Assembly: GCA_902595175.1 (NCBI GenBank) | Contig: CACJPB010000006.1 | Coordinates: 1 to 50,783, forward strand | Source of the DNA: an uncultured Prochlorococcus sp. | Lineage (GTDB): Bacteria > Cyanobacteriota > Cyanobacteriia > PCC-6307 > Cyanobiaceae | Reading direction: 5' to 3' | DNA length: 50,783 bases | Part shown: positions 1-50,783 of the stretch, piece by piece | Position numbering within the stretch: position 1 is the stretch's first letter | Layout: every line of letters starts with the position of its first letter | The notes under the pieces: model-generated | Told to the model about the DNA's origin: nothing | The model's database searches: none | What the model saw: only the letters and a program-made list of their open reading frames with translations | Translations under genes and position numbers: made by a program

Positions 1-2
1 TT

Positions 3-779
3 ATTAATCCAAATGAATTTATAAGAACAAACATAATTGGCACTTTCAATCTTCTCAAATGTGCAGTTAAATATCTAGAAAATAAAAATATAAGGAAAAA
101 AAGAGATTTTATATTTTTGCATATTTCTACTGACGAAGTTTTTGGAGAACTAAATTTCGAAGACGAGCCTTTTAATGAGGAAAGCAGATATGCCCCTAAT
201 AGTCCATATAGTGCTAGCAAGGCGTCTTCTGATCATTTAGTCAGATCATTTAATAGAACATATAAACTTCCAACAATAATTACAAATTGCTCAAATAATT
301 ATGGACCATATCAATCTACAGAGAAATTCATACCTCTGATTATTAATAGAGCTATCAACTTAAAAGATATACCTATATATGGAGATGGATTAAATATTAG
401 AGACTGGTTATTTGTTGAAGATCATTGCTCAGCTCTAAGACTAATAATAGAAAATGGACAAATTGGAGAAACATATAATATTGGAGGAGATAATGAGAAA
501 ACAAATATTGAAGTTGCCCACATAATTTGTAATTTATTGGACAAGCTAAAGCCTTTAGAAAATGACAATAAGGTTCAAAAATACCAAGAACTTATTACTT
601 TTATTAAAGATAGGCCAGGTCATGACAGAAGATATGCAATAAATACAAAAAAGTTAAAAAAAGAACTTAATTGGTATACTAAAGAAAGTTTTTATTCTGG
701 CATTGATAAAACAGTAAAATGGTATCTTGAGAATCATGATTGGATTAAAAAATTTAATGAAAAGATAACTTTAAATTAA
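3..779 (+). CDS. rfbB: dTDP-glucose 4,6-dehydratase, 5' end off the window
   Basis: RfbB converts dTDP-glucose to dTDP-4-keto-6-deoxyglucose, the second step of dTDP-L-rhamnose synthesis. The open frame runs in from the window edge and reads through INPNEFIRTNIIGTFNLL, so the TTG at 117 is an internal codon and not a start. Visible family marks are STDEVFG, the catalytic YSASK (Tyr-x-x-x-Lys), the NCSNNYGPYQ loop, YGDGLNIRDW and GRPGHDRRYA-like KDRPGHDRRYA. The NAD-binding Rossmann N-terminus lies outside the window. It is followed 6 bases later by rfbD in the same direction, in the order B-D-A-C. Confidence 0.95.
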   Translation: MNPNEFIRTNIIGTFNLLKCAVKYLENKNIRKKRDFIFLHISTDEVFGELNFEDEPFNEESRYAPNSPYSASKASSDHLVRSFNRTYKLPTIITNCSNNYGPYQSTEKFIPLIINRAINLKDIPIYGDGLNIRDWLFVEDHCSALRLIIENGQIGETYNIGGDNEKTNIEVAHIICNLLDKLKPLENDNKVQKYQELITFIKDRPGHDRRYAINTKKLKKELNWYTKESFYSGIDKTVKWYLENHDWIKKFNEKITLN

Positions 780-785
780 ATTTCA

Positions 786-1685
786 ATGCAAAAATTAAAG
801 GTACTTGTTCTTGGGAGTGGAGGTCAATTAGGTAAGGAACTAAAATATAATCTTACAAAAAATGTTTCTACAATTTTTTTTGATAAAGAAAAATTAGATA
901 TAACAAATTATGATTTATTAAAGAATAAGATAAATAACTTTGATCCATCAATAATAATAAATGCTGCAGCCTTTACTAATGTAAATAAAGCCGAAGAAAA
1001 TAAAAAGGAAGCTTTTTCAGTAAATTCAGATGCAGTCGGTTTTTTATCAAATCTAATTGCAAAAAAAGATATTTGGTTAATACATTTTTCAACAGATTAT
1101 GTATTTGATGGAGAACAAAATCTCAAATATAAAGAAAGTGATGTAACTAAACCTCTCAATGTATATGGGATGTCAAAGTTATCTGGTGAAAAAAAAATCA
1201 TCGAATCATGTTGTAAATATATAATATTTAGAACTTCTTGGGTTTATGGAGAATATGGGAACAATTTTATTAAGAAGATAGTTGATATTGCTAAAACCCA
1301 AAAAAAAATCTCAGTAGTAAGCGATCAAAAGGGTGTCCCCACATCAACTTATTTAATATGCAGAATAATTAATAAATTAATACAAGATATAAGTATGGAT
1401 AATTTTTGGACTCCAGGAATTTATCATCTTGTCCCAAATGGAAGAACTACATGGTTTGAAATGGCTCAAGAAGTAGCAAGAATTGCTTCAGATGAGAGTG
1501 TTAAGTATAATTTTAAAAATCTAATAATTGAACCAATTTCCAATAATAGACGTTCAAATGAAGTGAAAAGACCAAGAAATTCTCTTCTGTGTAATAAGAA
1601 ATTGCAGATTAAATTAAATTTTACTTTGCCAAATTGGAATGAAGATTTTTTACCCTTTGTAATAAAATATATAAGAAATAATTAA
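786..1685 (+). CDS. rfbD: dTDP-4-dehydrorhamnose reductase
   Basis: RfbD is the last enzyme of dTDP-L-rhamnose synthesis and reduces the 4-keto group with NAD(P)H. The 299-residue protein has the normal length. It shows the nucleotide-binding GSGGQLG near residue 10, NAAAFTNVNKAEE, STDYVFDG and the catalytic YGMSK, all typical of the SDR-type RmlD family. It sits between rfbB (6-base gap) and rfbA (3-base gap), so the four rfb genes are almost certainly one transcript. Confidence 0.95.
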   Translation: MQKLKVLVLGSGGQLGKELKYNLTKNVSTIFFDKEKLDITNYDLLKNKINNFDPSIIINAAAFTNVNKAEENKKEAFSVNSDAVGFLSNLIAKKDIWLIHFSTDYVFDGEQNLKYKESDVTKPLNVYGMSKLSGEKKIIESCCKYIIFRTSWVYGEYGNNFIKKIVDIAKTQKKISVVSDQKGVPTSTYLICRIINKLIQDISMDNFWTPGIYHLVPNGRTTWFEMAQEVARIASDESVKYNFKNLIIEPISNNRRSNEVKRPRNSLLCNKKLQIKLNFTLPNWNEDFLPFVIKYIRNN

Positions 1686-1688
1686 ATC

Positions 1689-2570
1689 ATGAGAAGGAAA
1701 GGCATTATTCTTGCTGGAGGGAAAGGAAGTAGGTTAGCACCACTTACTACCTCAATTTCTAAGCAACTTTTACCAGTATATGATAAGCCTCTAATATATT
1801 ATCCACTCTCCACTTTGATGCTCGCTGAAATAAAAGAAATTTTAGTAATTACTACACAATCCGACAAAAAGTTAATACAAAATTTATTAGGTGATGGTTC
1901 TAATTTTGGCTTAAAAATTGAATATGCAGTCCAATATTCTCCTGATGGTATAGCACAAGGACTAATAATTGCTGAGGAATTTCTTGCCGGATCAAATTCT
2001 GTAATAATTCTTGGCGATAATTTATTTTATGGTAATGATCTTAAAAATAAACTACTTTCTGCTTGTAAACGGGAAAAAGGGGCTACTATTTTTGGGTATA
2101 GAGTAAACGATCCTCAACGATATGGCATTGTAAAATTTAATGCAGAGGGCAAGGTTGTTGATCTTGTTGAAAAGCCAAAAGTTAAAATATCTGATTATGC
2201 CATAACTGGTATTTATTTTTATGATAACAGGGCATCAAAATTTGCAAGAAAACTTACTCCATCCTCCCGTGGAGAATTAGAAATAACAGAGTTAAATAAA
2301 TTGTATCTTAAAGATAATAGTCTTCATTTGGAAAAAATGGGCCGAGGTTATGCTTGGTTAGATACAGGTACTAATGATAGTTTACTTGAGGCAAGTCAAT
2401 TTGTTCACTCCATAGAAAAAAGACAAGGACTTAAAATCTCTTGTCCAGAAGAGATTGCTTTTAATAAAGGTTGGATAACGAGGAATCAACTGGAAATCAT
2501 AATAAAAAGAATTGGTGATAATGAATATTCTAATTATCTCGCCAAATTAATTAATTTAGATGAAAATTAA
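1689..2570 (+). CDS. rfbA: glucose-1-phosphate thymidylyltransferase
   Basis: RfbA activates glucose-1-phosphate with dTTP to dTDP-glucose, the entry step of the rhamnose pathway. At 293 residues it has family length. It begins with the nucleotidyltransferase signature GGKGSRLAPLT followed by SKQLLPVYDKPLIYYPL. Further marks are the LGDNLFYG metal site, EKP around residue 160, and GELEITELN with RGYAWLDTGT toward the C-terminus. Its last 11 bases overlap the start of rfbC, which suggests translational coupling. Confidence 0.96.
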   Translation: MRRKGIILAGGKGSRLAPLTTSISKQLLPVYDKPLIYYPLSTLMLAEIKEILVITTQSDKKLIQNLLGDGSNFGLKIEYAVQYSPDGIAQGLIIAEEFLAGSNSVIILGDNLFYGNDLKNKLLSACKREKGATIFGYRVNDPQRYGIVKFNAEGKVVDLVEKPKVKISDYAITGIYFYDNRASKFARKLTPSSRGELEITELNKLYLKDNSLHLEKMGRGYAWLDTGTNDSLLEASQFVHSIEKRQGLKISCPEEIAFNKGWITRNQLEIIIKRIGDNEYSNYLAKLINLDEN

Positions 2571-3108
2571 AAATACTATTTTTCAAGGCGTAAAAATATT
2601 TTCTCCAAGTTTATTTGAGGATAAAAGGGGATTTTTCTTTGAAAGTTATAATAAGAAATTATTTAAGGAATTAGTAGGTACTGAAATTAGTTTTGTTCAA
2701 GACAACCACTCAGAATCATCAAAAGGAGTATTGCGGGGATTACATTATCAAATCCCTCCAAAAGGGCAAGGTAAACTTGTTCGCGTGATCAAAGGGGAGA
2801 TTTTCGATGTAATAGTTGACATTCGAAAACCATCTAAAACATTTGGTAAATGGTTAGGTATAAACATTTCTGAGCATAATAAAAAACAAATATGGATTCC
2901 AGAGGGGTTCGCACACGGATTTCTAACAATTTCAGATACTGCCGAATGTTTATATAAAACTACCGATTATTATTCTTCAGAACATGAAAGAGGTATAATA
3001 TGGAATGATGAAAATTTAGATATCAAATGGCCTTATGACTCTAATAAAATCATAATTTCTGATAAGGATCTTAAAAACAAAAGTTTTAAAAATCAAGAAT
3101 ATTTTTAG
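2560..3108 (+). CDS. rfbC: dTDP-4-dehydrorhamnose 3,5-epimerase
   Basis: RfbC epimerises C3 and C5 of dTDP-4-keto-6-deoxyglucose before reduction by RfbD. The 182-residue cupin carries the family signature GVLRGLHYQ with the catalytic His, the DIRK strand, GFAHGF, and the YKTTDYY segment that holds the acid Tyr. The ATG overlaps rfbA by 11 bases. This is the canonical copy. A second, more divergent RfbC-like gene lies on the opposite strand near 9 kb. The gene ends three bases before a convergent exporter permease, so no terminator fits between them. Confidence 0.95.
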   Translation: MKIKNTIFQGVKIFSPSLFEDKRGFFFESYNKKLFKELVGTEISFVQDNHSESSKGVLRGLHYQIPPKGQGKLVRVIKGEIFDVIVDIRKPSKTFGKWLGINISEHNKKQIWIPEGFAHGFLTISDTAECLYKTTDYYSSEHERGIIWNDENLDIKWPYDSNKIIISDKDLKNKSFKNQEYF

Positions 3109-3111
3109 AAC

Positions 3112-3900
3112 TTAAAGGTAAAAAATAATTCTTTTCTTCTTTTTACTGAAAAAATATAGTGAGACCATAACCATTAAAATATTTACAAAAAATATTTTAA
3201 AAAATATATCAAAATCAAAATTTGCATTTATTATTGAATCCCTGAAAGCAGCAAGAATCTTATAAAGAGGATTGAAATTCATTAGAAAACTATAATCACC
3301 CAGATTTTTTTCTTCGTATAAGATCGGAGAGAGTAAAAAATTTAATTGTAAAACAATGGGAACTAGTTGAAATAAATCACAAAATCTAATAGCGAGCATG
3401 CCTATAAATAATGGGGCCCAAAATATAAATATAAAGATATTGAGAAGATGCAAAGGAGAGTAAAACAAGAAATTAATTACGAGATTAAAATCCAAAAAAC
3501 CCAAGAATACAAGAAGAATTACTAATACTTGTATAAAGGATTGAATTTGAAAAACCCATTCTTCCAAAACGTAATACAAGGGATCAAGAGTTGTATTAAT
3601 TAAATTTGATGAATTTTGTATGAATATATTTGGTGCAGAATTAATTGCATTTCCAAAAATTGTCCAAGTTGTAATTCCTAAACCTAGATATATAAAATAA
3701 TCTCTAAAGTTATCAATTCTTAAAACTAACCCGTATACAAATCCAAGTGATAAAACAACAAGTAAATTTGAAATTCCTAACCAATAATTTCCTAATAAAG
3801 TCCTTGCGAATCTTGCTTTAGTCCTGGCAGATGCAGTAAAAAACCAGGCTCTTCTAGTTTTATAAGAATATTTAATTGAATTAACTAAAATTTTCAGCAT
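3112..3900 (-). CDS. Polysaccharide ABC exporter permease (Wzm/KpsM type)
   Basis: This is an ABC-2 type inner-membrane permease that, with the adjacent ATPase, should export an undecaprenyl-linked surface polysaccharide. Several hydrophobic membrane segments are visible, and the N-terminal part has TLLGNYWLGISNLLVVLSLG as in the Wzm/TagG family. I chose the ATG at 3900 (MLKILVNSIKYSYKTRR), not the earlier Met codons at 3933, because that start gives the usual N-terminus and leaves a 20-base overlap with the upstream ATPase. At about 262 residues it has family length. The two genes form an export pair inside the polysaccharide island. Confidence 0.85.
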   Translation of the reverse strand: MLKILVNSIKYSYKTRRAWFFTASARTKARFARTLLGNYWLGISNLLVVLSLGFVYGLVLRIDNFRDYFIYLGLGITTWTIFGNAINSAPNIFIQNSSNLINTTLDPLYYVLEEWVFQIQSFIQVLVILLVFLGFLDFNLVINFLFYSPLHLLNIFIFIFWAPLFIGMLAIRFCDLFQLVPIVLQLNFLLSPILYEEKNLGDYSFLMNFNPLYKILAAFRDSIINANFDFDIFFKIFFVNILMVMVSLYFFSKKKKRIIFYL

Positions 3901-4660
3901 AATAAAGCAAAGCATTTGTAAGTGTTCCATCAAAGATGATCGAGCCTTTCGAAAAAACTAATCCTCTTGTACAGAACTGTTTAAGTAGTTCGTTTGAGTG
4001 ACTAGCAAAAATTAGTGTTCCTGACTTTTGGATAAATCCATCAAGCCTTTTTGCAGCCTTATTATAGAAAGATTGATCTCCTGCTCCCAAACCTTCATCT
4101 AAAGCTAAGCAGTCATGACTATGATAAGTAAGTAGAGAGAATAACAATCTTGAAGCCATACCTTCACTATAAGTTTTAATTGGGAAAGTTATAAACTCAC
4201 CTAAACCAGAAAAAGTTACAATGTCTTCAAGAAAATCTTCAAACCCTGAAAGGCTATTATTTATCAAAAGATAATGACTCTTTGCTGCATCTAATCCAGA
4301 TAGTTCATTAGCCACTATAAATGACTTTTGAATCATAGGGTAAACTTCTACATTTTTCTCAATAACTCCTTTGCTTGGTTCATATATGCCAGATATAAGC
4401 TTAAGAAATGAAGTTTTTCCAGAACCATTTTGGCCAATTAAAGCTATCCTATCACCTTTAGAAATATCAATATTTATTGATCTCAAGGCCTTTACAGATG
4501 TTAAGCTTTGAGTCTTTGCAATTAATCCTCCTGTAGCACTTCTCAATAACGATTTCTTTATCGAGCGATCCATTTTTTGAAATACTGGTATCGTCAATGA
4601 AACATTCTTTAGAGAAATAATTGAGCTTTTTTTAGGAATCTTCCTTTCTTTCGGATTCAT
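3881..4660 (-). CDS. Polysaccharide ABC exporter ATPase (Wzt/KpsT type)
   Basis: This is the ATP-binding partner of the downstream permease. Walker A is GQNGSGKTSFLKL around residues 76-88, the signature loop is a TYSEGMASR variant of LSGGQ, and Walker B is CLALDEGLGAGD. YSEGM-type signature loops are characteristic of O-antigen, teichoic and capsular exporter ATPases. At 259 residues it lacks the C-terminal carbohydrate-binding domain of the larger Wzt proteins. By family knowledge this favours export that does not read a capped chain end. It overlaps the permease by 20 bases. Confidence 0.9.
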   Translation of the reverse strand: MNPKERKIPKKSSIISLKNVSLTIPVFQKMDRSIKKSLLRSATGGLIAKTQSLTSVKALRSINIDISKGDRIALIGQNGSGKTSFLKLISGIYEPSKGVIEKNVEVYPMIQKSFIVANELSGLDAAKSHYLLINNSLSGFEDFLEDIVTFSGLGEFITFPIKTYSEGMASRLLFSLLTYHSHDCLALDEGLGAGDQSFYNKAAKRLDGFIQKSGTLIFASHSNELLKQFCTRGLVFSKGSIIFDGTLTNALLYYAENFS

Positions 4661-4697
4661 TTTTTATGGATTAGATTTTAAAAGTTTACAGTTAAAT

Positions 4698-5495
4698 TTA
4701 ATAATCAATCCAAGGGGCTTCTTTTTTTTGATATAAAGTTTCTAAATAATTTTTATCTCTCAAAGTATCCATACACTGCCAAAAATCATTATGTACATAT
4801 AAATTCAGTTCATTTTCTCTGGCCAATTCAACAAGTGGTTGCTGTTCTAATATAAGACCATTATCATCGTTTAGTTTATCAAGAAATTCTCTTCTAAAAA
4901 AGAAGTATCCACCGTTTATAAGAGTGTCCATAGTATGAGGCTTTTCTTGAAAATGATAGCCCTCCTTACTTTTCTTAAATTCGCCAAATCTTGATGGGGG
5001 CCTAACAGAGAGAATAGTAGCTAGTTTTTTTGAATCTTGATGATTTACAAATTCATCTGACAAATTTGCATTAGTTAAACCATCCCCATAAGTGACTGCA
5101 AAATTTTTGCTATTACCAAGAAATTTTTTTGTAGCCCTATAAATTCTTGTCCCTGTCATTGCATCATTTCCTGTGAAACAACAAGTTACGGTTAAATCAT
5201 CAGGATAATTACTAGTATCATAATAATTACAATTTCCAGTATTTAAATTAACAGAGAAGTCACATTGACTTAATTTAAAATTCGAAAAAAAGCTATTTAT
5301 AACTTGATACTTATATCCAGTGCAAATAATAAATTTCCTGAATCCAAATCTCATATAGTAATTTATTATATGTAAAATTATTGGTATACCACCAATCTCA
5401 ACCATAGGTTTTGGTTTTTTTATCGTTTCCTCTGATATTCTTGTTCCAAAACCTCCTGCAAGAATAAAAACGGGTGTTTCAAATTCTTTAATCAA
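4698..5495 (-). CDS. rfbF: Glucose-1-phosphate cytidylyltransferase
   Basis: RfbF makes CDP-glucose from CTP and glucose-1-phosphate, the entry to CDP-3,6-dideoxyhexoses and related branched sugars. The signature LAGGFGTRISEETIKKPKPM followed by VEIGGIPIILHII is diagnostic, with VTYGDGLTNA as the metal site and NGGYFFF later. Length is 265 residues against about 257 for the family. The start used is TTG at 5495. The usual partner, CDP-glucose 4,6-dehydratase (rfbG), is not seen under that identity. Two divergent SDR genes and an RfbC-like gene lie downstream on the same strand. Confidence 0.93.
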   Translation of the reverse strand: MIKEFETPVFILAGGFGTRISEETIKKPKPMVEIGGIPIILHIINYYMRFGFRKFIICTGYKYQVINSFFSNFKLSQCDFSVNLNTGNCNYYDTSNYPDDLTVTCCFTGNDAMTGTRIYRATKKFLGNSKNFAVTYGDGLTNANLSDEFVNHQDSKKLATILSVRPPSRFGEFKKSKEGYHFQEKPHTMDTLINGGYFFFRREFLDKLNDDNGLILEQQPLVELARENELNLYVHNDFWQCMDTLRDKNYLETLYQKKEAPWIDY

Positions 5496-5597
5496 TGTTA
5501 ATCCTAAATTAATTATCTATTATATACAAATCTTTTCCATTTACAAAATATATTAGTCAGTAATTAAATTGAACTATATGGAAAATAAGTTTCTTTT

Positions 5598-6590
5598 CTA
5601 AATATTGTCAAAAGGATTTTCAAACATTTTAAATTTAGTGTTGTATTTCAAATTTCTCCATAATCTAAACAATTTTCTTTTTTTTCCACCTGAATAATTA
5701 AGTTCAGATGCAATTTGCATTAAATCAGAATTCTCATAATCAAAATTTAAATAGTTTGATAAAGGAATTAAAAAAGGTACAATATTAAATCCTTTTGGAT
5801 TTGATTCCAACAATTCTCTCTTCAAAAAAGGATAATCTTTGAACAATAGTTGATAACACCTATAATGAGTTGGGTTATGAGCATATTCTTTCAAAAAAAA
5901 AGAACTCTTAATAAGAAATTCTTTTTCTTCATTGAATGATTTACTAAGTGGGAATAAATCTTCCAGGTATTTTAAAAAATCTTTAAAATTTCTCAAATAT
6001 TGATTTGAATTAATCTCCATTAAAGGCATAAAACTTTTAATGGTAAAGTTATCCCTTTGAGCTAATTTTGCTAAACCTATTTCGCAAGTTTTTATTATAT
6101 TTGCTCTATTTTTTGAATTTGTATTTAAGTTTTGAATAAAATTCTTGAAAGTATTAGAAGTTAAGAATCTCTTACTAATTGAGTAATGATAAGTTTGAAT
6201 ATGATAACTAATTGATATGCTATCTGTAATTCCAAGAAAATCTTCTTTTCTATTAATTAAGAATTGGAACCAATCATCATCAGTACTTACTTTATTTAAA
6301 GAAACCATACTTGTATTTAAAACTATTAATTTATCTATTATTTTTATTAATTTTTTAGAAACAATGTAATCATAAACTAATTTTAAGGAGCCGAAATCTC
6401 TTAAATGATTGGTTTTTCTAATAAAGGTAATTTCATGCTGATTTAAAAATTCTTTTTCATTAGGATTTATATACTCAGAACAAAACACTGATTCTATTGA
6501 CTTAGTTTTAGCTGAGACCAATATTTGTTTGATAGAAGGCAAAATAAAACCATTTTTTGAGTGATGTAGCACTGCTATCAGATTAGACAT
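5598..6590 (-). CDS. RgpF-like (rhamnan synthesis F) protein
   Basis: This 330-residue cytoplasmic protein matches the layout of the rhamnan-synthesis F (RgpF) family. It has an N-terminal part with HLRDFGSLKLVYDYI (compare the family D-x-G-x-x-K motif), a loop reading LIVLNTSMVS, then DFLGITDS-type DFxGxT followed by HIQTYHY (family HxQSYF) and TCEIGLAKLA. RgpF proteins take part in assembling rhamnose polysaccharides. The motifs are recognisable but eroded, so the family call is moderate and the substrate is unknown. The rhamnose genes at the window start are consistent with it. The gene lies 7 bases before the FAD oxidoreductase. Confidence 0.6.
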   Translation of the reverse strand: MSNLIAVLHHSKNGFILPSIKQILVSAKTKSIESVFCSEYINPNEKEFLNQHEITFIRKTNHLRDFGSLKLVYDYIVSKKLIKIIDKLIVLNTSMVSLNKVSTDDDWFQFLINRKEDFLGITDSISISYHIQTYHYSISKRFLTSNTFKNFIQNLNTNSKNRANIIKTCEIGLAKLAQRDNFTIKSFMPLMEINSNQYLRNFKDFLKYLEDLFPLSKSFNEEKEFLIKSSFFLKEYAHNPTHYRCYQLLFKDYPFLKRELLESNPKGFNIVPFLIPLSNYLNFDYENSDLMQIASELNYSGGKKRKLFRLWRNLKYNTKFKMFENPFDNI

Positions 6591-6597
6591 AAATTTT

Positions 6598-7794
6598 TTA
6601 ATTAAAAAAAGTAATGACCTTATCAGAAATATATCTTGCAGTCATAAAAGAGCATGTCCAAGCAGGAGAAATAGAATTTAAGATATGTAATTGTTTATCT
6701 TTTTCAATCATTTTAAAGTCCATTTCGAGAGTTTTATTTTTAAAGTCATATAATTGAGCTCTTATTCCAGGGGTATACCAATCAAATTCGATTTGGTTTA
6801 AATCAAAATTTGTTAATTTATTTGCCTCTTTAATTATATTTGATTTTAAAAGATATTTTATTTCCCTAAAAGCAAGATCTCTATAACCAAAATTATTATT
6901 AAAAAAACAATCTATTTGTGATTTTATTATTTGAGTTGATATTCCAAAATCTAGTCCATCAAATATTTTGTAATTTTCAGGACTTAAAACAGGAATTGCA
7001 GTTGGGCCTAATTTTAAGAAATTATCTGAAGTTAAGGTAGTATGAATTCCTAAAAATGGTTGATTTATATTAGGTACTGGATAAATATGTCTTTTAAAAA
7101 TTTTGCTAATTTTTTTAGACTTTAAATAAAGGCCTTTAAATGGCAAAAGTGAATAATCAGAAACTATTCCAAGCTTTTTTGATAATTCTAAGGCATATCC
7201 TCCTGCAGCATTAATTAAAAAATCATATTTAATTTTATTATTTTTATTATCAATAATTTCTTCGTTAGTTCCATCACTAATTCGTGTATTTGTAAGGACT
7301 TTTATGCCTAATGATTCTGATTCACTTATTAATTTATTCAAAAGTTCTTTAGGTGAAGCACTCCAAGTATTAGGTGACCAGAGAAAATTACGGTAACTTT
7401 TTGCATATTCGTCATAATCAAAAATAAATTTTTTATCTATGATCTCAAGCTTTACTCCATTATTGACTCCTCTTTTATAAAGTAATTCAAGAGTTTCTTC
7501 CTCCTTTTCATTTTTTGTAACTACTACTTTTCCACATTTATTGATAGTTATATTATTTTCAACACAATAATTTCGAAGTAGATTATTAGCCTTTGAACAG
7601 AATTCAGCTTTCTTAGAACTTTCAGTATAATAAAACCCTGCATGAATTACGCCACTATTTCTTACAGTTGCGTGGGAACCTAAAGATTTTTCCTTTTCAA
7701 TAAGAAGGATTTCTTTAAATAGATTTTTTTTTGCTATTTCAATAGCTATTGTTATACCAACAATGCCTCCGCCAACAATTACTAATCTTTGCAT
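6598..7794 (-). CDS. L-2-hydroxyglutarate oxidase-like FAD oxidoreductase
   Basis: This FAD-dependent enzyme of the DAO fold, 398 residues, starts with the dinucleotide-binding VGGGIVGITIA. It shows the LhgO-type segment HATVRNSGVIHAGFYY followed by SSKKAEFC, an INAAGGYA loop, and a C-terminal segment ending in SPAWTCSFMTA. LhgO oxidises L-2-hydroxyglutarate, but related proteins are common in surface-polysaccharide clusters, where a sugar or hydroxy-acid substrate is more likely. Its stop and the start of the neighbouring transcript partner share one base at 7794, which indicates coupling with the SDR gene. Confidence 0.8.
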   Translation of the reverse strand: MQRLVIVGGGIVGITIAIEIAKKNLFKEILLIEKEKSLGSHATVRNSGVIHAGFYYTESSKKAEFCSKANNLLRNYCVENNITINKCGKVVVTKNEKEEETLELLYKRGVNNGVKLEIIDKKFIFDYDEYAKSYRNFLWSPNTWSASPKELLNKLISESESLGIKVLTNTRISDGTNEEIIDNKNNKIKYDFLINAAGGYALELSKKLGIVSDYSLLPFKGLYLKSKKISKIFKRHIYPVPNINQPFLGIHTTLTSDNFLKLGPTAIPVLSPENYKIFDGLDFGISTQIIKSQIDCFFNNNFGYRDLAFREIKYLLKSNIIKEANKLTNFDLNQIEFDWYTPGIRAQLYDFKNKTLEMDFKMIEKDKQLHILNSISPAWTCSFMTARYISDKVITFFN

Positions 7795-8666
7795 TATGGT
7801 TTTTGTAACTCCTGTTTAATAAGATCAAAAATATCTTTTTTCCTGTTGCCAATATACGGCAGTTCATCAAAAAAGTATTTCGGCTGCATTATTTCACCTT
7901 CCCTGTAAGGGAAACCCCCAAAATTCAAAATATCATTCTTTTTATTATAAATTTCTTGTATAAAATTAGCCAATTGCAATATTGAGATTTCTTGACCAGA
8001 AATTTGAAAGTACTGAAAGGAGTCAAATTCCCACGATTTTAATACAGTAATATATTTTAAAGCTAAAGCAATATCATCCATCCTTGTTAGATTTATAATC
8101 TGTTTCCCAGGTGAAAAATTTGTTCTTTCTGAATTTCGAACTGCTTTTTCAATAATATTAAATATTTTATTTCTAGGATCATATTTATCAAAATTATCAT
8201 AAAGAACTAAAGATACCCCTTTGGTTAAAGATTTAGAACAAGCATGTGCAATATACTTATCTAAAGCATATTTTGTGAAAGCATAATAATTAAAAAAACT
8301 TGGATCAAACTGGTTAGATAAATAAGCCCAATTTGAGGACACATTTATTATTTTTGTTACTTTGCAACTAATTGCAATATCAACTAAATAAGTTGACATG
8401 GTTATATTAAAGTCAGTAATTGATCTTAAATCATCAATTGATTGACTTTTAGATCTTGAATTACTAGCTAAATTTATAAAAATATCTGGATTAAATGATT
8501 GAATTTTTTTTTCAATCTCTAAATCATCAAACATAATATTTGAAACTCTATGAGCGTCATCTTTAAATTCTCTCCTACAAATATTTAGAAAATGACAATC
8601 ATCATCAAATAGATTTATAAATTTAGTTCCTAAAAAAGAACTCAAACCAGTAGTGAGAATTTTCAT
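7794..8666 (-). CDS. NAD-dependent epimerase/reductase of the SDR family
   Basis: This 290-residue extended SDR protein is probably a sugar-nucleotide 4-reductase or epimerase. It begins MKILTTGLSSFLGTKFI, a variant of the Gly-rich NAD(P) motif. Further marks are FINLASNSRS, a Ser-rich VSSNWAYL, and the catalytic YYAFTKYALDK (Tyr-x-x-x-Lys). It overlaps the upstream RfbC-like gene by four bases and the downstream FAD gene by one base. The position beside rfbF suggests it acts on a CDP-linked keto sugar, but that substrate is inferred from context only. Confidence 0.75.
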   Translation of the reverse strand: MKILTTGLSSFLGTKFINLFDDDCHFLNICRREFKDDAHRVSNIMFDDLEIEKKIQSFNPDIFINLASNSRSKSQSIDDLRSITDFNITMSTYLVDIAISCKVTKIINVSSNWAYLSNQFDPSFFNYYAFTKYALDKYIAHACSKSLTKGVSLVLYDNFDKYDPRNKIFNIIEKAVRNSERTNFSPGKQIINLTRMDDIALALKYITVLKSWEFDSFQYFQISGQEISILQLANFIQEIYNKKNDILNFGGFPYREGEIMQPKYFFDELPYIGNRKKDIFDLIKQELQKP

Positions 8667-9235
8667 AATAATTTCTTAAATTTCTCTAAATTAAAATCTG
8701 GCCAAGAAGAATCTTTACTTGATGCAAGAATTTCATAATTATCAAAAAAACCATTAAAGATAGAATCACTTACAGATAATCCAAATTCTGAATGGGGATT
8801 ATATGAATTATCTACAAAATATATAACTTCTGTATTGGGGGAAGTAGTTAAAATTCCATGAGCACATCCTTTAGGCAAGCATGCCAAATTTCTCTTTTCT
8901 GGCGTTAATTCCAACTTTCCATACTTCAAAAAAGTAGGACTAGAAACTCTCAAGTCAAGTATAAAATCTATACAAGTTCCTCTGATACACCTAACTACCT
9001 TTGTTTCTGCATATTCACCTAATTGAATATGAAATCCCCTAAATGTATTTTTTGTAACTGAAAAAGAATTATTAATCTGTGAAATTTCAAATTTGTAATC
9101 AAGATTTTCTGAAATAATATCTACGTCAGCTAATCTAGAGAAAAAACCTCTTTTATCTTCTAAAAATTCAGGTGAAATCTCAAAGGCATTTTTAATTTCA
9201 AAGCCATCTACTGAAGTCCAGGGATCAAATCTCAT
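8663..9235 (-). CDS. RfbC-like sugar 3,5-epimerase, second divergent copy
   Basis: This 190-residue cupin of the dTDP-4-dehydrorhamnose 3,5-epimerase family is clearly different from the copy at 2560-3108. It keeps FRGFHIQLGEYAETK (family RGxHxQ with the catalytic His), DLRVSSPTF, LPKGCAHG and a Tyr in NSYNPHSEFG. The usual WND near the C-terminus is replaced by VSDS. Because it is embedded between two SDR genes next to rfbF, it more likely epimerises a CDP-keto-sugar than dTDP-rhamnose precursor. It overlaps the next gene by the four bases ATGA. Confidence 0.8.
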   Translation of the reverse strand: MRFDPWTSVDGFEIKNAFEISPEFLEDKRGFFSRLADVDIISENLDYKFEISQINNSFSVTKNTFRGFHIQLGEYAETKVVRCIRGTCIDFILDLRVSSPTFLKYGKLELTPEKRNLACLPKGCAHGILTTSPNTEVIYFVDNSYNPHSEFGLSVSDSIFNGFFDNYEILASSKDSSWPDFNLEKFKKLL

Positions 9236-9238
9236 GGT

Positions 9239-10282
9239 TTAAATAACCCATTTTAATTCATCATCTAGCATACCATTAGCTTGAAAGTTCTTAAGATGAT
9301 TTAATCTCAAATAATTTGTAGATCTAAAGCCATCAAGTGGTAGATTGATTTTTTGAATTAAATCATAGAGTTCATTAATTGATTCAGAAACTTTTTTTCT
9401 GGGATAAAATTCACCAGCAAGTGATTTAAATAAATTAAAGTCAACTTTATAACTTCTTTTATCTGGCTCTGCATCCTCATTAATTTCTATTTCTGCCTCT
9501 GGAATTATATCTTTAACAGCTACTGCCAAGTCTTTAATCTGATAATTCCATTCATTTGAACCAACATTTACACTTAATAATTTTTCACTATCATCTCTCA
9601 ATATTGCCCAAATCATGGCTCGAGCCATATCCTCTACATCAATTAATGGGCGCCAAGGGCTTCCATCACTTAATATTTTTATTAATTTATATTTGGTAGC
9701 TGAAGCGACAAAATCATTCAATACAAGATCTAATCTAAGCCTACTTGAACTGCCGCATGCAGTTGAGAATCTTAAACATGTAATTTTCATATCATTTTGA
9801 TCTAATTGACTTTTTAGAGCATTTTCGACTCCAATTTTAGACTTAGCATAAGCTGTTAATGGATTAGTAGAATCATTTTCATTTTTAGCACCCTCCCCTC
9901 CAAAACCATACATGCTGCAACTAGAGGCAAATGTAAAACTTTTAACTTTTAGTTCAGACGCTAATTTAGCAAGTCTTATTGTGGATTCTTGATTAATTTC
10001 ATTTGTGACTTTTTCAAACTCTTTACCCATTGGATCATTTGATATAGCAGCGAGATGAATTATATGGTCAATATTCTCAAGATCATCTTTACTTATATCT
10101 CTAACATCTTTAAAGACCTGCTTGTCATAATAAGTATCACCATGACGAGAAAAAGAAGTATTACATTGATAAAAAAATCCACTGTCTAATCCAATCAATG
10201 AGCATTTAGGCAATTCTTTTTTGATTACTTTACTTAATACAGGTCCTATGTACCCTAAATTGCCTGTTACTAAAATTTTCAT
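9239..10282 (-). CDS. NAD-dependent epimerase/dehydratase (extended SDR)
   Basis: This 347-residue sugar-nucleotide enzyme begins MKILVTGNLGYIGPVLSKV (GxxGxxG NAD site). It contains HLAAISNDPMG, SSCSMYGFGGEG and the catalytic AYAKSK, followed by CLRFSTACG and RPLIDVEDMARAM. This N-terminal style is seen in SDR enzymes that accompany rfbF and RfbC-like genes. It could supply the missing CDP-sugar dehydratase or epimerase step, but its exact reaction cannot be read from the sequence. It is the first gene of a tight - strand run (10282 down to 6598) with gaps of at most 7 bases. Confidence 0.8.
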   Translation of the reverse strand: MKILVTGNLGYIGPVLSKVIKKELPKCSLIGLDSGFFYQCNTSFSRHGDTYYDKQVFKDVRDISKDDLENIDHIIHLAAISNDPMGKEFEKVTNEINQESTIRLAKLASELKVKSFTFASSCSMYGFGGEGAKNENDSTNPLTAYAKSKIGVENALKSQLDQNDMKITCLRFSTACGSSSRLRLDLVLNDFVASATKYKLIKILSDGSPWRPLIDVEDMARAMIWAILRDDSEKLLSVNVGSNEWNYQIKDLAVAVKDIIPEAEIEINEDAEPDKRSYKVDFNLFKSLAGEFYPRKKVSESINELYDLIQKINLPLDGFRSTNYLRLNHLKNFQANGMLDDELKWVI

Positions 10283-10433
10283 TTTTATAGTTAAATCAAT
10301 TAATACAATACATTAAGGCACCCCACTTAATAATTGTTTTTGTATGTTTTCCCTAAAAAATTATTAATAACATCAGTTAAAATTTAATATTTTTTAAATG
10401 TTCATAAACCAAATTCTAAGTGATTTTTAATTT

Positions 10434-12137
10434 TTATTCTGATAGATTTCTTGTAATATTTCTTAATTTAAGATAAGAATTTTTAATTAGAGGTACTTTT
10501 CTTAAGGTTAATTTAAAAGGAATATAAACTTTAAAAGATCTAAATAATTTCAGATTTGAAAATACTATTGTGGAAATTATTTTTCTAAATAATGGTATAT
10601 TCCATATTACAAAGAAAACAAATTTAAAAGGTTTTTTTATTAAGCTATTAAATCCTCCTCTATTAGTTTTACTTACGTTTCTAAGTTCGCTTTGAAAATT
10701 ATCAGATGTAATTTGGGGTATTAAATTATCTTTTCCAGGATTATAAGATTTACTTGCGATTTTTTGATTTTGATTATTACCAGGAAAATTAAAGTCATCG
10801 AATCTAGAATTAATTAATAAATGGATATTAGGAGTATATAAATTTTCAATATCTCTAAGAAATCTCCTTGTTGACAAAAATTCTGATTTTTTCAAATTAG
10901 TAATATATTCATAATTATCATTAATTAATTTATATTGATTATAAAATTCAAATAAAGATTTCTCAAAGTCAAAAAAACTTTCAAAAGACATTTTTTCTAG
11001 TGAAAAATTTAAAGGAAAAAATCTTTTAAAATCTTCCTTATTTTCTATATCTATGGAATAAGTTGAAGAGATAATTGAGGGCTTTAGTTTATAAAAATAA
11101 AGAGAATCTTGTATTTGGGGAGTTAAATAGTTACGTATAGAATCTTTTTTTAAATCAACAAAAAATCTGGTTTCATTTATTAATTTTTCTTGATGCTTCA
11201 GGAAAACTGACTCATGCAAAAACAAGACATTATGTTCCTTAGAGAAATTTTCTAGAGAATATGCTACTTGATTGAGAAATTGTAGAAAATTTGAAATATT
11301 ATTATTAAATAATTGATTTTCCTTTTCATCAATAACAATTATTAATAGTAAATTAGATTCATTATAATAATCCGTATATTTTAAGAAATTTTTGAGAAAT
11401 AAATTAAAGAGTTTATCTTTTTTGCCAGAGTTAAGTGCTAATAAAACAAATTTGTCTTTAAGGTCTAGATTTAATTGATCATAGTAATTTTCAGTTATAT
11501 TCTCATAAATTTTTGAAGATAATACATAACTTTTACTTGCAATTGAATCTCTAAATATTATTTTTGACATTATATCTGCATATTCTAGTTGCTTTTTATT
11601 CTCGAAAATTATTTTATGACAAAAGTTTTTTATTGCATAAATTTCTTGAAAATAGTTATCATAATTATCACATTTATTTTTATTAAAAAAGTTAAATTTA
11701 TATTTTAGCCCTATAATTTTTACATAATTATTATTCGTTTCTTCGTATTCTTCTTTATAGTAAAATCTACCTATTTTGTAATGAATTTTTTCAAGATTAG
11801 TTCCCTCTTTGTTAATTTTTTTTGTGATGATTTCAGGATTCATCATTACTATTGATTTAACAGCAATATCCCTATATTCGAAAATTCTATTATTTTTTTT
11901 AAAGTAAAGTTCTTTATTATCTAGCTCATAAAAATGCATATTTCCTTCTAAAAATTCTTTATCATCAGTTTCTATTGATTTTAGAATTTCATTTTCGTCG
12001 CATATAATTATGTTTTTGCCAAATTTAAGTAAATTTTGACAGAATTTATTAATATAAAATTTTGTAGCTTTATTGCTTAAAGAACGGCAATTTAATTCTT
12101 TAATAGGGAGTGCTAGTAGAAAATCAATTTGTTTCAT
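10434..12137 (-). CDS. Large protein of unknown function in the polysaccharide island
   Basis: I do not recognise this 567-residue protein. It starts MKQIDFLLALPIKELNCRSL and is rich in Asn, Lys, Phe and Tyr. No signal peptide or convincing transmembrane segment is visible except a hydrophobic stretch near residue 510 (KPFKFVFFVIWNIPLFRKII). The central part has alternating hydrophobic strands, for example KFVLLALNSGKKDKLFNLFL and LLLIIVIDEKEN, which resemble the start of a GT-B second domain but lack a clear motif. It lies 5 bases before the next island gene. A divergent glycosyltransferase or glycan-assembly role is plausible from context only. Confidence 0.6.
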   Translation of the reverse strand: MKQIDFLLALPIKELNCRSLSNKATKFYINKFCQNLLKFGKNIIICDENEILKSIETDDKEFLEGNMHFYELDNKELYFKKNNRIFEYRDIAVKSIVMMNPEIITKKINKEGTNLEKIHYKIGRFYYKEEYEETNNNYVKIIGLKYKFNFFNKNKCDNYDNYFQEIYAIKNFCHKIIFENKKQLEYADIMSKIIFRDSIASKSYVLSSKIYENITENYYDQLNLDLKDKFVLLALNSGKKDKLFNLFLKNFLKYTDYYNESNLLLIIVIDEKENQLFNNNISNFLQFLNQVAYSLENFSKEHNVLFLHESVFLKHQEKLINETRFFVDLKKDSIRNYLTPQIQDSLYFYKLKPSIISSTYSIDIENKEDFKRFFPLNFSLEKMSFESFFDFEKSLFEFYNQYKLINDNYEYITNLKKSEFLSTRRFLRDIENLYTPNIHLLINSRFDDFNFPGNNQNQKIASKSYNPGKDNLIPQITSDNFQSELRNVSKTNRGGFNSLIKKPFKFVFFVIWNIPLFRKIISTIVFSNLKLFRSFKVYIPFKLTLRKVPLIKNSYLKLRNITRNLSE

Positions 12138-12142
12138 GTTAA

Positions 12143-13465
12143 CTATGAATCTAAAATTCTATAATCATAGACTGAAGTATCTTGTTTATATAGAGTATAA
12201 TTTTTTTCTGCTTTTTTAAGAATTGATTTTAAAAATTTATGATCAATTTGACTTAATAGTGTTTTGTTTAATTTAATAATTTCGTTTTTAAGATCTTCAA
12301 GTGCTTTTGGATTTTTCTCTAAATATTCAATTGTTTCATAGTAGGAACCATTAAATTTATTTATGGATATAAATCCCAAATTAGAATCATTTAAAGATGC
12401 ATCTAATCCAAAGCCTGCAGAAAGGATAGGGACTTGGTTCATTATATAATTATTATTCCTTTGTCTTAGACTTTGCCATCCTTCTAGATTTCTTAAATTT
12501 ATTGACAATCCGAGAGAGGCCATTGGGAGAATTTCTATTAAAACCTCCCCACCAGTATCCCAATCATTAATAACAATAATTTTATTTTTTGAGATATTAA
12601 CTTTTTTTAAATTTGTTTTTTCATCAATAAAACAGCATATGTCTTGCGAATTAATAAGGGTCTTCTTTATATTCATAATCTGTTCTTCATGTTCAAATAA
12701 ATTAGAAACATTATTAGCAAATCCTGTAATCACCAATTTAAACTTTGTTTCTGGATTTTTTTTGCAAAATAGTATAAAGTCTTTTACAAAATTATAAAAA
12801 TCTACCCAACACCATATTCCTCCGGCATTTACTATTAGTTTATATTCTTTTAAATCTACATTAATCCATTTGGATATTTTTTTGGATAACTTTGTTTTAT
12901 CAGTTCTTAAAAACTCTTTTTCAAATTTCAAGGGCGATTGAATAACTTGAATTTTGCTATCTATTGAATCTTCATTAAAAGGTATTAAATATTCATAAAG
13001 ATGCGACATAACTTCTTTCATCCTTGTGTTATTAGTTAAAAGCAGATCCATTGCATTTTTGAGGCCAAACAAAAAATTATTAAAGTATTCTGGAGGATGT
13101 AATGTAGGAGATTCGATCCAATGCATTGCTACAGCAAATCCAATTTTATAGCCCTTAACATTCATTAATTGACTTAAAATTGTTATGTCTGCAAAAATAA
13201 AATCTCCTTTTTCAACTTCTATTACAGTCCTATCAAATTCATATGAATTTCCCTTTTTTGATATTTTATAAACCTCAGATTTCTCTGGTGTGATTAATTG
13301 AAGTGAAGAATAATAAACATCATATAAAAAAGAATCAAAATGCAATCCGAAAGATAAGCCATATTTGTCATGACTATACATTAACTTTAAAGATTTCTCA
13401 TTCAACATCTTTTCAAGATTTGCAAAATCTAATATAAAGATAAGTTTTGAATCATGTATATCCAT
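12143..13465 (-). CDS. Probable GT-B fold glycosyltransferase, divergent
   Basis: This 440-residue protein has a layout like GT-B glycosyltransferases. The N-terminal half contains FIFADITILSQL and AMHWIESPTLHP. The second half starts with LIVNAGGIWCWVDFYNFVKDF, which matches the GGxxxW motif seen at the start of the nucleotide-sugar domain in some group-1-like transferases. FKLVITGF and then GGEVLIEILPMASLGLSINLRN follow, as in the donor-binding region. No classic E-x7-E motif is clear. It is 5 bases from the 567-residue gene and shares the GG-x-W theme with the gene at 13827-15311, so the two may be distant paralogues. Confidence 0.55.
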   Translation of the reverse strand: MDIHDSKLIFILDFANLEKMLNEKSLKLMYSHDKYGLSFGLHFDSFLYDVYYSSLQLITPEKSEVYKISKKGNSYEFDRTVIEVEKGDFIFADITILSQLMNVKGYKIGFAVAMHWIESPTLHPPEYFNNFLFGLKNAMDLLLTNNTRMKEVMSHLYEYLIPFNEDSIDSKIQVIQSPLKFEKEFLRTDKTKLSKKISKWINVDLKEYKLIVNAGGIWCWVDFYNFVKDFILFCKKNPETKFKLVITGFANNVSNLFEHEEQIMNIKKTLINSQDICCFIDEKTNLKKVNISKNKIIVINDWDTGGEVLIEILPMASLGLSINLRNLEGWQSLRQRNNNYIMNQVPILSAGFGLDASLNDSNLGFISINKFNGSYYETIEYLEKNPKALEDLKNEIIKLNKTLLSQIDHKFLKSILKKAEKNYTLYKQDTSVYDYRILDS

Positions 13466-13826
13466 AATTTAATTATTTGATACAAATGCTAAATCTTAGA
13501 GAAAATAATTAAGATTGAAATATTTTTAAGTATATTCTGTAAAGGATGATTTTTTTCTATTGAGAAAATTTTAAAAAATGGCAAATTTCTAATTATAGAA
13601 TCCATATTTTCATTTATACATGAAAAAAACATTAAACAAAAAATGTTTTTATCAAAATATGAATAGAAAGATTTAACTTTTAACAATATAAAAATCAATA
13701 TATAAGCATGATATACGATCGGATAAATCTTGTATAATATTTTTTAATATTTTTTAAATAACTTATTTTGAATATTAAAAATTTCCTAAACTAAATTTTT
13801 ATTGAACATAAATTTAAGTTATTTTT
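13466..13826. other. 361-base AT-rich spacer
   Basis: This spacer lies between two - strand island genes. It contains only a 69-codon frame of low-complexity composition (13489-13698), which I do not accept as a gene, and poly-A/T runs. No clear hairpin terminator, tRNA or repeat was seen. A promoter for the 13465 to 10434 genes could sit here, since the gap is unusually large for this cluster, but no convincing -10/-35 pair stands out from the AT background. Confidence 0.5.
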
Positions 13827-15311
13827 TTAACCTCTAAGAAAAGAATTTCTTTTTGCAAAGTTTTTAATTTTTGCTGCTTTGTAAAAAGCTAAAGAATTAC
13901 TTGGTTTAGAAATTAATTTAATAAAATCATCTAATTCATCAAATTTAAAATCATCATTAAGTTGATCCTTATAATTGATTTTTGTTTCATAAAATTGAGT
14001 CTCTATCTCATTTATTAAGCTTTTACTATTATTAAGCGATGTAAATTCAGAAGGTATAATAATTGGGTTTTTAATTAAGGTGGGAATATCGGTATCAAAA
14101 ATTATAGGTCTCATTCTAAAAGTTTCAAAATAACTAGTTCTAACTCTATTTCTTAAAAAAGACTCTAATTTGTCTTCACTTGTATCAATTCCTGCATCAC
14201 TTTGTTTATGTAAAGAAGTAATAATTTCTGAAGCATAATTCCAATCTAAAAATAAGACTCTTGTTTGAATATCAATTTCTTTAAAAGAATAAGCAATTAG
14301 TGAACCTTGATTAGCTAAAAATTTTTCTAATTCTTTTTGTTTTCTAGAGTATTCTTTTCTAGAACTATCAGGGAAAAAACCAGCGATTATTATTCTTAAA
14401 TTAGTTTCCTTATTTGTTTTTAATTCATTACATAATTTTTTTAAGATAACTTCGGAATTAGTCCAAGGATAAAAACCTCCACTAAATAGAATCTTATACG
14501 TATTGTGATTAAATAAATCAGGAAATTTTTCTTCAGGTGGGATTTCATTAAAAGCTTTGGATTCGAAAGTTTCAAGCAAATTATTTTCTTTTATTGAGTT
14601 AAAAACAAAAATCTTCTCTTCAATTGAATTCCCTGTTAATAAAGAAATAAAAAAATTAAGAAATTCTTTTTGTCTAATATTTTGCACAATAACTGCATCG
14701 AATAAAAGTATAGTATCTAATAAGATATTATAAAATTCTCCATTATCGTAATGCGATAACATTTCGACAAAATATAAACCTGCGCTATAAAGAGTAAATT
14801 TAATTGGTTTTTTTGGGGTTCTTATAAATTTTCCTGTTTTCGAATAAAAATATTCTACATAGAATTGGTTACCTGGGATATCTACTTTTCTTGAGAAAAT
14901 ATCTTTTTTGAGAAACATATATTGAGTTAAATCTCCAACATTTTTAATATCTTTAAACTTACTTATAAAATGATAAGGAGAAAAAATAGTATCAATTAAA
15001 TATAAAACATCTTCTAATAGAAATTCTGACTTTTTAATTGAGTAGCCATTATTGGATTCATGAAGTTCAAATAAAAATCTATTTTTCTGAAGAAATTCAT
15101 CAGAGTAAAATCCAATTCCAATTCCATTTATATAATCTTCTTCTAATATAAAATAAACTTTGTTTTTCTTTCTTTGTAATTCCCTGGCTAAGCAAATTAA
15201 ATGCATATCGTGAGAGAAAGAAGGTTTTTTATTTGAAAGAGATAAGTTTGCATTTGAGGAAATATCTCTTAACCAATCATTATCAGAAATTGAAATTAAA
15301 AATGAATTCAT
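13827..15311 (-). CDS. Probable GT-B fold glycosyltransferase, divergent
   Basis: This 494-residue protein starts MNSFLISISDNDWLRDIS. It shows an N-terminal half with HLICLARELQRKKNKVYFIL and a second half opening with KILFSGGFYPWTNSEVILKK, a GGxxxW motif typical of nucleotide-sugar domains in some GT-B transferases. NLRIIIAGFFPD, FLDWNYASEIITSLHKQSDAG and SYFETFRMRPIIFD follow. This order (strand, GG-x-W, second strand, C-terminal donor loop) supports a GT-B transferase. Donor and acceptor are unknown. It is 7 bases from the gene at 15319-16599 and probably co-transcribed with it. Confidence 0.6.
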   Translation of the reverse strand: MNSFLISISDNDWLRDISSNANLSLSNKKPSFSHDMHLICLARELQRKKNKVYFILEEDYINGIGIGFYSDEFLQKNRFLFELHESNNGYSIKKSEFLLEDVLYLIDTIFSPYHFISKFKDIKNVGDLTQYMFLKKDIFSRKVDIPGNQFYVEYFYSKTGKFIRTPKKPIKFTLYSAGLYFVEMLSHYDNGEFYNILLDTILLFDAVIVQNIRQKEFLNFFISLLTGNSIEEKIFVFNSIKENNLLETFESKAFNEIPPEEKFPDLFNHNTYKILFSGGFYPWTNSEVILKKLCNELKTNKETNLRIIIAGFFPDSSRKEYSRKQKELEKFLANQGSLIAYSFKEIDIQTRVLFLDWNYASEIITSLHKQSDAGIDTSEDKLESFLRNRVRTSYFETFRMRPIIFDTDIPTLIKNPIIIPSEFTSLNNSKSLINEIETQFYETKINYKDQLNDDFKFDELDDFIKLISKPSNSLAFYKAAKIKNFAKRNSFLRG

Positions 15312-15318
15312 TATGCTT

Positions 15319-16599
15319 TTAGTATTCGCTATTAGAAATATTTTCGCTATTAAATATTTCTTTATGAATATTGATCATTGAGAATTTAGGGCTAATTTTA
15401 TCTTGAAGTGGTTTTTTAATAATATCAAGCATACTATCAACTGCTTTGTCGAAAATGATCTTATTTTTATTATTAAATTCAGCAGTATTTAAATTTTGTA
15501 AGCTTGAACCACTTTCCTCTATCCACTGCAATGTTTTTTTAAGAGAATTACCGTGATAAGCAGTTGATATTATTCCTGAACTAAATTTTTCATGAGATAT
15601 TGGACTAAAACCATCAATTATTATTGGTTTTAAATATTCTAGGTAATCATAAATAATTGGATTTAAATTCTGCCAATCTAATACTGTTTCCTCTTGAATA
15701 TGGAGAAAATAATCATTTAAGAGATAAAGTTTTCTAAATAATTTGTTATAAATTTCCAAATTACTAAAAAAATGTATTTGCGAATCAATTTTTAATAATT
15801 TATCAAAAGTTATATCGAAGCTTGATATATTTTTATTTTTATATAAATTATAAATTTCTTCAATTGTAAATTTCTCACTTTTACTAATATTAGAAACAAC
15901 TAATTTAAACTTAACATTTTGGTTTTTTAAGAAAAACTGATTTAACTCATCAAAGAAATAGTCTAAGACTGATTTTTTTTCAAAATCCATCTTACATAAA
16001 ATAATAGTATTATTATGAATAAATTTTTCATTAAATGTTTTAAAAAATTTATCTTCTCTTGATGTAATATTCTTACGATATTTAATAAAACTATAATGAT
16101 TATTATTATATGGGATTGAAAATATTCTTTCACAAATATTTATACCTAAAATTACATTTCCAAAAAAATTGATGAAATCGGATGACCTTTTATTATTAGT
16201 TAAATAAAAGTCAACATCATTATTAAATGAATTAAAGAATTCTGTTTTACAATTTTCTTTACTTAGAAAAGTTTCAAGACTTGGAAGTAATAGAATTTTT
16301 TTTAATCTTAAAAATTTTAGATTTTTAAAATCCTCTGGGTTTTTCGAAAAAATAATATCTCCTGAATCATTAAATTCTTCGTCAATTTCTGTAATATCTA
16401 ACTTTTCTGCTGAATAAAGATTAATTTTTAAAAGTTTTAAATTATTAGTTCTTAATCTTAGATAAACACTTTTACCTTTGTTAATTAAATAACCTAATAA
16501 AAGAAGGATATATTTATCTTCAATAAATTCTTCAGAAATCTCTTTTTTTTCTTTTATTTTTTGATATTCAAAATCAGAAATATTAAAGAAAAATTTCAT
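15319..16599 (-). CDS. Uncharacterised protein, possible degenerate glycosyltransferase
   Basis: I do not recognise this 426-residue protein. It begins MKFFFNISDFEYQKIKEKKE. The segment ILLLLGYLINKGKSVYLRL parallels the N-terminal helix-strand of the 494-residue neighbour. VKFKLVVSNIS and, near the C-terminus, LKPIIIDGFSPISHEKFSSG parallel the neighbour's later strands, while the GG-x-W motif is missing. It may be a distant, possibly non-catalytic relative. Composition is extremely rich in Lys, Asn, Ile and Phe. It is the first gene of the 16599 to 13827 pair, and a 483-base gap lies upstream. Confidence 0.5.
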   Translation of the reverse strand: MKFFFNISDFEYQKIKEKKEISEEFIEDKYILLLLGYLINKGKSVYLRLRTNNLKLLKINLYSAEKLDITEIDEEFNDSGDIIFSKNPEDFKNLKFLRLKKILLLPSLETFLSKENCKTEFFNSFNNDVDFYLTNNKRSSDFINFFGNVILGINICERIFSIPYNNNHYSFIKYRKNITSREDKFFKTFNEKFIHNNTIILCKMDFEKKSVLDYFFDELNQFFLKNQNVKFKLVVSNISKSEKFTIEEIYNLYKNKNISSFDITFDKLLKIDSQIHFFSNLEIYNKLFRKLYLLNDYFLHIQEETVLDWQNLNPIIYDYLEYLKPIIIDGFSPISHEKFSSGIISTAYHGNSLKKTLQWIEESGSSLQNLNTAEFNNKNKIIFDKAVDSMLDIIKKPLQDKISPKFSMINIHKEIFNSENISNSEY

Positions 16600-17082
16600 T
16601 ATTCCGAATTAAATTTTAATATTAATTATAGACTTTAAGGAGCCATATTCGAGCAATTACTTTGATTTTAAAATTAAAAATTATAAGAATTAAAGGATTA
16701 AACTTTTAATTTTAGGCTTATTTTTCAAATTATGGCCAAAAATAAAATTAATTATTTAATTTATTTTTATATTAAAATTTTGATTTTCTCTATAGAAATT
16801 TAAAAATCACTGTAATGAAATCTAGGTAAATTTTAGGGCTTTTAAAAATTTTATAAGCTTTTAGCATAAATTTCTTTTAATAAATTTATCTCGTAGAAAG
16901 GACAATTTTTATAAAAAAGTTTTAATCAAAGATTTAGACTTGAGTTAAAAAAAACCGCAAAATGATTTTTCTTTAAGGAGATTATGATTAGATATTAAAC
17001 AAAAATACATAATTATTTTTTTAAAATATATATAACTTTCTTTTACTGTATTTAAAAGTTTATTTTTAAATAAATTTCGTGT
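16600..17082. other. 483-base AT-rich gap without a gene
   Basis: This stretch separates the island glycosyltransferase block from the sulfotransferase. It is close to pure A/T with long poly-A and poly-T tracts. I found no open frame with protein-like composition, no tRNA, no strong hairpin and no repeat shared with the rest of the window. Because both flanking genes run on the - strand, the promoter for the 16599 to 13827 pair probably lies in the lower part of this gap. Confidence 0.5.
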
Positions 17083-18300
17083 TCATTTACTATCTTCAAT
17101 TAATTTTAATATGGTTGGGGATATCATTTTAGTCTGATAATCTCTATTTCCAATATTTACGAAACCATTAGAATCACCAATGTTTGTGTATGAACCTTTT
17201 TTCATAGATGTAAATGATGTAAGATTTACCACGTCCTGAATGAGTTCATCATCATATTTAAATTCCAAATAATTATATATTTTTTTTATGTATAATTCTT
17301 TATTTTCAATAAGTCTTTTGTAATCAATAATTAATATGGATTTATCTTTGTTTTGTTGTATTTTCTCTGCTATTTTTATTTGATTAGTTATGAAGATAGT
17401 ATTGTTTTTTATCCAATTCAAACATGATTCATTTGGATGAATTTTGTTAAATTGATCAACTCCAAAACCTGGATCCCTTCCCCCTTTTATTTCATGGTCA
17501 AATAAGCTTAATAATGTATCAATAAGATCTCTCTTAATAAAAACTATTTTTATATTTTGTATTTCATCTTCATTTAATAATTCATCTGTCAATAAATTAG
17601 GTGATCTATCTCCACATGTTCTATAGCCAATTGATTGAAATATTTCTTTTGTCAAATTTACATTATCATTTAGGATTATATTTTTGTTGCATCCATTTTT
17701 TTGTTCTTTTCTAGCAATAAATGGTTCAAATAAAAAATCAGCATTTGTCTTTATATTCTCAATCACTCTTTTTTCGTGAAGACAAATTGTGTTGGGGTTA
17801 TTATTAACTATTGCCTCTAACAAAGTCGTACCAGATTTATGTGGGCCAGTTAATATAAAAAATGAAATATCTTCGTAATTACTTTGATATTCTTCTAAAT
17901 CTTTTTCTTTACATATGTAATCATTAATGTTGTTTTTATTTTCTTTGAAAATGCTTATCTTTTCGCCCTCATCTAAATTATTTCTTACTAATAGATCAAT
18001 ATCTAATTCATAATTTCCTGGATAATATTTACATATAGTAAGTATTTTTTTTAAATTTCTAATATTAAATTGAAGTTTAGCTTTATGTAAAAATATATGC
18101 ACATTATTCAATTGTTCAAATTTATAATCATCGCTAATTAAATCATTAACCATAAGACTAAACTCATCGATTAACTTAATTTTGATATAAGTGACACCAT
18201 CATCAATCTTAAATTTATAAAAAATACTATTTTTATTTCTATTATTATTTCTTAGACAAGTTATTCTTAAAAATTTGCCCTCTTCAGAATTTAGTTTCAT
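17083..18300 (-). CDS. Sulfotransferase with an extra N-terminal domain
   Basis: This 405-residue protein contains a PAPS-dependent sulfotransferase domain from about residue 145. The 5'-phosphosulfate loop is FFILTGPHKSGTTLLEAIVN (residues 147-166), followed by the acceptor-side CLHEKRVIENI. The 3'-phosphate site is IVFIKRDLIDTLLSLFDHE, with the family R-D-x-x-x-x-x-x-S pattern altered to RDLIDTLLS. The first 140 residues are an unrecognised beta-rich segment, which is longer than in minimal sulfotransferases. At the end of a polysaccharide cluster, sulfation of a surface glycan is the most likely role, but a small-molecule acceptor cannot be excluded. Confidence 0.8.
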   Translation of the reverse strand: MKLNSEEGKFLRITCLRNNNRNKNSIFYKFKIDDGVTYIKIKLIDEFSLMVNDLISDDYKFEQLNNVHIFLHKAKLQFNIRNLKKILTICKYYPGNYELDIDLLVRNNLDEGEKISIFKENKNNINDYICKEKDLEEYQSNYEDISFFILTGPHKSGTTLLEAIVNNNPNTICLHEKRVIENIKTNADFLFEPFIARKEQKNGCNKNIILNDNVNLTKEIFQSIGYRTCGDRSPNLLTDELLNEDEIQNIKIVFIKRDLIDTLLSLFDHEIKGGRDPGFGVDQFNKIHPNESCLNWIKNNTIFITNQIKIAEKIQQNKDKSILIIDYKRLIENKELYIKKIYNYLEFKYDDELIQDVVNLTSFTSMKKGSYTNIGDSNGFVNIGNRDYQTKMISPTILKLIEDSK

Positions 18301-18404
18301 CTTTTAAATCCTACAATAAACAGTAAAAACATATTAATTTAATTCCTTCAGGACCATTGAAAGAATACAACTAAATTATATCAGCTTTAAGAAAAATCCT
18401 AGTT

Positions 18405-18424
18405 AATGATCAAAAATGATCATT
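18405..18424. promoter_or_regulatory. Perfect inverted repeat upstream of the capsid relic
   Basis: AATGATCA and TGATCATT form a perfect 8-base inverted repeat separated by AAAA, 13 bases before the ATG of the broken capsid gene. It could be a leftover operator or a small hairpin. No T-run follows it, so it is not a convincing terminator. Confidence 0.4.
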
Positions 18425-18437
18425 TGACCAAATTTTA

Positions 18438-18860
18438 ATGCAGCCTCGGACTGTTGAAGCTTTCACATAGTGACAGACATTTGACGGTAATTCAAAGTGC
18501 TCCAGAAATTGAGCAAACTATCAGAGCTGACTTTATCTTAATCATTTTTAATGCTATTGATGCAGCAGCTTTAAATGGATCAAGCATCAGCCGATAGGCG
18601 TTTTTAACACTTCGGGCATCAACTGCGTGAAGATTGCGACTAATGGCGGGACTCCAGATTTAGACGATTTGATTGACCTTCAAAAATCTGTTTTTATATA
18701 TAATGCAGATGTTGGATCAGCAGCTTTTGTAACTAATAGCAAGGTTGAAGGAGTGCTATCAAAGCTCAAGGATAGTAATGGCTAATACTTATTAAGTCCA
18801 TATGGAAATGAGTTAGGACAGCAGCAAATCTTATCAAGAAGATTAGAGATCAGAACATAA
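18438..18860 (+). pseudogene. HK97-type phage major capsid protein, broken
   Basis: Reading three shifted segments in order gives a recognisable HK97-fold major capsid protein. From 18438 the frame reads MQPRTVEAFT, then stops. A two-base shift restores SDRHLTVIQSAPEIEQTIRA, then DAAALNGS. A second shift near 18590 restores QPIGVFNTSGINCVKIATNG, then DDLIDLQKSV, NADVGSAAFVTNSKVEGVLS, and LKDSNG followed by TAA where Gln is expected. The same frame continues YLLSPYGNELGQQQILSRRL and ends at 18858-18860. The Asn-Gly-Ser, GVxNTSGI, DDLxDLxK and TNSKVxGxLxxLKD pieces are in the right order for the family. At least three lesions show it is dead. Its codon choice is less AT-biased than the neighbours, as expected for a phage-derived gene. 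Confidence 0.8.
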
Positions 18861-18977
18861 TACTTTATGGCTAGAGGAAATGATTAAAGAGATTGAAAAG
18901 ATTGAAGATACGAATAACAATATATCTGATGCTGCTTAATCTACGATGGTTTGTGATTAATGATATTTATTGAGTAA

Positions 18978-19076
18978 TCAATTATAAATTACCAACAATA
19001 ATATTATTCCACCTATACCAAGAATTGCATGGTATGGGTCATAATGATTCTGCCAAAGCTCCTTTAAAAATTCCAT
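18978..19076 (-). CDS. 32-residue single-span membrane peptide
   Basis: An ATG frame of 32 codons reads a polar N-terminal half (MEFLKELWQNHYDPYHAI) followed by a single hydrophobic span GIGGIILLLVIYN that runs to the stop. This is the shape of the small one-helix membrane proteins common in picocyanobacteria. No Shine-Dalgarno sequence is visible, which is normal for this lineage. It lies between the capsid relic and the HAD phosphatase. Function is unknown. Confidence 0.5.
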   Translation of the reverse strand: MEFLKELWQNHYDPYHAILGIGGIILLLVIYN

Positions 19077-19080
19077 TAAT

Positions 19081-19116
19081 TTAGTCTTTGGGTCGAGTTA
19101 ATATCAAGCGTTTCAT
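19081..19116 (-). other. MKRL-type orphan gene start (11 codons)
   Basis: The - strand reads MKRLILTRPKD and stops, and its upstream bases match the start of the gene at 20520 (shared AAGCGTTTCATTTA on the + strand). I read it as a stray copy of a gene start or a very short leader just upstream of the 32-residue membrane peptide, not as a functional gene. Confidence 0.35.
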
Positions 19117-19186
19117 TTATTTGTTTTATTGGAAGAATTACCTAAGGAAAAAATATTAGAAGAATTAGCAAATTTATTAGATGGAT

Positions 19187-19864
19187 TTAAAATCCTTTAT
19201 ATAACTTTAAATAATAAATAATTTCTGATAAATCATTAATTTTTTGAATCTTTTCTTGGTTAAATTCATTTATTAATTTATTTAGTATTTCAATATCTTT
19301 TGAAAAAAACATTAAATTACATTCCGCTTTAAGTCCTGAGATAGATCCTGCATATGAGTCTTCTATAACCCATGATTTCCTTGGATCTACATCCAATATT
19401 TTTAATGCTCTCAAATAAGGATCAGGCGAAGGCTTGCCATCAGAAATGAATTTATCATCTCCAAGAACCTTTGTATTGAATAAATTTAACCAGGGATTTG
19501 CAGAGCTTTTTATTTTAAAACTTTCACTACTACTACTTGTTACTAGTGCAATAGGTAATTTTGTATTTATACAAAATTTGATTAATTCTATTGCTCCTTT
19601 AAAAGGTTTTGCTTTAGTAAGTACTTTATCTACTTTTAACTTTTGAGTAATGAGTAATTCTTCTATTGTGATTTCTTCATTTATCCATTTGAAAACTTTT
19701 TTTGCGCAATCTATTCTTCTTCTTCCTTTTAATTCTAGTAATTTATCGTTTGATAAATAGTAATTATATTCTTTTGCGGTTTCATACCAGGCATTAGCTA
19801 GTAATGGTTCTGTATCTAGTAATACCCCATCTAAATCAAAAAGAATTGCTTCTGGTAATTCCAT
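19187..19864 (-). CDS. HAD-superfamily phosphatase (beta-phosphoglucomutase-like)
   Basis: This is a 225-residue HAD subfamily IA hydrolase. Motif I is ILFDLDGVLLDTEPLLANAW (nucleophile and acid Asp), motif II is ALVTSSSSESFKIK (Ser/Thr), motif III Lys lies in DGKPSPDPYLRAL, and motif IV is SWVIEDSYAGSISG (acidic pair ED). The cap after motif I is alpha-helical, as in beta-phosphoglucomutase and sugar-phosphate phosphatases. The substrate is likely a small phosphorylated sugar, but the motifs do not decide which. It is an intact gene surrounded by relics. Confidence 0.88.
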   Translation of the reverse strand: MELPEAILFDLDGVLLDTEPLLANAWYETAKEYNYYLSNDKLLELKGRRRIDCAKKVFKWINEEITIEELLITQKLKVDKVLTKAKPFKGAIELIKFCINTKLPIALVTSSSSESFKIKSSANPWLNLFNTKVLGDDKFISDGKPSPDPYLRALKILDVDPRKSWVIEDSYAGSISGLKAECNLMFFSKDIEILNKLINEFNQEKIQKINDLSEIIYYLKLYKGF

Positions 19865-19974
19865 CTTTATAGAAATATTTTTTTATTTGCTTTTAAAATT
19901 TGGAATATCTTTTTAAAGATAGCTTATTAAAAGGAGATAATTGCCCCTTATTTTAGATCGACTGTCAAAAGTAT

Positions 19975-20007
19975 TTAATATAGCGGTGCAAGTAGTAAGC
20001 GTTTCAT
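19975..20007 (-). other. MKRL-type orphan signal-peptide start (10 codons)
   Basis: The - strand reads MKRLLLAPLY and stops. MKRLLLAP is a typical beginning of exported proteins in this lineage, so this looks like the surviving 5' tip of a lost secreted-protein gene. Its upstream bases are shared with the intact gene that starts at 20520. Confidence 0.4.
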
Positions 20008-20025
20008 TTAAAAACCACAAGTGAC

Positions 20026-20520
20026 TTAATCGCATTTTTTCTTTCGATATATTTTCTGCATTTCTTTTTGTTCTGATAAATAATCTTCTTTTGCTTGTTT
20101 ATTAATTTGATCATATTTGGCTTTAAATTTTTCTATAAGAGCTTGAGCATTTTGTCTTCTTTCTTCGGGCATAAAATCAAAATCTTCATCACTATAATTT
20201 CCACTTTTTAAGATAGTTTCAAACAAATAACATTCACTAGATAAATCAATATCAAATTCTTTTATAAAGAAATATTCATTACATAAGCTTTCTATTTCAT
20301 AAGGACTATCAAAAAGATCCTCCCATTTTGTCTCTATTGCATAAATTTTGGTAATTTGATCATAAGCAAATTCTTTGCTTTGTTTCGCAAATGATATTTT
20401 TTGCTGATAATCATTTTTTGATTTATTTATTGCAAATTTAAGGTCTTCGCATAATATTGCTTTATCGTTTCCAAAACCAAATATAAGTGGGAAAACAATA
20501 AATAAAGCTAAGCGTTTCAT
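20026..20520 (-). CDS. Secreted protein of unknown function
   Basis: This 164-residue protein starts with a signal peptide (MKRLALFIVFPLIFGFGNDK). The mature part is charged and mostly helical, with three Cys residues inside (CEDLKF, SLCNEYF, SSECYLF) and one near the end (KKKCD), so a disulfide-linked periplasmic protein is possible. No family was recognised. The ATG directly follows the stop of the gene at 20521-20751 (TAAATG), so the two are probably translated from one message. Confidence 0.6.
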   Translation of the reverse strand: MKRLALFIVFPLIFGFGNDKAILCEDLKFAINKSKNDYQQKISFAKQSKEFAYDQITKIYAIETKWEDLFDSPYEIESLCNEYFFIKEFDIDLSSECYLFETILKSGNYSDEDFDFMPEERRQNAQALIEKFKAKYDQINKQAKEDYLSEQKEMQKIYRKKKCD

Positions 20521-20751
20521 TTAATCGTTGACTTTTTGGTCTAATAATTCTTTTAATTCCTTTGGTAAGTTTAAAAAAGAATCTCTTAAATTTTCATTCT
20601 TTTTTCCTATATGCAGTATCCACTCTTTAAATTCTTCTGCTATTGCATAACTGTGTTCATATCTTTCTAGATTATCCATAACAGAAATTCTTTTAGTAGC
20701 CCAACAAGTCGCTATATCAATTCTTTTTTTTTGTTTAGTATTTACTGCCAA
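20521..20751 (-). CDS. Small protein of unknown function
   Basis: The open frame from TTG at 20751 gives 76 residues, while the first ATG at 20679 gives 52 residues (MDNLERYEHSYAIAEEFKEW onward). The ATG start is attractive because that part alone has clear helical, acidic character (NLPKELKELLDQKVND at the end). The TTG start overlaps the preceding small gene by 10 bases and would be coupled to it. No family was recognised. Confidence 0.55.
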   Translation of the reverse strand: MAVNTKQKKRIDIATCWATKRISVMDNLERYEHSYAIAEEFKEWILHIGKKNENLRDSFLNLPKELKELLDQKVND

Positions 20752-20906
20752 AATTCATCTAATGCATCAAACACTCTGTTGAGATAATCGTTTGCTCCTA
20801 TACATTCCCATTTCCCCTTTTCACCAATCGCACATTTGTAGTGCAGTTCTCTCTTGAGTTGCATTAGTTTATTGATCATAGCAACCTTGTCTAGTCTCCC
20901 GTTCAT
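20742..20906 (-). CDS. 54-residue conserved-looking small protein
   Basis: An ATG frame of 54 codons reads MNGRLDKVAMINKLMQLKRE, then a segment with two Cys residues (HYKCAIGEKGKWECIGAND), then an amphipathic end (YLNRVFDALDEFWQ). Composition, the Cys pair and the lack of low complexity argue for a real gene. It starts 3 bases inside the end of the repeat-bearing gene at 20903 and its stop overlaps the next frame. I do not know its function. Confidence 0.65.
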   Translation of the reverse strand: MNGRLDKVAMINKLMQLKRELHYKCAIGEKGKWECIGANDYLNRVFDALDEFWQ

Positions 20907-21133
20907 AGTAATTCCCTAGCTTCTGTCAATATTTGATTCTTTAAAAAAACAAGCGCGTCTAGTTTTTCCTCTTTTTCTTCATAATTTTCAAATTTCATTT
21001 CTGCAATTTCAACAATTGCTTTATCAACCTTTTTAAGCTGTTTCTTAATAACTCCCTTTTTTAGCTGTTTCTTAATAACTCCCTTTTTAAGTTGTTTTTT
21101 AATAATCATTTTTGGTATTATGGTTGATTCCAT
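20903..21133 (-). CDS. Small basic protein with a triple 9-residue repeat
   Basis: This is a 76-residue protein with a Lys-rich N-terminal half made of three copies of IKKQLKKGV (third copy ends VD), then an acidic coiled-coil-like half (VEIAEMKFENYEEKEEKLDA). The repeat is exact at DNA level in the first two units (27-base period). It overlaps the following 54-residue gene by four bases (20903-20906). No family was recognised. Slippage expansion of an amphipathic helix is a simple explanation. Confidence 0.55.
   Translation of the reverse strand: MESTIIPKMIIKKQLKKGVIKKQLKKGVIKKQLKKVDKAIVEIAEMKFENYEEKEEKLDALVFLKNQILTEARELL
21029..21109 (-). repeat. 27-base tandem repeat, three copies, in-frame
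   Basis: Three consecutive 27-base units (21029-21055, 21056-21082, 21083-21109) encode the repeated IKKQLKKGV. Units one and two differ at about one base and unit three has diverged a little more, so the duplication is fairly recent. Confidence 0.85.
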
Positions 21134-21272
21134 TGGAATTACCTTTTTTCTTTATATTCTCTTTCTTTTCTTCAAAATGCGAGTCCCTCACTTTAAATTC
21201 TGGTTAAATTATCTACATAATATCGTTAAGAATATAGTTACCGCTCTTTCAATTTAATTTAATTTAATTTAA

Positions 21273-22391
21273 TCAATCATTGGGTTTGTCATTCTTTCTG
21301 ATCAATTGGTCTAAAGTTTTTTGATCAGAGACGACAATAAAATCATCAAAATGGATAGATTGATCGGGGTATTCGATTCCAATTTGTTTTCCCGAGTGTC
21401 TATAAACACCTATTCTCACATTAGTACCAGTGTATTTTCCTTTCCAGTCAGATGTTATACCTTTGTAATCAAATATTAATTTCTTATCTTTGAAGACTTT
21501 TACAAAACCATCATCATCCTTTGTATTGTAGATTCCAATTTTATACGTGCTCCATTCACCTAATTGAGTCACACTAAATGTTTTGTTTGGTGTGAGTTTA
21601 AAATTATTTTTTATTTTTTTTTCACCTCTAGTTTTTTCATTACGCACAAACCAATTTGAATCATTTTTTTTATATTTTATATCAATGCGATGCTTAATAT
21701 TATCTTCTTTATTCCTTCTATTGAAACCAGTACCGGCAGTATTACCTGCTATTTTTAATGTTTTTCCAGTGTCATCAAAACTTATTCTTACAAGAGGATG
21801 CGTTCTCATATATACATGTCGATTTTTAAATTCAAAGAACGTTACTCTGCCATCTGTATGTTTAAAATCTTTAGGAAGTCTTGTTTTAAAACCAATCCAT
21901 ATTTCTTTATTTAAAGTGCTTCTTTGCTTTGTCTCAAATATTGCTCTTTCTGTTTCTTTTCCTGAACCTTCTTTAAGAGGATCATTATTCCATCCATGTT
22001 TCACTGTAACTTCAAGGTACTTATTGCCATCAAGATCTTTTTTAATTCTAAATGGTTTTAAACCTGCTCCCTTATCGTAGATTCGAAATATTTGGTTGAA
22101 TGATTTTTCTGTACCCCCACCAGAAGGAGAATTTGATGATGAAGGGTTAGGGTTGGCAACTTTTAATTTTCCTTCTTCTTGTTTTTCAAAGTCTTCAGAA
22201 AAATTCCAAGGAGATTTTGTTTTTTTATCTACAGAATCTGGAACAGGTACCTTTTCCCATGAGTATGAATTACCAGTGGTAAAAGACATCAATACTAGAA
22301 AAATGCATAATAATTTTTTCACAAAAAGAGAGGTTTTTATCTCTCCAATTTTATATCGACTTTCAATCACCGTAACTATTCTATTGGCCAT
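21273..22391 (-). CDS. Secreted polysaccharide-lyase-like protein
   Basis: A secreted protein that resembles the heparin-lyase-I-like polysaccharide lyase family (jelly-roll lectin-like fold). Visible pieces are YLEVTVKHGWNNDPLK, a Lys-Glu-Thr-Glu-Arg stretch, IWIGFKTRLPKDFKHTDGRV, LVRISFDDTG, LGEWSTYKIGIYN, a V-x-V-F-K-D-K-K-L strand, and VRIGVYRHSGKQIGIEYPDQ followed by HFDDF. A Ser/Pro/Gly linker follows the signal peptide (KKLLCIFLVLMSFTTGNSYS). The frame is open further upstream only from a TTG. I place the start at the ATG at 22391, though a GTG at 22322 would give a tidier signal peptide. It may cut or bind an acidic glycan. The catalytic residues cannot be assigned by eye. Confidence 0.6.
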   Translation of the reverse strand: MANRIVTVIESRYKIGEIKTSLFVKKLLCIFLVLMSFTTGNSYSWEKVPVPDSVDKKTKSPWNFSEDFEKQEEGKLKVANPNPSSSNSPSGGGTEKSFNQIFRIYDKGAGLKPFRIKKDLDGNKYLEVTVKHGWNNDPLKEGSGKETERAIFETKQRSTLNKEIWIGFKTRLPKDFKHTDGRVTFFEFKNRHVYMRTHPLVRISFDDTGKTLKIAGNTAGTGFNRRNKEDNIKHRIDIKYKKNDSNWFVRNEKTRGEKKIKNNFKLTPNKTFSVTQLGEWSTYKIGIYNTKDDDGFVKVFKDKKLIFDYKGITSDWKGKYTGTNVRIGVYRHSGKQIGIEYPDQSIHFDDFIVVSDQKTLDQLIRKNDKPND

Positions 22392-22473
22392 AACAAATAC
22401 ATTTACCCCCTTTCCAGTTTGAACATTTTTTCTTTTTGCATTTCTTTTGCTTTTTCTTTTTCTTATCAGCCAT
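22381..22473 (-). CDS. 30-residue Lys/Cys-rich peptide
   Basis: An ATG frame of 30 codons has 13 Lys and four Cys: it opens MADKKKKKQKKCKKKKCSNW and ends with a CIC segment before YGQ. The Cys pattern is C-x4-C-x7-C-x-C, which could bind a metal. The frame lies in a different phase from the lyase gene and overlaps its ATG by 11 bases. A weak hairpin (AGAGA, TCTCT) followed by T-runs comes just downstream. Function is unknown, and similar Lys-rich micro-proteins are a feature of this lineage by my recollection. Confidence 0.55.
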   Translation of the reverse strand: MADKKKKKQKKCKKKKCSNWKGGKCICYGQ

Positions 22474-22515
22474 CCCAAAAACGTTTACTAGTATTTAAAT
22501 CTTTTTTTTAATTCT

Positions 22516-23471
22516 CTAATTTTTTATGTCATAAATCCTTTCAGCATCAAAGTAAGCAATCTTTTTAGAAACTTCTTCAGGTAATTGAATTAAAATATCA
22601 CGATAAATCCTTACTATTTTTGAATATTTTTTCCAGCGGTGCTTTTTATGCGCATCAGTGGCAAATAACAATTTATCTTTATACTCGATTAAGATTTCTT
22701 TCCATTCATCTTTTACTTGCTTTTCATCATTTAAAAATCCAGGCCCAAATTTAGATTGTTTAATAGGATCAGAGATGTTTCCTTTATCTCTACTTTTTTT
22801 CGATATCGTCATATATACATTGTCATGTGTTGAAAGGATTAATTTAACCTGTTTTGGACTCCCAAAACCCATATGAGGTATTATGAATTTTTGATTTGGG
22901 AAATCAAGGAAAAGTTTAGAAAATTTAGGCCAATCTCTTTCCCAATCATAAAACTCCTAATGTGTCATAACAGGAATATTCTTTGAAGAAAACTTCACTA
23001 AAAAGTCAGTAAACCCTTTTCCTGATGGGTCTAAATATGTTTCTCCTGATTCATGCTGTCTACGATGAGTCTTATCTGCATGAGTGAATAAGATTTCTCC
23101 TACAAAAGAATATTTACTTTATCAATATTTTTCAAAGTTCGCTTTACAAATGATTTATCAATGTCATTTTCATGAAAAAAATACTTTGGTGCACCAAGCA
23201 CTATTAAGTCTTTGTTGTCTCTATGCAAATTGAGTAATGCTTTTTCATTTTCACCTAAGTATTTTCTACTTCTGGCAAAAAGAGCAATCTTATAAATTCC
23301 AGCATCTCTCACTCTAGAAATAGATTTTTCAAATCCTGGTCTTTCATCTAATTGGGCCATTGCATCAAAAAGCGGGCCGTCATAAAAATAGACTTCAAAG
23401 GTGGATAAAAGGGCAGTAAATATTCCAATTTTGAATAATTTTTTAATGTTGGAAAAAGTATTGATATACAA
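22516..23471 (-). pseudogene. Amidohydrolase-family (TIM-barrel) gene, two lesions
   Basis: Two open pieces and the DNA between them join into one protein. The 5' piece has a signal-like start, then YFYDGPLFDAMAQLDERPGF and RVRDAGIYKIALFARSRKYL. At about 23108 a one-base loss in an A-run shifts the frame. Correcting it gives YSFVGEILFTHADKTHRRQH, and then DFLVKFSSKNIPVMTH followed by TAG where Trp is expected. The frame continues EFYDWERDWPKFSKLF and IIPHMGFGSPKQV, and ends with LLFATDAHKKHRWKKYSKIV. The THAD, MTH and FATDAH parts look like metal-ligand positions of the family. The gene is inactive unless both lesions are sequence errors. Confidence 0.7.
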
Positions 23472-23476
23472 TTACT

Positions 23477-23641
23477 TTAGTATCCGAATGAAGCAAAAAA
23501 ATCATCCTCTTTATATGGAGTTGTATCAATCCATTCTGGAGGATAATCCCCAAGTTTGACGTATTGATAAAGCTTATCTAAATCTGGATCATAATAAGTG
23601 TCATTAATTCTTGGATCAGTTATTACTTTGCTTGGATGCAT
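23477..23641 (-). CDS. 54-residue acidic small protein
   Basis: An ATG frame of 54 codons reads MHPSKVITDPRINDTYYDPD and later LYQYVKLGDYPPEWIDTTPY, ending KEDDFFASFGY. It is rich in Asp, Tyr and Pro, unlike the random AT-rich frames around it, so I accept it as real. No domain was recognised. It stands alone between the amidohydrolase pseudogene and the OstA-like gene. Confidence 0.65.
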   Translation of the reverse strand: MHPSKVITDPRINDTYYDPDLDKLYQYVKLGDYPPEWIDTTPYKEDDFFASFGY

Positions 23642-23761
23642 AATAATAATTATTTCTACTCTTCCCTTATAGATTATTTAGATTAAAGCAGCTTTAAATC
23701 TCATTTAAAATTTCCTTACAAAGAAAATATATAAATTTTTTTTTCAAAAGCAAGCCTTTAT

Positions 23762-24130
23762 TTAGAATTTAATTTTTGTTGTTACTCTGTTTTTATTTTG
23801 AGATTTGAATTCAAAAAGTCCTGTATCAGTAAATATTGTCAATTCATCTCCAGATGTTTCTTGAATTGATAATCCTTCTGATTCTAAGTTTTTAATAAAT
23901 ACATTTCCAAATAGTTTTAAAGTTTTTGAATCATTATCGTAAGTAAGCTTATCTGAGAAGGCTTCAAAATCATCCTTAGTCCTTTTAATAACTACATTTC
24001 CAATAGCCTCTAAATAACCTTTTAAAGTATTTTTTTGAGAATCAGATGTAATTGTGTAATTAGTTAATTCCTCCGCAAAAGAGAATTCAGCTAATAGAAA
24101 TAAAAACGATGCAAGAAGTACTCTTTTCAT
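23762..24130 (-). CDS. OstA/LptA-like periplasmic protein
   Basis: This 122-residue protein has a signal peptide (MKRVLLASFLFLLAEFSFAE) and a single OstA-like beta domain: YLEAIGNVVIKRTKDDFEAF, SDKLTYDNDSKTLKLFGNVF. The A-x-G-x-V, A-x-S-D-x-L-x-Y and L-x-G-N-V pattern is that of the LptA/OstA N-terminal domain, which carries lipopolysaccharide across the periplasm. It is short for a full LptA (about 170-185 residues), so it may be a reduced LPS-transport protein or a relative with another lipid partner. It directly follows the cytochrome gene with no gap. Confidence 0.75.
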   Translation of the reverse strand: MKRVLLASFLFLLAEFSFAEELTNYTITSDSQKNTLKGYLEAIGNVVIKRTKDDFEAFSDKLTYDNDSKTLKLFGNVFIKNLESEGLSIQETSGDELTIFTDTGLFEFKSQNKNRVTTKIKF

Positions 24131-24484
24131 TTACTCCCAACCCTTTTCTGCATTTTGAATAATCCATTGTGCAAGAACCTTATCCTCATCATCGTTTAAT
24201 TTATTTTTATAACCTTTCATAAAACCTATCCCATCATTAGCAATTTTTGTTATTGAATTTACATCTGCTATTCCTCTTTTTTCAAGGTCGGAAAGTTTTA
24301 ATGATTTGGATCCTTTAAGAACGACTGATCCACCTTTTACATGGCAGCCTGCACAAACATTTCTAAAAATTGTTTCTCCATCTTTAATATCAGAAGCCAT
24401 TAGATATCTATTTTGCAAAAAGGTTTGAAAAATAATTATTAAAGTTATTACAGGAATTACAAATAGAAATTTAAATATTTTCAT
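24131..24484 (-). CDS. Cytochrome c6-like c-type cytochrome
   Basis: A 117-residue class I c-type cytochrome with an N-terminal hydrophobic export segment (FLFVIPVITLIIIFQTF). The haem site is NVCAGCHVKGG (C-A-G-C-H), and the likely sixth ligand is the Met in GIGFMKGYKNKLNDDE. The closing helix DKVLAQWIIQNAEKGW matches cytochrome c6. It would act as a lumenal or periplasmic electron carrier. Whether it is the main PetJ donor to photosystem I or a c6B/c6C-type variant cannot be decided here. It abuts the OstA-like gene and is 20 bases from the upstream lipoprotein. Confidence 0.85.
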   Translation of the reverse strand: MKIFKFLFVIPVITLIIIFQTFLQNRYLMASDIKDGETIFRNVCAGCHVKGGSVVLKGSKSLKLSDLEKRGIADVNSITKIANDGIGFMKGYKNKLNDDEDKVLAQWIIQNAEKGWE

Positions 24485-24504
24485 TTTATCTAGTTGACCT
24501 AAGA

Positions 24505-24906
24505 CTAATTTAACTTGTAATTAGTCTTGATTGTTTTAATTACCGATTTCTTAGGATCTTTATTTGGATAACAATTAACAATTCTATATTTACCACCTTT
24601 TCTATCTGTCTCAACGAGAGTAAATTGAACAAATTTTTCTTTTTCAACATTTGAAAAATCTTTGACTTCTATTTTGACGATTTCTTCATTATCACTTTCA
24701 ATTATTCTGGATTTACCTCCACAAAGACGAACAGCAGTTTCTTTAGTTACATAAAATAATTTTTTTTCATCAGTAATGGATGATTCACCTTTCGTGATCG
24801 AAATTTCATCTTTTGTAATGGATAAATCATCTTGGTTAATGGATAATTCATCTTTTGTACTGCAAGAAGTAAGAATAAGAATAAATACAAACAGTAGCTT
24901 TTTCAT
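24505..24906 (-). CDS. Lipoprotein with four heptapeptide repeats
   Basis: This 133-residue protein has a lipoprotein signal (MKKLLFVFILILTSC, lipobox LTSC with Cys 15). Residues 19-46 are four 7-residue units: DELSINQ, DDLSITK, DEISITK, GESSITD. The rest is a small beta-rich domain with two Cys (VRLCGGKSRIIE and YRIVNCYPNKD). No family was recognised. It is probably co-transcribed with the cytochrome and OstA-like genes. Confidence 0.65.
   Translation of the reverse strand: MKKLLFVFILILTSCSTKDELSINQDDLSITKDEISITKGESSITDEKKLFYVTKETAVRLCGGKSRIIESDNEEIVKIEVKDFSNVEKEKFVQFTLVETDRKGGKYRIVNCYPNKDPKKSVIKTIKTNYKLN
24769..24852 (-). repeat. 21-base degenerate tandem repeat, four copies
   Basis: Four in-frame 21-base units encode the seven-residue D-E-x-S-I-T-K repeats just after the lipobox of the lipoprotein. 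The units are similar but not identical, so the array is not very recent. Confidence 0.75.
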
Positions 24907-24914
24907 ATTTTTTT

Positions 24915-25067
24915 TTAAATGAGGAATTCACTTGTAATTGCTTTTAATTGTTTTTTATTTAGTTGGGTAAGATAGCTATGAATTTCATTTCTAAGTAATC
25001 TGTCTTCAACTCTTTTACTTTCAAGAATTGAAAATGTAATGAAGTTAATAAGTTGATTTTTGTTCAT
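24915..25067 (-). CDS. 50-residue small protein
   Basis: An ATG frame of 50 codons reads MNKNQLINFITFSILESKRV, then EDRLLRNEIHSYLTQLNKKQ, ending LKAITSEFLI. The heptad-like spacing of Leu/Ile and the charge balance suggest a helical hairpin, not random sequence. No family was recognised. It lies just upstream of the lipoprotein gene and might lead that transcript. Confidence 0.55.
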   Translation of the reverse strand: MNKNQLINFITFSILESKRVEDRLLRNEIHSYLTQLNKKQLKAITSEFLI

Positions 25068-25281
25068 TTTTATCTTTTAGGTCTCTATTGTTAAATTTTA
25101 ATTAAATTCTTATTAAATAAACTTTTGACTATTAGAAAAAATATTTTATTTAAAAATTTAGAAATTTTTTAAACAAATTTATTTTTTACTTAATAACTTC
25201 TTAATCCAATTATTTTATTTAAATTGTCTTCTATATTTCTACGCCTTGAATATTGAAGACAATCATATAAAAAAATAATAA

Positions 25282-25536
25282 ATGATTATAAAAAATTCAC
25301 CTTCTCCCAAAAACTCAAATCAAGCCCAAGAAATAGGGCATATCAAATATTCTTATAAAGAAAGTTTTAAAAGAGAAAATAAATCTATTTTGGATGATTC
25401 GGAATTTATTGAAAATTACAATAACGCCCTTAAATCACCACAATCAAGAAGATTGTATAAAGATACAGAGAATGAAATTCATTTGGACTCAATTGAGGCC
25501 CAAAATATTTTACCTCTAGATAAAATTTCTATTTAA
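25282..25536 (+). CDS. 84-residue hydrophilic protein
   Basis: This protein of 84 residues is rich in Ser, Asn, Glu and Lys, with no hydrophobic segment (MIIKNSPSPKNSNQAQEIGH onward). It is probably disordered at the N-terminus. I do not recognise it. It is transcribed away from the - strand genes to its left. About 214 bases of AT-rich DNA separate it from them, with no obvious element inside. Confidence 0.5.
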   Translation: MIIKNSPSPKNSNQAQEIGHIKYSYKESFKRENKSILDDSEFIENYNNALKSPQSRRLYKDTENEIHLDSIEAQNILPLDKISI

Positions 25537-25645
25537 AATTTTATTTAAAACTACTTTTAAAGATTTTTTAAATATATCTTAAATCCGACCTTCTTTTTTA
25601 ATGTTAGCTTACTTCTACGTTCATCCAATTTATTTGGACGCATGA

Positions 25646-25673
25646 AATGAGAATAGGGAACGGGATTCTCATT
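25646..25673 (+). ncRNA. Candidate structured RNA or leader hairpin
   Basis: AATGAGAAT and ATTCTCATT form a perfect 9-base stem around the loop AGGGAACGGG, unusually G-rich for this DNA. The hairpin ends 14 bases before a small gene and follows a 14-codon frame (MLAYFYVHPIYLDA, 25601-25645). It lacks a T-run on the + strand, so a leader element or small RNA is more likely than a terminator. I cannot assign a known RNA family. Confidence 0.35.
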
Positions 25674-25687
25674 AACTGCATAAGATC

Positions 25688-25858
25688 ATGAATGAGCTCT
25701 CTCAAATAAGAGAAAAAATTACAAGAGCCAAGAGGCTTTATGAAGCCCAAATCTTGGCAACTAAAAATGGAGAAGTTACTCCATATAGAAGATCAGTCTT
25801 TGAAGAAAGAATTAGGGAAGCACAAAAAGAAATGAGATCGCAAGACACCAAAAAATAA
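25688..25858 (+). CDS. 56-residue helical small protein
   Basis: An ATG frame of 56 codons reads MNELSQIREKITRAKRLYEA, QILATKNGEVTPYRRSVFEE and RIREAQKEMRSQDTKK. It is strongly helical and charged, with a heptad-like pattern suggesting a short coiled coil. The amino-acid content is clearly protein-like and less AT-driven than neighbouring frames. No family was recognised. Confidence 0.65.
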   Translation: MNELSQIREKITRAKRLYEAQILATKNGEVTPYRRSVFEERIREAQKEMRSQDTKK

Positions 25859-25874
25859 ATTCTTTTGTAAAAAT

Positions 25875-26123
25875 CTATTTTGTATCAGCTACATTCTTGA
25901 AGAAATCACAGTAAGCCATTAATTCTGATTCGGTTTCAATTTTTAGATTTAAATCATTAATTGCTTTCTTGGTATCAATTCTGTAGCCATACCAATCTAA
26001 ACAAACTTCTCTCTGCCTTTGGGTTTCAGAAACCTTTTGAGTACCTATTTTGTTTGAGTTACTAGTACAACTCGCAAGGAAAATAGTTGAGAGAGCTAGT
26101 AGTGGGAATAATAGTATTTTCAT
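25875..26123 (-). CDS. Small lipoprotein
   Basis: This 82-residue protein has a lipoprotein signal (MKILLFPLLALSTIFLASC, lipobox LASC). The mature part has two more Cys (REVCLDWYGYRIDTKKAIND and MAYCDFFKNVADTK), which could pair in the periplasm. No family was recognised. It starts 3 bases after the DUF3764 gene and is likely translated with it. Confidence 0.65.
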   Translation of the reverse strand: MKILLFPLLALSTIFLASCTSNSNKIGTQKVSETQRQREVCLDWYGYRIDTKKAINDLNLKIETESELMAYCDFFKNVADTK

Positions 26124-26126
26124 TTG

Positions 26127-26432
26127 TTAATCACAACAACTTTCCGTTGTTACTGAAGAAGTCCAAGATGATTCTTCCATTGTTGAAAGGTCAACTCTAT
26201 GCGTTGCCATCCAGTCACCATTAGCTTCTAAAAACTTTTGAATATTACCTTCTGGAGCTTGATGAATAACAATAACTTTTTGAGGATCTTTCTTACTTAC
26301 TCCTCTAAAAAGTGGCTTAATATAAAATTCTGAATGCCTTTTATCTGCCTCTGCACTATCAAATATTGCTGCCCATTCATCGAAAGTGCTTTCAATTTTA
26401 AAAGTAAAAACAGATGTTATAGAACAAGACAT
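26127..26432 (-). CDS. DUF3764 family protein
   Basis: This 101-residue protein fits DUF3764, a small family known mainly from marine picocyanobacteria. The diagnostic core is FDEWAAIFDSAEADKRHSEF followed by IKPLFRGVSKKDPQKVIVIH and FLEANGDWMATHRVD. The fold is probably an alpha-beta dimeric barrel. Its biological role is unknown. The C-terminal SCCD is unusual. It precedes the small lipoprotein by 3 bases. Confidence 0.75.
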   Translation of the reverse strand: MSCSITSVFTFKIESTFDEWAAIFDSAEADKRHSEFYIKPLFRGVSKKDPQKVIVIHQAPEGNIQKFLEANGDWMATHRVDLSTMEESSWTSSVTTESCCD

Positions 26433-26483
26433 AATAAAATATTATTTGTAGCCATAAAATAAGTCTGTTTAATTAAGGTTTGG

Positions 26484-27020
26484 TTAATTATCTTTAAACG
26501 GAATTAAAATACCTTTTTTTTCAAATTTGAGCCAACCTTTTTTTTCTAGTATTTTTAAATTTCTAGTTACGGTTACTCTTGTTGAAGAAATTGAATTACC
26601 GATAATTTTATGGGTAAAATTAAATTCTTTTAAATTTAGATAAATATGTTTATCTTTTTTTAAGCCAATAATTGAAGATAAGTATAAAAGAAATTCTTTT
26701 AGTTTTTCTTCTGATTTTTTTATATGACTTATTAATAAAAGTTTTTCCAATTGATCAATTCTTTTTAGACTTTTTGTTAATAAGTCTGTAGATGAAAAAA
26801 ATAGCCCTCTTTTAATTGTTTTAATTTCGCAATTTGTCAACGCAATTAATTTAATATTTTCGTAGTTACATGTTTCCAAATTTATTACAACATTTTCATT
26901 TATTATCCCAACAATATGTTTCTTATTCTTGATTTTTGATTCCATTATTAATATTCCTGATTTGACTTCTAGTATTGTATTTTCTTTAAATTCTATATTT
27001 TGCTTTTCAGGAATTATCAT
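26484..27020 (-). CDS. Crp/Fnr-family transcription regulator
   Basis: This 178-residue regulator has a reduced N-terminal cupin-like effector region (KENTILEVKSGILIMESKIK, NENVVINLETCNYENIKLIA) and a C-terminal winged helix. The recognition part reads FTHKIIGNSISSTRVTVTRN, followed by LKILEKKGWLKFEKKGI. It is shorter than standard Crp (about 210-230), and the cyclic-nucleotide phosphate cassette is not visible, so it may sense something else or act without a ligand. It is divergent from phnD with about 190 bases between the two starts, making the phn operon a plausible target. Confidence 0.8.
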   Translation of the reverse strand: MIIPEKQNIEFKENTILEVKSGILIMESKIKNKKHIVGIINENVVINLETCNYENIKLIALTNCEIKTIKRGLFFSSTDLLTKSLKRIDQLEKLLLISHIKKSEEKLKEFLLYLSSIIGLKKDKHIYLNLKEFNFTHKIIGNSISSTRVTVTRNLKILEKKGWLKFEKKGILIPFKDN

Positions 27021-27211
27021 ATTTATTTCTTAAATGCTTTCACCCTAAATTTGTAAAGTTAAAAATAAATTAAAAATTATTTAATTCCCTAATAAATCTG
27101 ATTAAAAATTGACTTACTCAAAATAAAACAATTAATCAGAATTTAAACTCTTTTTGGGAAAAAGTTAACCTCTTTAGAGCAAGTTAAATATGGAGAATAA
27201 ATTCAACACTA

Positions 27212-28210
27212 ATGAAAAATTTATTAAAGATAGTCTTAGGGCTATCAATAATCAGTACAAGTATTTCAAGCTGCGGAAATAAATCAAATGATTTAATTGG
27301 AGATTTAGATTTATCTGATTGCAATCCAAATAATACTGTTGACAGCCAATATTGTGATCGAGATGGAGATTTTCTCGCAGATCTACCCCTTTCCGAAGAT
27401 GAATGGATAGATCCTGAAACCATTGTGTTCTCATATACACCTGTTGAAGACCCCTCCGTTTATGCAAAAGTTTGGGAAGATTTTGTAATACATATGTCTA
27501 AGGTGACTGGTAAAAAAGTCACTTTCTTACCAGTTCAATCTTATGCTGCTCAAGTTGAGGCAATGAGATCTGGACGTCTTCATGTAGCAGGAATTAATAC
27601 TGGAAGCAATACAGTGGCAGCAGCATGTGCAGGAGCAGTTCCATTTGGAATGATGGCTAAAAAAGATTTATCTTACGGTTATGAAATGGAAATTATTGTT
27701 CCTTCTGATAGTCCAATTAATTCCCCTGCAGATTTAAAAGGTAAAAAAGTTACATTTACATCTAAGACATCTAATTCAGGATTTAAAGCACCATCGGCCA
27801 TTCTCAAAGGAGAATTTGGTCTTGAGGCAAATAAAGATTTCACCCCAGTCTTTTCTGGCAAGCATCAAAATTCAATAATGGGTGTTGCAAACAAAGATTA
27901 TGAAGTAGCACCAATTGCTAACTCAGTTCTTACAAGAATGGATGCAAGAGGTGTTGTTGATTCTTCTAAAATAAAAACTATTTATAAATCCCAAACCTTC
28001 CCAACGACAGGTTATGCTCATGCTCATAATCTACATCCAGCTGTAGTTGCAAAAGTAAAGCAAGCTTTTTACACCTATAACTGGGATAATTCAACATTAG
28101 ATAAAGAATTTAAAAAGGCTGATAGATTCATTTCAATAAGTCACAAGCACGATTGGGATGTTATTAGAAAAATAGATAAGGCTAATGGTGTTGTTTATGA
28201 TTGCAAATAA
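27212..28210 (+). CDS. phnD: Phosphonate/phosphite ABC transporter substrate-binding protein
   Basis: This 332-residue periplasmic binding lipoprotein has the lipobox SISSC around residue 21. It has the PhnD-like order: FSYTPVEDPSVYAKVWEDFV, FLPVQSYAAQVEAMRSGRLH, VAGINTGSNTVAAACAGAVP, SPADLKGKKVTFTSKTSNSG, FSGKHQNSIMGVANKDYEVA and SQTFPTTGYAHAHNLHP. The family binds phosphonates or phosphite. Picocyanobacterial homologues have been linked to methylphosphonate or phosphite, but the ligand here is not read from sequence. An acidic Asp-rich insert (DLDLSDCNPNNTVDSQYCDR) follows the lipobox. It is the first gene of phnDCEE. Confidence 0.92.
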   Translation: MKNLLKIVLGLSIISTSISSCGNKSNDLIGDLDLSDCNPNNTVDSQYCDRDGDFLADLPLSEDEWIDPETIVFSYTPVEDPSVYAKVWEDFVIHMSKVTGKKVTFLPVQSYAAQVEAMRSGRLHVAGINTGSNTVAAACAGAVPFGMMAKKDLSYGYEMEIIVPSDSPINSPADLKGKKVTFTSKTSNSGFKAPSAILKGEFGLEANKDFTPVFSGKHQNSIMGVANKDYEVAPIANSVLTRMDARGVVDSSKIKTIYKSQTFPTTGYAHAHNLHPAVVAKVKQAFYTYNWDNSTLDKEFKKADRFISISHKHDWDVIRKIDKANGVVYDCK

Positions 28211-28241
28211 AAATTTTTAATCATAAATAAAATCAGACTTA

Positions 28242-29009
28242 ATGCTTAAAACAATAAACCTCAAAAAGGTTTATCCAAATGGAGAAGAGGCTCTTAAAGG
28301 AATAAACCTAGAAATTCCTAATGGGCAAGTAGTTGCTCTTATCGGTCCTTCAGGTGCTGGTAAAAGTACTTTTATTAGAACAATAAATAGATTAGTTGAG
28401 CCCACTTCAGGGAAAGTTTATTTCGCTAATGAAAAAAATGACATTACTTCTTTAAATAAATCTAAATTAAGAAAAATAAGAAGACAAATTGGAATGATTT
28501 TCCAGGAATTTGCTTTGGTAGAAAGATTAAGTGTAATGGAAAATGTCCTTTCCGGCAGATTAGGCTACGTAGGATTTTGGAATAGTTTTTTCAGAAAATT
28601 TCCTCAAAAAGATATCGAAGAAGCATTCCGGTTGCTTCAAAGAATTGGACTAGAGCATATGCTTGATAAAAGAGCCGATGAATTATCAGGAGGTCAGAGG
28701 CAAAGAGTAGGAATTGCTAGAGCTTTGATACAAAACCCAATGTTACTTTTAGTAGATGAACCTACAGCTAGTTTAGATCCAAAAAATTCTAGACAAATTA
28801 TGCGATTAATATGTGAGTTATGTAAGGAAAGAGATCTTGCTGCGATTATAAATATTCATGATGTTTATCTTGCTCAGAATTTTGCAGAAAGAATAATAGG
28901 TTTAAAAGCTGGAAAAATTGTTTACGATGGCAAGCCAAGTGGCTTATCAGAGACAATACTTACAAAAATATATGGAGAAGAAGACTGGTCTAAAACTGTA
29001 GCAAATTAG
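28242..29009 (+). CDS. phnC: Phosphonate/phosphite ABC transporter ATPase
   Basis: This 255-residue ABC ATPase powers phn uptake. Walker A is [17 protein letters not shown], the Q-loop is [20 protein letters not shown], the signature is [15 protein letters not shown], Walker B is [13 protein letters not shown], and the switch His is in INIHDVYLA. The insertion with [20 protein letters not shown] is typical of PhnC. It lies 31 bases after phnD and 11 bases before the first permease. Confidence 0.95.
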
Positions 29010-29020
29010 GAATATATTAA

Positions 29021-29818
29021 ATGAATGATAAGAAAGTAATTTGGAAAAGAAAACCGTTAATAAAAAATAGGTTATTAAGAATTGGATTAATTTTGCTAAT
29101 TAGTACTTACTTATTATCTGTTTTCCTAACTACCGAAATTGATTGGCAAAGAATTCTTGAAGGGATCCCAAGGGGTAAAAATTTTATATTTGCTTTTTTC
29201 CCTCCAGATTTTATAACTAGATCTGATGAGATTTTGGCAGGTATTTTTGAAAGTCTATGGATGACTATTGTTGCAACTATTGTGGGGATACTTATTTCTA
29301 TACCTGTATCCTTAGGGGCGGCTAAAAACATAGCTCCTAAATTTGTTTATTTCTTATCAAGAGGAGTTATCACATTGTCGAGGAGTTTTCAGGAAGTTAT
29401 CCTAGCAATATTTTTTGTTAAGTTAATGGGTTTTGGACCTTTTGCTGGGATGGTAACTCTGAGTTTATCGACAATAGGGTTTTTCGCTAAATTATTATCT
29501 GAAGATATTGAAGACATAAATAAATCCCAAGCTGAAGCAATCAAATCTACTGGCAGCAATTGGTTTCAATGGGTTAATTATGGTGTCCAGCCTCAAGTTA
29601 TGCCAAGATTTATTGGATTATCTTTATACAGATTGGATATTAATTTTAGAGAGTCAGCGGTAATTGGAATTGTTGGGGGAGGAGGTATTGGTTCTACCTT
29701 AAATACAGCTTTTGATAGATATGAATTTGAGACTGCAGCGGCTGTTCTTATCGTAATTATTTCTATCGTGATGATTGTTGAATATACATCTAGTCATCTC
29801 AGGAAATTAATAAAGTAA
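29021..29818 (+). CDS. phnE: Phosphonate/phosphite ABC transporter permease 1
   Basis: This 265-residue permease has about six membrane spans. The PhnE-type coupling loop reads GMVTLSLSTIGFFAKLLSED followed by INKSQAEAIKSTGSNWFQW, and the C-terminal part has NFRESAVIGIVGGGGIGSTL. An N-terminal basic segment (KVIWKRKPLIKNR) precedes the first span. Its stop TAA overlaps the ATG of the second permease by one base, consistent with strictly coupled translation of a heterodimer. Confidence 0.94.
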   Translation: MNDKKVIWKRKPLIKNRLLRIGLILLISTYLLSVFLTTEIDWQRILEGIPRGKNFIFAFFPPDFITRSDEILAGIFESLWMTIVATIVGILISIPVSLGAAKNIAPKFVYFLSRGVITLSRSFQEVILAIFFVKLMGFGPFAGMVTLSLSTIGFFAKLLSEDIEDINKSQAEAIKSTGSNWFQWVNYGVQPQVMPRFIGLSLYRLDINFRESAVIGIVGGGGIGSTLNTAFDRYEFETAAAVLIVIISIVMIVEYTSSHLRKLIK

Positions 29819-30633
29819 TGCCAATAATAAAACAAAAGGATTACAAAACCTGGAAAAAATTTGATCGAAAAAGAGATTTACAAAACTGGCTTTGTTGGTT
29901 CTTAGGTACTTTAATTTTTAGCTTTTGTTTCGGTCTGATTAGTAGTAAAACAATCTGGTTTTATGTTTTTGATTCACATAATGAGGCTTTAGATCTTTTA
30001 GGTAGGATGTTTCCTCCAGAAACTAATTATTTCTTAACTTTAATAAAACCTATTTGGGATACTTTAAATATCGCGACTATTGGTACAACGATTGGAACTT
30101 TAATTGCAATACCATTAGCTTTTTTATCCGCAAACAATACTACCCCAAGTAAAAAGTTTATAAGACCTTTAGCCTTATTTTGCATAGTTTCAAGCAGATC
30201 AATTAATTCAGTAATCTGGGCATTACTTCTGGTTGCAGTTGTCGGTCCGGGAGTCTTGGCTGGCATAATTGCTATCGGATTAAGATCGATTGGATTTTGT
30301 GGAAAATTACTTTATGAAGCTATAGAGGAAATTGATGAAAACCAAATTGAAGCTATTGAGGCAACAGGGGCAAATAAAGCACAAATTATGACCTTTGGCA
30401 TAGTGCCTCAAATTCTCCCAGCATTTACGAGTATTTCTATTTATAGGTGGGATATAAATATAAGAGAAGCAACTGTTGTTGGCTTAGTTGGAGCAGGAGG
30501 TATAGGGATAGAATTAGATGCTCAAATAGGAGACTTAGCTTGGGCTAAGGTATCAGTTATTTTATTAGCAATAGTAGTGGCAGTAGTTTTTAGTGAATGG
30601 ATTACAGCAAAAATAAGAAAGGCTATTATTTAG
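29818..30633 (+). CDS. phnE: Phosphonate/phosphite ABC transporter permease 2
   Basis: This second PhnE-like permease of 271 residues is paralogous to the one just before it. The coupling loop reads IAIGLRSIGFCGKLLYEAIE followed by IDENQIEAIEATGANKAQIM, and the C-terminal signature is DINIREATVVGLVGAGGIGI. Two different permeases in one operon suggest a heterodimeric channel, as in several phnDCE1E2 operons. It is the last gene of the operon. A degenerate stretch follows. Confidence 0.93.
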   Translation: MPIIKQKDYKTWKKFDRKRDLQNWLCWFLGTLIFSFCFGLISSKTIWFYVFDSHNEALDLLGRMFPPETNYFLTLIKPIWDTLNIATIGTTIGTLIAIPLAFLSANNTTPSKKFIRPLALFCIVSSRSINSVIWALLLVAVVGPGVLAGIIAIGLRSIGFCGKLLYEAIEEIDENQIEAIEATGANKAQIMTFGIVPQILPAFTSISIYRWDINIREATVVGLVGAGGIGIELDAQIGDLAWAKVSVILLAIVVAVVFSEWITAKIRKAII

Positions 30634-30674
30634 ACTAAATTAAATACTAGTATGAATATTTGATTAAAAAAATT

Positions 30675-30839
30675 TTAAATGCAATTTTCTGATAGATATC
30701 TAAGTATTTGGGTTTTCTTAGCAATGTGTATTGGATCTTTATCAAGATCAAATAAAAAATCAAAAAACCTTCTTTTATGAAAGTAAAAGTGCCATTCTGC
30801 ACTATCAGGAACAGTGCCTTTTTCTCCATCAATAACCAT
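30675..30839 (-). CDS. 54-residue small protein, antisense to a possible acr3 relic
   Basis: The - strand has an ATG frame of 54 codons, with an in-frame stop just before it, reading MVIDGEKGTVPDSAEWHFYF, HKRRFFDFLFDLDKDPIHIA and KKTQILRYLSENCI. It has balanced composition and looks like a real picocyanobacterial small gene. Its last third lies antisense to a + strand peptide that resembles the start of an arsenite permease, so one of the two readings must be accidental or one may be built on the relic of the other. Confidence 0.5.
   Translation of the reverse strand: MVIDGEKGTVPDSAEWHFYFHKRRFFDFLFDLDKDPIHIAKKTQILRYLSENCI
30679..30780 (+). pseudogene. Possible 5' relic of an ACR3-type arsenite permease
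   Basis: The + strand reads MQFSDRYLSIWVFLAMCIGS and then loses similarity before a stop at 30778. ERYLSLWVFL-type starts with a following A-M-x-x-G segment are characteristic of ACR3 arsenite efflux proteins, which picocyanobacteria often keep near phosphorus genes. Only about 20 residues match by my recollection, and the opposite strand carries a competing 54-codon frame, so this is tentative. Confidence 0.35.
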
Positions 30840-30916
30840 TTATGGAGTTTTGGCCTTGTCTGCGTATTTGTTAGTTCTGTTGCTCATGTCGTAACTGTAA
30901 TTTTGAGAAACAGACA

Positions 30917-31057
30917 ATGATTATTTATAAGTACCTCATGCTCAAAAGCAAGGATCAACCCGTACACTTTCTATGTCTTGCTAATAAGATAGACCGATTT
31001 TATTTAACTTGCAATAGCAAATACCCTACAAATACAGAACAAATTAATTTGCACTAG
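30917..31057 (+). CDS. 46-residue ORF of uncertain reality
   Basis: An ATG frame of 46 codons reads MIIYKYLMLKSKDQPVHFLC and LANKIDRFYLTCNSKYPTNT before EQINLH. It has a non-random look (two Cys, mixed charges) and sits in the otherwise empty stretch between phnE and the tRNA. No family was recognised and no ribosome-binding site is visible. It could be a fragment of a lost gene. Confidence 0.3.
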   Translation: MIIYKYLMLKSKDQPVHFLCLANKIDRFYLTCNSKYPTNTEQINLH

Positions 31058-31108
31058 ATTTTGCACTAATCGTATTAAATTATAATCCTCAAATCCCTGA
31101 AAACCTAA

Positions 31109-31181
31109 TGGAGCCAAGCGGACTCGAACCGCTGACCCCCTGCATGCCATGCAGGTGCTCTACCAGCTGAGCTATGGCCCC
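31109..31181 (-). tRNA. tRNA-Ala (anticodon GGC)
   Basis: On the - strand a 73-base cloverleaf starts GGGGCCATAGCTCAGCTGG. The acceptor stem pairs GGGGCCA with TGGCTCC plus discriminator A, the D arm has AGCTGGTA, and the anticodon stem CCTGC/GCAGG encloses ATGGCAT, giving anticodon GGC. The T arm is AGCGG-TTCGAGT-CCGCT. CCA is not encoded. It flanks a degenerate stretch, and tRNA 3' ends are common integration targets, but no duplicated 3' end was found within the window. Confidence 0.97.
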
Positions 31182-31246
31182 ATTACTTCAAATATACCAA
31201 TTCACACCTTGATATTTATATTTTCAAGATATGAATTTACCTAAAA

Positions 31247-31864
31247 TTAAACTTTTCGCCAGACAGCTAATAATTTTCCTTGAAAAACAACTTCATCTAA
31301 ATTTAACTCAATTGGCTCGTACGCTGGATTCGCTGCTTCAAGAAATATTTTTCCTCCTCTCTTAACAAAATACTTTAAAGTTGTCCCTAAACCTGGAACC
31401 AATGCACTAACAATAGTTCCGTTTCTAAGAGAGTATGAATCTTTAATTGGCTCCATCAAAACCATATCTCCATCTGCAATACATGCGTCTATCATAGAAT
31501 CTCCATTCACTGTAAGAGCAAAAACATTTTTCCTTTTTAAAACATCAGAAATATCTAAATTCTCTTGAACATCAGAATAAGTTTCAATTAAACCTCCAGC
31601 TGCGACTGATCCCATAATTGGTACTCCTTCTATAATTTCATCAACTATTTGCATTGTTCTTGCTTTACCCTCTTGCCAAGAGATATAGCCCTTTTCTTGC
31701 AAATGTTTTAAGCGACTTTGAATTGGAGCAGGAGATTTTAATCCCATAGCTTGCATCATTTGTCTGATGGATGGGCTATGTTGAAAGTCTTTCATATATT
31801 CTTTTATCCACCCATAGAGCTCATTCTGAGCTTGGGTAAGATCGCCCCCTGAAGAAGTTTCCAT
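31247..31864 (-). CDS. lexA: LexA SOS repressor
   Basis: This 205-residue LexA has an N-terminal winged helix (SPSIRQMMQAMGLKSPAPIQ, then SRLKHLQEKGYISW) and a C-terminal S24 self-cleaving domain. The cleavage bond is A89-G90 in SVAAGGLIE, the nucleophile Ser123 is in NGDSMIDACIADGD, and the Lys164 base is in TTLKYFVKRGG. All catalytic positions are intact, so a DNA-damage response is expected. Two LexA-box-like sites lie immediately upstream, consistent with autoregulation. Confidence 0.95.
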   Translation of the reverse strand: METSSGGDLTQAQNELYGWIKEYMKDFQHSPSIRQMMQAMGLKSPAPIQSRLKHLQEKGYISWQEGKARTMQIVDEIIEGVPIMGSVAAGGLIETYSDVQENLDISDVLKRKNVFALTVNGDSMIDACIADGDMVLMEPIKDSYSLRNGTIVSALVPGLGTTLKYFVKRGGKIFLEAANPAYEPIELNLDEVVFQGKLLAVWRKV

Positions 31865-31894
31865 AAAACAAATGTACTCTAATACATTTGTACC
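31865..31894 (-). promoter_or_regulatory. Two adjacent LexA-box-like operators of lexA
   Basis: On the - strand the sequence upstream of the lexA ATG holds GGTACAAATGTATT (31881-31894) and AGTACATTTGTTTT (31865-31878). Each fits 12 of 14 positions of the cyanobacterial LexA consensus AGTAC-N3-TGTACT. They also form a larger inverted repeat, ACAAATGTA and TACATTTGT, with a 6-base spacer. The proximal box touches the start codon, so binding could block both transcription and translation initiation. The assignment is by pattern only. Confidence 0.65.
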
Positions 31895-31921
31895 CTTTTA
31901 TTAATTAGTTTGCAAGTATTC

Positions 31922-32848
31922 CTATTGGAGAAGACAAGATAAAAGAGCTTGTTGAGCATGTAATCTATTTTCCGCTTGATCAAAAATTCTACTTTTTTGA
32001 CTTTCAAATATTTCATCAGTTATTTCTTTTGATCTATACGCAGGGAGGCAATGAAGAATAATTGCATCTTTATCAGCTTTACTAACTAAATCGCTATCAA
32101 TAGAGAAACCATTAAAAACTTTTTCTTTCTCATCTTTTTGATTTTCTTCACCCATAGATGACCAAACATCTGTATAAAGAACATTTGCCCCAAAAACAGC
32201 AGAATGAGGATCATTAGTGATTTTCAACAAATTTTTATTCTTATATATTTCATATGCTTTTTTAATCAAAGCCGAGTTAGGTTCATAACCTTTAGGACAT
32301 GCAATCCTAACTTCTACTCCTAATAACGCACCACATAAAATAAGAGAATTTGCGACGTTATTTCCGTCTCCAATAAATGTCAAAACTACATCGTTAAAAT
32401 CAAGAAATTCCTCTTTAATTGTCATAAAATCAGCTAATGCCTGACATGGATGTTCTAAATCAGTAAGTGCATTAATAACTGGCTTAGAGGACCATTTTGC
32501 ATACTCTTCCAAATCAGTTTGTTTAAACGTTCTTATCGCAAGAACGTCGCAGTATCTACTTAGCACTCTTGCTGTATCTCTAATTGGCTCTCCCCTCCCA
32601 ATTTGTGAAGTAGTAGGATTTAAGTCAACTGTGGTGCCGCCAAGTCTTGACATTGCCACTTGGAAACTAACTCTAGTGCGAGTTGATGACTTATCAAAAA
32701 TTAACCCTAAAACTTTTTCTTTGAGTTTTATATTTAGATCTTTATTTTTAAAATTTTTGGCTAACTCTAAAATATGAATAAATTCTTCAAGTGAAGTATC
32801 CAAGCTTGATAAAAAATTCTTACTTGCAAGCTTAATCGGATTTAACAT
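31922..32848 (-). CDS. argF: Ornithine carbamoyltransferase
   Basis: ArgF forms citrulline from ornithine and carbamoyl phosphate in arginine synthesis. The 308-residue protein shows the carbamoyl-phosphate motif SSTRTRVSFQVAMSRLGG, the ATCase/OTCase motifs RYCDVLAIRTF and HPCQALADF, the ornithine-binding DVWSSMGEE, and the HCLPAYRSKEITDEIF signature. It lies between ftsH (28 bases downstream on the same strand) and lexA. ATG at 32848. Confidence 0.96.
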   Translation of the reverse strand: MLNPIKLASKNFLSSLDTSLEEFIHILELAKNFKNKDLNIKLKEKVLGLIFDKSSTRTRVSFQVAMSRLGGTTVDLNPTTSQIGRGEPIRDTARVLSRYCDVLAIRTFKQTDLEEYAKWSSKPVINALTDLEHPCQALADFMTIKEEFLDFNDVVLTFIGDGNNVANSLILCGALLGVEVRIACPKGYEPNSALIKKAYEIYKNKNLLKITNDPHSAVFGANVLYTDVWSSMGEENQKDEKEKVFNGFSIDSDLVSKADKDAIILHCLPAYRSKEITDEIFESQKSRIFDQAENRLHAQQALLSCLLQ

Positions 32849-32876
32849 CTAACTTTATACGAAAACCTAAATTCTA

Positions 32877-34739
32877 CTATGCAGGCATTTTACTCTCTGC
32901 TAAGAGGGTTTTAAGATCCTCACCCTCTATAACTTCTTCTTGGAGAATTTTTTGAGAAATCGATTCAAGAAGAGGTAAATTATTCCTCAAAATATTTAGT
33001 GCTGTTTCGTGTGCATCATCAACTAAATCTCTAACCTCTTTGTCTATTGCTTGAGCAGTAGCATCACTAACAGATCTTCTTGGATTGTTTCCATTTCCTA
33101 AGAACTGACCTCCACCTTGTTTATCATAAGCAAGAGGACCAAGAATATCACTCATTCCAAATGTGCCGACCATTTGTTCTGCTATATCAGTTGCTCTTTG
33201 TAAATCATTTGAAGCTCCGGTAGTAATCTTTCCAAAGACAACCTCTTCTGCAGATCTTCCTCCAAGAAGAGTAGCTATTTGCCCTTTCAGTTCTTCTTTG
33301 GAATTCAAGAATCTTTCTTCAGTTGGCAATTGAAGAGTATAACCAAGAGCACTCATACCTCTTGGTACAATCGAAATCTTTGCGACTTTAGAACCTCCAG
33401 GCATGAGATGGCCAACTATTGCATGACCAACTTCATGATATGCAACGACTTTCTTTTCATCATCTTGCAAAACACGACTCTTTTTTTCCAAACCAGCAAC
33501 AACTCTCTCAATAGCCTCACTTAAATCTTGTTGCTCTACGCTTTTTCTTTTGGCTCTGGCTGCAAGTAAAGCAGCTTCATTTACCATGTTTGCTAAATCG
33601 GCACCTGCAAAACCGCTTGTTGCTTGAGCAATTGAATCTAAATCTATAGAGTCTGCTAATTTAACTTTTTTTGTATAAATTTCTAGAATTGTTTTTCTTC
33701 CTGACAAATCAGGTCTATCTACTAAAACTTGCCTATCAAATCTTCCAGGTCTTAATAACGCAGCATCTAGGACTTCCGGTTGGTTAGTCGCAGCAAGAAC
33801 AATAACAGGCTTATCAGCTGAAGCAAAACCATCCATTTCAGTTAGCAACTGATTTAAAGTTTGTTCTCTTTCATCATTGCCACCAACTACTCCCATAGAT
33901 CCAGAACGGCTTTTACCTATAGCATCTAATTCGTCAATAAAAATAATGCAAGGAGCTTTTTTCTTTGCTTGTTCAAACAAATCCCTAACTCTTGCGGCAC
34001 CTGCACCTACAAAAAGCTCAACAAATTCAGAACCTGAAATGATAAAGAAAGGGACTTCTGCTTCACCAGCTACAGCCTTTGAAAGAAGAGTTTTTCCTGT
34101 TCCTGGAGGTCCCACAAGAAGTACACCTTTAGGTATTCGCGCTCCAATATCGGTATATCTTTCAGGTTTTTTTAAAAAATCAACTATCTCTGTTAATTCA
34201 TCCTTAGCTTCATCAACTCCAGCTACGTCTGCGAATGTTACTTTTGATTCATCATCTGGGACATAAACTTTAGCTTTGCTTTTAGTAAAACTTAGAGCTC
34301 CCTGAGCACCTCCGCCACCCATGCTTCTTCTAGCAAAAAATTGTAAGACAAGGATAAAAATCAAAGGAGGTACAACCCAGCTCAATATAGTTGAGAAGAA
34401 GTTAGGTTTCTTTGGAGGAGCAGCAGCGAATTCCACACCTTTACTTTCTAGCCTTTGGGGCAGATCCATATCAAAAATTGGGGTTGTTGCTAAAACTGAA
34501 GGTGCTCCTTCTTCAGCTCCATTTAACTCATATCTAATCTGTTCTTGAGTGATATATGCACGCTTAACTTCACCATCATTAACCTGATCTATAAATAAAG
34601 AGTAAGGAACCCTGGGTATTTGCATATTTTGATTAGGGAAAAGGCTACTAAAAAGAAGTAGTGCTCCAACTCCTATCAAAATTATATTTACAATTCCAAA
34701 TCTTCTATTAGGTTGATTATCGTCTTGTCTTATTGGCAT
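32877..34739 (-). CDS. ftsH: ATP-dependent membrane zinc protease FtsH
   Basis: FtsH is a membrane AAA protease; in cyanobacteria several paralogues exist and some repair photosystem II. It has two N-terminal membrane spans (IILIGVGALLLFSSLF and LSWVVPPLIFILVLQFF), Walker A GPPGTGKT near residue 210, Walker B with CIIFIDELDAIGKSR, SRH-like ATNQPEVLDAALLRPGRFDR, and the zinc site HEVGH (HEXXH) around residue 437. The ATG at 34739 (MPIRQDDNQPNRRFG, 620 residues) is preferred over the TTG at 34751. It is read toward argF. The paralogue class cannot be fixed without an alignment. Confidence 0.95.
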   Translation of the reverse strand: MPIRQDDNQPNRRFGIVNIILIGVGALLLFSSLFPNQNMQIPRVPYSLFIDQVNDGEVKRAYITQEQIRYELNGAEEGAPSVLATTPIFDMDLPQRLESKGVEFAAAPPKKPNFFSTILSWVVPPLIFILVLQFFARRSMGGGGAQGALSFTKSKAKVYVPDDESKVTFADVAGVDEAKDELTEIVDFLKKPERYTDIGARIPKGVLLVGPPGTGKTLLSKAVAGEAEVPFFIISGSEFVELFVGAGAARVRDLFEQAKKKAPCIIFIDELDAIGKSRSGSMGVVGGNDEREQTLNQLLTEMDGFASADKPVIVLAATNQPEVLDAALLRPGRFDRQVLVDRPDLSGRKTILEIYTKKVKLADSIDLDSIAQATSGFAGADLANMVNEAALLAARAKRKSVEQQDLSEAIERVVAGLEKKSRVLQDDEKKVVAYHEVGHAIVGHLMPGGSKVAKISIVPRGMSALGYTLQLPTEERFLNSKEELKGQIATLLGGRSAEEVVFGKITTGASNDLQRATDIAEQMVGTFGMSDILGPLAYDKQGGGQFLGNGNNPRRSVSDATAQAIDKEVRDLVDDAHETALNILRNNLPLLESISQKILQEEVIEGEDLKTLLAESKMPA

Positions 34740-34771
34740 AATATTAGTCAAATTTGTACTTATTATAAACT

Positions 34772-34801
34772 AAACGATGAGTTTCCGTCCCTGTATCGTT
34801 T
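34772..34801. other. Stem-loop upstream of ftsH
   Basis: AAACGAT and ATCGTTT pair across a 16-base loop, with a T-run beginning inside and after the second arm on the + strand. Nothing convincing is transcribed on that strand, so it is either a 5'-leader element of ftsH or a terminator for an unseen transcript. A 10-base perfect palindrome, ACCGTACGGT (34815-34824), lies next to it. Confidence 0.35.
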
Positions 34802-34863
34802 TTTTTGGGTAAGAACCGTACGGTACTTGGATTAATATAAATTATTAAAATTAATTATTAAAA

Positions 34864-35958
34864 TTAATTTTCAAAACAACTTTTAAAGCATATATCATCA
34901 TTTATCAAACTTACCTGAGAATCACTTAAATTAATAATCTCATTCATATCTTCAAATTCAAAATCGCCAACAGGATTCATACTATTTTCTCCACCTAAAA
35001 TTTTTGGAGCAATAAAGGTAATAATCTCTTGAATACAGTTAGATCGGATAGCTGCAGTAGCTAGTCTAGGGCCACATTCCCAAAGCACTTTATTACAACC
35101 TCTTCTAGCAAGAATTTCTGAAATTAACTCTGGATTATCTGATGATACCTTTTCAACCTCAACACTTTTCGGAATCCTTGAAAGGTAGCTTTCATTCGCT
35201 GAAGAAGAATTATAAATAACTAAAGTTTTTGCCTTATTACAATCCCAAAGATTAGATTTTGAGGGAAGATCTAAGCTTTGTGTGAAAACAACCCGCAAAG
35301 GCTCTGGTTTTTTTGAACCTCTAGAAGTTAAAAGTGGATTATCTTTTCTTAATGTGTTTCCACCAATTATTATTGCGTCAAATTCTGCCCTATAAGAGTG
35401 AACTCTTGACCTTGATTCTTTATTAGTAATCCACTTACTTTTCCCATTCTTAAGAGCTACTCTCCCATCTATACTCATTGCCCATTTGAGAACTCCATAT
35501 GACTTACTAGTAATATTCCTGTATATAAAATCCTTATTTAAATCTAAGGATTCTTTTTTACATAATCCTAAGTGAACTTGTATTCCAGCCTCCTTTAACA
35601 TTTTAATACCTTTACCAGCGACTCTTTTATCAGGGTCTTCAATAGATATATATACCTTTTTTATCCCAGAGGATATAACCTTATCTACACATGGAGGTGT
35701 TTTACCATGGTGGCAGCAAGGTTCAAGATTTACATACATTGATCCTCCTTTAGCATCTTTTTTTAAATTATTAAAAGCCATTGCCTCTGCATGAGGCATG
35801 CCAGCCTTGTAATGAAATCCTTCTGAAATAAGGTTTCCATTGTTATCAAGTATCACTGCTCCCACCCTTGGGTTTGGACTCGTTGTATTTTTGCCTAAAG
35901 ACGCCAAAAAAATTGCTCTTTTCATCCATTTTGTATGACTTACATTTTTTTCAGACAT
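34864..35958 (-). CDS. ribD: Riboflavin biosynthesis deaminase/reductase
   Basis: RibD performs the deaminase and reductase steps of riboflavin synthesis. The N-terminal zinc deaminase domain has HAEAMAFNNL and PCCHHGKTPPCVDKVI with the two Cys and His ligands. The C-terminal reductase domain starts near residue 150 with YGVLKWAMSIDGRVALKNG and has IIGGNTLRKDNPLLTSR. The ATG at 35958 (MSEKNVSHTKWM) gives 364 residues, normal for the bifunctional enzyme. The TTG two codons earlier is unlikely. Nine to fifteen bases separate it from the DUF3122 gene. Confidence 0.95.
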   Translation of the reverse strand: MSEKNVSHTKWMKRAIFLASLGKNTTSPNPRVGAVILDNNGNLISEGFHYKAGMPHAEAMAFNNLKKDAKGGSMYVNLEPCCHHGKTPPCVDKVISSGIKKVYISIEDPDKRVAGKGIKMLKEAGIQVHLGLCKKESLDLNKDFIYRNITSKSYGVLKWAMSIDGRVALKNGKSKWITNKESRSRVHSYRAEFDAIIIGGNTLRKDNPLLTSRGSKKPEPLRVVFTQSLDLPSKSNLWDCNKAKTLVIYNSSSANESYLSRIPKSVEVEKVSSDNPELISEILARRGCNKVLWECGPRLATAAIRSNCIQEIITFIAPKILGGENSMNPVGDFEFEDMNEIINLSDSQVSLINDDICFKSCFEN

Positions 35959-35973
35959 CTCCAAAAATAAAAT

Positions 35974-36474
35974 TCAGTTTATTGATCTCCACTCTTTAAC
36001 AACAAAAGGAGGAACAGGTAACTCAGAAAAAACTCCTGACAAAGATAATCTTAATGGTCTATTTTTATCTAAATTTCTGATCAATTCATCAAGATCAAAT
36101 TCTGCAGCAGCTTGTCTTCCATCATTTGCTAATTCCAAATTAAGTAATGTTTTATCATCTAAAAGCCACTGTTTTCTCCCTGATTCAACCCTTAAGTCAG
36201 TGGGATGATCAATTCTAAGATTTCCAGGATATCCTATTACTCTCAATATCAATTTATCTTCAAAAAGTGGAGATTTATAAGCCACTAATTGCCAAGTTTC
36301 AAAGTCCAAGTCCCTTAAAAACTCACTACTAGCAATTATTAATTCCCCGTTTATTTCTGTTTCTGCAACTTCTGCAGATACTTTTAATGGATTAAAAATA
36401 AAGGATATTAGTAAAAGTAAAGGTAATATTCCTTTTAAAAAAATATTTTTATTTGATTTTGTAATTTTCTTCAT
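35974..36474 (-). CDS. DUF3122 family exported protein
   Basis: This 166-residue protein has a signal peptide (KGILPLLLLISFIFNPLKVS followed by AEV). The mature part, with FETWQLVAYKSPLFEDKLIL, RVIGYPGNLRIDHPTDLRVE and NRPLRLSLSGVFSELPVPPF, fits the cyanobacterial DUF3122 family, whose role is unknown. It overlaps the 3' end of the preceding 83-residue gene by 26 bases. Confidence 0.8.
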   Translation of the reverse strand: MKKITKSNKNIFLKGILPLLLLISFIFNPLKVSAEVAETEINGELIIASSEFLRDLDFETWQLVAYKSPLFEDKLILRVIGYPGNLRIDHPTDLRVESGRKQWLLDDKTLLNLELANDGRQAAAEFDLDELIRNLDKNRPLRLSLSGVFSELPVPPFVVKEWRSIN

Positions 36475-36700
36475 TTTCAGAATCCATCAGGGCGTCTAGA
36501 GTTACAGCTGTTCTTACAATAGCTTGATACCTTTTGATTATTTTACGATTTTTTTCTATAACTCGAGATAAATTCAAAGTGTCTTTTTCAGAATAGCTAG
36601 ATGTTAAATCGTTAGAATCTTCTTCAATAAACTCAAATTCACTATCTTTATTAATTAGAGTTAATAATAAATCATGTAATCTCTTTCTTCTTTCAGACAA
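36449..36700 (-). CDS. 83-residue hypothetical protein
   Basis: This small acidic and helical protein starts MSERRKRLHDLLLTLINKDS from a TTG. It has a Ser/Asp/Glu-rich middle and a C-terminal helix (IIKRYQAIVRTAVTLDALMD). I do not recognise it. It overlaps the DUF3122 gene and is followed by ribD, so it is probably the first gene of that short operon. Confidence 0.6.
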   Translation of the reverse strand: MSERRKRLHDLLLTLINKDSEFEFIEEDSNDLTSSYSEKDTLNLSRVIEKNRKIIKRYQAIVRTAVTLDALMDSENEENYKIK

Positions 36701-36783
36701 TTAATTTACTATGATAGCTCGATTAATAATAAGATAATTTAATAAAACATTCAAACAGTTTAGTTCCTTTTCATGAAATATTG

Positions 36784-38058
36784 ATGACTGAAGTTTATAG
36801 AAAAATACATGTGGTAGGCATTAATTCATATATATTTGAAGATTTACCTTCCAAATTACAAGATTTATTTATAAAGACAGGAAATATTGCAGTTCCAAAT
36901 TCATATTTTGAAGAAATTAAATCATGGAGCGAAAATGGTTTAAAAAAAAAGAAATCTTTTTTTTCGAGCAACAGTAATAACGAACTTGTTGACTGGCTTA
37001 GATCTCAAAAAAATGATGTTATTTTAATTTCTAGAGGAGATCCACTTTGGTTTGGTATTGGAAGATTATTACTAGAAAATTTCTCAAAAGATGAATTAAT
37101 TTTTTACCCTTCAAATACTTGCCTTCAATTAGCATTTAGTAAGTTAAAGATCCCATGGCAAGATACTGTTAATGTAAGTATTCATGGCAGAGATTCGATT
37201 AAGTTAGTTGAGGCTCTAAAAGCAAGGCCTTTAAGTTTGGCTATTATTACAGATTCAAAAAACGAAAGTTTAGAAATAATTAAAAAACATTTATTAGAAT
37301 TAAATCTGATTGATTTCTATGATTTTTGGCTTTGTGAAGAGATAGGCTTCGAAAATGAAAATATACGCAAATTAAATCTGAAAGAGTCATTACCTTCAGA
37401 TATATCAAGTTTGAACATTGTTGTTCTTACACAAACAAAGAAAATTTTTTTAAATAAAAATATCCCTCTTTTCGGAATCAATGACAGTATTTTTAAAACT
37501 TTTGATGATAGACCAAATTTATTAACTAAAAGGGAGGTTCGCGTTCAAATCTTAGCTGATTTAGAGCTCCCGAAAAATGGTATCATTTGGGATATAGGAG
37601 CAGGTTGTGGATCAATTGGTTTAGAGGCATTAAAATTAAGGCCTAATTTAGATTTGTTTTGTATCGATAAACGGTTTGGATCAAAAGCATTGATAGAAGA
37701 AAACTCAAGAAGGCTTGGAGTTAAACCAAAATTTATTTTTGAGGAAGACATAATTAAAACCTTGAATTCGAGAAATTTAGGTTCTTTTGAAAAACCTAAT
37801 AGAATATTAATTGGAGGATGTGACAAAAAGACTAAACTTCAAATTATTGATGCGATGGCTATGAGCATGAGAATTGGAGATATTATCGTTATCCCAATAA
37901 TTGACATTCAAACTATTAAAGAGTTGAAAGAGGAATTAGAAGATAAAAATTTCAAAACAAATTTAAATTTAATTCAGACCTATAAAAGCTTAAGTATCGC
38001 GGACGGAATGAGATTAGAACCAAATAATCCTGTTTTTCTATTAAAAGGGAAAAAATAA
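36784..38058 (+). CDS. cobL: Precorrin-6Y C5,15-methyltransferase (decarboxylating)
   Basis: This is a bifunctional CbiE-CbiT (CobL) enzyme of cobalamin synthesis, 424 residues. The N-terminal CbiE half contains a Gly-rich SAM site region, VILISRGDPLWFGIGRLLLE, and IHGRDSIKLVEALKARPLSL. The CbiT half starts near residue 240 with LTKREVRVQILADLELPKNG and the SAM motif IWDIGAGCGSIGLEAL. The CbiE start normally includes VVGI, here HVVGINSY. The ATG at 36784 is used, not the TTG at 36781. It is consistent with B12 synthesis in this lineage. Confidence 0.92.
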   Translation: MTEVYRKIHVVGINSYIFEDLPSKLQDLFIKTGNIAVPNSYFEEIKSWSENGLKKKKSFFSSNSNNELVDWLRSQKNDVILISRGDPLWFGIGRLLLENFSKDELIFYPSNTCLQLAFSKLKIPWQDTVNVSIHGRDSIKLVEALKARPLSLAIITDSKNESLEIIKKHLLELNLIDFYDFWLCEEIGFENENIRKLNLKESLPSDISSLNIVVLTQTKKIFLNKNIPLFGINDSIFKTFDDRPNLLTKREVRVQILADLELPKNGIIWDIGAGCGSIGLEALKLRPNLDLFCIDKRFGSKALIEENSRRLGVKPKFIFEEDIIKTLNSRNLGSFEKPNRILIGGCDKKTKLQIIDAMAMSMRIGDIIVIPIIDIQTIKELKEELEDKNFKTNLNLIQTYKSLSIADGMRLEPNNPVFLLKGKK

Positions 38059-38071
38059 ATTTAAGTAATTG

Positions 38072-38980
38072 TTATTTGTCAGGTTTAGCCACATGGGGCA
38101 ACCCCCAACCTAGTTTATTTCTTAAAACTTGGAAAAATTCATGATCTTCAAGTCTTATAAACTTCACGGAGTGTTTACTTTTTCTTATTAGGACCCTATC
38201 TTCAGGCCAAACATAACAACCAGCATTCCCATCAACAACCATTACTAATCTTTCAGGAGTCGCAGGGAAAACAGTTACTGGTTCTGAATCATTAAATACT
38301 AACGCCCTTGATGCCAATGAATGTGGCGCAATTGGAGTTAATTGTACTACTGGACAATCAGGCGTAATAACTGGTCCTCCAGCACTAAGAGAATATGCAG
38401 TAGAACCAGTTGGAGTAGATAAAATTACTCCATCAGCTGAAATATCCACAGGAGCATGTCGTCCTATAGAAATCTCAAAGTGACACATACTTGTGAGAGG
38501 TTCTCTATGAAGCGCCATTTCATTAAGGCAAAGAGACTCCCATCTCCTCTGATCATTCCTCATTACGCTGATAATAAAGCAAGTTCTTTCCTCAATATCC
38601 CAATTTCCAGCAATTATTACATCTAAAGCCTCATCCAAGTTAGATAAATAAGCTTCCGCAAGAAATCCTAAATGACCAGTATTTATTGTAAGAATTGGAA
38701 TTTTAGCAGGTGCTGTTTGCCTTGCAGCAGAAAGCACAGTCCCATCTCCGCCAAGAACGATTGCAAATTCCATTGATGAATCAAAACCCTCGGGAACGCA
38801 ATTCATATATCCCAAAGGACGAACATGTTGATCAGGATTTGCGAAACCAACCATCCCTCCAGAGCTACTAACTCTTAGAACTTCAAAATTAGATTTTTCC
38901 AATTTTTTTTGGACAGAAGTTGCAGTTTGAACAGCTAGTTCTTTTCCGTCATTAACGATTAGTCCTGCTTTACGTACCAA
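38072..38980 (-). CDS. nadK: NAD kinase
   Basis: NadK phosphorylates NAD to NADP. The 302-residue protein has the diagnostic [11 protein letters not shown] at residues 77-87 (Asp is the catalytic base), [13 protein letters not shown], the NE-containing [13 protein letters not shown], and [20 protein letters not shown]. The start is TTG at 38980, since an in-frame TGA precedes it and no ATG is nearby. It converges on cobL with a 13-base gap. Cyanobacteria often carry two NAD kinases, and only one is seen here. Confidence 0.94.
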
Positions 38981-39050
38981 TCAAAAAATTAAAACTAAGA
39001 CTATCTTAAACTAATTTGTTGGACAATCCTAATTTAAGAATTAAATACTA

Positions 39051-40058
39051 TTAGAACTGTTCTAAGAATCTAAGATCATTTGTATAAAATTTTCTGATGT
39101 CGTCGATCTGATGTCTCACCATACAAAATCTTTCAACTCCTAATCCAGCTGCAAAGCCGGTCCATTTCTCAGAATCTATTCCTAATTTTCCTAAGACCTT
39201 CGGATCTACCATTCCGCAGCCCATTACTTCTAACCATTTACCTTTCCATTTCACATCTACTTCTGCCGAAGGTTCAGTAAATGGGAAATAACTTGCTCTA
39301 AATCTTACAGGAATATCTCCAAAAAAGGTCTTTAAAAATGTAAGAACTGTTCCTCTTAAATGACTAAAATTAATATCTTTATCGATACATAAAACTTCAA
39401 CCTGATTAAATACAGGGGAATGAGTAGCGTCTACAGCATCTCTCCTATATACTCTACCCGGTGCAATAATTCTCACTGGTGGAGGATTTTTCTCTAAGAA
39501 CCGTATCTGAACAGGAGAAGTATGGGTCCTTAAAAGTTGATTTTCATCTAAATAGAAAGTATCCTGCATATCTCTTGCGGGATGATTTTTGGGTATATTA
39601 AGAGACTCAAAATTATAAAAATCAGTTTCTATTTCAGGCCCACTTTCAACTGAGTATCCTAAACCACAAAAAATATCTATTATTTCATCTTGAGTTGAAA
39701 TTAAAGGATGTTTATGGCCAGGGGGTGTTCCAATTGAAGGAATAGTTACATCAATTTTTTCTGTCTTAATCTTTTTGTCTAAGGCTTCAATATTTAGTTG
39801 ATTTTTTCTTTCAGTTATTAGTTCTTGCAAATTTATCTTTATTAAATTTGCCTTCTGGCCAACAACTGGTCTATCAGTAGCAGATAATTGACCCATCGTT
39901 TTCAAGATGATTGACAAATCACCTTTTTTTCCTAGCAAGGAGACTCTTAATTGATCCAGTTCCTCATGTGTATTGGCATTATCTATATTATTTTTAGCTT
40001 TTAGAGAAAGATTATTTAGTTTCTCCTCAATTTGACTTAATGATTCAATCTGACTCAC
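39051..40058 (-). CDS. pheS: Phenylalanyl-tRNA synthetase alpha chain
   Basis: PheS is the catalytic class II subunit of phenylalanyl-tRNA synthetase. The 335-residue protein has an N-terminal coiled coil and then motif 2-like [20 protein letters not shown] and motif 3 [20 protein letters not shown]. Additional marks are [26 protein letters not shown] and [17 protein letters not shown]. The partner pheT is not in the window, as is common when the two genes are unlinked. Confidence 0.96.
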
Positions 40059-40126
40059 TGATATAGTAAAAATAAGTATTTCTTTATTTTACTTAAATAT
40101 CGTCCATAAATAAAATTTATTGATTA

Positions 40127-40936
40127 ATGAAACCGTTAAATATATTAATTAGTAATGATGATGGTGTTTTTGCGGCAGGGATAAGAGCTTTAGCAAAGTC
40201 CGCGCAAAAAAGGGGGCATAATATTAAAGTAGTATGTCCTGACCAAGAAAGATCAGCTACTGGTCATGGCCTTACATTACAATCTCCATTAAGAGTGGAA
40301 AGAGCGGACGAATTATTTGAGGAAGGAATTGAGGCATGGGGATGTTCTGGCACGCCTGCTGATTGCGTCAAATTAGCACTATCTGAACTCTTGGATAATA
40401 AACCTGATTTAGTTCTATCCGGAATAAATCACGGGCCCAATCTAGGGACAGATATTTTTTGTTCAGGCACGGTTGCTGCAGCCATGGAAGGCACCTTAGA
40501 AAATGTTCCTTCCATGGCAATAAGTGTTGCTAGTTTTAAATGGAAAAATTTTGAATTTGCTGGAGAAATTGCGATGAATATTGCCGAACAAGCTATTAAC
40601 GACAATTGGCCAGCTTCACTTTTATTAAACTTGAACATACCTCCTTGCGAGAAAAGCAAAATAAAAGAATTATCTTGGACAAGATTATCAGTAAGAAAAT
40701 ATAAAAATCAATTTTCCAAAAGAGAAGACCCAAGGGGGGACGATTATTATTGGTTAGCCGGTGAGGTGGTTTTAGATCTTAAATCAAAAGGTTATGGTCC
40801 AAAAAACTGGCCTAGTGATGTATCTCAAATACAAGACAATAAAATATCTCTTACACCTGTAGAGCCAGATTTATTTTACAGGGGCAATTTAGATGACTTA
40901 CCTAAAATTAATAATTCATTTGTAAATCCTTCTTAA
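40127..40936 (+). CDS. surE: 5'-nucleotidase SurE
   Basis: SurE removes phosphate from nucleoside 5'- and 3'-monophosphates. The 269-residue protein starts [20 protein letters not shown] with metal ligands D11 and D12, followed by [16 protein letters not shown], and has [20 protein letters not shown] with the catalytic Asn and Ser. Length and motif order are normal. Its last 21 bases overlap the 3' end of the convergent DUF3611 gene. Confidence 0.95.
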
Positions 40937-41449
40937 AAGCCATAAAGAAAAGCAAAGGCCAAAAAAGTGAGCAGCAATAACTTGTGTGTTACTAAGAACT
41001 GATAATATTTCTAATCCCGTAATTGGGATATCAGATGTAGCTGTTATTAATTGTCCAGTTGTTTGAGAGGATGCTTGTATAAATAAGGCACCCATAAGAG
41101 CTTGATATCCAATTAATCCAAACAAAATTCCTAATAAATCAACTATTAGGCCTCTTTTTATCAATTTACTGGTTTGTCCTCTTGAGGGTCTTGCGTTGCT
41201 TGCGATTGCTCTTCCTGTTCTAACTATTAACCAACCTTGCCAAAGACTAAAAAGAAGTAAAATCAAGGATATTGTCGTTAATGATAGGCCAGGCGCTAAA
41301 CCAAGCTGTCCATCGCTATTATTTACAACATTTGAAAAAAGCAAAACAGCTGCAACAACAACACCTAAAATGGATTGAACCCAAAAGCGTATCCATCCAA
41401 TGCGCCGCATTCCAAATGAAAGGGACTGAAAATCAATTTTGTCAGACAT
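40916..41449 (-). CDS. DUF3611 family membrane protein
   Basis: This 177-residue cyanobacterial membrane protein of the DUF3611 family has an N-terminal [20 protein letters not shown], about four membrane spans (for example [18 protein letters not shown] and [20 protein letters not shown]), an R[10 protein letters not shown] loop, and a final span [16 protein letters not shown]. The function is unknown; plant and cyanobacterial relatives are plastid or thylakoid proteins. It overlaps surE by 21 bases tail to tail. Confidence 0.8.
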
Positions 41450-41517
41450 TCATTTGATTGAATAAACTATAATCTATTCAAATTTGCCATCAAAATCATA
41501 AAATTGCACGTAATCTT

Positions 41518-42441
41518 TTGATCTCTTTAATATCGCCATCTGAAGTTAAGAAACCTACTTCAATAGCTATTGGAAGTTTTGATGGCCTACATGCTGGCCA
41601 TAGAAAATTAATTAAAAGTGTAGTTGAAGAAAATCAATATACCCCAACAATTGCTAGTTTCTGGCCTCATCCCAGAGAAGTGCTATACAACGAGACACGT
41701 CTTAGACTTGATCTCCCCTATGAAAAACTACCTATCCTTGAAGATCTTGGAATTGAACAATTAGTTCTAATTCCTTTTGATAAGGAACTATCTAAATTAA
41801 GTGCAGAAAAATTCGTAAGAGATATTTTGATAAATCAATTACAAGCAAAAAACATTTCTGTAGGAGCTAATTTTAAATTTGGTTTTAGAAGAAGTGGAGA
41901 CATAAATACCATAAAAAATACTATTAAAGATACTGATATAAAACTAAAAATTACTCCAATTCTAGAAGACAAAAAAGGTAGAATCAGTAGTAGCAGAATA
42001 AGAGAATTATTAGATAAAAGTGATCTGAAAAATGCTTTCAAAATTCTTAATAGGCCTTATAGTTTTAATGGAAAAGTTGTTAAAGGTAAAGGAATTGGAA
42101 AAAGTATAGGATGGCCTACCGCAAATCTTGAAATAGATGGCAGAAAATTTTTACCTGGAGAAGGAGTTTACGCAGCTTGGACAACTATTGAAAATTCCAA
42201 TCAAAAAATTGAATCTGTTATGAATCTTGGCTCTCAACCAACAATAAATCCTTTATTGCCTTCTGCAGTTGAAGTTCATTTAATAAATAAAAACATCGAT
42301 CTATATGGTTTAAATCTATCTGTTGAACCAGTTGAAAAACTTAGATCTCAAATCAAGTTCAAAAATATAGATCAACTTTCTAATCAAATTAAAAAAGATA
42401 GAGATAATGCTCTGAAAATTTTTAATCACTACAAAAAATAA
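41518..42441 (+). CDS. ribF: Bifunctional riboflavin kinase/FAD synthetase
   Basis: RibF makes FMN and then FAD. The 307-residue protein has the nucleotidyltransferase half SIAIGSFDGLHAGHRKLIKS and ISSSRIRELLDKSDLKNAFK. The C-terminal flavokinase half has GIGKSIGWPTANLEIDGRKF and VMNLGSQPTINPLLPSAVEV. Start is TTG at 41518, leaving a 68-base gap to the divergent DUF3611 gene. The downstream thiE starts 7 bases after the stop, so co-transcription is likely. Confidence 0.95.
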   Translation: MISLISPSEVKKPTSIAIGSFDGLHAGHRKLIKSVVEENQYTPTIASFWPHPREVLYNETRLRLDLPYEKLPILEDLGIEQLVLIPFDKELSKLSAEKFVRDILINQLQAKNISVGANFKFGFRRSGDINTIKNTIKDTDIKLKITPILEDKKGRISSSRIRELLDKSDLKNAFKILNRPYSFNGKVVKGKGIGKSIGWPTANLEIDGRKFLPGEGVYAAWTTIENSNQKIESVMNLGSQPTINPLLPSAVEVHLINKNIDLYGLNLSVEPVEKLRSQIKFKNIDQLSNQIKKDRDNALKIFNHYKK

Positions 42442-42448
42442 ATTACAA

Positions 42449-43504
42449 ATGCTGAATTCCAATCCTAAAGAAACTGAAGATTTAAGAATTTATCAAATTA
42501 TTGACGCTAATCTAGATAGAGCCAGAGAAGGACTAAGAGTATTAGAGGATTGGGCTAGATTTGGCCTAGGTAAAGAAAAATATGTTGAAAAGATTAAAAA
42601 TTTTAGACAAATTTTAGGAAAAAATCATTTAGAAGTTTATAAACAATCTAGAAATCACATTGAGGACAATTGTAAAGGATTGACTCATCAAGAGCAATTC
42701 AACAGAAAAACTTCTGAGCAAATTATAAGTTCTAATTCAGCCAGAGTTCAAGAAGCATTAAGAGTCATAGAAGAATTCTCAAGGCTTCAGAATCATGAGC
42801 TTTCAAAAATCGCTTCTGAAATTAGATATGAAATTTATACTATTGAAATTGACTTATTGAGTTATAGCAAATTCAAGAAATCGGAGGAAATATTAAAAGA
42901 AAATGACTTATATGTAATAACTGATCAAAAAGACAATTTATTAGAAATAATAGAAGAGATTTTAATTGCCGGAGTAAGAATTATTCAACATAGATTTAAA
43001 ACGGGAACTGATCGAGATCATCTTCAAGAAGCAATTAAGATTAAAAATCTATGTAAAAGATATAATTCTTTGTTTATCGTTAACGATAGACTTGATATAG
43101 CTTTAGCATCCAACGCTGATGGGATTCATCTTGGTCAGGACGATTTAGATTTAAAAGCCGCAAGAAAACTATTAGGATATTCAAAAATTATCGGAATAAG
43201 TGCAAATAATTCAATAGATATTTCAAATGCTCTTAAGGAGGGTTGTGATTACATAGGAATAGGGCCAGTATTTGAAACTGCAACAAAAAAAGATAAAATA
43301 CCTTTAGGTATTGAAAAAATCAAAACATTAACAAAGGATTTAAATATTCCTTGGTTTGCTATTGGAGGAATCAAGTCAAATAATATTTCATATTTAAAAA
43401 GAAATGGGTTTAAAAAAGTTGCATTAGTTTCGGAATTAATGAATTCTGAAGATCCTAAAGAAGACGCTATGATGATTCTAAAAAAGTTGTCTCATGAAAA
43501 TTAG
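42449..43504 (+). CDS. thiE: Thiamine-phosphate synthase with N-terminal extension
   Basis: ThiE couples the pyrimidine and thiazole halves of thiamine. The C-terminal TIM barrel (from about residue 145) has IQHRFKTGTDRDHLQEAIKI, FIVNDRLDIALASNADGIHL, GQDDLDLKAARKLLG, GIGPVFETATKKDKIPLGI and WFAIGGIKSNN. The first 140 residues (YQIIDANLDRAREGLRVLED onward) are the cyanobacterial extension, related to ThiD2-like domains. It overlaps thiS by 11 bases. Confidence 0.93.
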   Translation: MLNSNPKETEDLRIYQIIDANLDRAREGLRVLEDWARFGLGKEKYVEKIKNFRQILGKNHLEVYKQSRNHIEDNCKGLTHQEQFNRKTSEQIISSNSARVQEALRVIEEFSRLQNHELSKIASEIRYEIYTIEIDLLSYSKFKKSEEILKENDLYVITDQKDNLLEIIEEILIAGVRIIQHRFKTGTDRDHLQEAIKIKNLCKRYNSLFIVNDRLDIALASNADGIHLGQDDLDLKAARKLLGYSKIIGISANNSIDISNALKEGCDYIGIGPVFETATKKDKIPLGIEKIKTLTKDLNIPWFAIGGIKSNNISYLKRNGFKKVALVSELMNSEDPKEDAMMILKKLSHEN

Positions 43505-43703
43505 GGTAAATGGAGAAGAAAAAAAAATAGAACTTGATCAAGGAAATGCTCTACTATCTACAGCTCTTCACCATATGGGGTATAAACCAAACACAATTGT
43601 AGTGGAGTTAAATAATTTAATTATAAATTCAATGAAATGGGAAAAAGTGAAGCTTAAAGATGGTGATAATTTAGAAATTGTTTCAATAGTTGGTGGCGGA
43701 TGA
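43494..43703 (+). CDS. thiS: Sulfur carrier protein ThiS
   Basis: This 69-residue ubiquitin-like protein ends in the essential GG dipeptide with one extra Gly (SIVGGG). Thiocarboxylated ThiS supplies sulfur for the thiazole ring. The body MKIRVNGEEKKIELDQGNAL is typical. The ATG lies inside the end of thiE (11-base overlap), so the two thiamine genes are coupled. Confidence 0.92.
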   Translation: MKIRVNGEEKKIELDQGNALLSTALHHMGYKPNTIVVELNNLIINSMKWEKVKLKDGDNLEIVSIVGGG

Positions 43704-43815
43704 AGGAAAAATATTGAATGTATTAAAAATCTTCATATTTTTTTAAGTTTAGGCTTGAAACAATAGCCAAATTTCTCCTTTTTTCGTTTTATATTTTTAT
43801 TACTTAAATTTAACA

Positions 43816-43983
43816 ATGAAAGAAAAAATTGATAGCAACTCAAGGTCTCTAAAATGGGAGCAAAATGGGGAGTTAGCACATAAAGATCTCTCCGAGCTGA
43901 TTGAAAGATTAAAAAATGTAGAAAGTGAACATACCTCATCTGAGCTCTCTAGATTAGGTACAAAATCAAACAAAAAAGATTAA
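43816..43983 (+). CDS. 55-residue hydrophilic small protein
   Basis: An ATG frame of 55 codons reads MKEKIDSNSRSLKWEQNGEL, AHKDLSELIERLKNVESEHT and SSELSRLGTKSNKKD. The charged, helical pattern and the use of Glu, Ser and Trp argue for a real gene. The long - strand frame across this region (43733-43939) has a worse composition and is rejected. No family was recognised. Confidence 0.65.
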   Translation: MKEKIDSNSRSLKWEQNGELAHKDLSELIERLKNVESEHTSSELSRLGTKSNKKD

Positions 43984-44049
43984 ATTTGTTACTAAAATCT
44001 TGTTTTTATAAAAATTTGTACCAAATTAAAAATACTGAATATAAAATAA

Positions 44050-44181
44050 ATGCCGAAAAGATTTCCAGAGTGGGTAAATACAGAAGTCGTTTTAAAAGCA
44101 ATCAAAATGAGAGAAGAAGGAATGCTATCAAAACAACTAAATTTGTGGATAGAAAACCTATTAGAAATAGAAAAAAAGTGA
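44050..44181 (+). CDS. 43-residue small protein
   Basis: An ATG frame reads MPKRFPEWVNTEVVLKAIKM and REEGMLSKQLNLWIENLLEI before EKK. It has a clear amphipathic helical pattern, while the longer overlapping frame at 43986-44189 is basic, low in hydrophobics and less protein-like. I therefore prefer this one. It converges on larB with a four-base gap. Function unknown. Confidence 0.55.
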   Translation: MPKRFPEWVNTEVVLKAIKMREEGMLSKQLNLWIENLLEIEKK

Positions 44182-44185
44182 TTAT

Positions 44186-44842
44186 TTAGGAAATACTTTT
44201 AATAATTCTCAGAGCCGCCATTGCTGCTCCGTAACCATTATCTATATTCATAACTGCAATACCTGGAGAACAGCTTGACAACATACTATTTAAAGCAGTT
44301 TCTCCATCCTTGCTAACGCCGTATCCTACTGAGACAGGTACTGCAATTATCGGTTGAGCCAATAATCCGCCCACAACTGTTGCCAAAGCTCCTTCCATTC
44401 CAGCACAAACTATTAATACATCATATTTATTAATTTCTTCTAACTGACTCATCAATCGATGAAGTCCCGCTACTCCAACATCTATAAAAGATTGACAATT
44501 CACTCCATAAATTTCTAGCGCTAATTGTGCTTCAAGTGTTACGGCCAAATCACTTGAGCCGCCTGAAATTATAGCAACTTTTTTATTTGTAATTATTTTA
44601 TTAAAATTTTTCCCAATTGTTAGGCAATTTGCTTCTTCATGAAATCGTGCATCATCATACAAATCTAAAAGATAATTAGCCTTTTCATTATTAATCCTAG
44701 TAATGAAAACAACCTCATTTTTACTTAATACATTTCCACATAATCTTTCTAATTGGTCGATACTCTTATCTTGCCCCCAAATAGCCTCAATGAGTCCAAG
44801 CCTATCTCTTCTTTGAAAATCAAACTTGATATCAAAATTCAT
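44186..44842 (-). CDS. larB: LarB-type NaAD carboxylase/hydrolase
   Basis: LarB starts synthesis of the nickel-pincer cofactor by carboxylating and hydrolysing nicotinate adenine dinucleotide. It resembles the PurE/AIR-carboxylase fold. The 218-residue protein shows ITRINNEKANYLLDLYDD near residue 50, then VAIISGGSSDLAVTLEAQLA, FIDVGVAGLHRLMSQLEEI, VLIVCAGMEGALATVVGGLL and PVSVGYGV. No larC, larE or larA is present in the window, so whether the full cofactor is made is open. It overlaps the TIGR03792 gene by four bases. Confidence 0.85.
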   Translation of the reverse strand: MNFDIKFDFQRRDRLGLIEAIWGQDKSIDQLERLCGNVLSKNEVVFITRINNEKANYLLDLYDDARFHEEANCLTIGKNFNKIITNKKVAIISGGSSDLAVTLEAQLALEIYGVNCQSFIDVGVAGLHRLMSQLEEINKYDVLIVCAGMEGALATVVGGLLAQPIIAVPVSVGYGVSKDGETALNSMLSSCSPGIAVMNIDNGYGAAMAALRIIKSIS

Positions 44843-45285
44843 CTTTGTTTATCTAATTCTCCCTCATAAATCAATTCAAAAGGATTATCGCCTACATTTA
44901 GAGCAGCTTTAACATTATCTTCAAATTTTTGTTGAACTACATTTACTTCTGACATTGGTATGCTTTTCCATAATTTCTTACTTTTCCAATTTACCAATAT
45001 TAAAGCTTCTTCTTTTTCTTTATCCCAAAATAATTGTCTACCCAAAAAACCATCTTGAGAAGATAACCATGGCTCCCATATTTCTTTTTCCGCATTTAGC
45101 CAAGCTTCTTTTACATCAGTCGGCACTTTAAGTCTTAATTCCTCTATGACCATTTCACTTTGAAAATTATCCATTGTAAGAGCTTTTAAATTGGGAATAT
45201 CAGATTGAGAAATTAAAACTACTAAGCAAATTAATAATAAACAAAATCTTTGAATTTTTTTTTTCAAATTTAAATTAAATCTCAT
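44839..45285 (-). CDS. TIGR03792-like exported protein
   Basis: This 148-residue protein has an N-terminal hydrophobic segment ([16 protein letters not shown]) and a domain that fits the cyanobacterial TIGR03792 family: [40 protein letters not shown] and [20 protein letters not shown]. The family has an ABM-like ferredoxin fold and no known function. It overlaps trmD-ispF by four bases and larB by four bases, so all three are likely one transcript. Confidence 0.8.
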
Positions 45286-46502
45286 TTTTTCTCAAGAAGA
45301 ACTACTGAATGGCAACTTATACCCTCTTCTCTCCCTTCTGGACCCAATTTTTCATTCGTGGTTGCTTTAATCCCAATTAAACCCTCATCAATATTTAAAA
45401 TTTCAGAAATATTTTTTTTCATTAGTTTTATATGTGGCATTATTTTTGGCCTTTCAGCAACAAGAACACTATCAATATTATTTATTTCCCAACCATCTTG
45501 TCTTATCAAGTCAATTACTTTTGATAACAAAAACAAGCTATCAGCATTTTTCCATTTTTCATCAGATGGGGGGAAATACTTTCCTATGTCGCCCAACGAA
45601 AGAGCTCCCAATAATGCATCCATTATTGAGTGACTTAAAACATCAGCATCACTATGCCCATCCAATCCTAAACTTTCAGGGTGATGCAATTTTACACCTC
45701 CAATAATTAAATCTCTATCCTCTACTAGTCTGTGAATATCGTATCCATTACCTATTCTAAATTTCATGAATTGATTATTTTCTTTTATTATTCTCTTACT
45801 TTGTGGTGATTTTTTGTAGTTTTCATTTGAAATTAAGTCACTTCTTCTCTCCAATGTTCTTTCAAAACTTTTTTTTCTTCTCCACGATTTAATCTCTTCA
45901 TGATTACCGCTCACTAAAATATTTGGCACTTTCATATCTTTAAAAGTTATAGGCCTTGTGTATTGAGGATATTCTAATAAAGAGGAATTATGACTCTCAT
46001 CGACTAAGGAGTCTGGATCACCAAGAGTCCCTGGTAATAACCTAGTCAAACCATTAATTATTGATATAGCAGGTATTTCACCTCCAGAAAGGACATAGTC
46101 GCCTATCGATATCTCTTCATCAGCTAAACATCTAATCCTTTCATCAAAACCTTCATATTGACCACAAATAATTATTATTTGATCCAAAGTGGACCATCTC
46201 GCGAGATCCTTTTGCTTTAAAACTTTACCCTGAGGGGTCATCAGCAAAGTTTTACTTTTAGGTAATTTTCTAATTGATTCATATGCCTTATAAATAGGTT
46301 CAGGTTTTAATACCATACCTGCTCCTCCTCCATAAGGCTTATCGTCTACTTGTCTGTAAGAACCTTCTCCATATTCTCTTAAATCATGTAAATTTACATC
46401 GATCAAATTCTTATCTAGAGCTCTTGTTATGACTCCTAAATTATTTATTAATTCAAAAGCTTTAGGGAACAATGTAATTACATCAAAATTAAAACCACTC
46501 AT
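45282..46502 (-). CDS. trmD-ispF: TrmD-IspF fusion: tRNA m1G37 methyltransferase and MECDP synthase
   Basis: One frame of 406 residues contains two complete enzymes. Residues 1 to about 225 are TrmD ([63 protein letters not shown] and [10 protein letters not shown]). After a linker of about 20 residues, 246-406 is IspF ([51 protein letters not shown], and C-terminal [20 protein letters not shown]). TrmD makes m1G37 in tRNA, and IspF closes the cyclodiphosphate in the MEP pathway. In most bacteria these are separate genes. The ATG at 45767 could also serve as an independent IspF start. Confidence 0.92.
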
Positions 46503-47414
46503 CTATAATTCTTCCTCAAAACCAAACTCAATTAACCTTGATTCTTTTTTTCTCCAATTAGGAACAACTTTCACAAACAACTCTAGGTGAACTGGACCAT
46601 CAATTAATTTTGACATATTTGATCTTGCTGACTGACCAATAATTTTTAACATTGAACCTTTCTTTCCAATAAGAATGCCTTTTTGAGTGGACCTTTCAAC
46701 AATAATAGTAGCCAAAATAGCAGTAAAAACTTTTCCATTTTTCCTTTTCATTTCCTCTCTCTTTTCTATCTTTACTGCGACACTATGAGGTACTTCTTCT
46801 CTTGTATTTTTTAATACCTGTTCTCTTACTAAATCAGATAATAAGTTATCTAATGGCTGGTCGCAAATCGTCTCTTCGCCATAAAGTTTTGGTCCCTCAG
46901 GAAGAAAATTAAGAGCCATATCGACTAGTTCAGAACATCCTTCTCCTTGGGAAGCACTTACAACTTGAAAGTTTCTATTAATTCCAAAAAATCTTCTATA
47001 TTGATTTAATCGTAAATTCCTAAATTCTTTATTAACCAAATCCCACTTATTTAATGCAACAATAAACTCAGTTTTGTTTGCGAGTAGAAAGTTCAAAATA
47101 TATTCATCACCTCTACCAGGTTCTTCACTTGAATCAATTACAAAAATTACAATATCAACTCCATTAATTGCAGATTTTGCGTTTTTCACTAATATCTCTC
47201 CAAGTCGATGATGAGGTTTATGAACACCTGGCGTATCAACAAAAATGATTTGCCCATTGTCTGTAGTAAGTATTCCTTTTAATTTGTTTCTAGTAGTTTG
47301 AGCTATTGGAGAAGTAATTGTTATTTTTTCTCCAATCAATTTATTTATTAAAGTAGATTTACCCACATTTGGCCTTCCTAGTAAAGTTACAAACCCAGAT
47401 CTATAATTAGCCAA
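46503..47414 (-). CDS. era: GTPase Era
   Basis: Era is a GTPase required for 30S maturation. The 303-residue protein has G1 GRPNVGKSTLINKLIG, the switch I region TSPIAQTTRNK, G3 FVDTPGVHKPHH and G4 NKWDLV, and a C-terminal KH domain with KGILIGKKGSMLKIIGQSAR and LFVKVVPNWRKKE. The start is TTG at 47414. It ends one base before the TrmD ATG, so it is the first gene of the era-trmD/ispF-TIGR03792-larB run. Confidence 0.96.
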   Translation of the reverse strand: MANYRSGFVTLLGRPNVGKSTLINKLIGEKITITSPIAQTTRNKLKGILTTDNGQIIFVDTPGVHKPHHRLGEILVKNAKSAINGVDIVIFVIDSSEEPGRGDEYILNFLLANKTEFIVALNKWDLVNKEFRNLRLNQYRRFFGINRNFQVVSASQGEGCSELVDMALNFLPEGPKLYGEETICDQPLDNLLSDLVREQVLKNTREEVPHSVAVKIEKREEMKRKNGKVFTAILATIIVERSTQKGILIGKKGSMLKIIGQSARSNMSKLIDGPVHLELFVKVVPNWRKKESRLIEFGFEEEL

Positions 47415-47452
47415 AGACTTTTAATGCATCAATAATAAAATTCTGATCAAAA

Positions 47453-47980
47453 ATGGAAAAAAAAGCCATAAATTTAAAAGAAGCTTCGTTCACGCAAGCA
47501 ATAAACATATCCGCACAGTGGTGCAAAGAGTGGGGTGAAGATTTACTCAGCGAAGAGGTTTTAGCAGATAGAATCGCAGAGCTAACTAAAACAAGAAATG
47601 GACTTAGAGGATTTTTTGCATACGCTTTATCAGATAAAGATTGTTTTTTGTTAGATAAACTTCCTTTTTCACTAATTTACAAACTGAACGAAGGTGGTGA
47701 TGCTGTAACAGAAATAGTAGTAAAAAATTTAATAATGAGTTCGGCTCAAATTATTATTCATCGAAGAAATCATAATCATGAATATGAGATAACATCAGAA
47801 AACATTTCATATAGATGTAAGGCTATTTTAAGACTGCTAGAAACTAATTCAGTTACAAAGTCTGTCAATCAAGTCCTTAGAGACTTAGATGATATGGGCA
47901 ATAGTTTTGATAATTCAGTAAAGTATGACTCAGAGCAAAAGGAATTTATAAAAAAACAAATTCTTGATATCGCCCATTAA
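47453..47980 (+). CDS. Conserved hypothetical protein
   Basis: This 175-residue cytoplasmic protein is mostly helical, with INISAQWCKEWGEDLLSEEV, FFAYALSDKDCFLLDKLPFS and MSSAQIIIHRRNHNHEYEIT as the most striking segments. I recognise the style of a picocyanobacterial conserved protein but no function. It is divergent from era (38-base gap) and ends just before a symmetrical terminator. Confidence 0.7.
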   Translation: MEKKAINLKEASFTQAINISAQWCKEWGEDLLSEEVLADRIAELTKTRNGLRGFFAYALSDKDCFLLDKLPFSLIYKLNEGGDAVTEIVVKNLIMSSAQIIIHRRNHNHEYEITSENISYRCKAILRLLETNSVTKSVNQVLRDLDDMGNSFDNSVKYDSEQKEFIKKQILDIAH

Positions 47981-47981
47981 A

Positions 47982-48007
47982 AAAGCGTAGAAACAAATCT
48001 ACGCTTT
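47982..48007. terminator. Bidirectional rho-independent terminator
   Basis: AAAGCGTAGA and TCTACGCTTT form a 10-base perfect stem with a six-base loop. The arms carry A-runs and T-runs at their outer ends, so it can terminate the + strand hypothetical gene (ends 47980) and the - strand Bax-inhibitor gene (ends 48032), which converge here. Confidence 0.85.
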
Positions 48008-48031
48008 AGGTTAGTTATATAAGTAATGTGT

Positions 48032-48769
48032 TTAGTCTCTTCTTCCACCGCCTTGTAGTGCGATCATTAATCTCAATATAAAAACAAAAAGATTTATATA
48101 AGTTAGATACATACCTAAAGCTCCTGCAAGATATTGATCGTCATTATATCTTCTTGGCATTGTATAGAAATCAACAAAAGACATTGCAACGAATAAGACA
48201 GTTCCAAAGCCTGCAATTATCAATTCGAGTCCTGAACCTCCAAAAACTCCTGGAGCAAAGAATCCTCCAATTAATTGGACAAACATCGCTATAAGCAGAC
48301 CTATCAATCCAAGACCAACTACTCCACTTAGTGCTTGTCCAACACTATCACTCATTCTTTGGCCAGTGTAAGAGGCAATAACGAAAGTTATACCAGTGGC
48401 TAAGGCAGCTGTTCCAACCGAACCAATACCAATTGTTCCTATTGCTAAAGCAACTATTCCACTTAAGGTGAATCCAGTTAACAAACTAAATCCTGTTAAC
48501 AAGGGTAGGGCCTTCGCATTATTTGCATTATTTGCAGCACTTGTGGCTATAAAAAACAAAATCAATTCTGCAATTAATGCAACTATTGAAAGAGGCTGGA
48601 AAAGCCTAGGATTTGTTGCTATCAATGAGACACCTGCTAAAACGCCTAAAGAAGTTAGAACCATACCTCCACCAACGTAAGGTAAAGCTTTTTGAACAAC
48701 ATTAGGTCCAACAATTGAACTAGTTTGTGCTTCACGAATAGCTTGATTGAAATTACTACTTGCTGGCAT
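48032..48769 (-). CDS. Bax inhibitor-1/YccA family membrane protein
   Basis: This 245-residue protein has about seven membrane spans and fits the Bax-inhibitor-1 (UPF0005) family. It begins with a hydrophilic N-terminus and VQKALPYVGGGMVLTSLGVL. Mid-protein it has LATGITFVIASYTGQRMSDS, and toward the end it has VDFYTMPRRYNDDQYLAGAL followed by YLTYINLFVFILRLMIALQG. The D-x-Y and later Y-L-x-x-I-N-L-F pattern marks the family. It may act as a calcium or proton-linked channel. The role in cyanobacteria is not known. Confidence 0.9.
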   Translation of the reverse strand: MPASSNFNQAIREAQTSSIVGPNVVQKALPYVGGGMVLTSLGVLAGVSLIATNPRLFQPLSIVALIAELILFFIATSAANNANNAKALPLLTGFSLLTGFTLSGIVALAIGTIGIGSVGTAALATGITFVIASYTGQRMSDSVGQALSGVVGLGLIGLLIAMFVQLIGGFFAPGVFGGSGLELIIAGFGTVLFVAMSFVDFYTMPRRYNDDQYLAGALGMYLTYINLFVFILRLMIALQGGGRRD

Positions 48770-48842
48770 TTTCTTTTTTAAATATGAGGCTATTCTACTC
48801 GATTTTTAAAATTTCAGGGTACGGATCTCCAGAGTTATGAAG

Positions 48843-49799
48843 TTATTGATAAGCCTCAATAATTTTTTGAACTAAAGGATGACGAACTACATCTTCAACA
48901 GTTAAATAACAAAATTTTATACCTTGAGTTTCAGAGAAAATTCTCGATGCTTCGATGAGGCCGCTTTCCTGATCTTTTTTTAAATCAATTTGTGTGATAT
49001 CTCCATTTACAACCATTTTTGATCTCTCTCCTAATCTGGTCAAAAACATTCTCATTTGAGAGCAAGTAGTATTTTGTGCTTCATCCAGGATAACTATGGA
49101 ATTGTCTAAGGTTCTGCCTCTCATAAATGCCAAAGGAGCAACTTCAATAATTCCCTTATCAATTAACGAATTTGTTCTGTCAATCCCGAAAATACTATGT
49201 AAAGAATCAAATAGGGGTCTTAAATATGGATCTACTTTTTGTTGCAAATCACCAGGTAGGAAGCCCAAACTTTCACCAGCTTCTACAGCAGGTCTAGTTA
49301 AAACAATTTTTTCAATTTTTTTCTCGTTCAATAGTCGTGCCGCGCAAACAGTTGCTAAAAATGTCTTACCAGTTCCAGCTGGACCAATCGCAAAGGTAAG
49401 ATCAAAATTTTCAATTGATTCAACATATTCTTTTTGCCTTATAGTTCTTGGTCTTAAATATCTTCCTTCTTTGGAACGCGCAAGAATTTTTTTTCCTAGT
49501 TCAGCATGTGAAGATGACTCTCCCATATTTAAAGAACTTAAAGCCGCTTTAAGATCTACCTCTGGGACTTCTAACCCTTGTTCCCAAATTGGTCTTGTTA
49601 GTTCTACTAATGCTGAGGCCCTCTCAATTTTAGATATGACACCGTTCATCTCAAGTTGTAAGCCTCTTATAGTTAAAGAAACTCCTGTAAGAGACTCAAA
49701 TTTTTTTAAGAAAGAATTACCAGGTCCAGATAATGCTGTAGCGGCATCAGAGCTTGGCAAATCTATTTTGAAGTGACCAGTTTTGGAAACTTCCTTCAT
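48843..49799 (-). CDS. phoH: PhoH-family ATPase
   Basis: This 318-residue PhoH-like P-loop ATPase has Walker A FAIGPAGTGKTFLATVCAAR, the family segment KIVLTRPAVEAGESLGFLPG, and Walker B SIVILDEAQNTTCSQMRMFL followed by VVNGDITQIDL. An N-terminal KH-like region (GVSLTIRGLQLEMNGVISKI) is present as in the standard bacterial PhoH-like proteins. RNA-related functions are suspected. It is the last gene of the ffh-rpsP-phoH run. Confidence 0.93.
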   Translation of the reverse strand: MKEVSKTGHFKIDLPSSDAATALSGPGNSFLKKFESLTGVSLTIRGLQLEMNGVISKIERASALVELTRPIWEQGLEVPEVDLKAALSSLNMGESSSHAELGKKILARSKEGRYLRPRTIRQKEYVESIENFDLTFAIGPAGTGKTFLATVCAARLLNEKKIEKIVLTRPAVEAGESLGFLPGDLQQKVDPYLRPLFDSLHSIFGIDRTNSLIDKGIIEVAPLAFMRGRTLDNSIVILDEAQNTTCSQMRMFLTRLGERSKMVVNGDITQIDLKKDQESGLIEASRIFSETQGIKFCYLTVEDVVRHPLVQKIIEAYQ

Positions 49800-49835
49800 C
49801 TAGTTATTGAATAAGAATAAAAATTTATCAAATCA

Positions 49836-50201
49836 CTAGCTTTGAGCTTCATTACTTTCGCTTGCAGCTTCATTACTATCATTTCCTTCTGCTTTAATTT
49901 TAGCCTTAGCTAATTTTTCCTTCTCTAACTTTGCTTTACCAATTGCGATAGAGGGTCTTTCTGTTTTTTCTAATAACCCTCCCTTTTCTAGTAAAGTTCT
50001 CACAACATCAGTTGGCTGAGCACCCTGAGTAAGTCTTGTTCTTAAAGCTTCTGTGTCAAGCCTGGTTTCCTTAGTTCTTGGATTATAAAAACCTAGTTCT
50101 TGCAGGGGTCTACCATCTCTTCTGGAAGTACTGTTGCATGCAACAATTCTGAAACTTGCCTCTTTTTTCTTTCCAAAGCGCTTAAGGCGCAATTTAATCA
50201 T
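49836..50201 (-). CDS. rpsP: 30S ribosomal protein S16
   Basis: This 121-residue S16 starts [20 protein letters not shown] and has the conserved [20 protein letters not shown] with PRTKE and [18 protein letters not shown]. The C-terminal 35 residues are a Lys/Glu/Ala and Asn/Ser tail ([13 protein letters not shown]) that is longer than in E. coli (82 residues) but common in cyanobacteria. It is close to ffh (54-base gap) and phoH (36-base gap). Confidence 0.97.
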
Positions 50202-50255
50202 CTTAAATTAATGCGTTTTTAATAATAATATCATTTAAAGGTAAAAATATAGAAA

Positions 50256-50783
50256 CTATAAATCGGCAAAACCTTTTTTCTTTTTATTATTTTTTTGTTT
50301 TTTCATTGGCTTATTACCACTTATCCCTCCCATCCCTGGCATACCACCCATTCCTGGCATACCACCCATTCCTGGCATACCACCCATTCCTGGCATACCT
50401 CCGTTAGACATTTGTTTCATAAAACCTCTCATTCTTTGAAAATCAGCTAAAACTTTATCTACATCTTTTGCTTCATAACCACTACCCTGTGCAATCCTTT
50501 GTCTTCTTGAGGGGTGAGCAGCAAGAACTTCGGGTTTTTGTTTCTCCTCAAGAGTCATTGACGAGATCATAGATTCTATTTTCTTAAGTTGGTCTTCTCC
50601 ATCTTTTATCATCCCATCATCTATTTTGTTCATTCCGGGAATCAATTTAATCAATCCACCAAGAGAACCCATTCTTTTGATTAATCTCATTTGCTTTACA
50701 AAATCATTAAAATCAAAAGTCGCTTCTTGGAGTTTCTTTTGCATCGCTTCTGCATCAGCAAGTTCAACTTCTTTTTGTGCTTT
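50256..50783 (-). CDS. ffh: Signal recognition particle protein Ffh, 3' end only
   Basis: The frame enters from the right edge and is the C-terminal M domain of Ffh, which binds SRP RNA and signal peptides. The Met at 50744 is internal. Reading continues upstream as KAQKEVELADAEA. Diagnostic parts are FDFNDFVKQMRLIKRMGSLG, LIKLIPGMNKIDDG, HPSRRQRIAQGSGYEAKDV and DFQRMRGFMKQMS. The tail is a Met/Gly/Pro repeat, GGMPGM repeated, ending with a Lys-rich segment. The G domain is outside the window. Confidence 0.95.
   Translation of the reverse strand, partial: KAQKEVELADAEAMQKKLQEATFDFNDFVKQMRLIKRMGSLGGLIKLIPGMNKIDDGMIKDGEDQLKKIESMISSMTLEEKQKPEVLAAHPSRRQRIAQGSGYEAKDVDKVLADFQRMRGFMKQMSNGGMPGMGGMPGMGGMPGMGGMPGMGGISGNKPMKKQKNNKKKKGFADL
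50338..50400 (-). repeat. 18-base tandem repeat in the ffh tail, 3.5 copies
   Basis: The unit GGCATACCACCCATTCCT repeats at 50338, 50356 and 50374 plus a half copy. It encodes the six-residue GGMPGM repeats of the Ffh M-domain tail. The copies are almost identical, so copy number probably varies between strains. Confidence 0.85.

Follow-up and report, generated by a model that had tools for sequence, protein, structure and literature searches.

By sequence comparison, positions 18420-18844 on the forward strand of the window, the 50,783-nucleotide stretch of DNA from an uncultured Prochlorococcus sp. that was analysed, are a 425-base internal fragment of an HK97-type protease-capsid fusion gene. 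We consider it likely, at a probability of roughly 0.83, that this relic is a remnant of a major capsid gene once carried by a small integrative satellite of marine picocyanobacteria. Its identity of about 60% to the capsids of intact elements, its place in the capsid tree and the rearrangement junction at which it ends argue for a satellite relic at a scar and not for a prophage relic. Prophages are regarded as almost absent from Prochlorococcus. Together with its intact relatives, the relic shows that capsid-carrying integrative elements exist in this genus. The pieces of the relic and its closest neighbor in the surface-glycan island to the left are the following:

17083-18300, reverse strand: sulfotransferase-domain gene, the closest island gene left of the relic
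18420-18467, forward strand: capsid relic, first piece, SFDQILMQPRTVEAFT
18469-18584 (right limit approximate), forward strand: capsid relic, second piece, in another frame, SDRHLTVIQSAPEIEQTIRA..., 25.8 bits
18585-18844, forward strand: capsid relic, third piece, QPIGVFNTSG...SRR, with one in-frame stop, ending exactly at the junction, 107.8 bits

The relic covers approximately codons 324-467 of the 546-codon intact gene. Two frameshifts and one in-frame stop make it an incomplete, non-functional gene and, therefore, a pseudogene; two adjacent stops that follow PRTVEAFT are out of frame. At the left edge, a short inverted repeat was seen at 18405-18424, with two 8-base arms and a 4-base loop. 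The five peptides named in the original prediction were all found on the forward strand, in the order claimed and in two different frames. The span it gave, 18438-18860, had to be shifted: homology runs from approximately 18420 to 18844 and its final 16 bases (18845-18860) are part of a small host gene, an assignment borne out in all 16 fetched relatives.

The joined relic peptide, with X at the breaks, matched the capsid family PF05065 with an E value of 4e-12 (46.5 bits, above the curated cut-off of 24.2) and the major head protein family phrog_617 at 5.3e-16. The longest single piece alone fell under the PF05065 cut-off (1.9e-4, 21.4 bits), and the shorter piece alone had no match in Pfam or PHROG. 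When the relic's own genome (65.6% complete, 38 contigs) was read through stops, PF05065 exceeded the same cut-off at the relic (2.5e-7, 29.2 bits), which was the sole match in that genome. A profile made from 11 intact relatives with the relic left out (HMM A1) scored 107.8 bits over model positions 379-468 and 25.8 bits over 341-378, in adjacent and collinear matches. A chance match was rejected since 60 dinucleotide shuffles of the window reached a top score of only -1.1 with this profile. The joined-peptide searches and the shuffle control, therefore, support the earlier identification of an HK97-type major capsid relic.

PF05065 matched in 13 of 200 Prochlorococcus genomes, the relic's own included, which leaves intact copies in 12 of the 199 others. 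A search with the relic peptide found 14 capsid genes, intact or contig-cut, in 12 other genomes at 42-61% identity, and the relic was 59-61% identical to the capsids of the AG-388-F11 and AG-402-N10 elements. Scanning GTDB-species genomes yielded 24 loci: 22 were in Prochlorococcus or Synechococcus (L092-L113), including MIT 9302, AG-388-F11, and AG-402-N10, and the other two, in an Ignavibacteriales MAG and Microcystis, were weak. The relic itself was found in no other of 266 genomes of the genus. Could the gene be a domesticated capsid-like host gene of the encapsulin or gene-transfer-agent type? The gene transfer agent capsid Rcc01687 is indeed a weak match to the profile (6tba, 6tb9; 1.1e-7). 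The top match among solved structures, however, is to 8gta (1.4e-45), annotated as a major capsid protein, and the gene has a patchy distribution: it occurs in 12 of the 199 other genomes, in the vicinity of integrases and tRNA repeats. We consider such an origin highly improbable.

Two side observations were made in these searches. The relic peptide also weakly matched an open frame of 447-463 aa (L029-L039) in 11 further genomes, at E values of 1e-4 to 1e-3 and 31-35% identity, none of them a PF05065 match. Also, two capsid-bearing elements were present per genome in AG-402-N10 (L093/L094, approximately 14 kb apart) and AG-388-A01 (L101, approximately 7 kb apart).

Another possible source of the relic is an ordinary temperate tailed phage, that is, a prophage of the S-CBS/S-LBS type. 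The capsid family is indeed shared with such phages, and 81 phage records in INPHARED match the relic, every one below 60% identity. Identity was at most 38% among the best 20 of the 81, the top ones reaching 37-38% across three quarters of the relic. The Synechococcus phages S-CBS1, S-CBS3, and S-LBS1 match at 1e-8 to 1e-10, but with 31-33% identity (31% over 96% of the relic for the S-CBS3 capsid), compared to approximately 60% for the elements.

Tree placement was examined with 55 capsid rows over the relic's columns; 38 of 80 IMG/VR loci were offered to it, and the capsid of Achromobacter phage Mano was removed by the length filter. The relic fell into a clade of 25 rows (support 100/98) with all 22 picocyanobacterial loci and the IMG/VR contig L116, while the remaining 27 IMG/VR rows stood outside, as did S-CBS1, S-CBS3, and S-LBS1. 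Within this satellite clade, it belonged to a 7-row subclade (92/98) with AG-388-F11, AG-402-N10 (both copies), AG-355-N18, AG-410-A05, and L116. Its terminal branch is long (0.45), and its exact sister was not resolved by the tree. The original prediction had mentioned capsid-bearing satellites and integrated elements as one option, and both the 59-61% identity to element capsids and the 100/98 clade favor it.

Of the 34 columns without variation among the intact sequences, the relic kept 29. Against four intact genes, its pS was 0.63-0.74 and its pN 0.25-0.30, compared to a pN of 0.08-0.22 between intact pairs. We read this as divergence that probably built up mostly under selection, with a relaxed phase later; the timing is rough because synonymous sites are near saturation.

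The intact relatives show what kind of element carries this gene. Their capsid protein is a fusion of a prohead protease (PF04586) and a capsid (PF05065), as found in the one protein scanned, and this layout is common to the 11 aligned intact proteins. Around the gene lie a tyrosine integrase, AlpA/excisionase-like genes, an AAA_25 ATPase that resembles replication helicases (AAA/RepA-like), and small genes, and an NAD-ligase adenylation domain is often nearby. The integrase matched PF00589 under the Pfam cut-off and the phrog_1 integrase at 1.9e-14. With tblastn, the integrase family was found in 15 of the 22 loci L092-L113 and the ATPase families likewise in 15, several of the loci being cut by contig ends. 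In the MIT 9302 and AG-347-B23 loci, a 618-aa gene takes the place of the tyrosine integrase, near tRNA-Ser(TGA); we read it as a putative large serine recombinase, and it had no NCBIfam match.

Stretches of approximately 8.2-8.8 kb in L043, L053, and L054 are flanked by 46-56-base copies of tRNA-Pro(TGG) or by the tRNA gene. These three loci, thus, combine integration at a tRNA gene with a recombinase, as tycheposons do, and no tRNA repeat was found in L049 (MIT 9302). L116 has 8725 bases with a 99-base terminal repeat, suggesting that it is probably a circle of approximately 8.6 kb. It carries the ATPase, the protease-capsid fusion, and an integrase-like gene (31% identity) that had no PHROGs match. 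Approximately 100 bases from the latter are 23 bases of tRNA-Pro, which we read as an attachment sequence. Separately, an ALKSPQSRR-like motif is common to an island small gene of the window (25282-25533) and a 41-53 aa ORF that immediately precedes the satellite capsid gene in L043, L050, L100, and other loci. Scanning 2.42 Mb of fetched DNA, in part overlapping, with a regular expression for it returned 17 distinct peptides, all of those two kinds.

The portal and TerL families PF04860 and PF03354 matched in none of 13 genomes, namely the 12 with intact capsid genes and the relic's own, G000 (65.6% complete); among 14 controls, the two families matched in 4 and 3, respectively. Portal and TerL queries taken from related phage contigs found nothing in 36 element loci (L092-L113, L116, and 13 overlapping re-fetches), all 36 of which were found by the capsid query. 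Portal and TerL queries matched 70 and 42, respectively, of the 79 best IMG/VR relatives (L117-L195). Of three related IMG/VR phage contigs scanned, all had a PHROG terminase match and only L191 a PHROG portal match; the candidate portal gene of L117 had none. The absence of portal and terminase refers to the tested families and queries. With that scope, the neighbors expected for an intact copy were found in part: the integrase is there, and terminase and portal were not detected. The portal homologues in 70 of the 79 related IMG/VR loci fit a tailed-phage origin, but the identities, the tree position, and the lack of a portal or TerL family match in G000 disfavor an ordinary prophage, which we regard as unlikely.

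Further traces of satellites were found elsewhere in the same genome. Contig C10 (L217, 5161-8253) carries an integrase of the satellite type (92% to the copy in G023), an AlpA-like gene, and two partial tRNA-Pro copies, and this locus is without a capsid gene. The 3.7-kb contig C27 (L218, 1-3708) has a satellite ATPase, 62% identical to that of the second AG-402-N10 element, and two adjacent small genes. After these, a DUF4011/helicase protein begins, with similarity to anti-phage proteins (PADLOC PDC-S37 at 3.3e-61; the NCBIfam matches ProA and Hhe were far under their cut-offs). The C10 integrase and AlpA-like gene, together with the C27 ATPase, indicate that the satellite family has been in this lineage before. 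This genome may also hold a variant that carries defence-like cargo in place of the capsid gene.

The satellite relic ends at a junction with a block that relatives carry elsewhere. The features on this side are the following:

18845-18937, forward strand: small host gene, truncated by 58 bases at its start, where the junction lies; all 16 fetched relatives have it intact
18845-30743, no single strand: displaced island block with a HAD hydrolase, small genes, and the phnD-C-E phosphonate transporter, found within an island beside tRNA-Thr(GGT) in G047 and G110
30679-30743, forward strand: 5' part (first 22 codons) of an ACR3 arsenite-transporter gene, truncated where the block ends on the right
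31108-31182, reverse strand: tRNA-Ala(GGC), the start of the neighboring conserved genes

Nineteen relatives have a match of 275-346 bases at 93-99% that starts at 18845 or 18847. Sixteen of them were fetched; all match from this point, none has the relic, and the break falls inside the small gene. Six of the 16 fetched stretches extend to 30.6-30.7 kb with internal gaps, and the others differ or stop short of this, where the contig or the fetched stretch ends. On the right, similarity stops at 30743 in five relatives, in G047 within the ACR3 arsenite-transporter gene. In G047, a 39-base tRNA-Thr copy and the tRNA gene enclose approximately 18 kb. The tRNA-Thr site of the relic's own genome (G000:C5:46900-50000, L252) is without the block, and its flank leads to tRNA-Thr, tRNA-Tyr, and core genes. 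In the window, the 11.9 kb block sits between the glycan island with the relic and tRNA-Ala(GGC), and both of its ends are cut inside genes. This junction with the displaced tRNA-Thr block is a concrete breakpoint of island exchange. The left-hand sulfotransferase stretch had only short matches in relatives, and the spacers 18301-18419 and 30744-31107 had no relatives among the fetched loci.

With tblastn, the neighborhood of the relic yielded no convincing integrase, AlpA-like gene, or AAA ATPase; the short shared ALKSPQSRR-like motif accounts for weak matches near 25.4 kb. Pieces of tRNA-Pro or tRNA-Ser of at least 14 bases were searched for in the window, and the only match was one of 14 bases at 34857, to sequence downstream of tRNA-Ser. 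There was, thus, no tRNA-Pro copy of at least 14 bases in the window and no attachment-site remnant beside the relic. For tRNA-Ala, tRNA-Thr, and tRNA-Tyr, pieces of at least 12 bases were limited to the intact tRNA-Ala gene and a 12-base tRNA-Tyr match at 9554. An insertion site shared with the AG-388-A01 double element had been suggested by shared small genes; this idea was dropped because that island is near tRNA-Pro and the shared genes are scattered. These data change two parts of the original prediction. The small-gene strip in which it placed the relic is, on the right-hand side, a displaced piece of the tRNA-Thr island. Past integration at this place was not borne out, since there is no attachment-site remnant beside the relic and the adjoining block is displaced.

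The relic borders directly on a block whose place in relatives is a different tRNA island, so transport to this site or a rearrangement may account for its position. A fragment of satellite DNA could have come along with the glycan island or the moved block through transduction or recombination, without ever having been integrated here by its own integrase. The missing attachment remnant, the junction inside a small gene, and the displacement of the adjacent block are all consistent with this. Nothing stands directly against it, and we give it slightly less than an even chance. It is a variant of the satellite explanation that concerns the arrival of the relic and not its identity.

Another explanation to be weighed is a sequencing chimaera that joined unrelated DNA at 18844/18845. 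Single-cell amplification is known to make chimaeras, and this genome probably has a single-cell origin. Also, the relic and its junction are unique among the 266 genomes, so both relic junctions rest on one assembly. However, a chimaera would not yield a degenerate capsid gene, and there is a second, independent breakpoint at 30743 in the 50.8-kb contig, while the usual site of the block is empty on C5. A chimaera is, therefore, quite unlikely.

For the satellite that we favor as the source, the following course is proposed. Intact elements of approximately 8-9 kb would integrate through a tyrosine integrase at tRNA-Pro(TGG); two genomes have a form with a putative large serine recombinase near tRNA-Ser(TGA). 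They would excise, replicate, and be packed in a shell of their own capsid protein, with the portal, packaging motor, and tail presumably supplied by a helper phage. This own-shell, helper-borrowing life cycle is suggested by the genes present in and absent from the elements and by analogy to cf-PICIs, which have the whole head set. In the lineage of the window, one satellite capsid gene would have been inactivated, and a rearrangement would then have left the 425-base fragment between the glycan island and the truncated tRNA-Thr island block.

How Prochlorococcus islands move is an open question. A broader proposal is that picocyanobacteria carry minimal own-shell satellites (8-9 kb, with only the protease-capsid fusion), that their debris lies at island breakpoints, and that satellite traffic helps to shape surface-glycan islands. 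We offer this tentatively and think it rather doubtful as a whole. An intact element is present in the named strain MIT 9302 (L106), in which the proposed helper-dependent packaging could be tested.

The elements can be compared to several known systems. The Synechococcus siphophages S-CBS1, S-CBS3, and S-LBS1 have capsids of the same superfamily as the relic, but at 31-33% identity and in a separate clade, and the S-CBS3 and S-LBS1 stretches carry an annotated portal gene. VEIMEs are marine virion-encapsidated integrative elements recovered from virus fractions. L116 is known from a viral-contig collection, which does not imply an origin in virions. Hackl and colleagues are said to have described, in 2023, the tycheposons of Prochlorococcus as integrative elements at tRNA sites with tyrosine recombinases. 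The intact elements share tRNA-site integration in Prochlorococcus and tyrosine recombinases with these; however, carriage of a capsid is the main feature here, and capsid-bearing tycheposons are not evident in the portions of the descriptions compared.

Tycheposons are named as proposed marine satellites (PMC10803314, PMC11389934), those of Prochlorococcus are linked to seven tRNA genes (PMC10872708), and VEIMEs are named as well (PMC10803314). Like the elements here, cf-PICIs are integrative satellites that supply a capsid protein and a head protease themselves (PMC10690885, PMC10803314), but they also encode a portal, connectors, and both terminase subunits (PMC10690885), none of which was detected in the elements. 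The MulchRoom and MiniFlayer satellites of Streptomyces phages also have their own capsid gene; unlike the elements, they also code for a terminase and a portal, and their genomes are linear and bear terminal repeats (PMC10690885). A literature search, which covered texts in part and had the primary tycheposon and VEIME papers outside its reach, found no prior description of these elements. The kind of element is probably known, as tycheposons. What is new here is the relic itself, together with its assignment and the scar.
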